Shown: one piece after another, positions 1 to 34,080 of the stretch
Position numbering within the stretch: the first letter of the stretch is position 1
Layout: each line of letters starts with the position of its first letter
Source: a virus
IMG/VR virus record: IMGVR_UViG_3300010413_000106
Coordinates: 1 to 34,080 of that record
Reading direction: 5' to 3' (one strand)
Length of the DNA: 34,080 nt
Program-made: the position numbers and the translations under genes
Notes under the pieces: generated by a model
What the model saw: only the letters and a program-made list of their open reading frames with translations
What the model was told of the DNA's origin: nothing
The model's database searches: none

Positions 1-3000
1 CGGAAACCCATCCGTTGAGACGGATCAAATTCACTTCTGTAGCTTGTGCCGAGGATCTTATCTACAATATCAGCGCTCTCCATGCCTGCGCCAGTAGCAA
101 CCCAATTTCTGATATCCTCTCCCCCTGGTCCAGCTACAGTTTTCAGCTCGAGAAGTCCAGCTTCCTGGAGAATACGTGACGCCTCACCGCCAAAATACTC
201 AATACCCTTGAACCCAGGTAACTCTTCTTTGAGAGCAGCTCCTAATCTTTTGTCGATTTGCTGACTTGCCTCACGCCAGTTGGGATCCCATTCGCCACCA
301 GCAACGAGCTTGTTGGACGCCTTTGCCAATACTCCAGGCTCGAGAGCTTCAACGTGTGAAACAGCTCGTTTTGCCCAATCCTCATATTGTTTTGGATCTG
401 CGGCAAACCTGAAGGTACCAACTTTATTTTCGAGGTCTTGCTCACCACTATCGAGACGACCAGGGCGAACACGCAAAGCCCTTTGAATAAGATCGCTAGG
501 TCTTGCTACGCCAACCTGACCAACATCAACAACACCAGGAATGTTGAGGCCAAGGCCAAGAGCAGATGAACCAACTACGGTTTCGTTTACACCAAGACCA
601 GCTAGTAGCCTCTCTTGTACCTGTTTCAGCTCGGCCTCTGGAATAAGCTCGGTGCCAGTACCAAGTCCTTTGTGGTATCTACTTGTTGCCCTACCACCCT
701 CGGCGGCTCTCTCGGCAATAAGGTCAACCATTCTGGTTGAGTAGCCGTAGATCATCTGCCCACCTTGAGCATTCTCTGCCATTCGTCCACCAGTGGCAAC
801 ATAATCAGACTGTGCCACATTCTCCATCTCAACATTGAGATGTCCCATAGACGCAGGCGCTCGGAAGATGTTCTCGCTACTAATACCAGCAAGATTTGCG
901 AGCATGTGCTCTTGAGAGGTTGGGATTGTACCGCCTAGTAACTGCATAGCAGTATCGGGCATAACCCGCTTCATGTTATCGATAAGCTCTTTGACTAACA
1001 AGCGTCCACCACGACCAATTTCCTGAGCCTCGTCAACAGATCCAACCTTCAGAACACCACCTCGGGACAACACATTGAGCTGTTGCCCCAATCCCCTCTC
1101 TGGATCGAGGGAGGCCAGCTTTTCCATACTCATAATACCAACAACAGGAGAGAACCCTTCTCTTAGTTGCTTAGTCTCGGGGTCGATGCTTCTAAACACA
1201 GCCTCTCTAAATGCCTGATGTACACGGTTGTACTCAGTCCTATCTTTACCCTCACCAGGATCACCAATTAGATTGAATACCTGAAGGCCACCGATGGGAT
1301 TGCCAGCATCGTCGTACATAACATTCCCTTCTGGATCTCTCAAGGCACCACGCTCTGCCAAATCCTTGGCGTGTTGCTCGTTTAGAGCCGTGAGAGGGGA
1401 TGTAACTATGGAGACTGGACTTAATTCAGCAGCACCCGCCATAGCCTCGGTCTTACCAAACCCAGGCCGTAGAGAACCCATTACACTCTCACCAGTAGCC
1501 AGCTTGTCCAACATAAGCTGAATTTTTTCGTTTCTATGGTAACGTCTACCTACAGGTATATCGCCAGGAGGCGGAGGCTCTGGAGGTATGTAGTCGTAGG
1601 ATGTAGGCGGAGGTGGACCACCTCCAGGTGGACCGCCACCAGCTCTACCACGTTGCGAGTAATATGATTGTCTATTTGAGAATGGGATGTGGCCCATTCT
1701 TCCACCAGAAGCCTGAATGTCAGTATAAATTACATAAGGATTGCTAGCTGGATTTGCGCTTTGTGGGATGACAGGAGATCTCCCACCATAATAGACGGCA
1801 TCAAGCCATCCTTGATAATCTCTAGGTTGTGCAGGAGACGCAGGCGGAGGAACGTGCTCCGTGCCATAGTCACCAAAGTATTGGTTTTCTCCTGGCACTT
1901 CCTCTTCCCAAGCTCCTGTTCTTGGATTTAAGGCCATGTATGTATCTCCTACTTCACGTTTTCGTAACTCCCATTCTTCCTCGGGAGGTACGTGAAAGGT
2001 GCCAGCGGCACCAGCATATATACTCTCTCCCCAAGATCCAGTATATCCAACAGCTTGACGTGCATAACCTGTGTGGGTAGGCGTCCTTGGGGCTCCGGCG
2101 ACGGCAGGCATACCCATAGGCCAATTCCTTATGGGTGTAGCAGGCCCGCCGTAAAATTGATTTTCTCCTAGTGCTTGTCCAGGGGGTAATAAAAGATTTG
2201 TTCCAGGCCCTAGTTGTTTAGGCGCTGGAGGTCGTTGGGTGACTGTGTATGCCCCCTCCACCCATCTATTTGGATCCTCTACGTAACTGTGTTGCTGACC
2301 AACATGAGCTGGTAGATAATAAGTTCTGTTTTGAATTCTACCCATGAGCACATTGGCTCTGTAGGCCTCATCAGCGGCATCTGATTGCGAGATACCGTAA
2401 TGAAAGTATGGTTTCGACCAATTCTCTCTGTATGTCTTGTCTCCAACTAGCTGATGTGGCCCCTGATATGCAGGTAGCTCTGGATAAAACTGCTCAATGG
2501 TAGGGAAGTTTTTGGCTTTGTATGTAGCTTGTTGTGCAGCATCGAATTGATAATCGAATTGTCCTTCTCTTGCTATATTGATAATCCAGTTGCCAATGCT
2601 CTTATTTTTAGCCGTTCTACTTGCAGCAAGGGTTTGATAACGCCAGTTGAATTGATCACTACCACGGAAATACTCGACCATCTCACCCGTGCTCTCCCAA
2701 GGTGCGGGATTGAGATTGCCCTCCTCGAGATATGAATAGTCGTATCTCTGTTTTGCCTCTCCGTATTTCCACGGTCTTGTTTTCCAAGGACCGTAAAATC
2801 CCTGCGCTCCATGTTCGCTTTCCCACATGGTACTTGGAACAAAAGGACGAAATGAAATTGACATGGCTTGCGGGCGACTTTCCTCGTACTCCATCGATCC
2901 AGTGGCCTCTTCCCATCTCCACAGTGAAGTTTTGAATATAAAGTCATCACCTCCCATGTAAGGGAGGTTGCTAGTTCTTCGTGGTGTGCTATAGATCTCT

Positions 3001-3584
3001 CCCCCTGCTCCTAGCATTAGAGGATTGCCAACACCAGGATTTGATGCTCTCTCTTGCGCTCTTTGTAATTCGGTAGCGCCATAGAACGATGTACGTGTGC
3101 CTCTTAGAAACTCGCTCTGTGTAGTCGGTTGGTACGCTCCTAGACTTTCAAGATATTTGTAGTTTAGATCTGAAAAGCTCTCGAAAAATCCCTGACCAGA
3201 TTGCGCCTGCTTGTGCGCCATCCCAATAAAGGCTGGATACATGGATCTCGCAAGATAATTCTGTACATCCCCAAAGGTTTGTGGCATCGGAACGCCAGCA
3301 GTCTCGAACTCTCCACGATACGGCTCGAAAAGGTTCTGAGGTGTGCTCTGTCCTGGAAGAGTGCGATAAGTCGGCATACGGAGAGCTTCGTCACCAAAAT
3401 GCTGGCGCATTTTCATGACCGTCAGCCTCATGGTGTCCTGCATAGGCGCACTGAAAGACAGCGCCTCATTCCTGAGTTGCTGTACAGTATCACCCCAATA
3501 ATCGAAATCGTCTCTCTCGAAGTCGCTATCTAAGGGATCATCAAGATAGTCGTCGCTATCCCAATCGTCTATTCCTCTTGGCAT
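1..3584 (-). CDS. Giant tape-measure-position protein with SF2 (RecQ-like) helicase domain; partial, runs off left edge
   Basis: I translated this frame codon by codon from the ATG at 3584 (upstream GAGAG) and met no stop in 1194 codons; the 3' end lies outside the window. Residues 1-640 are rich in Tyr, Gln, Pro and Gly and resemble nothing I recognise. A Gly/Pro-rich linker follows at about 640-675. Residues 690-1060 carry helicase motifs in order: Walker A RPGFGKT (K711), IMSMEKL, Walker B VDEAQE (D851, E852), GGTIPTSQ (motif III), QMIYGYSTRMVDLIAE (motif IV), SALGLGLNIPGV (motif V) and IQRALRVRPGR (motif VI, about 1033-1043). A charged segment follows. The gene comes straight after the tail-assembly-chaperone pair, where siphoviruses encode the tape measure protein. 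The helicase call is strong from the motifs. A tail or virion role is inferred from position only. It could instead be an injected polyvalent protein. Confidence 0.85.
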   Translation of the reverse strand, partial: MPRGIDDWDSDDYLDDPLDSDFERDDFDYWGDTVQQLRNEALSFSAPMQDTMRLTVMKMRQHFGDEALRMPTYRTLPGQSTPQNLFEPYRGEFETAGVPMPQTFGDVQNYLARSMYPAFIGMAHKQAQSGQGFFESFSDLNYKYLESLGAYQPTTQSEFLRGTRTSFYGATELQRAQERASNPGVGNPLMLGAGGEIYSTPRRTSNLPYMGGDDFIFKTSLWRWEEATGSMEYEESRPQAMSISFRPFVPSTMWESEHGAQGFYGPWKTRPWKYGEAKQRYDYSYLEEGNLNPAPWESTGEMVEYFRGSDQFNWRYQTLAASRTAKNKSIGNWIINIAREGQFDYQFDAAQQATYKAKNFPTIEQFYPELPAYQGPHQLVGDKTYRENWSKPYFHYGISQSDAADEAYRANVLMGRIQNRTYYLPAHVGQQHSYVEDPNRWVEGAYTVTQRPPAPKQLGPGTNLLLPPGQALGENQFYGGPATPIRNWPMGMPAVAGAPRTPTHTGYARQAVGYTGSWGESIYAGAAGTFHVPPEEEWELRKREVGDTYMALNPRTGAWEEEVPGENQYFGDYGTEHVPPPASPAQPRDYQGWLDAVYYGGRSPVIPQSANPASNPYVIYTDIQASGGRMGHIPFSNRQSYYSQRGRAGGGPPGGGPPPPTSYDYIPPEPPPPGDIPVGRRYHRNEKIQLMLDKLATGESVMGSLRPGFGKTEAMAGAAELSPVSIVTSPLTALNEQHAKDLAERGALRDPEGNVMYDDAGNPIGGLQVFNLIGDPGEGKDRTEYNRVHQAFREAVFRSIDPETKQLREGFSPVVGIMSMEKLASLDPERGLGQQLNVLSRGGVLKVGSVDEAQEIGRGGRLLVKELIDNMKRVMPDTAMQLLGGTIPTSQEHMLANLAGISSENIFRAPASMGHLNVEMENVAQSDYVATGGRMAENAQGGQMIYGYSTRMVDLIAERAAEGGRATSRYHKGLGTGTELIPEAELKQVQERLLAGLGVNETVVGSSALGLGLNIPGVVDVGQVGVARPSDLIQRALRVRPGRLDSGEQDLENKVGTFRFAADPKQYEDWAKRAVSHVEALEPGVLAKASNKLVAGGEWDPNWREASQQIDKRLGAALKEELPGFKGIEYFGGEASRILQEAGLLELKTVAGPGGEDIRNWVATGAGMESADIVDKILGTSYRSEFDPSQRMGF

Positions 3585-3605
3585 TTATTCTCTCGGGGAT
3601 TGAGT

Positions 3606-3639
3606 GGTAGGGCAGGTGGGAGGCGGGACCTACCCTACC
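3606..3639 (-). other. Inverted repeat before the giant gene
   Basis: GGTAGGG pairs with CCCTACC across a 20-nt interval that itself holds AGGT/ACCT, giving an 11-bp interrupted stem. It overlaps the stop codon of the chaperone extension and ends about 20 nt upstream of the giant gene's start. There is no T-run after it in the minus direction, so I do not call it a terminator. It may act on RNA stability or translation. Confidence 0.4.
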
Positions 3640-3920
3640 TTAGTCGTATTCCTCAAGGCTTCATCAACCTTCTTCCTTTCTTCGAGGCCGAAACGGATCC
3701 ATGTCATAATCCGTTTGAGGAGATACGGCATTTCTAAAGCATTGTCGTAAAGAGGCTTATCGTCATGCGCTAACTCTAACAGTTTCCCTAGCAAAAAGCT
3801 ACCCTCCCCTGTGTGAGCAAAGTCCTTGACGAAATTCTCCAGTTCTTCTAACTCTTGGATGAGGGATCTGTCTCTGTAGATCCTTCTTCCTCCTTCGGCT
3901 TGGTCAAGCGGGGACCCAAG
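3630..3920 (-). CDS. Tail assembly chaperone, frameshift extension (GT-like part)
   Basis: This frame is open from well inside the preceding gene and has no credible start of its own; the only candidate is a TTG at 3950. It is best read by -1 frameshifting from the upstream chaperone gene at the CCCTTTC site (3920-3926). Slippage there joins 120 residues of the upstream protein to 96 residues encoded here, making a product of about 216 residues. The extension is charged and helical (QELEELENFVKDF, LGLEERKKVDEAL-type segments). In lambda and many siphoviruses the equivalent gpGT binds the tape measure protein and recruits tail tube subunits. Assignment rests on gene order, the overlap and the slippery heptamer, not on sequence similarity. 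Confidence 0.7.
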   Translation of the reverse strand, partial: LGSPLDQAEGGRRIYRDRSLIQELEELENFVKDFAHTGEGSFLLGKLLELAHDDKPLYDNALEMPYLLKRIMTWIRFGLEERKKVDEALRNTTKVG

Positions 3921-4279
3921 AAAGGGTACACACTCTTTAGACCTAGCCAAAGTTCGCTAAGTAAGTCACCAGGGAATGTCTTGAGCACTTCCTGTTTCTC
4001 ATCCATGCTCATCTCGGGCTTTACGATGGGTGTTCCATCGTCACCAGGGATGTTCGTGCCAGCGAAGGACATAGCTAACTCGTACCATGCCGCCTCAAAA
4101 CCCATAGGCGCTAGTGATACGGGTCTACCATCGATCTCCACATGACGAACGTGGGCGTCTTGCCACTGTGCGTAAGTTACTTCATCCTTTGAAGTGATTA
4201 CCTTGAACTCCCAATACCACTCAGGTTCCTTCTCCAAAGTGTAACGCTTACTATCAAGTATAGCGTATTGACCAAACAT
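3848..4279 (-). CDS. Tail assembly chaperone (G-like)
   Basis: The 143-residue product starts at an ATG preceded by AGGAGGCATAAC, a strong ribosome binding site. It lies between the tail tube gene and the giant gene at the tape-measure position, which is the standard place of the gpG-type tail assembly chaperone. Its last 30 residues (PKEEEGSTETD region) are acidic and look like a disposable tail beyond the frameshift site at codon 120. The protein should be made in excess over the frameshifted GT form and be absent from the finished virion. Function is inferred from position and overlap architecture. Confidence 0.7.
   Translation of the reverse strand: MFGQYAILDSKRYTLEKEPEWYWEFKVITSKDEVTYAQWQDAHVRHVEIDGRPVSLAPMGFEAAWYELAMSFAGTNIPGDDGTPIVKPEMSMDEKQEVLKTFPGDLLSELWLGLKSVYPFLGPRLTKPKEEEGSTETDPSSKS
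3920..3926 (-). other. Programmed -1 ribosomal frameshift site CCCTTTC
   Basis: Read on the minus strand, the heptamer is in phase as C CCT TTC (codons 119-120 of the upstream gene), the canonical X XXY YYZ arrangement. After slipping, the ribosome reads CCC TTT CTT GGG in the -1 frame, which stays open to 3630. A short CTTGG/CCAAG stem just downstream could act as a weak stimulator. I see no strong pseudoknot. Confidence 0.75.
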
Positions 4280-4289
4280 GTTATGCCTC

Positions 4290-5330
4290 CTAGTATGCAG
4301 CGTGTTGATTTACCAGCGTGAATTTCACTGGACCATCGGTGTAGGTACCCCAATCCGTAGCAGTGAACATACCTGTGACAGCCATTACAATCTGACGTTG
4401 GGCTCTCAACGCTAGAGGTTGAGCAGACCAGTAGATGTTAGCATCGCCTGACGCTTGGTTAGCGCCATTTGCTTGTATCACCAGTTTGTAGTTAGCAGCG
4501 TCACTCAAGAATTCGAGTTTGATATCGGCCTCACGGAAGATATTTGCCGTCCACGCAGAACCACTAGCGGGGTCGTACATCATCTTGGTGTAGAGGGTAT
4601 CATCGTCGATCTTGACGGCTAAGTTCAATACATAGGTTCGGTGTACAATGTCCAGACCTTCGGGCACGTACTTACCTACAACGTATTGTTCGTCTAAGGG
4701 GATTACGGAACTGGCGACGAACGAGCCAGATAGAACACTTACGTCAGTTGCAGTCGGCAACTCGATGTCACTTACGGGTGCAAGTAACTGCGGGCCACCG
4801 TCAACGGCGCTTGCGGCACTCCACGTAGCAGTGGAAACCTTTGCAGGAAGTCCACCGATAACGCCCAAAGTACCAGTCATGAAGTTAGCACCTGAGAAGT
4901 TCAGGGATAACAGGTTCACACGGCAGTCTTGATACTGCTCACCCCATAAGTTTCCAGGGGCATAGCGGAAGGTGTACCAAGGTGCGGCGAACTCGTCAGT
5001 GCTTGATAATTTGAATGTGTGGGTGTTATACCCCGTTGTAGGGGTATCAGCAACCGTTGATGTTGCGCCAGTCATGGCGTAGAGGAAGTGTCCTAAGCTA
5101 TCTGGTCGAGGAATAAAATCAGCTCCACCACCAGCATTTACACCAACCTTCACCACACTCCGTTGCATGGCTCCGCCACCTACTTCGGGCGGAAGAGGAA
5201 GGAAGATGTTGTTTACACCAAAAGCACCACGGCTAAACAGGAGGTATTCAAACGCTCCATCAGTCGTGTTAGGTGTGCCTTCAGCAACCTGCTTTGCCAT
5301 TCCAATGAATGAGCCTTCAGCAGCAGTCAT
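4290..5330 (-). CDS. Major tail (tube) protein
   Basis: The 346-residue protein is rich in Ser, Thr, Gly and beta-prone segments and lacks membrane spans or coiled coils. It is followed directly by the tail assembly chaperone pair and preceded by connector genes, the usual position of the tail tube subunit. The ATG overlaps the upstream stop as ATGA. The length is somewhat above the 200-300 residues common for tube proteins, which leaves room for an extra decoration domain, perhaps the middle part around residues 180-215. Assignment is by synteny and composition. Confidence 0.7.
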   Translation of the reverse strand: MTAAEGSFIGMAKQVAEGTPNTTDGAFEYLLFSRGAFGVNNIFLPLPPEVGGGAMQRSVVKVGVNAGGGADFIPRPDSLGHFLYAMTGATSTVADTPTTGYNTHTFKLSSTDEFAAPWYTFRYAPGNLWGEQYQDCRVNLLSLNFSGANFMTGTLGVIGGLPAKVSTATWSAASAVDGGPQLLAPVSDIELPTATDVSVLSGSFVASSVIPLDEQYVVGKYVPEGLDIVHRTYVLNLAVKIDDDTLYTKMMYDPASGSAWTANIFREADIKLEFLSDAANYKLVIQANGANQASGDANIYWSAQPLALRAQRQIVMAVTGMFTATDWGTYTDGPVKFTLVNQHAAY

Positions 5331-5881
5331 GTCACACTCTCCTTTGTCGTCGTGAGCACGTCAAAACGAAACTTTATGAAATAGTCGTAACTGTCGGGTG
5401 GACCACCAGACTGTAGCATCTCTCCGTGGAGATTGCGGGATATGATCCCACGTGATACATACTCTGTATCCACAGATAAACCGTTGAAATTGATCTTCGC
5501 CAAGGTTCTCTCGAGCCTCTGGCGAACTGCGCTTGCGATCTCTCTCGCTGTAAGAAGATCCTCTTGACTTTCATCCAGCAAGCATCTACACTTTACAGTG
5601 AATTTTCTGCGCCATGTGGTAGCACCACCAATCTCAACAAACAGAACTTGATCTGACCAGTCACTAGCCATACCAGTTACCGACCCTGAGATGAACTTAT
5701 CTGGATCGTTTTCGTGCAAAGTAACTGATATCCTCGCCTCGTCAGGATCAGGATCGCCTTGTAAGGGGCCTAGTTTTACTACTCCAGCTCTTGTCAAGTC
5801 TGCTGGTTCTAGCTGGTCTATCATGGCCTCTTGTAGTTCTGCTTGCACCTTTTCTAGTATTGCACTATGAATACCACTCAC
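5327..5881 (-). CDS. Tail terminator / head-tail joining protein
   Basis: This 184-residue protein has an alpha-helical N-terminus (HSAILEKVQAELQEAM) followed by alternating beta segments and a C-terminal strand set (YDYFIKFRFDVLTTT). That is compatible with the alpha/beta fold of tail terminator or completion proteins. It lies between the connector and the tail tube gene and overlaps both neighbours with ATGA junctions, indicating translational coupling. The role would be to cap the tail tube and join it to the head. No sequence motif proves this, so the call is by position and length. Confidence 0.55.
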   Translation of the reverse strand: MSGIHSAILEKVQAELQEAMIDQLEPADLTRAGVVKLGPLQGDPDPDEARISVTLHENDPDKFISGSVTGMASDWSDQVLFVEIGGATTWRRKFTVKCRCLLDESQEDLLTAREIASAVRQRLERTLAKINFNGLSVDTEYVSRGIISRNLHGEMLQSGGPPDSYDYFIKFRFDVLTTTKESVT

Positions 5882-6540
5882 TTAACCCTCCCAGGTCGAT
5901 AGAGCCTGATAGCTCTCCCACCAATTCGACGTGTTATCTTCTCTCGGTAGTCGTCCAAGATCAAGTTCGTCTCCTTTGCAAGAGGATTGTCATCCCTTCT
6001 ACCAGAGCCAGGATCGAAACGATCTAGCCTAGCAGTCTTGGATCGCATTTGTTCATGGATCATTGCACGAGCATAGAGCCTGATTAGCTCCAAGTCACGC
6101 TCTGGAACCGTGAAAACAAATGTAGTGTCAGCTTCCGACGTCGGAACGTCGTGTAGTGCGTTATAGGTAAGGTACACACCTTCGTCCGAAAGGGCAGTTC
6201 CATTTAGGTATAGAGCCTGCCCTTGGACGAAGTAGTTTACAGGTCTGTAGGTATCCGCATATTTACGACCAGGGATATCTTCTCTTTTTTCGAGAAACCT
6301 ATCCAGAGGATTTTCAAGTGTAATGTCCTCTACGAAGTCAGTGGGAAGAACATAGTACGACCCAGTGCCATCGAGAGACAGTTCCACTCTATTTTTCCTC
6401 TGAGGAAACCAAATCGAGTAGTCGTAGACGCCGTCTTTAGTGAAACGGTAGAGTGTAGCGTCAGACCACTTCGGCTTGGTTGTGCTCTCATCCTGAAGAT
6501 CGCTCCTCAGGTCTGCAAGAAGATCAGCCCATGTAGTCAT
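5878..6540 (-). CDS. Head-tail connector / adaptor protein
   Basis: The 220-residue product begins MTTWADLLADLRSDLQD and contains an N-terminal helical segment, then a central beta-rich part and a basic C-terminus (REKITRRIGGRAIRLYR). It follows the capsid gene immediately and precedes the putative tail terminator, the normal site of the adaptor that docks on the portal ring after DNA packaging. The opening resembles the adaptor proteins of several environmental phages as I remember them. It carries one of the four TTCCGRCGYCGGAA palindromes (6133-6146) in its coding sequence. Confidence 0.6.
   Translation of the reverse strand: MTTWADLLADLRSDLQDESTTKPKWSDATLYRFTKDGVYDYSIWFPQRKNRVELSLDGTGSYYVLPTDFVEDITLENPLDRFLEKREDIPGRKYADTYRPVNYFVQGQALYLNGTALSDEGVYLTYNALHDVPTSEADTTFVFTVPERDLELIRLYARAMIHEQMRSKTARLDRFDPGSGRRDDNPLAKETNLILDDYREKITRRIGGRAIRLYRPGRVK
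6133..6146. repeat. 14-bp palindrome TTCCGACGTCGGAA (copy 1 of a dispersed family)
   Basis: This is a perfect 14-bp palindrome inside the connector gene. An identical copy lies at 32459-32472, and single-transition variants lie at 12810-12823 and 26202-26215. Confidence 0.8.
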
Positions 6541-6542
6541 AA

Positions 6543-7805
6543 TTAGTCCGTCGAGCCAGCGCTCAGATGAACCTCATACCACTCGGGGCGGAACAGTTGG
6601 AATTTGAACATACCACGCCAACCCACACGATTGACCATCAAAGCGTCATCGATCTTGGGCGGGGTGATTATGTGTGGGCGCTCGCCAACACCATAAACGA
6701 TGGACGGACCACCCATGAAGATGGATGCGTGAACGTCTTGAGCGACAGTCACATAGTCAGTATCGGCATGGTCTTTCAGCAATGGCTTATCAAAGGTGAG
6801 GCGGTTTGCGCCACCACTGTTGAGAGCCACAATTCGGCGAGTTTCCTGAGTACCATCGCTATCGAGTACCGTGGTACCAAGGGCTTGATTGTGGATTGTC
6901 ACAACGTCGCCAACGGCAAAGCCGGAGCTGTCAGCAACAGTTACGTAACGGGTTGAGGTGGACTGCCCAGGCGAGTAAACAGTGTCTACTGTAGCCGCAG
7001 CACCCTGACCAGGAACGGTAGCGCCAGACAAAGCATCCTGATTGGAGGCCAAGCCAGCGTTTTTGATCCACAGTCGGTTAGTTTTGATAAAGCGAACGCC
7101 ACCCCACTGACCAGCTTCACTCGTAAATTTCTTACCAGTGGACTGGTAGTTCTGTACGTCCAACCAGTTCGAACCCGCAGCGGTGCGGATATCGTGGATC
7201 ACACGAGGCGTGGTCACACAAACGATAGCCTGAGAGCCACCGTCAGTGTTGCTTGCCACACCAGGAACTTCATCTTCCTCGAGGTGGATCCGAGCCAGCT
7301 CTGCACGATCAGGATCGAACAGATCAGCGGCAGTCAAGGTTGCCCTTGAAGTAGCCGAGCCAGCATAGGTCGGATAGGGATGGGTCAACAGGGCATTGCG
7401 CATCAGGATGTCCAAGGTGTCAGTCAAAGATTGACCGATCTTGTCCATAACAATAGCGGGGATATTGCCGTTGTTGATGTAGTCGATGATATTGTGGTAA
7501 TCCGAGAACTTCAGGATGTCGTGGTAGACTGCTAGGTCTATTGTGACAGTCCGGCTGTCCAAGGCACCACCCTTGAACCAGATCACGTTCTCTGACGTGG
7601 AGTTCCAGTTAGGTTCCATGTCGTAAACTTCAGAGTATACGATCTGATTGGTTTTTACAGCGTTGAAATCTTCCTTAGTTACCGCGAAGGGAACAAGGAT
7701 GGACTTCATGCGCACGGTGTCTAAGAGCTTTTGTTCGTACCAAGTACGTTGCCAGTTGGGAACGGCACTGGTAAAGATAGCTCCGGTTTCATAGGCGTCA
7801 GCCAT
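6543..7805 (-). CDS. Major capsid protein (HK97 fold, N4-gp56-like)
   Basis: The 420-residue protein has the N-terminal pattern of the N4 gp56-like capsid family: a hydrophobic/aromatic opening (WQRTWYEQKLLDTVRMKSILVPFA), then LAVYHDILKFSDYH and a long helix (DKIGQSLTDTLDILMRNALL, the spine-helix type). Near residue 190 is a CVTTPRVIHDIR segment, and near residue 230 FTSEAGQWGGVRFIKT. Residues 265-345 look like an inserted beta domain (VTVADSSGFAVGDVVTIHN), which may protrude from the capsid surface. It has a strong AGGAGGAATACGTC site before its ATG and directly follows the scaffold gene. Confident from family resemblance and synteny. Confidence 0.85.
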   Translation of the reverse strand: MADAYETGAIFTSAVPNWQRTWYEQKLLDTVRMKSILVPFAVTKEDFNAVKTNQIVYSEVYDMEPNWNSTSENVIWFKGGALDSRTVTIDLAVYHDILKFSDYHNIIDYINNGNIPAIVMDKIGQSLTDTLDILMRNALLTHPYPTYAGSATSRATLTAADLFDPDRAELARIHLEEDEVPGVASNTDGGSQAIVCVTTPRVIHDIRTAAGSNWLDVQNYQSTGKKFTSEAGQWGGVRFIKTNRLWIKNAGLASNQDALSGATVPGQGAAATVDTVYSPGQSTSTRYVTVADSSGFAVGDVVTIHNQALGTTVLDSDGTQETRRIVALNSGGANRLTFDKPLLKDHADTDYVTVAQDVHASIFMGGPSIVYGVGERPHIITPPKIDDALMVNRVGWRGMFKFQLFRPEWYEVHLSAGSTD

Positions 7806-7829
7806 GACGTATTCCTCCTATTAGGGAAA

Positions 7830-8480
7830 TTATTGGCGTGACAATCCTAAACCCCAATCCCTCCATGCGTCCATTCGTTGTTGTCTCTCTGGAGTTCCCA
7901 ATTCAGCTTGATTGACAAAGGCTTGCCATTCTTCACTGTTTGTTGGTAACTGCGTCGGCGCTGGTGCTGTAGCCGCAACATCAGGCGTAGTACCCGCAAG
8001 TAACTGCTCTTCTCGAGCCTTCACTTGCTGGTTTCCCCAAGCAGAGATATTGCTCATCAGAGTTTTCAATACCTCTTTATCCTGCACACTAGGAATTGTA
8101 TCCACTATTGCGAGTAACGAAGGGTTGCCCAATTCGTTAGCAACTTCCACTTTCGCCTTCAGAGCACGAAGTTCAGCGAGCTCGGTTTCTAATTGAGATT
8201 TTGATGTCACCAAGTCGTTTAGTTGTTTATCTCGCTCACCCACAGCCACAGTCTTTTCGGTGTCCTTCATGGTCAATTCCGAAGTAAGGCGCTCTATTTC
8301 AGAGGACTTCTCCGCAAGTTGCCCATCTTTTTCACGTAGAGACAGTGTAAGCTCTTCTACTTTCTTGACCATGCCCTTGTAACGGGCCTCGTAGTCCACT
8401 GCCGGTGTGGTCGGCGTGGGAGGTGATGCAGGCTGTACAGGAGTTGTTACTTGCTGTGCAGTTGTATTTTCCTCAGTCAT
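7830..8480 (-). CDS. Capsid scaffolding protein
   Basis: The 216-residue protein is hydrophilic. After a Pro/Thr-rich N-terminus (residues 10-28) comes a long coiled coil at about 30-120 (KKVEELTLSLREKDGQLAEK and following heptads), then a helical C-terminal part. Position just before the major capsid gene, length and coiled-coil character are typical of scaffolding proteins, which shape the procapsid and then leave. It has AGGAGG upstream of its ATG. There is no sign of a separate prohead protease in this stretch. Confidence 0.8.
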   Translation of the reverse strand: MTEENTTAQQVTTPVQPASPPTPTTPAVDYEARYKGMVKKVEELTLSLREKDGQLAEKSSEIERLTSELTMKDTEKTVAVGERDKQLNDLVTSKSQLETELAELRALKAKVEVANELGNPSLLAIVDTIPSVQDKEVLKTLMSNISAWGNQQVKAREEQLLAGTTPDVAATAPAPTQLPTNSEEWQAFVNQAELGTPERQQRMDAWRDWGLGLSRQ

Positions 8481-8500
8481 TATTATTATAGCCTCCTAAG

Positions 8501-8761
8501 CTAGTTGCGTTTGGCAATGAGAACTGCAAAATTTACAAGCGAGTTATCGGTTGCCGCTGTTTGCTGGATTTCACCTGCGGTTGTGATGACGGTTTCAAAA
8601 TCGGCACTATCATCATCGGGGGTAGTGAGTTGCAATACCCCGATGACATCATCGCCTACTTCAGCACCCGCCAATGTACAACCTCCAGCGCCATTACTCC
8701 CCACGAAATGTGAGAATAATAAGGCTCTGTCTAGGCTTTCCATTGTGAATGTGTTACGCAT
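8501..8761 (-). CDS. Small virion-associated protein of unknown function
   Basis: This is an 86-residue acidic protein with GDDVIGVLQLTTPDDD and a conserved-looking beta pattern ending IAKRN. It stands directly upstream of the scaffold gene and just after a terminator hairpin, with AAGGAGGAAGAG before the ATG. I recall similar small proteins next to scaffold or capsid genes in other phages, but no function is known to me. Decoration or head assembly is possible. Confidence 0.6.
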   Translation of the reverse strand: MRNTFTMESLDRALLFSHFVGSNGAGGCTLAGAEVGDDVIGVLQLTTPDDDSADFETVITTAGEIQQTAATDNSLVNFAVLIAKRN

Positions 8762-8783
8762 CTCTTCCTCCTTATCGGAATGT

Positions 8784-8814
8784 AAAAAAAGGGCAAGAGA
8801 TTTTTCTCTTGCCC
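8784..8814 (-). terminator. Rho-independent terminator inside the late block
   Basis: On the minus strand GGGCAAGAG (8814-8806) pairs with CTCTTGCCC (8799-8791) around a 6-nt loop and is followed at once by seven T (8790-8784). It lies between the 99-residue and 86-residue genes, so it would reduce transcription from the fibre block into the scaffold/capsid genes or separate two units. No obvious promoter follows. Confidence 0.85.
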
Positions 8815-8838
8815 TTCCATTTTTGGATCGGGTTAGAT

Positions 8839-9138
8839 CTAGCTTTCTTCTATCGCCAGGATAAACTGGCGAGCTGCGGCCTCCGCCGAGCCTGTCCCTA
8901 TTCTGAGTGTAGGCACCCCTTTCAGGGTACCCTCCACGACAGGAACGTAATCTCCTGCTGAGAACGTTGAAGTAAAGCCATTGATATCACAGGCTACGCC
9001 ATTGAAAACGGCCTGTAAAGCAAGTGTGCCAGTCAATGCGGAGGGGCACACATACCCCAAAAGGGTATCGCCCTTCATCTCCACGTCAACATAAGTACCC
9101 CCATTGGGGATCGTTGCTGTTCTGGTTGAAAAACTCAT
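8839..9138 (-). CDS. Small virion-type protein of unknown function
   Basis: This 99-residue protein starts MSFSTRTATIPNGGTYVDVE and is mostly beta-prone, with GTLALQAVFNGV and a helical end (AEAAARQFILAIEES). It has AGGAGATAAG before its ATG and lies between the fibre-associated gene and the 8.8 kb terminator. The pattern suits a small virion surface or spike component, but I cannot name a family. Confidence 0.55.
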   Translation of the reverse strand: MSFSTRTATIPNGGTYVDVEMKGDTLLGYVCPSALTGTLALQAVFNGVACDINGFTSTFSAGDYVPVVEGTLKGVPTLRIGTGSAEAAARQFILAIEES

Positions 9139-9146
9139 CTTATCTC

Positions 9147-9470
9147 CTATGCCGGTGCGGCTAGAGGTTCCTCGACCTCAAAGGAATGTATGTCAGTAGA
9201 CCATGTACCTAGAGGTAGGTTGACAATTCCCTGATAATACCAGATACCAGCGGTATCAAGATCGCCATCGACTGTTATGTAGTGTATCTGTCCATCGGAT
9301 CCATCCGTGACAAATGCGGCGGTCTTGTCAAAGGTAGTGTTATCTGGTTTCTGAAAACGTATTACCTTGCTTATGCAAACAGAACAATCGACGATGGCTT
9401 TGTCTTGATCTTTGACTGTGCCACCTATCGATGTCCCTATGTCGTTGATAAAAATATCACCAATCGCCAT
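9147..9470 (-). CDS. BppU-N-like small structural protein
   Basis: The 107-residue protein opens MAIGDIFINDIGTSIGGTVKDQD, then has VIRFQKPDNTTFDKTAAFVTDG and IWYYQGIVNLPLGTWSTD. This beta-sandwich pattern (KPDGT, FVTDGSDG, W..Q..V.LP.G.W.S) resembles the N-terminal domain of phage baseplate upper proteins, usually found next to receptor-binding proteins. It starts at a TAATG overlap with the preceding giant repeat protein, so it is translationally coupled to it. Likely part of the adsorption apparatus. Confidence 0.6.
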   Translation of the reverse strand: MAIGDIFINDIGTSIGGTVKDQDKAIVDCSVCISKVIRFQKPDNTTFDKTAAFVTDGSDGQIHYITVDGDLDTAGIWYYQGIVNLPLGTWSTDIHSFEVEEPLAAPA

Positions 9471-12031
9471 TATAACTCCAGTATCAAATCGCTATCCACG
9501 TTATCCGTAATGTAAAGCGCTGGATCTTTTTCTTGAGTGATGTACAAATGTTCCTCCAATGACGATGTGGTTATGTAAAGGTCATGCCACACCTTATCTC
9601 TCCAAGTGCCACTCACCCAAATGTCTCCAGCTATCGCCAGAGCTACGGCGAAGACTGCTTGCGGAGATATTGTGACAGACCCAAATATTACGGAAGGATC
9701 TACGGTACTAACAACCGATGTGGCAACACCAGTTAGCGCTAGGCTTCCATGTACCACAGTCGGATCGATTGTACTTGCCACAGAGGTAATACTCTGTGGC
9801 GTAACGGATAGGGATCCCTTCACCACTAGGGGTGCTACGCTATCCGTGATCGCAAACGACGGTTGCGGTGTTACGGAGGTACTGCCAAGTAGTACATATG
9901 GCCCGACGCTAGACGCAACTCCCGAAACTGTCGCTGTTACTGTTGTGCTACCCAACACAGTCGTTGGGTCAGCTTTGCCTGCTATCGTAGATACTGGTGT
10001 AGGAGTGATTATCACTCCGCCAGTTATTACGGATGGGTCTACAGAGCTGGCTACGGAGGAAACGGATAAAGGTGTAACTGTAACCGAGCTCTGTAAGACC
10101 GTTGGATCCGCAGACGATGCAACCGTATATACAGGGGATGGGGTTGCAGTCGTCGCATTCAAGTGTACAGTCGGCGCTACAACACTTGAAGGAGCAGTCG
10201 CCGGAGAAGGAGTAACATCAATGTCTCCCGCTTCCACATTGGGACCGGCGATCCTAGCAACCGAGCTCACGAATGCGCCGCTTACCGTCACGGAGCTCAG
10301 TATAACCGTTGGGTCTACCGTAGATGCTATTACCGAAACCGCATGTTGCCACGTGACTACAGTAGGCCCACTGGTGGACGCTATTGCACTACTATTAGCT
10401 GTAACAGTAGTGGAACCTAGTACCACGACAGGATTTGAACGATCTGAGATGGAAGAGGCTGCCGTTGGTGTAGCAGTCACAGAGGACTGGATTACTGATG
10501 GGTCAGCTTTTCCAACTACGGCGCTTGCTGGCGTGGGGGTTATGAGAACATCGCCCTCCGTTACTTCTGGTCCGAAGGAAGATGCTATAGCACTTGAAAT
10601 AGCAGGCGTAATTTGTAAAGAACTGAGTACCACTGTCGGTGGTACACTTACAGCTATAATATTACCATAAATCGGCGTAATTGTCAAGTCCCCAAGTACA
10701 ACAATCGGGTCATTTTTACCAGAAATCGCATAAACTGGTGCAGAAGTGACTGTTTGTGACCCTAAAACAGTCGTGGGATCAGCTTTTGAGGCAATTGCAG
10801 TAGCAGGGGAGGGGGTAAATGTAACATTGTTGACTACGGTAGGATCAACAGATGAGGCTATCGCACTTACTGGAGATGGAGCTACAACAGTCTCGAAGAC
10901 TGGATCAACTCCCGTGGCTCGAGCCGTAGCTGGTGCGGGGGCAATGATTTTCTCGGATACAGTGGGCACACTGATCCTAACATAGCTGACCTCGAGGCGC
11001 CTCTGAGCTGATCTCGTTGAGGACGCTATAGCTGAAACAGGTGTAGGCGCTAGTGTAAGACTTGACTGTATTACAATCGGTCCGAATGAGGAACTTATAC
11101 CCGAGACAGGGGTCGGGGTAAAGGTTACGTCTCCAGATCCAACATCAACAGTAGGATCGACACTGACTGCAATAGCAGATACCGAGGTCGGTGTCAGTGT
11201 TATACTACTCCTGACTACAGTGGGATCTATCCTGCTTGCTATTGCGCTTGAGGGAGAGGGGGTGTATGATGTATCGCCCTGGACTACTATCGGACCAGCA
11301 TTATTACCAATGGTATTTACCGCAGTCGGAGAGACAGTTACGGAACTCTGTACGACTGTGGGGTTTACAGAACTTGCGATTGCATTGATTGGAGATGGCT
11401 CTATCGGAGGAGACGAAATCACCACGGTAGGATCAATCGAGCTAACGATTGCATTCCTTGCAGTGGGTGTCAGTGTGATCGAGCCGAGAACTACTGTGGG
11501 GTTGTTTCTGTTGGCGATGGTGTTTATCGCCGCTGGAGTGACCGTCACATCACCAGCAGGTGCATCAGGCGTCTCCAGGACTGCATGAGAACACTCTAAG
11601 AAGTTACCAGCAGTCGCGTAACTAACATACACACGGATGCGCAAGTCGCCATAGTTGGTGATATTGTCTGCTTCCGTGCCCGTGAGGGTAAAGCTGTACT
11701 CCGCGAAACCCGTTGTTAGTGTAGTGTTGTCGTATGACGCCGAGCCAATAGTCGTGGTGCCTTGAATTAGGTAAACAGTAGCGTTTAGTCCTTTATTGGT
11801 GGCATTGACCCGCAATCTGTATTTTACGACGTGCCCTGTAGAGCTCTCTGGATCGGTAATACTACCAAGAGCTACCTCACACGTGGCTACCTGGTTGGCA
11901 TTCGATGATACGTAATCGCTATCTGATGGCGTTACCTCATCGAGCTTGTCGTAAGCCGTGGTAGGCGTAGTTGGCGTTACCGTGAACTGAGTTAGCGTGA
12001 TGTCGCTGGATGGTCTGCCGTACTGTGTCAT
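9470..12031 (-). CDS. Giant beta-repeat fibre-like protein 2
   Basis: The 853-residue protein has three parts. Residues 1-160 form a beta-sandwich-like domain (DEVTPSDSDYV, GHVVKYRLRV, LTGTEADNITNYGDLRIRVYV) that clearly matches the C-terminal domain of the preceding giant protein. Residues 163-790 are about 28 tandem copies of a 21-23 residue unit with consensus near TVTPTPVSAIASSVDPTVVLGS. A C-terminal 60 residues (GDIWVSGTWRDKVWHDLYIT, LYITQEKDPALYIT, LYITDNVD) carry three LYIT repeats. It starts at TAATG with the previous gene's stop. The repeat array suggests an elongated fibre or stalk exposed on the virion. Repeat 8 is degenerate and carries a basic insertion. No enzymatic motif seen. 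Confidence 0.75.
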   Translation of the reverse strand: MTQYGRPSSDITLTQFTVTPTTPTTAYDKLDEVTPSDSDYVSSNANQVATCEVALGSITDPESSTGHVVKYRLRVNATNKGLNATVYLIQGTTTIGSASYDNTTLTTGFAEYSFTLTGTEADNITNYGDLRIRVYVSYATAGNFLECSHAVLETPDAPAGDVTVTPAAINTIANRNNPTVVLGSITLTPTARNAIVSSIDPTVVISSPPIEPSPINAIASSVNPTVVQSSVTVSPTAVNTIGNNAGPIVVQGDTSYTPSPSSAIASRIDPTVVRSSITLTPTSVSAIAVSVDPTVDVGSGDVTFTPTPVSGISSSFGPIVIQSSLTLAPTPVSAIASSTRSAQRRLEVSYVRISVPTVSEKIIAPAPATARATGVDPVFETVVAPSPVSAIASSVDPTVVNNVTFTPSPATAIASKADPTTVLGSQTVTSAPVYAISGKNDPIVVLGDLTITPIYGNIIAVSVPPTVVLSSLQITPAISSAIASSFGPEVTEGDVLITPTPASAVVGKADPSVIQSSVTATPTAASSISDRSNPVVVLGSTTVTANSSAIASTSGPTVVTWQHAVSVIASTVDPTVILSSVTVSGAFVSSVARIAGPNVEAGDIDVTPSPATAPSSVVAPTVHLNATTATPSPVYTVASSADPTVLQSSVTVTPLSVSSVASSVDPSVITGGVIITPTPVSTIAGKADPTTVLGSTTVTATVSGVASSVGPYVLLGSTSVTPQPSFAITDSVAPLVVKGSLSVTPQSITSVASTIDPTVVHGSLALTGVATSVVSTVDPSVIFGSVTISPQAVFAVALAIAGDIWVSGTWRDKVWHDLYITTSSLEEHLYITQEKDPALYITDNVDSDLILEL
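9640..11545 (-). repeat. Tandem array of about 28 diverged 63-69 bp repeats
   Basis: This DNA array encodes the TVTPTPVSAIASSVDPTVVLGS-type units of the 853-residue protein. Units are diverged at the DNA level, and the conserved core is the codons for (V/I)(D/N)PTVV. The array also creates long antisense open frames that are not genes. Confidence 0.85.
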
Positions 12032-15000
12032 TAGTAGGCCTCTATCTCTACAAGCAGATCAGCATAATCTACAATGCTATCGGCTTGAGCAGATGATAAA
12101 GTTTCCTCGCCGTCTGTCCATGTGGCGGGAACATCTGTGTAAGTCCACTCAGCAACCGTCGTGGTATTCTCTTTTAGCCTTACCTTCATGTTGGTAGTGC
12201 CAGCATCGGGGTTTTTCCGATAGCGGAACTTCACCTTATGGAGGACGTTAGTTCCTGGATCAAGTACATCTTGGAACGTCGCTCGGTAGATGGAGGAACC
12301 AGGATCCTCAGGCGATTTGATATAATCGTTATCGTCTGGTGTAACCTCGTCTATGGACATCCATAGGTTTGTATTCTGGTTTAGCTCATTCAACCAGAGC
12401 CCTACAAGATCGTCACCGTTGGGGTAGTATGTATCCTCTCCAGCAAACACATCGCCAGTTATACTGTATGTCACACAAGTGACCGCTGTTGGTGTCAAGG
12501 TGACATTGTTTATAACAGTTGGGTCTATTGAGCTTGCTATCGAGTGTACAGGGGTCGGAGTGTATGAAATATTTCCGTGAATAACCACTGGATCGACTTT
12601 GGCGGCGATTGACGAAACAGCAGTGGGTGATAGCGTCAGCGAACTTTGTACAACAGTTGGGTTCACACTCGAGGCGATTGAGCTGACAGATACGGGTTGT
12701 ATGACGATGTCACCCGCCAATACATCTGGACCAACAGAGCTTGTTATCGCATATACCGCAGTAGGTGTTGCCGTTGTTGAGCTTTGTAATACAGTGGGAC
12801 CGACAGAACTTCCGACGCCGGAAACTATTCCAGTGAGTGTCAGGCTTGACTGGATAACAAACGGATCAACCGATGATACTACCGATGATACTACCGCAGG
12901 GGTGTAAGTGATACTACTCTGCACGACAGTCGGATCCACGCTATCCACAATAGCAAAGCCGGCAGTCGGAGACAGGGTTATACTACCCTGAATGACAGCG
13001 GGATTTACGCTGGATGCTATAGATGATACCGCAGAGGGAGATGCCGTGGTTGAGGATTGAACTACAGTTGGATCTGACTTACCAGCAACCGCACTGACTG
13101 CACTAGGTGATACTTGTACCCCTCCACCTAATACAAATGGATCAGCGCCGGTAGCTCTTGCCCACACAGCACTTGGGGACGCAGTGACCGATCCTAAGAC
13201 CACGGTTGGAGCTACCGAACTCGTGATTACATTGGTTGCGCTTGGGCTAAGAGTTATACTACCTAAAACTACATCAGGATCAGCTTTATTACCTATAGCT
13301 GATGCTGGTGTAGGTGTTGCAGTAGTCGAACCCAAAACTGTAGTTGGGTTTACGCTGCTCGACACACTACCCACAGGCGAAGGAGTAGCAGTCAGCGAAC
13401 CAAGTATGACAGTCGGATCGACCTTATTAGTTATTGAAGAAACAGGGGTTGCGGTGACAGTCGTGTCACCTAAGACTACTGTCGGATTGACAGTAGAGCC
13501 AATCGTATTTGTTGCGGTTGGCGTTAGAGTAAGACTGCCTTGAATTACCGTTGGATCTATAGAACTTGCTACAGATGTCACGGGCGATGGTGCTACAAGT
13601 ATATCTTTACTACCAAATGTGTACTGTGCTATCGGATAACCCATTCCAGACCATGTGGTAATCCGATCAAGGGCTGCCTTCACGGAAGAGATTATCACAG
13701 ATGGATCTATGGAACTAGCTATGGCATTTCTGGCACTTGGCACTAAGGTAAGACTACCTTGAACAACAGCAGGATCAACCTTATTAGTTATTGAGGAGAC
13801 AGGTGTTGTAGTGACAGTTATATCACCCAGGATAACTGTTGGATTGACAGTAGAGCCAATCGCATTCGTCGCAGTTGGGGTGATCGTTAGAGAGCCAAGT
13901 ACAACAGTGGGATCTACTGCGGTTGCTTTAGCCTCACACGGAATATTGCCACCCTCCCAATCGTCAATGGTAACAGTGTTATCGTAAATTTTTACGCCAA
14001 CATAGCCACTGGCGATGTATTCAGATGTATCTGTATAGCTAAGAATTTCAATCCCGTTTCTGTAAACTTTGATGGTATAGTCAATGATTTCTGCACGAAC
14101 AACGTCGCCAACCTGGAAGGCAATATCGCTTACGTAGTCCAGTACAGACCCAAAAGATGAGCCATTGTAGTAATAGATATTTGCTTGTTTTACTGGTGGA
14201 GCGTATGTTGGCTGATTACCAGTAAATGTTATGACATAAAATCTGTCAGTGCCTCCTGCCCCCTCTGCACGTAGTACAAGACCACAGTCGTTAGCAGAGA
14301 TAGTTTGCAAGACTAGCTGTGCATATTCACCTGCGAATGCAGATCCACCAGTATATATCGAGTAACTATCACCACTTCCTACATTGTTATATCCTAAACC
14401 GCTACCGTTCTTTCTTACACCATAGAAATCGGCGTGGGTAGTCCAGTTGCCAGTAAGTTCGCCCTCTGAGCCGGTGAAGTCTTCTTTGGCAGACAAGACA
14501 ACTGTGACACTACCTAGTACAACAGTTGGATCTACTTTATTGGTTATTGTGGAGACTTGTGTGGGAGTGACTGTGACACTCCCCAATACAGTAGTTGGGT
14601 TTACACTAGAGGCTACCCCTGTCACAGCGGCGGGTGTGACTGTCTCATCGCCTCCAGAGATATCTACAGTAGGATCTACCTTGCCTGTGACTGCACTTGC
14701 GGGAGATGGCGAGAGTAAAAGGCCAAGCACATACTCGTTGAACCACATCGGGCCAGTATCTCTGCCCTCAGCAGGGTCATTTTCAACGATATAGCCGACA
14801 ACTACCTCGCCAGATGAGTTTGTATAATAGCGTAGTTGCTGGAAGTCAATGGTGACATCGGTGCCTGTGTCCAGAGTAATGCCTGTTGTCCACGATCCAT
14901 TGTATGTGGCTAAGAACAGATCTTCATTAGTGATATCAGAGTAGATAAGATAAACATTACCTTGACCGTCACCAGTGGCTTGAGCAGATAGCATATTGCT

Positions 15001-17064
15001 ACCACCCTCTGCTCGGTTGACGGTTATCGATCCTATCTGATTTGCAGTGCCCAAACTGCCATTCGTAGCAATCCTGTACCACATTGTATTATCCGAGTTG
15101 CGGAAGACAAACATAACTTTCTCGTCACCGCTATCGTCCCAATAAACAGGTTGAGCAATACCCTTCGAGTTGTTGTTGTTGGCACCAGACGCAGCGGAGA
15201 TAGCCGACCTGCCAGATAGTGTCCCTCCAGATGACAGGTTCCTATACCACATGTTACCTGAGCCGTTAGTAATTTCCTGGTAGCCAATATGCGTCAGGTT
15301 ACTTGCGCCAACAGTAGCAGTTACCCATGTCCAGTTTGTTGTCGCTTCAGCGTCGAGGTTATTTGCACTCCCCCATGACCCTGAGGTTCTGCGTTTGTAC
15401 GATATACGCTCGTAACCACCTACAGTCTCACGGTAAAAGCACCATGCGTCTCCATCAGAGAGCACCACTCCTGCTACGGCTTGGTCAGTACAGGTTATAC
15501 CTGTGACTATCGCCTGCCCAACAGTCTGCCACGTATCAGGATTGGAGGAGGCGCTCGACATATTGAATGTGTGATAATAGACTGATGCACCTTTGTGTTG
15601 AAAGATATGGAGTGTGTCACCAATTTGCTGGACTTGACCACTCTCGAAATCGCTGTAGGTTGAGCTTGGCCTGTTAGTTCCATCTATCTCAAACCATGTG
15701 GCACCATCATCCGTTGACTTGACCATGATTGGCGTATTTCCAGCGCCACCGGCCTTGGACGTGTGCTCCATCGGGAAATATAAGTTTCCGTTATCGTCTT
15801 GGAATGGGCCACAACTTTGCGGGCTCTCAATGAAACATCCACCGACTAACCCGTAAGTGTAATTGGCTTCAAATGAAATGGCTCTGTAGTTGTCTAGGAG
15901 TGTGCCATCGCTCTCTACTACTCTGATCTCGACAGTATCGCCGTCATCCAGCTCTCCGTAAGTAGAGGGTGTATCATAACGGCGCATGAGCATGAGCGCC
16001 CACTCAAACTCAGTGTGCTCATTTTGTAGGGTGTCACTTGTAGTTAGATTGTCGTTCTCTATAGCGTGACCAGCAGTAAACGTCTCCGATGACCCTGAGA
16101 GCAGGTTTGTAGTGGCGTCATTATCTAAGAACTGCGCTGAAAAGTCAGCGATGACGGCAGTGTGGTTGTCATTTAGATGGACACCACAATCGTACCAAGT
16201 GCCGCCGTTGATACGGAACTGCAATTTGTACGAATGGGTTTCGGCTACCCCGTTATTCTCCTCGATCTCAAGACGTAAACGGAATGGTACACCCATATCG
16301 ATTGTGGTGGGTGCAACGTTGAGTGCGGCCAACCAACCACCATCGGTGTTTAGTGCAGTGCTATCGTCCCTAAAACGCCAGTTTGTACAGTTCAGACCAA
16401 CAAAGCTATCAATGACTGTGGGATCCACCTTGTTACATATCGCACTTGCGGGCGTTGGGGTTGCTGTGGTGGACGACTGTAGTATCGTGGGGTTTACCCG
16501 ACCAGCTATTGTAGTGACAGCGCTTGGCGTGACAACTACAGGCGGATTGTTTACATTGATCGTGGGATAGTTAGTGTATGTGAAGGTTTGCCCATCGACC
16601 ACCCTAAGCTGTATGCTTTCTCCACCTGTGAACTGTCCATCGACAAGGTATATTGTGGCTACCACCTCGATATAGACATCAGCGTCTACGTTTGAGTTAG
16701 TAGCTGGATCGGTGGCGCTGTTGATACAAGCGGCGTTAGTGGTATCGTAGGGAGTGCTTGAGGATAGCCTCTGCGAGGTGTCCTCGTCATGAGTGTTGTA
16801 TGTGCTTTCGTAAATTCTTACATCGGTAGTTCCGCTGAGTGGTGTCCATCCCCCACTGTCAATGTTGAACTCGAAGCTAAATGGCAAAACGCCAGCTTTA
16901 GAGTTTGTATTGTGACACTCTACTCTGACCTGTACACGACCAGAAGTTCCAACATCCATGTCGAGAGCCTGGTTGTTGCCAGTACCCAACGCGGTAGAAG
17001 ACGCCTCATTAGCGTCGTCTGAGAAAAATCTATAATTGTCTTGGTTGTATGATGGTTGGGTCAT
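12031..17064 (-). CDS. Giant modular fibre/adsorption protein 1 with beta-propeller-like and repeat domains
   Basis: The 1677-residue protein reads as modules. Residues 1-170 and 225-400 are two related beta domains (FEFNIDSGGWTPL / LQFRINGGTWYDC; SIQLRVVDGQTF / VEIRVVESDGTLL). Residues 405-785 look like a beta-propeller with a BNR/Asp-box unit (STDDGATW, 450-457). Residues 870-1040 resemble a concanavalin/LamG-type carbohydrate-binding fold. The 21-23 residue repeat occurs about 26 times: twice between the first modules, then around and after the LamG-like part to about 1545. Residues 1550-1677 repeat the domain that opens the next gene. It starts at TAATG with the preceding stop. The architecture fits a glycan-binding adsorption protein. 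I see no clear sialidase active site. Confidence 0.75.
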   Translation of the reverse strand: MTQPSYNQDNYRFFSDDANEASSTALGTGNNQALDMDVGTSGRVQVRVECHNTNSKAGVLPFSFEFNIDSGGWTPLSGTTDVRIYESTYNTHDEDTSQRLSSSTPYDTTNAACINSATDPATNSNVDADVYIEVVATIYLVDGQFTGGESIQLRVVDGQTFTYTNYPTINVNNPPVVVTPSAVTTIAGRVNPTILQSSTTATPTPASAICNKVDPTVIDSFVGLNCTNWRFRDDSTALNTDGGWLAALNVAPTTIDMGVPFRLRLEIEENNGVAETHSYKLQFRINGGTWYDCGVHLNDNHTAVIADFSAQFLDNDATTNLLSGSSETFTAGHAIENDNLTTSDTLQNEHTEFEWALMLMRRYDTPSTYGELDDGDTVEIRVVESDGTLLDNYRAISFEANYTYGLVGGCFIESPQSCGPFQDDNGNLYFPMEHTSKAGGAGNTPIMVKSTDDGATWFEIDGTNRPSSTYSDFESGQVQQIGDTLHIFQHKGASVYYHTFNMSSASSNPDTWQTVGQAIVTGITCTDQAVAGVVLSDGDAWCFYRETVGGYERISYKRRTSGSWGSANNLDAEATTNWTWVTATVGASNLTHIGYQEITNGSGNMWYRNLSSGGTLSGRSAISAASGANNNNSKGIAQPVYWDDSGDEKVMFVFRNSDNTMWYRIATNGSLGTANQIGSITVNRAEGGSNMLSAQATGDGQGNVYLIYSDITNEDLFLATYNGSWTTGITLDTGTDVTIDFQQLRYYTNSSGEVVVGYIVENDPAEGRDTGPMWFNEYVLGLLLSPSPASAVTGKVDPTVDISGGDETVTPAAVTGVASSVNPTTVLGSVTVTPTQVSTITNKVDPTVVLGSVTVVLSAKEDFTGSEGELTGNWTTHADFYGVRKNGSGLGYNNVGSGDSYSIYTGGSAFAGEYAQLVLQTISANDCGLVLRAEGAGGTDRFYVITFTGNQPTYAPPVKQANIYYYNGSSFGSVLDYVSDIAFQVGDVVRAEIIDYTIKVYRNGIEILSYTDTSEYIASGYVGVKIYDNTVTIDDWEGGNIPCEAKATAVDPTVVLGSLTITPTATNAIGSTVNPTVILGDITVTTTPVSSITNKVDPAVVQGSLTLVPSARNAIASSIDPSVIISSVKAALDRITTWSGMGYPIAQYTFGSKDILVAPSPVTSVASSIDPTVIQGSLTLTPTATNTIGSTVNPTVVLGDTTVTATPVSSITNKVDPTVILGSLTATPSPVGSVSSSVNPTTVLGSTTATPTPASAIGNKADPDVVLGSITLSPSATNVITSSVAPTVVLGSVTASPSAVWARATGADPFVLGGGVQVSPSAVSAVAGKSDPTVVQSSTTASPSAVSSIASSVNPAVIQGSITLSPTAGFAIVDSVDPTVVQSSITYTPAVVSSVVSSVDPFVIQSSLTLTGIVSGVGSSVGPTVLQSSTTATPTAVYAITSSVGPDVLAGDIVIQPVSVSSIASSVNPTVVQSSLTLSPTAVSSIAAKVDPVVIHGNISYTPTPVHSIASSIDPTVINNVTLTPTAVTCVTYSITGDVFAGEDTYYPNGDDLVGLWLNELNQNTNLWMSIDEVTPDDNDYIKSPEDPGSSIYRATFQDVLDPGTNVLHKVKFRYRKNPDAGTTNMKVRLKENTTTVAEWTYTDVPATWTDGEETLSSAQADSIVDYADLLVEIEAY
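12480..13930 (-). repeat. Tandem array of about 20 diverged repeats in giant protein 1
   Basis: This array encodes the C-terminal run of (V/I)DPTVV units of the 1677-residue protein. Further units of the same family lie at about 14470-14700 and 16390-16540. Together with the next gene there are about 54 copies. Confidence 0.85.
12810..12823. repeat. TTCCGACGCCGGAA (copy 2 of a dispersed near-palindrome family)
   Basis: This is one transition away from the perfect palindrome at 6133 and 32459. Its reverse complement is exactly the copy at 26202-26215. It lies within codons for SGVGS of the repeat protein. Confidence 0.75.
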
Positions 17065-17399
17065 TAGAAGAAGTCTGGATCAGACATAGCACGCTCTCGT
17101 ATTGCTACGAAATTGTCATTGTCGGTATACTCTCCTGCCAGAGCCGCTTTCCGATGCGGGAAGGATCTTACAAAATAATACATATCAAACGCAAAGCGAT
17201 CTACTGGAAACCATTGATCTTGCATCCAGATATAATAATCACTTTGCCAAACCAAATAAGGACGCTCCTGCTTATCAGGGTGCCTCATGCAGATGACTTG
17301 CACACCATGTCTAGGTGCATCCCAAGGCTCTCCCTGAGAACTATCCCAAGTTGTTCCATCTGTATAGTAAATCCTAAACGAGATAAAATTTGTCTCCAT
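17064..17399 (-). CDS. Small aromatic-rich protein of unknown function
   Basis: This 111-residue protein is rich in Trp, Tyr and Phe (FISFRIYYTDGTTWDS, YLVWQSDYYIWMQDQWFPVDR) and ends DPDFF. It overlaps the preceding gene by 26 nt, with GGAGG 9 nt before its ATG, and its stop overlaps the start of the giant fibre gene as TAATG. The coupling suggests a virion or chaperone role in the adsorption block. I do not recognise the family. Confidence 0.6.
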   Translation of the reverse strand: METNFISFRIYYTDGTTWDSSQGEPWDAPRHGVQVICMRHPDKQERPYLVWQSDYYIWMQDQWFPVDRFAFDMYYFVRSFPHRKAALAGEYTDNDNFVAIRERAMSDPDFF

Positions 17400-17955
17400 T
17401 GGTCGGTGCCTCCGTTAGAGCACTAAAAGCCAGAAGTTTACTAGAGCCTGTGTAATCAGTTACGTTCGTGATTTGCCCATTTAGAGCAACACTATCATAG
17501 AAGATAATGGTTCTGCCAATATAGTGATCATCGGTGGCCTCGGTAAGATCCGTGGTCATGGAGGTGGGCGTCAGTGTACCAGTAATGGCACTGCCCTGCT
17601 CAACCAGCGTAGTCATACTCTCTGTATTGTGCATAGCACTTATATTACCATACGTTTCCACAAGGATACATTGATCCTCTACCGCTTTCGTGGCGCTGTC
17701 TACTACCATGATCTCTATCTGACTTGCGGTAAGCTCTGCGCCAGTCAGTTGGAATTCCCACGCTCCATTTGTGTAGGTTGGAAGAGTGCCGATATTGGCT
17801 TGCGCACCTCCATCCTTCGAGATCTTGACATCTCCTGTAGCTGGTGTCCAATCACCACCTGCGGCAAAATCCTGAGATCCAGCTTTGATTATTGGAACTC
17901 TGATATGTGTGCCAGATGCAGTTGCTACGCCATATTTTCGTAATATTGCACTCAT
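17374..17955 (-). CDS. Virion structural protein, fibre block
   Basis: The 193-residue protein has the segment DWTPATGDVKISKDGGAQAN near residue 35, followed by ELTASQIEIMVVDSATKAVEDQ. This pattern recurs, from memory, in structural proteins of many environmental phages, close to tail-fibre genes. The C-terminal half (GRTIIFYDSVALNGQITNVTDYTG) is beta-rich. The ATG overlaps the upstream stop (ATGA), with AGGAG just before. It probably belongs to the distal tail or adsorption apparatus; the exact role is unknown. Confidence 0.6.
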   Translation of the reverse strand: MSAILRKYGVATASGTHIRVPIIKAGSQDFAAGGDWTPATGDVKISKDGGAQANIGTLPTYTNGAWEFQLTGAELTASQIEIMVVDSATKAVEDQCILVETYGNISAMHNTESMTTLVEQGSAITGTLTPTSMTTDLTEATDDHYIGRTIIFYDSVALNGQITNVTDYTGSSKLLAFSALTEAPTNGDKFYLV

Positions 17956-18167
17956 GTTACTCCTCTCAGTATACCTCTAGGCATCTCTTTCCTACCTGTC
18001 GTAGATGCGTCCTCTAGAATGTAAACCTCCAAAACAGTTTGGCTTAGACGAGCTTTTGTAGTGCTTGGTTGCACAAACGCCTCGATCACATTCTGTGTAA
18101 CTAAGCCTTTTTGCGTGCTAGGCTCTATAAAGACCTCTACCACATCTTGAGTTATTCTGCCTGCCAT
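17952..18167 (-). CDS. Small three-repeat structural protein
   Basis: I chose the ATG at 18167 (71 residues). It overlaps the upstream stop as TAATG and has AAAGGA 8 nt before it, better than the ATG 18 nt upstream. The protein holds three copies of an 18-19 residue unit: ITQDVVEVFIEPSTQKG, VTQNVIEAFVQPSTTKA, LSQTVLEVYILE. Such TQxVxEV repeats are known to me from short proteins near phage fibre genes. A beta-strand trimerising or spacer role is a guess. Confidence 0.65.
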   Translation of the reverse strand: MAGRITQDVVEVFIEPSTQKGLVTQNVIEAFVQPSTTKARLSQTVLEVYILEDASTTGRKEMPRGILRGVT

Positions 18168-19168
18168 TATGCCGTCCTTTCCCAACCATTCTCAAGAGCA
18201 TTGACCGAGGACACTGTCCATGCTATAGATCCATTAGGATCTCGCTCGAGGATGTTTGTCCTCATCTCGTAGTCATCTGCCAAAGCGTGTGATGCCTGTG
18301 CGTAATCTGTACCGCCAGATCGTATGACATTGTTCCCTGTCACACTGCCAGCGTCATCTTTTCTCACTGTAGAAATGGCCTGGACAACGTGTACGGTGCC
18401 AGCAGTAGTTACAAGATTGTCCATCGCATAGGTGTCTTTTACAGCAGACGCCGCAGAATTATACGTAGTATCATCATCTGACACACTTTCATCTACACAT
18501 TCGTAGTTCGCTCCCGCTGATGGTGTCAAGTTTGTACTGTTGCCTGCGCCGCTTGGGTTCAAGCATTCCATCCTGCCGTCACCCAATAAAGTGTTGCAAT
18601 AAGATCCACTGTCATCGCAAACATACAGGTCATCAAATTTTGTTGTTACAGAGTTGTTCTGGTTCCATAAAAAGATTTGATTAGCATACGCGTTTGCACT
18701 TACTTTGGTATCTACATTTGTGTCAGATGCCACTGTTACATTATTGATTTTGAACACAAACGAACCAGTGCTATCGTTGATCGTAACCGATAGTTGCATG
18801 TGGCACCACTGACCAGGGACAATCAATCCAGTCGAGGTTGTGGCAAGTGTAGTGCCAGACTTGACCGCTATACTCCCATCAGTATTGAGCGTTAGATAGA
18901 TTTGATTTGTACTACCGTCGCGGATACGGAAGAAATCCTCTGAATAAGAAAATGTATCGACCTGGAACCCAAATCCACAGTGTAACGTGGCACTATTAGG
19001 AAGTGAACGCCATACTGCCGAACTAGATGATCCTAGAGATAGACACTGCCCATTATCTATTCTGCCTCCAGAAGTAGCAATGGCAGCGCTATACTGGCTA
19101 CCAGTCCATTTTCTCGCTAATTGCGCGGTCGAATAATGCTCAAAACTATCTCCAAACAGAAAAGCCAT
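18167..19168 (-). CDS. LamG/concanavalin-like virion protein
   Basis: The 333-residue protein begins MAFLFGDSFEHYSTAQLARKW. Residues 10-195 follow a concanavalin/LamG-type jelly-roll pattern (FGFQVDTFSY, FFRIRDG, IYLTLNTDGSIAV, GQWCHMQLSVTIND, TTKFDDLYVCDDSG). Residues 200-333 form a second domain (DGRMECLNPSGAGNSTNLTP, NYECVDESVSDDDTTY, DPNGSIAWTVSSVNALENGWE). I recall this two-domain arrangement in many environmental phage structural proteins. It is likely a glycan-binding surface or fibre protein. Its AAAGGA site follows directly after a terminator at 19.2 kb. Confidence 0.7.
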   Translation of the reverse strand: MAFLFGDSFEHYSTAQLARKWTGSQYSAAIATSGGRIDNGQCLSLGSSSSAVWRSLPNSATLHCGFGFQVDTFSYSEDFFRIRDGSTNQIYLTLNTDGSIAVKSGTTLATTSTGLIVPGQWCHMQLSVTINDSTGSFVFKINNVTVASDTNVDTKVSANAYANQIFLWNQNNSVTTKFDDLYVCDDSGSYCNTLLGDGRMECLNPSGAGNSTNLTPSAGANYECVDESVSDDDTTYNSAASAVKDTYAMDNLVTTAGTVHVVQAISTVRKDDAGSVTGNNVIRSGGTDYAQASHALADDYEMRTNILERDPNGSIAWTVSSVNALENGWERTA

Positions 19169-19182
19169 AGTTTTGTCCTTTG

Positions 19183-19215
19183 AAAAAAAGAATGTGCCTC
19201 GCCTTTCGGCGAGGC
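19183..19215 (-). terminator. Rho-independent terminator in the fibre block
   Basis: On the minus strand GCCTCGCC-GAAA-GGCGAGGC (19215-19196) forms an 8-bp GC-rich stem with a stable GNRA loop. A six-nt spacer and seven T (19189-19183) follow. It lies in the 55-nt gap between two virion genes, so it probably attenuates read-through into the large fibre genes. Confidence 0.85.
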
Positions 19216-19223
19216 TATGTTTC

Positions 19224-19682
19224 TTATGTTTCGGTAAGCCGAAGTTCCAAGTTTTGCAGCGTCAGGGTTTGACCATCGGATACTGATCGATCCGAAGTCA
19301 GATCCCAATACGCATATACCTCACGGTTTGACACAGTCACGTTGTCATCCGTGAGCACAGCATATCGAGCACCATTACCACTTGCGGGAATTGGTCCACC
19401 CGATGCAGTCCAAGCCACATCCTTGATCTGGATATCGCCACGGTCATTCGTGTCATCCTCGTTGAGGACATCGAAATCGGTAGCGCCAGGGGTCAGCGAG
19501 AACCCACCACTGGTATAGTTATTGCCAGCGGCGATCTCAGTCATTTGACCGAGCGTATCAGTATCTTGCGTGGGCGCAGTGGCAGAAGTCACTAGCGCCA
19601 CGTAGAAATTGGTCGGTGCTCCGTTGTTTCGGAAGTAAGCATCAAGGATGCTCATCTTTCCTTTGTTTGTCCAACCTGCCAT
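19224..19682 (-). CDS. Virion protein, APTNFYVALVT family
   Basis: This 152-residue protein begins MAGWTNKGKMSILDAYFRNNG and continues with FYVALVTSATAPTQDTDTLG and GDIQIKDVAWTASGGPIPAS. The N-terminal pattern (W.NKGK..iLd..fR....P.nfYvaLvts...PT.dt) is common in structural proteins of tailed phages next to fibre genes, as far as I remember. The rest is beta-rich. It has a TAAGGAGTAAACACG ribosome site and is followed by a terminator, so it can be expressed above the downstream fibre genes. Confidence 0.65.
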   Translation of the reverse strand: MAGWTNKGKMSILDAYFRNNGAPTNFYVALVTSATAPTQDTDTLGQMTEIAAGNNYTSGGFSLTPGATDFDVLNEDDTNDRGDIQIKDVAWTASGGPIPASGNGARYAVLTDDNVTVSNREVYAYWDLTSDRSVSDGQTLTLQNLELRLTET

Positions 19683-19694
19683 CGTGTTTACTCC

Positions 19695-21077
19695 TTATAG
19701 ATTGTTTTTTGTATCCATCTTGAGCTGATCATAGTAGTCCCAAGCATGGTACACTTTACCATTGTAGTGTGCCCTATCGTTCTCTATGGGCACAATTTGC
19801 GGAGGCATGTGTTCGTGGTCGTTATATTCAACGACGGTGAACCCTAATTGCCAGTTTGTTTCTTCATTCGCCCCTGGTACTCTTCCATCAATGTGACAGA
19901 GGCACCCCCCTGTTGTTGCTGAAATGGAGTGAGCGCCTTCTCCGTCTATCTTCAACCTTGTAGCCTGCTCTCTCCTGTGGATGTGACCGAAGATCCGTGA
20001 TACGTTGGATTTTTCAACCACGTTACCAGCAGTACCGCCAGGTTTCGCCGAGACGGTATTGCCATGCTCAACCAAGAGATCTGGTCGTAACCAAATCTTG
20101 TTGTTGGGATAACCACCATGCCACTTCCACCCAAGGTTTTTCAAGTCCAACAGATAAGGTACTGATGTTACATCCTCTCCATCGAACTGAGTAGCCTTTC
20201 TAAGCCTGAGCATGTGTTGAGCGTGAATAAAGTAAAATTCGGGTATTCGTAGCTCATGGTTTCCCTCGAGGTAGTCAAGCTCACTGTCTGGTGCAAGCAT
20301 AGCGATTTGCCCCAGGAACCAACCCGCCTCATAAAGCATGGGTTGAGTGGTGAACCTCATCTCTGGTGATCTCACGTACTTCGTTGACCATTCGGCACTG
20401 TCTATTCCATCTCCTCCGTGGATAATACGATCAAAGTAGTTGTCTTTTATCACAGATAGGATGATACTGAGCGCCTTGCGGTCATGGTATGGTGTGAGCT
20501 CGCCGGTGTATAGATCTCGCTCAAACCCGAAATGAGTATCGGAGATGTAGAGAGCCCTCTTGAACTCACTCTGTGTATACTTGGGCGGTCTGACTGGCTT
20601 TATGGTGAAGGAAACTGGAACAATAATCGGCTTTACGGCTACTGGTTTCCTTCTCACGAAACTACCGTACACAGAGTACATGATCTCGGTATTGATACCG
20701 CCTTGATCAATCTTGTGTCCAGTGATACGACCCTCGTCGAAGATCATATCCTGATCAACGTCTTTGCGGTATCCTTCCCATGTCTTTATCTTGAATTCCT
20801 CAAGCAACCAGACATCTTCGTCGATGCCACACGCCTCAATCAAGTCCTGTTCGCTCTTGATCTTAGCTGTAACAGCTCGTACCTCAGTGTAATTCCCCTT
20901 GGTTTTTATGTCTATCTTCTCTTCGTCCTTCAAGATAGCCTCCTTCTCTCGTTGTTGGGCTCGGAAGATCAATCCGTGCATCTTGTTAAAGTTCAGATTT
21001 AGTTTTTTCGCTAGTGCTCTCTGGCTAAGGCCGCTTCTTTTCCAGATAGACAGTAGCTCGTCACCGTTGTATTTCAT
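19695..21077 (-). CDS. HTH-calcineurin-like metallophosphoesterase
   Basis: The 460-residue protein has an N-terminal helix-turn-helix (WKRSGLSQRALAKKLNLN, residues 12-29) and a C-terminal calcineurin-type phosphoesterase core at about 175-370. All five metal motifs are present: ISDTHFG (D180, H182), GGDGID (D223), GNHE (N273, H274), VEHGN (H338) and GHIHRRE (H365, H367). It should hydrolyse phosphomono- or diesters with two metal ions, and the HTH suggests a DNA-bound or DNA-templated substrate. It overlaps the methyltransferase stop by 17 nt. Similar HTH-phosphoesterases occur in phages without a settled function; a role in DNA end processing or in countering host defence is speculation. 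Confidence 0.85.
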   Translation of the reverse strand: MKYNGDELLSIWKRSGLSQRALAKKLNLNFNKMHGLIFRAQQREKEAILKDEEKIDIKTKGNYTEVRAVTAKIKSEQDLIEACGIDEDVWLLEEFKIKTWEGYRKDVDQDMIFDEGRITGHKIDQGGINTEIMYSVYGSFVRRKPVAVKPIIVPVSFTIKPVRPPKYTQSEFKRALYISDTHFGFERDLYTGELTPYHDRKALSIILSVIKDNYFDRIIHGGDGIDSAEWSTKYVRSPEMRFTTQPMLYEAGWFLGQIAMLAPDSELDYLEGNHELRIPEFYFIHAQHMLRLRKATQFDGEDVTSVPYLLDLKNLGWKWHGGYPNNKIWLRPDLLVEHGNTVSAKPGGTAGNVVEKSNVSRIFGHIHRREQATRLKIDGEGAHSISATTGGCLCHIDGRVPGANEETNWQLGFTVVEYNDHEHMPPQIVPIENDRAHYNGKVYHAWDYYDQLKMDTKNNL

Positions 21078-22230
21078 AACCTAGCTCTTCTGCGAGTGTA
21101 GCGAAAGCAAGCGCAGCAGTAATTGGGACGACGCCGTTTCCCACTGCTCGTAATCGCTCAACTCGATTGGAGTATATGGATCCGTCCATCCAGGGATCCA
21201 CCCCATCAACCACTCCGCAAATCGCTGGTTCAAGCGTCGGTTTTTCGCTATGCCATTCATCGCTCGAGGGGCTTGGCGGCCAAGAAGGGAATTCGTTGGT
21301 GTCTCTCCAATCCCTGTATCTTTCCAGTCCCTCGTTGTTGGTGTCATCCACTTCTCCAGTTCTTGCTTTGTCTGTGGATAACTTGGATCCCTTAGCGTCT
21401 GTTCTGCCAGTCCAGAATGTCTCAAGACGTTCCTCCCATCCTTGCGGATCATCTCCTCTGGAGATCTCGGTTGAATTGCGCCTCCGTCCGTTGCCGTTGG
21501 GGTTAGCCATTGATCTGACCCGCATGGAGCCCAATACTTCGCTTTGTGTGGGAGGTCTTCTTCCTGACCCTTGATTGATCTCCCACTCTCCCCCTTCCAG
21601 TCCCTCGACTGCGGGGTAGGCCAATTCGCTGATTGATCCCTCAGCTTGATCTTGGGCGCTTCCGCCTCTGCGTACTTCGGATCGTCGAACCATTTCACTC
21701 CCCCCTCTCCGTCCGAGGCGCTTGGAGTGCGCCATGATAAAGAGCCGTCTTCGTTGATGTGGTGCGCCAACTTCTTCCGCTGAGAATACTCCTGCCGCAA
21801 CTTCGTAACCCATTCGTTGTAGCTCATCCCGAACATCTCGAAATCCGAGCTTGAGATGGTTTTCGACATTCTCGAAAAAGCACCATTCTGGCTCGACTTC
21901 TCTACAAATTCGGGCGATATGAGGCCAAAGGTGCCTTGGGTCATCCTCTCCCTTCTGTTTTCCTGCAACGGAGAAGGGTTGACAGGGATATCCTCCAATA
22001 ATGCAATCCACTTTGCCACGCCAAGGGACGCCATCGAAGGTTTTACAATCCGTCCAAATAGGCGCTTTATCCATAACTTCGTCTTCCATCCTCGAAACCA
22101 AGACCTCGATGGGGAAGGCTTCGACTTCAACATAACATACTGTTCGAGAAGACGGAACTGCCAGTCTGACGCCGAGATCAAGTCCTCCGACGCCAGCGCA
22201 GAGTGATATTGTGTTGAAGGTAAAATCCAC
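21061..22230 (-). CDS. DNA (cytosine-5) methyltransferase
   Basis: The 389-residue protein carries the C5-methyltransferase motifs in order: motif I SLCAGVGGLDLG (9-20), motif IV GGYPCQPFS with the catalytic C83, motif VI ENV (120-122), motif VIII QRRR (159-162), a variable target-recognition region at about 170-350, and motifs IX-X RLRAVGNGVVPITAALAF at the end. The variable region contains recurring Ala-Asn/Asp-rich segments (LAYPAVEGLEGG, MANPNGNGRR, DDTNNEGLER). The start is a GTG at 22230, served by GGGGAGG in the end of the preceding gene. It probably protects phage DNA from host restriction; the target is not readable. A second frame is open through the whole gene. Confidence 0.93.
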   Translation of the reverse strand: MDFTFNTISLCAGVGGLDLGVRLAVPSSRTVCYVEVEAFPIEVLVSRMEDEVMDKAPIWTDCKTFDGVPWRGKVDCIIGGYPCQPFSVAGKQKGEDDPRHLWPHIARICREVEPEWCFFENVENHLKLGFRDVRDELQRMGYEVAAGVFSAEEVGAPHQRRRLFIMAHSKRLGRRGGSEMVRRSEVRRGGSAQDQAEGSISELAYPAVEGLEGGEWEINQGSGRRPPTQSEVLGSMRVRSMANPNGNGRRRNSTEISRGDDPQGWEERLETFWTGRTDAKGSKLSTDKARTGEVDDTNNEGLERYRDWRDTNEFPSWPPSPSSDEWHSEKPTLEPAICGVVDGVDPWMDGSIYSNRVERLRAVGNGVVPITAALAFATLAEELGYEIQR

Positions 22231-22256
22231 AAGTCAATTAACCTCCCCAGGATCAT
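21081..22256 (-). CDS. Candidate overprinted gene inside the methyltransferase (WPTP/RDWK-type frame)
   Basis: This same-strand frame, +1 to the methyltransferase, is open for 391 codons across essentially the whole gene. Its product looks protein-like: EYSQRKKLAHHINEDGSLSW, NWPTPQSRDWKGE, WLTPTATDGG, KWMTPTTRDWKDTG, LNQRFAEWLMGWIPGWT. I recall hypothetical phage proteins with just these motifs. They arise because AD-AN-x-x-LE in the methyltransferase reads as WPT-P-T-x-RD-W in this frame. The ATG at 22256 lacks a ribosome site. A TTG at 22232, overlapping the methyltransferase GTG, could share its GGGGAGG. Whether it is translated is unknown. Confidence 0.4.
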   Translation of the reverse strand: MILGRLIDLWILPSTQYHSALASEDLISASDWQFRLLEQYVMLKSKPSPSRSWFRGWKTKLWIKRLFGRIVKPSMASLGVAKWIALLEDIPVNPSPLQENRRERMTQGTFGLISPEFVEKSSQNGAFSRMSKTISSSDFEMFGMSYNEWVTKLRQEYSQRKKLAHHINEDGSLSWRTPSASDGEGGVKWFDDPKYAEAEAPKIKLRDQSANWPTPQSRDWKGESGRSIKGQEEDLPHKAKYWAPCGSDQWLTPTATDGGAIQPRSPEEMIRKDGRNVLRHSGLAEQTLRDPSYPQTKQELEKWMTPTTRDWKDTGIGETPTNSLLGRQAPRAMNGIAKNRRLNQRFAEWLMGWIPGWTDPYTPIELSDYEQWETASSQLLLRLLSLHSQKS

Positions 22257-22437
22257 AAGGCTCGATCACTCGAAATATATTATGAACGGGGAATTTTTGC
22301 ACTTCGTTCTTGTGCCTCATTACGATGCAAAAGAAACCTTCCTTCACATAGGTATTATCGACATCGTGGAAGATCATCGGCTGAGACTGATCTACATTGT
22401 GAACCTTTATGGTCATGGTCTTGCGAACTCTGTCCAT
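22234..22437 (-). CDS. Small protein of unknown function
   Basis: The 67-residue product (MDRVRKTMTIKVHNVDQS, FHDVDNTYVKEGFFCIVMRH, VHNIFRVIEPYDPGEVN) is an all-beta-looking small protein. It starts at a TAATG overlap with the upstream stop and has GAGAGG 7 nt before it. Its 3' end supplies the GGGGAGG ribosome site for the methyltransferase, so the two are coupled. No family recognised. Confidence 0.55.
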   Translation of the reverse strand: MDRVRKTMTIKVHNVDQSQPMIFHDVDNTYVKEGFFCIVMRHKNEVQKFPVHNIFRVIEPYDPGEVN

Positions 22438-22679
22438 TATTTGCCTCTCTTTCGATCTGCCTCACGTGCCCGTTTTACTGCGGCTTTTACGGTTGCATTA
22501 TTATTTCGAGTTGCCCACGCCATAGCCCTACGCAGAACTGCGGCTTTATCACCGTGTCCTCTCAGGCGTATGGCGCTCATGGCACTCTTTTGGTCAAAGA
22601 TGGGGAACTTACCCTGCCTGTTTCCAGCTTTTTTTCTGGCGGTGGATGTAACGTTCCCCTTCTTCGTTCTCATTGCCAT
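22437..22679 (-). CDS. Small basic protein, KFPI-motif type
   Basis: This 80-residue, strongly basic protein contains GKFPIFDQKSAMSAIRLRGHG and a helical Lys/Arg-rich C-terminus (VKAAVKRAREADRKRGK). The segment K-FPI-D-x-x-x-A-x-x-A-I-x-L resembles a short motif seen in many phage head-morphogenesis-linked and small DNA-binding proteins. The charge suggests nucleic acid contact. The start has two candidate ATGs (22679, 22673) and only weak ribosome sites. Function unknown. Confidence 0.5.
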   Translation of the reverse strand: MAMRTKKGNVTSTARKKAGNRQGKFPIFDQKSAMSAIRLRGHGDKAAVLRRAMAWATRNNNATVKAAVKRAREADRKRGK

Positions 22680-22681
22680 TG

Positions 22682-23770
22682 TTATTCAATCGCCTTTGTG
22701 TACCAACTTGCGACAAATCCCATTCTAGCGATCTGGTACCAGTTTCTACCATTGGTGTCCTTCATAAATCCGAGTACACCAAATTGCTCGCCGTCCCACG
22801 TTTGCATACAGATGGGACCCCACGGTTCACGCCTTACATTCAGTCTATCACCAGCACCAACGCCTGTGATCTCAATACGCTTTGGAATATCAGGAGGAGG
22901 TGGAGGAGGTGGAGGCGGAGGAGGAGGCTCTACACCCTCTTTCTTGAGAGGTAGTTCAATCTCACGTGGATACACACCAAACAATCTCTTGAAATCCTCT
23001 TTGTCACCGTAGAAACGGTTTAGATCAATACTGTAGCTGTGGACGCCGAATGATGGATAACCTGGGGTCTTTCCGTTACCCAACAAGTTACCATTAGCAG
23101 AATACTGCCATATAGTCCACTTGTTACCGTATGGAGGATGGTTCAAATCTGCCCAATCTTCGGGCACTGGATCGTAGCCATCGCTATCTGGTTGAGGAAT
23201 AGTCTGCTTATATCGTGCTACCATCAACTTTGTCTGCTTGGGGTAGTCAGTCTTGTATGCGGCATCGCCGTAGCCAAGATGTTTCGCCCAAGAGTTTTTG
23301 TTTGTGTATGTCAGGACGTTCTCTTTGCCCCACTCGGCAAACGACCAGTTGTAATACTTGGCGAGGTAATCGCCGAACTCCTGTTTCGATAGGCCATCGG
23401 GGTTAGCATCACTCTCAACATCAAAGCAAACACCCATCTTGAGTTTGTCAAGGCCTCCGAGATCGTCCACCAGAAAGCGCAAAGCGTCAAACAGTTTCTT
23501 CATAAACGTAGAACTTTTCTTGACTGCCATGTATTGATAGACAAACATTGGCATGTCAGGATAGCGGTTCTTCACGTTGTCCGTATGATAGAATATATCG
23601 GGGTCACGCTGGTCACGCCACAGTCCTCTAAATCCCATGAAAGAGCACCTTGGGCCAAGTAAGTCCCACTCGTACTCATTCGGAGGCTGATCAAATCTGT
23701 TGTGTCCTGATAAATCTACACCGAATATATCGTAAAATAGATCGGTGGGATAATAAGTCCAACCACTCAT
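22682..23770 (-). CDS. Endolysin: GH25-like muramidase with C-terminal SH3 domain
   Basis: The 362-residue protein has a GH25-type TIM-barrel (residues 14-255): VDLSGHN (D19), MGVCFDVESD (D117, E119, catalytic pair), NVLTYTNKNSWAKH, KWTIWQYSANG (218-228) and the closing SIDLNRFYG (D249, N251). A run of twelve prolines (282-293) links it to a C-terminal SH3-like wall-binding domain (about 298-362, ending GRNWYQIARMGFVASWYTK). It should cleave the glycan backbone of peptidoglycan at lysis. No signal peptide, so it needs a holin. It overlaps the portal stop (ATGA). An endolysin directly after the portal is not the usual place. Confidence 0.85.
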   Translation of the reverse strand: MSGWTYYPTDLFYDIFGVDLSGHNRFDQPPNEYEWDLLGPRCSFMGFRGLWRDQRDPDIFYHTDNVKNRYPDMPMFVYQYMAVKKSSTFMKKLFDALRFLVDDLGGLDKLKMGVCFDVESDANPDGLSKQEFGDYLAKYYNWSFAEWGKENVLTYTNKNSWAKHLGYGDAAYKTDYPKQTKLMVARYKQTIPQPDSDGYDPVPEDWADLNHPPYGNKWTIWQYSANGNLLGNGKTPGYPSFGVHSYSIDLNRFYGDKEDFKRLFGVYPREIELPLKKEGVEPPPPPPPPPPPPDIPKRIEITGVGAGDRLNVRREPWGPICMQTWDGEQFGVLGFMKDTNGRNWYQIARMGFVASWYTKAIE

Positions 23771-25275
23771 ATTGTCTCCTTTGAAGGCTCTGCACCCGCG
23801 GCACTGTCAGGATCATTCGGGTCTTGAGGCATCATCATGCTCTCTGCCCTCTCGTAGAGCTCATCCTGCTCGAGCATAGCAATAATCCTGTCAACTTCGG
23901 AGGTGCCATCGCCTAACTTCTTCACTGCTGTCTCAAGCGAGATAGATGGGGGTAGCGTAGCCATACGCTTGACAACCTCATCGACAACCTTGGCCTGATC
24001 CCTCGGCATGATACCAGCAAATACGGGGTCTAGTTCTTTCTTGATCAATCTTTCTACAGCATATTCAGAGCCCAAGCCCTTTTGTTTTAGGATAAGAGCT
24101 GACTTGCTCATTGCGCTTTTTATGCCCTTGCCGTAGTATGACCTACTCCTTCGGATCGACTTGATCATAGGCCACATTCTGATTTCTAACGTAACTCCAG
24201 ATCTCTGCCCTCCTTCCTCCTCTCCAAATACTATGGGAGGTGCCATCACTGACGTTCTCCCCCAATCGTACAGGAACTTGATGTAGTCAAACGTACCTCG
24301 TGGTATCGGGTTGTTAGCCTCTAGGATACCGACTGTCGGAGGTGGTTGGTCTTTGAAGTGTTTGCCCAAGTCCCATAAAACGTTAGATCCTACGGGGTAG
24401 TTGTCAGAGTTGAACGCTCGAGGTAAGTTGATCCCCCATCTCGTAGGATGCGCATTATAGTTCACAGCCTCGCCCAAGTCGGCAAGCCTGAGATTTAGTT
24501 CGTCTTGTACACGTGTGACATCCTCAGTAAGACTATCCCCCCACCAGTGAGTAGACCTCACTCGAGGGATATACTCAAAGGGCACGAACCCCCACGGATT
24601 TTTCTTTGGAAACCCATCGAGATTTATGCCCTCCAGTTTACTGTCGAATTTCTGCTCTGTGTACTGGTCTATCCTGAGTATCCACTCTTTAGAAGTGTCT
24701 TTGTCATACCCGTACTTTAGCCTTGCTTGTTCTTTGGTCATCCTGTAAACAATCCAAACCTCCAGCAGGCGGTCTGGATTTTCAGGATCCCAAATCGGGA
24801 AGAATGTATCTAAGGGTACTCTTGACCACTTGACCCACCCAGGATTTGCGATATCAGGCGCTATCTTTAGAGCGCCACCACCGTAAATCTGCCTATCGAG
24901 CGATATTTCCCACAATGTGACATTTGCATCACTATTGCGTAGGATTTCATTTGCTATTGAACTTGCGCTCTTATCTGCTTTTGCTACCTTGTCGTCGGAA
25001 GATGGCTCGAAACTTACTACCATGTCGTCCCACTCGCCGAATTCGCTATCGGCCTGAGCCATACACAGCATCTTGACAAGGTTCACTCCCACGGGGTATA
25101 GTTCTGGATGCTCTTCTTCAAGACCTTGATCTAGTGGCACCTTCTCTTCGAACACTTTGCCCGTGTAGTAGTTTTTTCGCTCTGAACGTAAGGAAATCTC
25201 CGTAAGCCAGGATTGCCTGGTTTCTGGAGATACATCTCCCATGTCAGACCAGTCGGGGATGTTTAGTATCGTCAT
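23767..25275 (-). CDS. Portal protein
   Basis: The 502-residue protein lies downstream of the large terminase and shows features of the SPP1 gp6-type portal family. These include an N-terminal YYTGKVFEEKVP segment, DANVTLWEISLDRQIYGGGALKI, a VPLDTFFPIWDPENPDRLLEVWIVYR wing, a helical stem and an acidic, Pro-rich C-terminus (MMMPQDPNDPDSAAG). Length is typical. It forms the dodecameric DNA entry ring and docks the terminase. A hairpin at 25281-25311 lies just upstream of its ATG and may affect translation. Confidence 0.85.
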   Translation of the reverse strand: MTILNIPDWSDMGDVSPETRQSWLTEISLRSERKNYYTGKVFEEKVPLDQGLEEEHPELYPVGVNLVKMLCMAQADSEFGEWDDMVVSFEPSSDDKVAKADKSASSIANEILRNSDANVTLWEISLDRQIYGGGALKIAPDIANPGWVKWSRVPLDTFFPIWDPENPDRLLEVWIVYRMTKEQARLKYGYDKDTSKEWILRIDQYTEQKFDSKLEGINLDGFPKKNPWGFVPFEYIPRVRSTHWWGDSLTEDVTRVQDELNLRLADLGEAVNYNAHPTRWGINLPRAFNSDNYPVGSNVLWDLGKHFKDQPPPTVGILEANNPIPRGTFDYIKFLYDWGRTSVMAPPIVFGEEEGGQRSGVTLEIRMWPMIKSIRRSRSYYGKGIKSAMSKSALILKQKGLGSEYAVERLIKKELDPVFAGIMPRDQAKVVDEVVKRMATLPPSISLETAVKKLGDGTSEVDRIIAMLEQDELYERAESMMMPQDPNDPDSAAGAEPSKETI

Positions 25276-25280
25276 GAATT

Positions 25281-25311
25281 TACGGAGGTTCTCCTTTTTC
25301 GATCCTCCGTA
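25281..25311 (-). promoter_or_regulatory. Hairpin in the portal leader
   Basis: TACGGAGG pairs perfectly with CCTCCGTA over a 15-nt loop. The 3' arm ends 5 nt before the portal ATG (25275), and the best Shine-Dalgarno (AAGGAG) sits in the loop. It could act as a translational operator or an RNA-stability element. There is no T-run, so it is not a terminator. Confidence 0.5.
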
Positions 25312-25335
25312 TTCACGGTAGGCGTCTGATTATAT

Positions 25336-25626
25336 TTAGCTGAATTTGTGGAGTTTACGTATTCTGTAATCATACTTGTTCGTGTATTCCGTTGTTGCAT
25401 AGGCGGGCTCGCCTTGATGCACTTTGATTGACACAAAATACGTCGCCCCATCTCTTATCAGGTTTATTAGCGACATTCTTGCCTCAGAAAGTTGAGCTTT
25501 TATGGTAGGATGCTGTTTGTCTAAATCTACTAGCTCTACCTCTAGGATTTCTCCATACTCGACCTCAGTTATGGTTGCGAGTAAGCGCCTCTCTTCTTCT
25601 TTGATGTCTCTAGGGTATTTTACCAT
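25336..25626 (-). CDS. Protein of unknown function
   Basis: This 96-residue charged protein has a helical N-terminus (DIKEEERRLLATITEVEYGEILEVE) and a beta-type C-terminal half (ATYFVSIKVHQGEP, YTNKYDYRIRKLHKF). It has AAAGGTG before its ATG. Lying between a zinc-ribbon protein and the portal, it could be a small terminase-related or DNA-binding protein, but nothing in the sequence proves this. Confidence 0.5.
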   Translation of the reverse strand: MVKYPRDIKEEERRLLATITEVEYGEILEVELVDLDKQHPTIKAQLSEARMSLINLIRDGATYFVSIKVHQGEPAYATTEYTNKYDYRIRKLHKFS

Positions 25627-25641
25627 ATTTACACCTTTTTG

Positions 25642-25851
25642 TCAAGGGCTATCGTAGCCAGGAGCAGGCTTATCTAGCGCCTTATCAGTTTGATAGAACC
25701 CGCTTGCACGAAACCTGGTACCTAGCGGTTGAAAAACTCTCACGAACGTACCACCACAATCACATCTTGGTGGTGTCTCAGGCGTCTTTCCTATTGGGCC
25801 TAATACTTCTACTGGCCTCTCACACCTGTTGCATTTGAATGTAAATTTCAT
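25642..25851 (-). CDS. FmdB-like zinc-ribbon protein
   Basis: I chose the ATG at 25851 (69 residues), which overlaps the upstream stop as TAATG with AGGTGG 5 nt before. The in-frame GTG at 25860 is the alternative. The protein starts KFTFKCNRCERPVEV and continues PRCDCGGTFVRVF, giving C-x2-C and C-x-C pairs spaced as in FmdB-type zinc ribbons, followed by a basic Phe-rich tail. Probably a small nucleic-acid or protein-binding factor; the phage role is unknown. Confidence 0.65.
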   Translation of the reverse strand: MKFTFKCNRCERPVEVLGPIGKTPETPPRCDCGGTFVRVFQPLGTRFRASGFYQTDKALDKPAPGYDSP

Positions 25852-26294
25852 TATTTCCACCTCACGGCTCTCTTCAGACTGGTTGTAGACCAGTCCATGA
25901 GAAAATGTAAAGTGTCACTTATTACCATTCCAGCAATGAAATAGTAATAAGGACTTATCTTATTTCCAATTCCGAGATAATCTGTCAATAAGAATATTGG
26001 TATTGCCAGATATGTCAATCTGATTAGTGTACTGACCACAGGCCAGTGAGATAAAGACGATCTATGTTTCATTAGCCTTGAATACGGAAACCAAAATGCC
26101 CACCACAGAAACGGAAGGATCTCCCTCGGTTTTCTCCTGTTTAGGTCAAGATCTGGATTGACCACTAAAGTGGTCATAAATCCAGCAAACGTAGCTATAA
26201 CTTCCGGCGTCGGAAACTGTGCGTAAGACATAACTATCGCCATCGTTCCAGCACTTAGGGATGTTGCTACAGTGTGTGTCCTACCACTCGGCAT
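25851..26294 (-). CDS. DUF2227-like membrane protein (putative metal-dependent)
   Basis: The 147-residue protein begins MPSGRTHTVAT and has NPDLDL (46-51), KHRSSLSHWP (76-85) and SDTLHFLMDW (126-135), with three or four hydrophobic spans. The conserved pattern MPSGRTH...PDLD...HRs.lSHw..D..H...D matches the DUF2227/YdjM-type families of membrane proteins with clustered His and Asp that may bind metal. Such a gene beside the terminase is unusual. It may modify host lipids or membranes or protect against superinfection, which is inference. It overlaps the upstream zinc-ribbon gene by 14 nt. Confidence 0.7.
   Translation of the reverse strand: MPSGRTHTVATSLSAGTMAIVMSYAQFPTPEVIATFAGFMTTLVVNPDLDLNRRKPREILPFLWWAFWFPYSRLMKHRSSLSHWPVVSTLIRLTYLAIPIFLLTDYLGIGNKISPYYYFIAGMVISDTLHFLMDWSTTSLKRAVRWK
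26202..26215. repeat. TTCCGGCGTCGGAA (copy 3 of a dispersed near-palindrome family)
   Basis: This is the exact reverse complement of the copy at 12810-12823 and one transition from the perfect palindromes at 6133 and 32459. It lies within FPTPEV codons of the DUF2227-like gene. Confidence 0.75.
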
Positions 26295-26421
26295 CTAAAA
26301 TAGCCTCTTCCTCTTCCTCTTCTGTTGGCTTGCATTCACACTTCCATACGACCATAAGGCCATATTCAAGAGTATCAATGACTATTCTCTCAAGTTCTGC
26401 GTTGCACTCCTCGCATATCAT
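26281..26421 (-). CDS. 46-residue zinc-ribbon mini-protein
   Basis: The product reads MICEECNAELERIVIDTLEY, then GLMVVWKCECKPTEEEEEE and a short acidic tail ending DAEW. C3-x2-C6 and C28-x-C30 form a probable zinc ribbon. The ATG overlaps the terminase stop (ATGATA against TGA) and the 3' end overlaps the DUF2227-like gene by 14 nt, so it fits exactly into the coupled operon. Function unknown. Confidence 0.65.
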   Translation of the reverse strand: MICEECNAELERIVIDTLEYGLMVVWKCECKPTEEEEEEAILDAEW

Positions 26422-27899
26422 CGGCGTCTCCTCGCTCTCCTGTTTCGCTTGTTTACGTATTTCGATGACGTTCCGGCGGATTTATCCTCTTGTGGCACAA
26501 AACGCGTGGAGAAAGCGAGCATCGCCATCATCATCACGATGTCTTGGGGTATCTTCTTGTCACTATCACGTGTGTAGTTCGACATCTGTTTTACTAATCC
26601 TGTTACACTAGGCCATACGATCTCATGGTTTGAGAGCATAAGGGACAGGGCATTCAAAGCGGGTTCTTTGTCACGTGAGAAGTTCACCCCATGTGTGCTG
26701 ATCCCCATGTCATCAAAGGCTAATTGCTGAATACCTTTTTGGGTAGCCGTTGTATCCAGAGCCTTGAAGTGAGGTCTGTACTTGTTTATGGCATACTTGT
26801 AGCTACTCAGGAAGGGCTTATAATCGCCTCTACCAAACACCCAATCAAAATAGACTAGCTGATTGGGAGTAGTATCTACTCTCAGGACGCCAACGGAAGG
26901 ACTGTTCCGTCTCGGCGGGTCATCTGTGCCAGGATCACCTGCCATAACATAGGATCCTCGAGGATCAAAGGGCAACTCGAATTTGGTCACTCCATACCTC
27001 GGATGCTCTTCCCACACATATCCTTCTGATGGTTTCTTGGTAGGATCTTCGGGGTTTAGCTCGAGGTATATCATATCGTTCATGCTCTGGTCGGTACACG
27101 CCATAATATGACGTTTCGGGAACATCGACTGACCATAGTCGGGGAACTCGGCGTCCATCTCGACAGCTCTCATCTCTGGACTGTATTCTGCCTCCATGAG
27201 GGCTATCTGCTCTTCTGTTAGGGTTGTGTTGTCCCTGGTCCGGACCCTGAAGGAAATATACTGCTTGAGATTGCGAGAAGTGCTATCGGGATCGCCTCTG
27301 TAGTATCTTTCTACCAACCACGGCGCATCAGACGGCGAAGTGATAACATCTAATCTGGCATGACGTGTGGTTCCATCGGGACGTGTACCACGAAGACGAC
27401 CACGTAGGATCTTTGGTGTCTCCCCAAGGTAATCAAGAGCACCCTCGTCGTACACAATGCGGTCATACTCACTACCACGAATGAACCGAGCGTCGGTACC
27501 AGCAGTACGAAATTCCCACTCTGAGAAGTTCTTGAATGTTACGATAGGCCAGGGTCTTAGCTTGATATTGTAAATGTGTGGCTCGAGCCGTTCGTTACTT
27601 TCATACCACATCATGAACATGTCGAATGGTAGCTCTGCTTGTTTAGCAGTCACAGAGGTATTCAATGCCCTGAAGTACGGGATTGACAGGCAATCCATAA
27701 GCACGGACGCCGCAGAGGTTATTGTCTTCCCTGCGGCGATACCTGCCAAGAACGTGGTATTCATTTGTACGGCTTGATGGTAGGCATACTGGTACGCAAG
27801 GGGTGCCCAACCTCTCAGGTACCACTTTGTTCCTAAGTGAAAGCCTCCATGTTCTCTTCTAACTATTCTGAGTAGGTCTAATTCTTTATCCGTTATCAA
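26418..27899 (-). CDS. terL: Terminase large subunit
   Basis: The 493-residue protein has the ATPase Walker A FLAGIAAGKT (K58) and Walker B RIVYDEGA (D151, E152). The RNase-H-like nuclease follows with acidic residues in VMAGDPGTDD (D322), FKALDTTATQ (D382) and KIPQDIVMMM (D453). The C-terminus is very basic (KRNRRARRRR). It cuts the DNA concatemer and powers packaging through the portal. The start is TTG at 27899, with GAGGTG 8 nt before it, overlapping the upstream gene by 14 nt. I see no obvious small subunit next to it; the 81-residue upstream gene is a weak candidate. Confidence 0.93.
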   Translation of the reverse strand: MITDKELDLLRIVRREHGGFHLGTKWYLRGWAPLAYQYAYHQAVQMNTTFLAGIAAGKTITSAASVLMDCLSIPYFRALNTSVTAKQAELPFDMFMMWYESNERLEPHIYNIKLRPWPIVTFKNFSEWEFRTAGTDARFIRGSEYDRIVYDEGALDYLGETPKILRGRLRGTRPDGTTRHARLDVITSPSDAPWLVERYYRGDPDSTSRNLKQYISFRVRTRDNTTLTEEQIALMEAEYSPEMRAVEMDAEFPDYGQSMFPKRHIMACTDQSMNDMIYLELNPEDPTKKPSEGYVWEEHPRYGVTKFELPFDPRGSYVMAGDPGTDDPPRRNSPSVGVLRVDTTPNQLVYFDWVFGRGDYKPFLSSYKYAINKYRPHFKALDTTATQKGIQQLAFDDMGISTHGVNFSRDKEPALNALSLMLSNHEIVWPSVTGLVKQMSNYTRDSDKKIPQDIVMMMAMLAFSTRFVPQEDKSAGTSSKYVNKRNRRARRRR

Positions 27900-28131
27900 C
27901 CTTATGCACCTCTATCTGTTTATCAAGAGGTGTGAAAACGTAATCCCCATTCGCAAGCATCTTCTTCAGCTTACAGGCCACGCCTTTTATCATGTAAACG
28001 GGCTCTCCTTCTGGTCTTGCTATGAAACTTCGATGGGCGGTGTTGAGGACAGTCATCCTCACACCATTTACGCTCACGACCTCTTGGTGTTGTAATTCTA
28101 AATACTTGACCCCTTTTACTTTAGATTTCAT
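27886..28131 (-). CDS. Small protein of unknown function upstream of terminase
   Basis: This 81-residue basic protein (KSKVKGVKYLELQHQEVVSV, HRSFIARPEGEPVYMIKGVA, CKLKKMLANGDYVFTPLDKQIE) is beta-rich. It has GGAGGA 7 nt before its ATG, overlaps the glycosidase stop by 11 nt and overlaps the terminase start. Its place just before the large terminase suggests a packaging accessory, but it lacks the DNA-binding HTH expected of a small terminase. Confidence 0.5.
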   Translation of the reverse strand: MKSKVKGVKYLELQHQEVVSVNGVRMTVLNTAHRSFIARPEGEPVYMIKGVACKLKKMLANGDYVFTPLDKQIEVHKVDNG

Positions 28132-29017
28132 CGCAAATCCTCCTGTATGTGTGGTAGGCGGGACGTATGTGGTCCCTGTAGATTAAATCTGTGTTTTTCC
28201 AACCATTATTCATTAGCGTGTACCAGTTCATGCCGTCTACCCCCACCTCGTCTAGCCTATTGTAAGTGTACTCGAGATATTCAGCCTGGTAATCTGCTTG
28301 CAAGTCGTCCATTCCATCCCACTGGTACGCTGTTTCAGACAGTACGATCGGTCCATCGTAGAAACCCCTGAGCCGAGTTGCCTTGTTTATGGCATGTGTA
28401 AAGTTTTTGACGTACCCTGAGTAGGAGTGGTATGATAGCTTGTCCATCTTTGCGGTGCTCACAAACCCCTCTGTGAAACTCCAGTGTCCCTCATTACCCA
28501 ACATAAGGGCACCACCCCATATTTCAACTTTGCACCGCTTTTTGACATAGTCGTAGACGTAACCAACAAACCTTCCAAATCCAGCGCCACCATTGTACAT
28601 ATCATCTTCACCGAAACACCCTATGTACTTATCGGCACCTGCCCAAAGCTCATCACGCCTGACCTCTGGCTCATTCCATAGCTCTACGGCATAAGGTTGG
28701 TAGATCATCACAACGTCCACGACGAATTGAGCAAAAATTCGCCAGTAATCGCCTTTTACTGGCGAACATTCATACTGCGGGTATACTCGAGCCCACTCTG
28801 GCGAGTTCTTGATCTGGATTGATCGATCTACGTGAGAAAGAAGTGCTCTCCTCTCAGCGAGATCTCCAAAATCCTCACTATCCATCCACTTGATGCCAGT
28901 ATGCACCCTAGCCTTTGGATGGACATAGGATACACTCTCGTCATTCACTCGCTCAACCCAAGTCGATAAAAACGGCTTGCGCTTGTAGTTCTTCATTATC
29001 ATCGGAAGATATATCAT
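28121..29017 (-). CDS. Clan-A-type glycoside hydrolase (GH5/GH39-like TIM barrel)
   Basis: The 298-residue protein shows the marks of a clan GH-A barrel: VELWNEPEV near strand 4 (N115, acid/base E116), LSYHSYSGYV (H197), PIVLSETAYQ near strand 7 (nucleophile E228) and GMNWYTLMNNG near strand 8 (W265). It covers a whole compact barrel without signal peptide or carbohydrate module. It should hydrolyse a beta-linked glycan, possibly host capsule or exopolysaccharide. The gene overlaps the nuclease stop as ATGA and lies far from the fibre genes. It could be a virion depolymerase or a release factor; the substrate is unknown. Confidence 0.75.
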   Translation of the reverse strand: MIYLPMIMKNYKRKPFLSTWVERVNDESVSYVHPKARVHTGIKWMDSEDFGDLAERRALLSHVDRSIQIKNSPEWARVYPQYECSPVKGDYWRIFAQFVVDVVMIYQPYAVELWNEPEVRRDELWAGADKYIGCFGEDDMYNGGAGFGRFVGYVYDYVKKRCKVEIWGGALMLGNEGHWSFTEGFVSTAKMDKLSYHSYSGYVKNFTHAINKATRLRGFYDGPIVLSETAYQWDGMDDLQADYQAEYLEYTYNRLDEVGVDGMNWYTLMNNGWKNTDLIYRDHIRPAYHTYRRICDEI

Positions 29018-29502
29018 CCTAACAGCCTCAAGGCATAAGCTGGTCTTAGCAAATATACTGGAACCTCACGACATGGACGCTCACGCTCATTGTTTATCCG
29101 ACGCCTCATGATATAACGCTTGCTCTGGTATCCTGCCACAAACCCATTTTTCTCGTCGATCCGAACAAATGTCTGCACGACAAAGTCTGCTTTCAACTTC
29201 TTGCCTTTAGGCCACTGGAGGTGGAGCTTGGATGGTTTCCAGTATGGTCTTAGGTTTGTTGCACGAATATCCAAGGTGTATTTACCATAGGGTATGTCTA
29301 CCCCGCCGTCGAAGTGTGTGTGTAAAACTTCGCTTAGACCCAAGTATCTGCGCACAATCAGCTCGCCCATCACTCCAGACACTTCAAAGTAGTCTTCATC
29401 ACTCTCGATATGGTTAGCCGTCTTGTTATTCTTCAGGCGTTCCTGCGCAACGTATTGAATGTAATCCCACTTATCCGCTACGTCGTATACCTTACTGAAC
29501 AT
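29014..29502 (-). CDS. PD-(D/E)XK-like nuclease
   Basis: I chose the ATG at 29502 (162 residues): it overlaps the upstream stop as TAATG and has AGGAG before it. Longer versions run through another gene. The core is VSGVMGELIVRRYLG (E47), then HFDGGVDIPYGKYTLDIRAT (D69, D78). This matches the helix-E and strand pattern GxxGE ... DGGxD ... xxDxKxT of PD-(D/E)XK enzymes, with R80 where lysine is usual. The rest (KADFVVQTFVRID, GFVAGYQSKRYIM) resembles small restriction-type nucleases that read substrates. Likely a DNA nuclease for host degradation or packaging; the Lys to Arg change makes activity uncertain. Confidence 0.6.
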   Translation of the reverse strand: MFSKVYDVADKWDYIQYVAQERLKNNKTANHIESDEDYFEVSGVMGELIVRRYLGLSEVLHTHFDGGVDIPYGKYTLDIRATNLRPYWKPSKLHLQWPKGKKLKADFVVQTFVRIDEKNGFVAGYQSKRYIMRRRINNERERPCREVPVYLLRPAYALRLLG

Positions 29503-29672
29503 TATAGAGCTCCTACATAATCTAGCACGACGAGGCCAATCAACATCACCGCCGCCGATGCCATTGCGAGCAACATAGCCCCTCTCTTCCTCGATAGAGC
29601 GCCAATGACTACACCAGCACCACCGATTGCCCACAGGAATATGCCTATAACAGTACCTATGTCATTGTCCAT
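29502..29672 (-). CDS. Small two-span membrane protein
   Basis: I start it at the ATG at 29672 (56 residues), which overlaps the upstream stop and has AAGGA 6 nt before it. Residues 6-26 (IGTVIGIFLWAIGGAGVVIGA) and 33-52 (AMLLAMASAAVMLIGLVVLD) are membrane segments joined by a short basic turn (SRKRG). Size and topology allow a class II holin or a spanin-like helper, but such small proteins are common and the function is not shown. Confidence 0.55.
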   Translation of the reverse strand: MDNDIGTVIGIFLWAIGGAGVVIGALSRKRGAMLLAMASAAVMLIGLVVLDYVGAL

Positions 29673-30558
29673 TGGTATCCTTCCATTCACCTATAACTTG
29701 GTGTGCGTAAGATTTAGCCGTCCCTACTTCTCTGGCTATTTCCGATGGGCCAGGAAGATACCCTTCTTTCAAAACGGTACTATCGATGTAGTCCATGATT
29801 TCTTGACGGACTTCATTCGATCCATAATTCTTTAGATGCGTTCGCTTGTTCGTTCGTTCTGTCGTTGTGGACGAACGAACGTTCGCCTCTTCGACAAGTT
29901 CTCCTCTCGCTATTTTTCGCTCGAGGGATCTAGCCCATGAAGAGAGCAGACGTTCCTGATATTCTGCCTTTAGTTCGTCGTAGTCCCTACCAGCATTTTT
30001 GCGTCGCTCTCCTGCGAGAGCTATCTCTCCGCCAAGGACATCGCCACCGATGTAGGCTACCAGCGATGCGCCGATACCGATAATCACGGTAAGGGTGTAC
30101 TGGAAGTACCTCAGCAGGGTAGGGTCGATATTGTCGATAAGGTGCAAGCTCTGTCCTAGACCAGCAAACATACTGATAAGGACAGCAAAGAAAATTCCAA
30201 CCCCCAATTTAGTATTTTGATTTCCTGTATCTTGTTTACTCGCTCGAATAGCAGACCATACGACTATTCCGCCCTCGATTGCCAAGACAACAGCTACGGC
30301 CTCGGCGATGGCGAGGTATGGGTTCCCTGATAAAAGGGCAGCCTCATAGAATATATCCATTGTACGTAACGTTGCTAAAAGTAGAGCGCTGACTGAAGTG
30401 ATCAATACCGCCCAAAATCTCCAGTCTAACCCCACCGCAGCCTTAAAGCGGGGTGGGGGTCTTTGCTGGATATAGTTCTGCTTGAATAGTTCGAAGGCCT
30501 CCTCTTCTTGGCGAGATATCTCGCTAAGATCCACTCTTCGTCTCCCATTCGTAGCCAC
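29662..30558 (-). CDS. Membrane-anchored helix-turn-helix protein
   Basis: The 298-residue protein has four membrane spans (about 46-65, 83-103, 118-139, 152-172), a charged helical stretch (180-225), a Ser/Thr/Arg-rich linker and a C-terminal helix-turn-helix/winged segment (268-292: LPGPSEIAREVGTAKSYAHQVIGEW). The start is GTG at 30558, inside the preceding zinc-ribbon gene. The fusion would tether a DNA-binding domain to the host membrane, as one-component sensor-regulators do. In a phage it could anchor DNA to the membrane or sense membrane state at lysis. Both are inferences. Confidence 0.65.
   Translation of the reverse strand: MATNGRRRVDLSEISRQEEEAFELFKQNYIQQRPPPRFKAAVGLDWRFWAVLITSVSALLLATLRTMDIFYEAALLSGNPYLAIAEAVAVVLAIEGGIVVWSAIRASKQDTGNQNTKLGVGIFFAVLISMFAGLGQSLHLIDNIDPTLLRYFQYTLTVIIGIGASLVAYIGGDVLGGEIALAGERRKNAGRDYDELKAEYQERLLSSWARSLERKIARGELVEEANVRSSTTTERTNKRTHLKNYGSNEVRQEIMDYIDSTVLKEGYLPGPSEIAREVGTAKSYAHQVIGEWKDTNGQ
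29848..29880. repeat. 9-bp inverted repeat GTTCGTTCG / CGAACGAAC
   Basis: Perfect arms flank a 15-nt spacer, and TTCG units are repeated around them (GTTCGC occurs on both sides). It lies in the linker region of the membrane HTH gene, where codons for Arg/Thr repeats could explain it; a binding site is possible. Confidence 0.5.
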
Positions 30559-30688
30559 AGTTCTGGCAGGCGTATCTCACGATAACTTCTGTGATTTCCT
30601 TTCCCTGGAACCAGTAACTTTCAACACTTTCCTGAGCTACGGCTTTCTTTTCTTCGCATTCAGGGCACTTGTATTTGGTCTTCGCCAT
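30524..30688 (-). CDS. 54-residue zinc-ribbon mini-protein
   Basis: The product starts MAKTKYKCPECEEKKAVAQE and has YACQNCGYEWETK near its end: two C-x2-C knuckles (C8, C11, C42, C45) about 30 residues apart, a classical zinc ribbon. AAGGATAT precedes its ATG, which overlaps the HNH gene. Its 3' end overlaps the membrane HTH gene by 35 nt. Probably a nucleic-acid-binding or transcription-related factor. Confidence 0.7.
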   Translation of the reverse strand: MAKTKYKCPECEEKKAVAQESVESYWFQGKEITEVIVRYACQNCGYEWETKSGS

Positions 30689-30950
30689 ATCCTTCTCCGT
30701 ATACTTCTACAAGTATCGCTCTGAGGTCTTCAGAGCTTATTCTTTTCTCCTCCGCCATGTCGTGATGTTTTCGACAGAGGGTGATTAGGTTTTTGGACAC
30801 GTCCCCACCACCTGCGGAACGAGGAATGATGTGATGGGGATCAAGTCCAAACTGACATGGGTCAGAGCGAAAGAAACCGTACATGCAGACACGATCTCTT
30901 TCCTCAACGACCCATTTGAGCATCTTGGGGTTTTTTATCCTCTTGTTCAA
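30660..30950 (-). CDS. HNH endonuclease
   Basis: The 96-residue protein contains the core LDPHHIIPRSAGGGDVSKN (H38, H39, N54) and LITLCRKHHDMAEE (H62, H63), with a Cys pair (C22, C32) upstream that may bind structural zinc. This is the HNH fold of phage packaging nucleases. Free-standing HNH genes close to the terminase are common in HK97-like phages, where they assist DNA cutting at packaging. The start is TTG at 30950, overlapping the upstream TGA; an ATG eight codons later is the alternative and would keep the domain whole. Confidence 0.85.
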   Translation of the reverse strand: MNKRIKNPKMLKWVVEERDRVCMYGFFRSDPCQFGLDPHHIIPRSAGGGDVSKNLITLCRKHHDMAEEKRISSEDLRAILVEVYGEGYGEDQIQVP

Positions 30951-31453
30951 AATTGGTTACTCGGATATTCTCCCCTTTGGCTCGAGCGACGCCTCCCTGT
31001 GACGTAAGCGTTTAGAGGTTTCAGCAGGGACCACAAAGCGCCTCCAGCTAACACAAACAATACCTCAGATCCAAGGGTGTACAGGAGAAAGCTCTCCAGC
31101 GTTGCGATTAGAACAAGGCCGTTTGACTGCCAACCGAATGATTTGAAATAGACATCGGTTGATACGTCAAGGCACAGCATCACACCGGCGACAACAATGT
31201 ACCAAGGGTTTTTCTTCTCAATACCCAAGTACGTTAGAGCAACCTGTGTGGCCTGTGGCAAAAGCGCAACCCAAAACCCAAGGTTAGGATTAACCTTATT
31301 TGTGGGTATCATTTGGTAGCCGTAAAGCGACGTTTGATAGTCCTCTACCATGAGCACTATCGATATGCCAAATAGTAACAGGAACGTCGCAAACACTATT
31401 ACAATCAGTGGCGAGTTTTGTACCCTTTTAGTCATATCGTTGAAGGTTCCCAT
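30947..31453 (-). CDS. Multi-span membrane protein
   Basis: The 168-residue protein has hydrophobic segments at about 14-35, 57-76, 85-103 and 112-136, then a basic tail (VTGRRRSSQRGEY). It starts right after the stop of the upstream membrane protein. It could act in lysis timing, in superinfection exclusion or in membrane remodelling. No motif helps to decide. The second and third spans flank a short KKNP loop. Confidence 0.6.
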   Translation of the reverse strand: MGTFNDMTKRVQNSPLIVIVFATFLLLFGISIVLMVEDYQTSLYGYQMIPTNKVNPNLGFWVALLPQATQVALTYLGIEKKNPWYIVVAGVMLCLDVSTDVYFKSFGWQSNGLVLIATLESFLLYTLGSEVLFVLAGGALWSLLKPLNAYVTGRRRSSQRGEYPSNQF

Positions 31454-31454
31454 C

Positions 31455-31829
31455 TTATCCTCTCAATCCTGATCCACCACCAATTTCCTTGATGGTGATG
31501 AAGCGGCTTGCCAACCCTTCGGGATCCCAACCGATCTTCTCGAAGAACGAGGCCAGGAAAACATTGTATACCAGGGTTGCCCAACCAAACAGAGCAGTTA
31601 TGTAGGCTACAACCACCTGTACGTTGCCAGCGAAGTCATCGACAAATACGGGCAGCTCATCTATGTTGAAGATGACTGCCAGAACAACACTAAGCACGTA
31701 GACGATTGCAGTAGCCCACCGGCGAGAGATGACATTCTCTCCCCATTTTGCGATAGCCCATCTGATCGCACCAGCAACACCTGATGCAGCGAGGCCTATC
31801 AAAAACATTTGAATTGCGTCGAGTTCCAT
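31455..31829 (-). CDS. Small membrane protein, holin candidate
   Basis: This 124-residue protein has three spans at about 6-25, 38-55 and 70-92 and a soluble C-terminus. It is the first gene after the leftward promoter, with AAGGAGAAACCAAC before its ATG. Three spans and the size fit a class I holin, which would export the leaderless GH25 endolysin encoded downstream in the same direction. The dibasic pattern (SRRWA) between spans 1 and 2 fits membrane topology rules. Other small membrane genes in this operon are competing candidates. Confidence 0.5.
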   Translation of the reverse strand: MELDAIQMFLIGLAASGVAGAIRWAIAKWGENVISRRWATAIVYVLSVVLAVIFNIDELPVFVDDFAGNVQVVVAYITALFGWATLVYNVFLASFFEKIGWDPEGLASRFITIKEIGGGSGLRG

Positions 31830-31852
31830 GTTGGTTTCTCCTTTTCAAACTC

Positions 31853-31881
31853 TTGACATTTTGGTTTTTATGTGCTACAAT
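31853..31881 (+). promoter_or_regulatory. Rightward sigma-70 promoter (early genes)
   Basis: TTGACA (31853-31858), 17 nt, then TACAAT (31876-31881), preceded by TGC as an extended -10. Transcription would start near 31888 and enter the plus-strand gene at 31925. It faces an equally good leftward promoter. Confidence 0.85.
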
Positions 31882-31884
31882 GGC

Positions 31885-31913
31885 ATTATACACGATAAAA
31901 CAGATTTTGTCAA
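31885..31913 (-). promoter_or_regulatory. Leftward sigma-70 promoter (late block)
   Basis: On the minus strand TTGACA (31913-31908), 17 nt, then TATAAT (31890-31885), both perfect consensus. Transcription would start near 31878 and enter the membrane protein gene at 31829, then run into the long leftward block. The 10-nt -10 overlap zone with the rightward promoter means both cannot be occupied at once. Confidence 0.85.
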
Positions 31914-31924
31914 GAGGAGAAAAG

Positions 31925-32215
31925 ATGGCTAAAAAGCTACTTGCGACGGCTACAGTCGATGTCTTGTACGACGAGCCAGACACCTCTACCTATAGAGGAG
32001 TACAATGCCGAGCTGGATTTTATTCAGAAACATTCAACAGTGGGGACATAAGCGAAGACTACAGAGAGGCCTGCAAAAAAGGGAAAGAGTTCGCTACCGT
32101 CGTGATGAATTCCTCATCCGTGGACGATTTTCTTATGGACGGTCCTTTCATCTATCAAGATGGGACAATAAGGAGACTAAAAAATGAACCTCGAGGAAGC
32201 GCAGAAAGTACATAA
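31925..32215 (+). CDS. First rightward gene, unknown function
   Basis: The ATG at 31925 follows AAGAGGAGAAAAG directly downstream of the rightward promoter, giving 96 residues; a longer version would run through the promoter. The protein reads MAKKLLATATVDVLYDEPDT, FNSGDISEDYREACKKGKEF, SSVDDFLMDGPFIYQDGTIR: an acidic alpha/beta protein without known motifs. Its strong promoter and first position suggest a takeover or anti-host protein, which is inference. It overlaps the next gene by 32 nt. Confidence 0.65.
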   Translation: MAKKLLATATVDVLYDEPDTSTYRGVQCRAGFYSETFNSGDISEDYREACKKGKEFATVVMNSSSVDDFLMDGPFIYQDGTIRRLKNEPRGSAEST

Positions 32216-32432
32216 GGCTCTTGCAAGCGCATTTGCATACGCCAATGAAAACCCCAATGACCCAAAGCAAAGGTACCCGTTTTGCAACCCTTCCCTGGTG
32301 GAACAACTAAACGACGCAATAAATGTCATAAGGCCGATCATGGAAGACCTCGGCTACGAAGGAAATATGTACGGCATGTATGACGCTGGAGCAATGTACT
32401 CTGATGAGTTCACTGACCACAATCCCACCTAA
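32184..32432 (+). CDS. Small rightward gene, unknown function
   Basis: This 82-residue acidic protein (NLEEAQKVHKALASAFAYAN, PSLVEQLNDAINVIRPIMED) is mostly helical and ends GMYDAGAMYSDEFTDHNPT. AGGAGA precedes its ATG. It overlaps both neighbours, as is usual for compact early phage operons. No family recognised. Confidence 0.6.
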   Translation: MNLEEAQKVHKALASAFAYANENPNDPKQRYPFCNPSLVEQLNDAINVIRPIMEDLGYEGNMYGMYDAGAMYSDEFTDHNPT

Positions 32433-32886
32433 TCAATATATAGATCCCGATTGGCTACTTCCGACGTCGGAAAGTACCGAAAGTGGCAAGTTAGTGGTAC
32501 ACTATACCATCTCTGATAGGGAGGCGCTGTTCGCTATCGACCAGCAAAAGGACTACTTTGTTAGGATCTGGCGTAAAATGTACGAAGATCTGTTAGCGAG
32601 AATAGCAAGGATAACTATTGGAAGGGATGAATACTTTGTAATCAAGTTTCACCCAATGACTGAGTACAGAGGAGATGAGGTCATGTCAAGATTGCAGCTC
32701 GGCGCTGATGTTCTTGTCGCCGATACGAAGAACGTGGTGATCCCCACAATCATGTGGGATAACAGTGGGGGAGTGTTCAAGATGAAAGAGTGGAGATGTG
32801 GATACTGTGGCTCGCCAAATAAACTCGAAGAAAGACACTGTACTCAGTGCAGTGCCACTCGAGCCAAACTCATACAGGAGATGTAG
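32404..32886 (+). CDS. Zinc-ribbon-tailed protein, unknown function
   Basis: I prefer the ATG at 32404 (160 residues); an in-frame ATG at 32380 is possible and neither has a convincing ribosome site. The first 125 residues form an alpha/beta domain (KLVVHYTISDREALFAIDQQ, DEYFVIKFHPMTEYRG, LQLGADVLVADTKNVVIPT). The C-terminus WRCGYCGSPNKLEERHCTQC is a double C-x2-C zinc ribbon. Such proteins often bind DNA or RNA polymerase. It carries one of the four TTCCGRCGYCGGAA copies at its 5' end. Confidence 0.6.
   Translation: MSSLTTIPPNQYIDPDWLLPTSESTESGKLVVHYTISDREALFAIDQQKDYFVRIWRKMYEDLLARIARITIGRDEYFVIKFHPMTEYRGDEVMSRLQLGADVLVADTKNVVIPTIMWDNSGGVFKMKEWRCGYCGSPNKLEERHCTQCSATRAKLIQEM
32459..32472. 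repeat. 14-bp palindrome TTCCGACGTCGGAA (copy 4 of a dispersed family)
   Basis: Identical to the copy at 6133-6146; it lies near the 5' end of the zinc-ribbon-tailed gene in PTSE codons. Confidence 0.8.
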
Positions 32887-33168
32887 ATGATAATCAAGAC
32901 AATGGAAAAAGCATCGAGCACTATAAAATCAATAGTGACGTTGTATGAAAATGGTATCACATATCCTGGCGACGGATCCACTTATGTAAAACATGCGTCA
33001 ATCGAGATCGATATTTGTATTGATGCTATAAAAGAGGCTCTTGTAGATCTCTACGTAGACTTTCCTCTCGCAGTAGCAGAACTTTGTGACAATTATCTCG
33101 ATGAAAGTGGGGAACTACTAGGATGGGTGAGAATAAAAGCGTCGGAGGTGAAAAATGTTGGTGGATAG
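32887..33168 (+). CDS. Small helical protein, unknown function
   Basis: This 93-residue protein (KTMEKASSTIKSIVTLYENG, HASIEIDICIDAIKEALVDL, CDNYLDESGELLGWVRIKAS) is helical and acidic. The ATG directly follows the previous stop, and GGAG lies about 7 nt before it. Its 3' end overlaps the next gene by 14 nt. No family recognised. Confidence 0.6.
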   Translation: MIIKTMEKASSTIKSIVTLYENGITYPGDGSTYVKHASIEIDICIDAIKEALVDLYVDFPLAVAELCDNYLDESGELLGWVRIKASEVKNVGG

Positions 33169-33391
33169 CTCAGGATACACAGTCTGTCCAGACTGCGGGC
33201 AGACAATCTCTCAATACGGCAGTCACGAATGCCCTATAACACACTCAGTGGCATACCAGTTCAAAGGAGATCAGCTTGTCGCCATCGATGAAACCACGCC
33301 AGCTCTCGGGGAAATCAATGAAACCCTCAAGCAAATACTTGAGGAGCTCAGGGAAATACGTAAACAAATCCCCCCAACCCCTGATACCTAA
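33155..33391 (+). CDS. Zinc-finger/coiled-coil protein
   Basis: The 78-residue protein has an N-terminal zinc finger (YTVCPDCGQTISQYGSHEC: C11, C14, H24, C26) and a C-terminal coiled coil (INETLKQILEELREIRKQI, about 54-72) before PPTPDT. GGAGGTG precedes its ATG. The fold suggests a dimeric nucleic-acid-binding or adaptor protein. Confidence 0.6.
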   Translation: MLVDSSGYTVCPDCGQTISQYGSHECPITHSVAYQFKGDQLVAIDETTPALGEINETLKQILEELREIRKQIPPTPDT

Positions 33392-33461
33392 ATGGATCAT
33401 CTTTGGTATCGTGATAGCTTTGTCCTCAGCCCTGTGCACCTGTCTAGGATACACATGGTGA
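33276..33461 (+). CDS. Possible overlapping single-span membrane peptide
   Basis: This 61-codon frame overlaps the coiled-coil gene out of phase and continues 70 nt past it. Its first 38 residues are basic and Ser/Lys-rich; its end (PKWIIFGIVIALSSALCTCLGYTW) is one clean membrane span. Basic head plus span fits a real membrane peptide, but no ribosome site supports the start, and the gene may begin further inside. Confidence 0.3.
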   Translation: MSPSMKPRQLSGKSMKPSSKYLRSSGKYVNKSPQPLIPKWIIFGIVIALSSALCTCLGYTW

Positions 33462-33476
33462 CAACAAATAAAAAGA

Positions 33477-33497
33477 GTAGTATGATCGCCATACTAC
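33477..33497. other. Inverted repeat GTAGTATG / CATACTAC
   Basis: An 8-bp perfect stem around a 5-nt loop stands in the 84-nt gap between the membrane-peptide frame and the next gene. A second small stem (CGATTT/AAATCG, 33514-33530) follows. There is no immediate T-run, so terminator function is uncertain; it could be an operator. Confidence 0.45.
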
Positions 33498-33545
33498 CAG
33501 TTTACTATTAAAACGATTTTTTGTAAATCGGGAGATCAACCCATT

Positions 33546-33791
33546 ATGCAGAATTCACGCGATTACTTTATACGCCAAACCCTCAATAACGCTATCGTCG
33601 ATTTGCGTAAACTCGCCCATGACCTCGAGAGCGATATGGACTACTTCATCCGCGTCAGACAGTACGCAGATAGAATGTACGTCGCAATCAATGACGGCGA
33701 TATGAATAGAGCTAAAGAGTGGGCTAAGAAATATAAGCAAGCACGTTTTACGGAGGAAAGCAGCGATGCTAAAACCGCCAAAGAATTATAG
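33546..33791 (+). CDS. Small helical protein, unknown function
   Basis: This 81-residue highly charged protein (DYFIRQTLNNAIVDLRKLAH, DLESDMDYFIRVRQYADRMY, NRAKEWAKKYKQARFTEESS) is almost entirely helical and probably forms a helical bundle or coiled coil. GGGAG lies 11 nt before its ATG. It overlaps the next gene by 26 nt. No function recognised. Confidence 0.6.
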   Translation: MQNSRDYFIRQTLNNAIVDLRKLAHDLESDMDYFIRVRQYADRMYVAINDGDMNRAKEWAKKYKQARFTEESSDAKTAKEL

Positions 33792-33954
33792 ACAATTATG
33801 GCGACGGCGAGCGTGTTCAAATTGCAAGTATTGGCACATGGACGAAGAACATGAATATTATTTGTGTGAACGTGACCCTGAAAACATCTCAGGCGATTGG
33901 GGTGCAATACAACCTGAATGGAAAATTTGTGATAGACATGTAAGGACCACCTAG
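33766..33954 (+). CDS. Small Cys-rich (zinc-binding) protein
   Basis: The 62-residue protein has CSNCKYWHMDEEHEYYLCER and WKICDRHVR. C17, C20, C34 and C55 plus nearby His could bind zinc. GGAGG lies 9 nt before its ATG. The CxxCxxW..C pattern resembles small Cys-rich phage early proteins known from many genomes, with unknown function. Confidence 0.6.
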   Translation: MLKPPKNYRQLWRRRACSNCKYWHMDEEHEYYLCERDPENISGDWGAIQPEWKICDRHVRTT

Positions 33955-34080
33955 TTTTTACCCTTGGGGGTATACAGGTGTATTATGTATTATTCTAGCC
34001 AGTTAAATAATGAACACCCCAGGGGGGAGGGGTCTGTCTTGTCATGAGAACTAGCAAGGGCGGCTCGGGGGGAGGGGGAG
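33955..34080 (+). other. G-rich right end with a possible gene start at 34044
   Basis: After the last stop there is a TACCC-TTGG-GGGTA stem, an AT-rich stretch and G-runs (GGGGGGAGGGG and, at the edge, GGGGGGAGGGGGAG). An ATG at 34044 begins MRTSKGGSGGGG and is open to the edge, with GGGGAGG-type purine sequence about 11 nt before it. It may be the start of a Gly-rich protein; too short to judge. Confidence 0.3.

Follow-up and report, generated by a model that had tools for sequence, protein, structure and literature searches.

A RecQ-like helicase region within a predicted giant tail tape-measure protein of uncultured phages

The window (the whole stretch of DNA analysed here, a linear 34,080-base IMG/VR contig fragment) opens at its left edge with a tail locus in which a helicase is encoded where a tape measure would be expected. 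We may wonder whether this helicase is part of the tape measure or the product of a separate gene, and, if it is part of the tape, whether it is cargo or mere filler. The frame that carries it, 3–3584(−), which starts with an ATG, runs through 1194 codons with no stop before the contig edge, as a first, sequence-only reading of this DNA had described. Relatives were fetched by alignments of the tube, the capsid and the helicase, and from GTDB genomes.

The tail locus at the left edge

The features of the locus, all on the minus strand, are the following.

4290..5330 (−): tail tube protein (PF18906, E 1e-12; phrog_290, E 5e-14)
3848..4279 (−): tail assembly chaperone, first part (gpG-like), assigned by its position and a conserved −1 overlap
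3630..3950 (−): tail assembly chaperone, −1 frame extension (gpGT-like), in −1 overlap with 3848..4279
3920..3926 (−): slippery heptamer CCCTTTC for a −1 frameshift, in the right phase within the chaperone overlap
3..3584 (−): predicted giant tail tape-measure protein, N-terminal 1194 residues (homology to the complete giant ORFs of relatives L005 and L051; 0 Cys)
2949..3479 (−): N-terminal region, residues 36–212, weakly common to the tape-measure N-termini of relatives (blastp, profile)

The capsid gene (6543–7805), two small head–tail genes, the tube gene (4290–5330) and the overlapping −1 pair precede the giant ORF in this order. A slippery heptamer lies at the equivalent place in L005 (CCCTTTT) and L006 (CCCTTTC), and the heptamer CCCAAAA is found in L016, L019 and L003. 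The proposal that the giant frame follows a tail-chaperone frameshift pair is well supported by the −1 overlap, the in-phase CCCTTTC and these heptamers, which places the next gene, directly after the tube and the frameshifted chaperones, at the tape-measure position. Indeed, the order tube, frameshifted chaperones, giant ORF and short distal-tail-like gene is common to the window (which ends inside the giant ORF) and its relatives, and is also that of the tail genes of TP901-1. The giant ORF directly follows the chaperones in the relatives too, the complete ones having 1863 to about 3600 residues. Among GTDB contigs the tube gene was found in three only (L044, L045 and L046), all of them from Anaerolineae MAGs, which suggests that the host group is probably Anaerolineae (Chloroflexota).

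The N-terminal part had been described as rich in Tyr, Pro and Gln, and residues 1–640 do contain 6.9% Tyr, 8.6% Pro and 6.6% Gln. Aromatic periodicity was not found in these residues, so the Tyr/Pro-rich part is itself not the repeat zone; strong single transmembrane helices are mostly absent according to hydropathy. As a direct query the window protein retrieved no relative from viral contigs, INPHARED or the PDB, and its N-terminal 600 residues have diverged from those of L005 almost beyond alignment. By blastp, residues 36–212 match L005 with 24% identity over 183 residues (E 9e-6), and a profile that leaves the window out recovers the N-terminal region with an E-value of 2e-4, compared with 0.1 for the best shuffled decoy. 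The ORF 3–3584(−) is most likely the front half of a giant tape measure with a helicase cargo, cut before its C-terminus.

Several other observations concern the genes of the window and of a close neighbour. The contig L002 (IMGVR_UViG_3300010413_000234), with a 68% identical capsid, has fibre-like genes at the equivalent place and is missing the tube, the chaperones and the giant ORF, so that the tail block has been moved or replaced. In the window, a C5 cytosine methylase (PF00145, E 2e-33) is almost wholly overlapped by an ORF in a second frame, 21061–22230(−) and 21081–22256(−). Synechococcus phage Yong-M2-251 has kept both (34% and 28% over about 400 residues), and the annotated gene is one of the frames in one record and the other frame in that of a near relative. 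The locus looks like a true overprinted gene pair, whose two products are perhaps comparable to two-subunit methylases such as M.EcoHK31I. Two further ORFs, 9470–12031(−) and 12031–17064(−), situated between the portal/methylase block and the capsid gene, encode proteins of 853 and 1677 residues, consisting largely of repeats of about 20 residues of the type SAIASSVDPTVVLGSVTVTPTPV and matching no Pfam or PHROG family. Finally, near the terminase gene, 28121–29017(−) encodes a 298-residue protein that weakly resembles a glycosyl hydrolase family (PF11790, score below the cut-off).

The helicase region

The helicase occupies the latter part of the visible protein, with the following features.

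3..1517 (−): helicase region, SF2 and RecQ-like, beginning near residue 690 and reaching the edge (identity with L005; PDB profile matches to RecQ)
1449..1463 (−): motif I (Walker A), GFGKT, residues 708–712 with K711 (PPGWGKT in the alignment with L005; also aligned with RecQ)
1023..1034 (−): motif II (Walker B), DEAQ, residues 851–854 (motif coordinates)
549..566 (−): motif V, SALGLG, residues 1007–1012 (motif coordinates)
459..485 (−): motif VI, QRALRVRPG, residues 1034–1042 (QRAMRLR in L005, QRAMRAR in L018)

Motifs I, Ia, II, III, IV, V and VI are found in order on two RecA-like lobes, the lobes being those of a low-confidence model. The SF2 motif set previously read from the sequence was confirmed with exact coordinates: K711, DEAQ at 851–854 and motif VI at 1034–1042. 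The only Pfam match to the region, PF00270 (DEAD), is sub-threshold, with 20.9 bits for a curated cut-off of 26 bits (E 3e-4). Profile and structure searches of this part both put RecQ-family helicases on top. A profile of three sequences (window, L005 and L018) compared with the PDB gives bacterial RecQ as the best matches (E 2.3e-6, 4.5e-6 and 7.1e-6). The AlphaFold model of the region is of modest quality and low confidence (pLDDT 55, pTM 0.40); with it, Foldseek ranks structures of RECQL5, BLM and RecQ first, at low TM-scores that make this result supporting only. In the alignment with E. coli RecQ the motifs are in register up to motif V, motif VI being misplaced by the automatic alignment.

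The designation 'RecQ-like' given by the sequence-only reading holds for the two RecA-like lobes and does not extend to membership of the RecQ family. RecQ helicases unwind DNA 3′ to 5′ and carry, behind motif VI, a Cys4 zinc-binding domain along with RQC and HRDC. No such Cys4 domain follows motif VI in the visible part, and there is no cysteine at all in the 1194 residues of the window, in L005 or in L051. We therefore describe the region as an SF2 core of RecQ-like type and leave it outside RecQ proper. It shares with the RecQ family its motifs and its closest PDB sequences and folds, and differs from it by the missing Cys4 domain in the visible part, a divergent motif VI (QRALRVR), large inserts and the lack of cysteine.

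Residues 695–1194 of the window align with residues 789–1258 of L005 up to the last residue before the edge (31% over 518 residues, E 2e-46). Since L005, L018 and L006 conserve the helicase core, its presence is not a matter of chance. A second scan with the helicase profile returned the L005 and L018 contigs again and nothing else, indicating that this SF2 type is rare in the collection. Could the helicase-like region nevertheless be a degenerate spacer, a structural filler of the tape measure with no enzymatic role? In favour of a filler, tape measures can gain or lose long segments (PMC5099701), helicase families give faint matches, and motif I of L018 is weakened to GSQKT, without the glycine before the lysine, which implies that not every helicase copy need be active. 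Against this, motifs I, Ia, II, III, IV, V and VI are all kept between the window and L005 in spite of the divergence of the N-terminal 600 residues, and the unrelated cargo of sister proteins (UvrD, JAMM, HExxH and NADAR) retains its catalytic signatures. We regard a filler as unlikely, and a functional helicase cargo as the better reading.

Helicase and predicted tape core in one chain of the relatives

The window stops inside the ORF and the C-terminus lies outside the contig, which leaves room for a free-standing, non-structural helicase gene at the tail locus, with the true tape measure as a separate gene past the edge. The complete relatives speak against it. In L005, a single ORF of 2367 residues contains, without interruption, an N-terminal domain, the helicase (789–1258), a Gly/Ala hydrophobic zone and a long helical core (about 1726–2290). 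L051 has a single ORF of 3620 residues with the helicase at about 1394–1880 and the core at about 3015–3552, together with a JAMM motif, and in L015 and L025 a UvrD helicase and the tape core share one uninterrupted ORF. In these four complete relatives, on separate contigs, helicase and core thus belong to a single ORF that directly follows the chaperone genes. Downstream of it, L005, L015 and L025 have a short gene or domain resembling a distal tail protein, and the complete relatives showed no other candidate for a tape measure there. A chimeric assembly was also considered and is rejected because independent contigs show the same helicase–tape fusion. Moreover, the N-terminus of the window protein matches tape-measure N-termini, and its 1194 residues are free of cysteine, compared with 24–62 TGY codons in the other frames of the same DNA. 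A separate tape measure beyond the edge, as the earlier reading had allowed, is consequently very improbable, and its other option, a helicase belonging to the tape measure, is favoured by L005 and L051, which carry both in one chain.

The C-terminal core of L005 is common to L015, L025, L019, L020, L016, L017, L027, L051 and L045. Is this core a tape? A tape measure is a virion protein whose length sets that of the tail. In the relatives (the window being cut before it) the giant proteins display several tape-measure traits: they are very long, with a helical core, a hydrophobic zone and 18-residue aromatic repeats. For the core, AlphaFold predicts helices 91 and 143 residues long, and their pLDDT values mostly exceed 80. 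Residues 1470–1589 of L005 form a 120-residue zone with 73% AGILVFM; such a zone is present in most complete relatives (67–73%), compared with 70% in TP901-1. Aromatic repeats of 11 or 18 residues are a trait of some tape measures (PMC5099701). In the core, lag 18 is among the top two aromatic lags in all ten sequences, with per-sequence z from 2.4 to 6.2; the pooled z of 14 for the period of 18 is inflated by kinship. Among the controls, the TP901-1 tape measure shows aromatic lags of 11, 22 and 33 and T5 pb2 shows none, so that the trait is not universal among tape measures. Neither the window ORF nor the core matches a Pfam or PHROG tape-measure family, which reflects the limits of these libraries and not a defining biology. 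Foldseek with the model of the tape core matched no PDB fold, as expected for a lone rod.

Cysteine content provides a second link between the helicase and the tape. The 21 giant proteins (about 37,500 residues) contain a single cysteine (L012, residue 140); another, in L051, lies ahead of the start codon and was discounted. Neighbouring long genes of the same phages encode 5.1–6.4 Cys per 1000 residues, and tail tubes 1.9 per 1000. The helicase cargo alone has no cysteine in 2729 residues, compared with 11 cysteines in RecQ of E. coli and 6 in UvrD. The TGY codons in the other frames show that base composition is not the reason for this absence. The tape measures of lambda (L068), T5 (L065) and TP901-1 (L064) are likewise free of cysteine, as is the part of Mu gp42 (L069) that was read. 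The helicase thus shares a limit on composition that is typical of tape measures, and we take it as evidence for one cysteine constraint acting on enzyme and tape alike, a constraint deduced with four controls, which are few. It plausibly arises from storage in a stretched state and refolding after passage. As a side remark, the cysteine-free tape measures of lambda, T5, TP901-1 and, for the part read, Mu possibly reflect a general rule.

Variable cargo, its proposed delivery and known systems

A predicted helicase-bearing tape measure is thus recurrent in this uncultured phage clade, and the cargo at the locus varies. The SF2 helicase is found in the window, L005, L051/L018 and L006, and UvrD, above the curated cut-off, in L015 and L025. 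L027/L023 carry YpsA/SLOG and Prok-JAB matches that are below the cut-off, yet a JAMM-like motif is present; L013 has NADAR above the cut-off in an ORF that ends before any core, and L016, L020, L038 and L042 contain HExxH motifs (motif only, with no family match). One chain may hold several enzymatic domains (helicase and JAMM motif in L051, SLOG and JAMM in L027), the window showing the helicase alone. Searches for UvrD and Helicase_C in the records of twelve relatives revealed no copy outside the giant ORF. The presence of other enzymes at the same place suggests that the tail ruler may double as an enzyme delivery vehicle.

We consider it likely that the ORF of the window is the N-terminal half of the giant tape measure of a long-tailed phage, with the RecQ-like SF2 helicase as a built-in, mid-chain cargo that would be packaged, ejected with the DNA and active in the host. 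Tape measures point their N-terminus to the head and have their C-terminus at the tip of the tail (PMC5099701), and the giant protein would sit in the tail tube in the same way, its C-terminus at the tip. The cargo domain would probably be unfolded or stretched in the tube, because the lumen of a tail should be too narrow for a helicase of about 55 kDa in its folded state. The giant protein would exit ahead of or together with the DNA, its hydrophobic zone helping to form a conduit, and the cargo would refold beyond the membrane. The refolded helicase could then spend ATP to translocate on or unwind the incoming phage DNA, with a benefit for DNA entry, for early replication or for protection. 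Release of the cargo may be due, in some relatives, to a peptidase within the giant protein itself.

The cargo might instead act in the envelope or in virion assembly, and not on phage DNA in the cytoplasm. Known tape-measure enzymes, muramidases and peptidases, do act on the cell wall, and several relatives contain HExxH motifs. SF1 and SF2 helicases, however, require both ATP and nucleic acid, which co-occur in the cytoplasm, and two helicase superfamilies recur at the giant-ORF locus; an envelope role is highly unlikely, and we retain a cytoplasmic one. A broader and more tentative proposal is that the tape measure of this clade could be a general delivery chassis. Its swappable central module (RecQ-like or UvrD helicase, SLOG, NADAR, or JAMM/HExxH peptidase) would be threaded through the tail to act in the host before phage gene expression, and the near-total ban on cysteine across the chain, cargo included, would mark travelling enzymes.

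Wall-degrading domains are already known in tape measures; with ATP-dependent helicases and enzymes of the polyvalent type in its chain, the ruler would become a device for delivering proteins. The giant ORFs offer concrete test proteins for the passage of enzymes through a narrow tail tube, and cysteine-free enzyme domains in long tail ORFs are a suggested signature of injected enzymes in uncultured phages. Our literature search, made without subscription papers and preprints, found no paper on a helicase in a tape measure, and the tape core, the RecQ-like part and the UvrD part have no match among named phage records (INPHARED).

The giant ORFs resemble lambda gpH, the TP901-1 TMP and T5 pb2 in their position after the tube and frameshifted chaperones, their long helices, their hydrophobic zone and their lack of cysteine, and the core shares aromatic 11/18 periodicity with the TP901-1 TMP. 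They differ from these siphophage tape measures by being two to four times longer and by carrying an ATP-dependent helicase, or another enzyme not directed at the wall, in mid-chain. Polyvalent proteins also combine many disparate enzymes (helicase, JAB-type) per chain, are thought to be injected with the DNA and often carry peptidases that may separate their parts (Iyer et al. 2017, PMC5512222). The text of that study makes no mention of tape measures, and here the chain would be the tail tape measure itself. Sle1 and Tme, in which a tape-measure-like coiled coil is joined to an effector module, are ejected through the tube of contractile injection systems (PMC13277306). These are effectors of phage-derived contractile systems, whereas the protein described here would be the tape measure of a phage, with its helicase or peptidase cargo upstream of the core.
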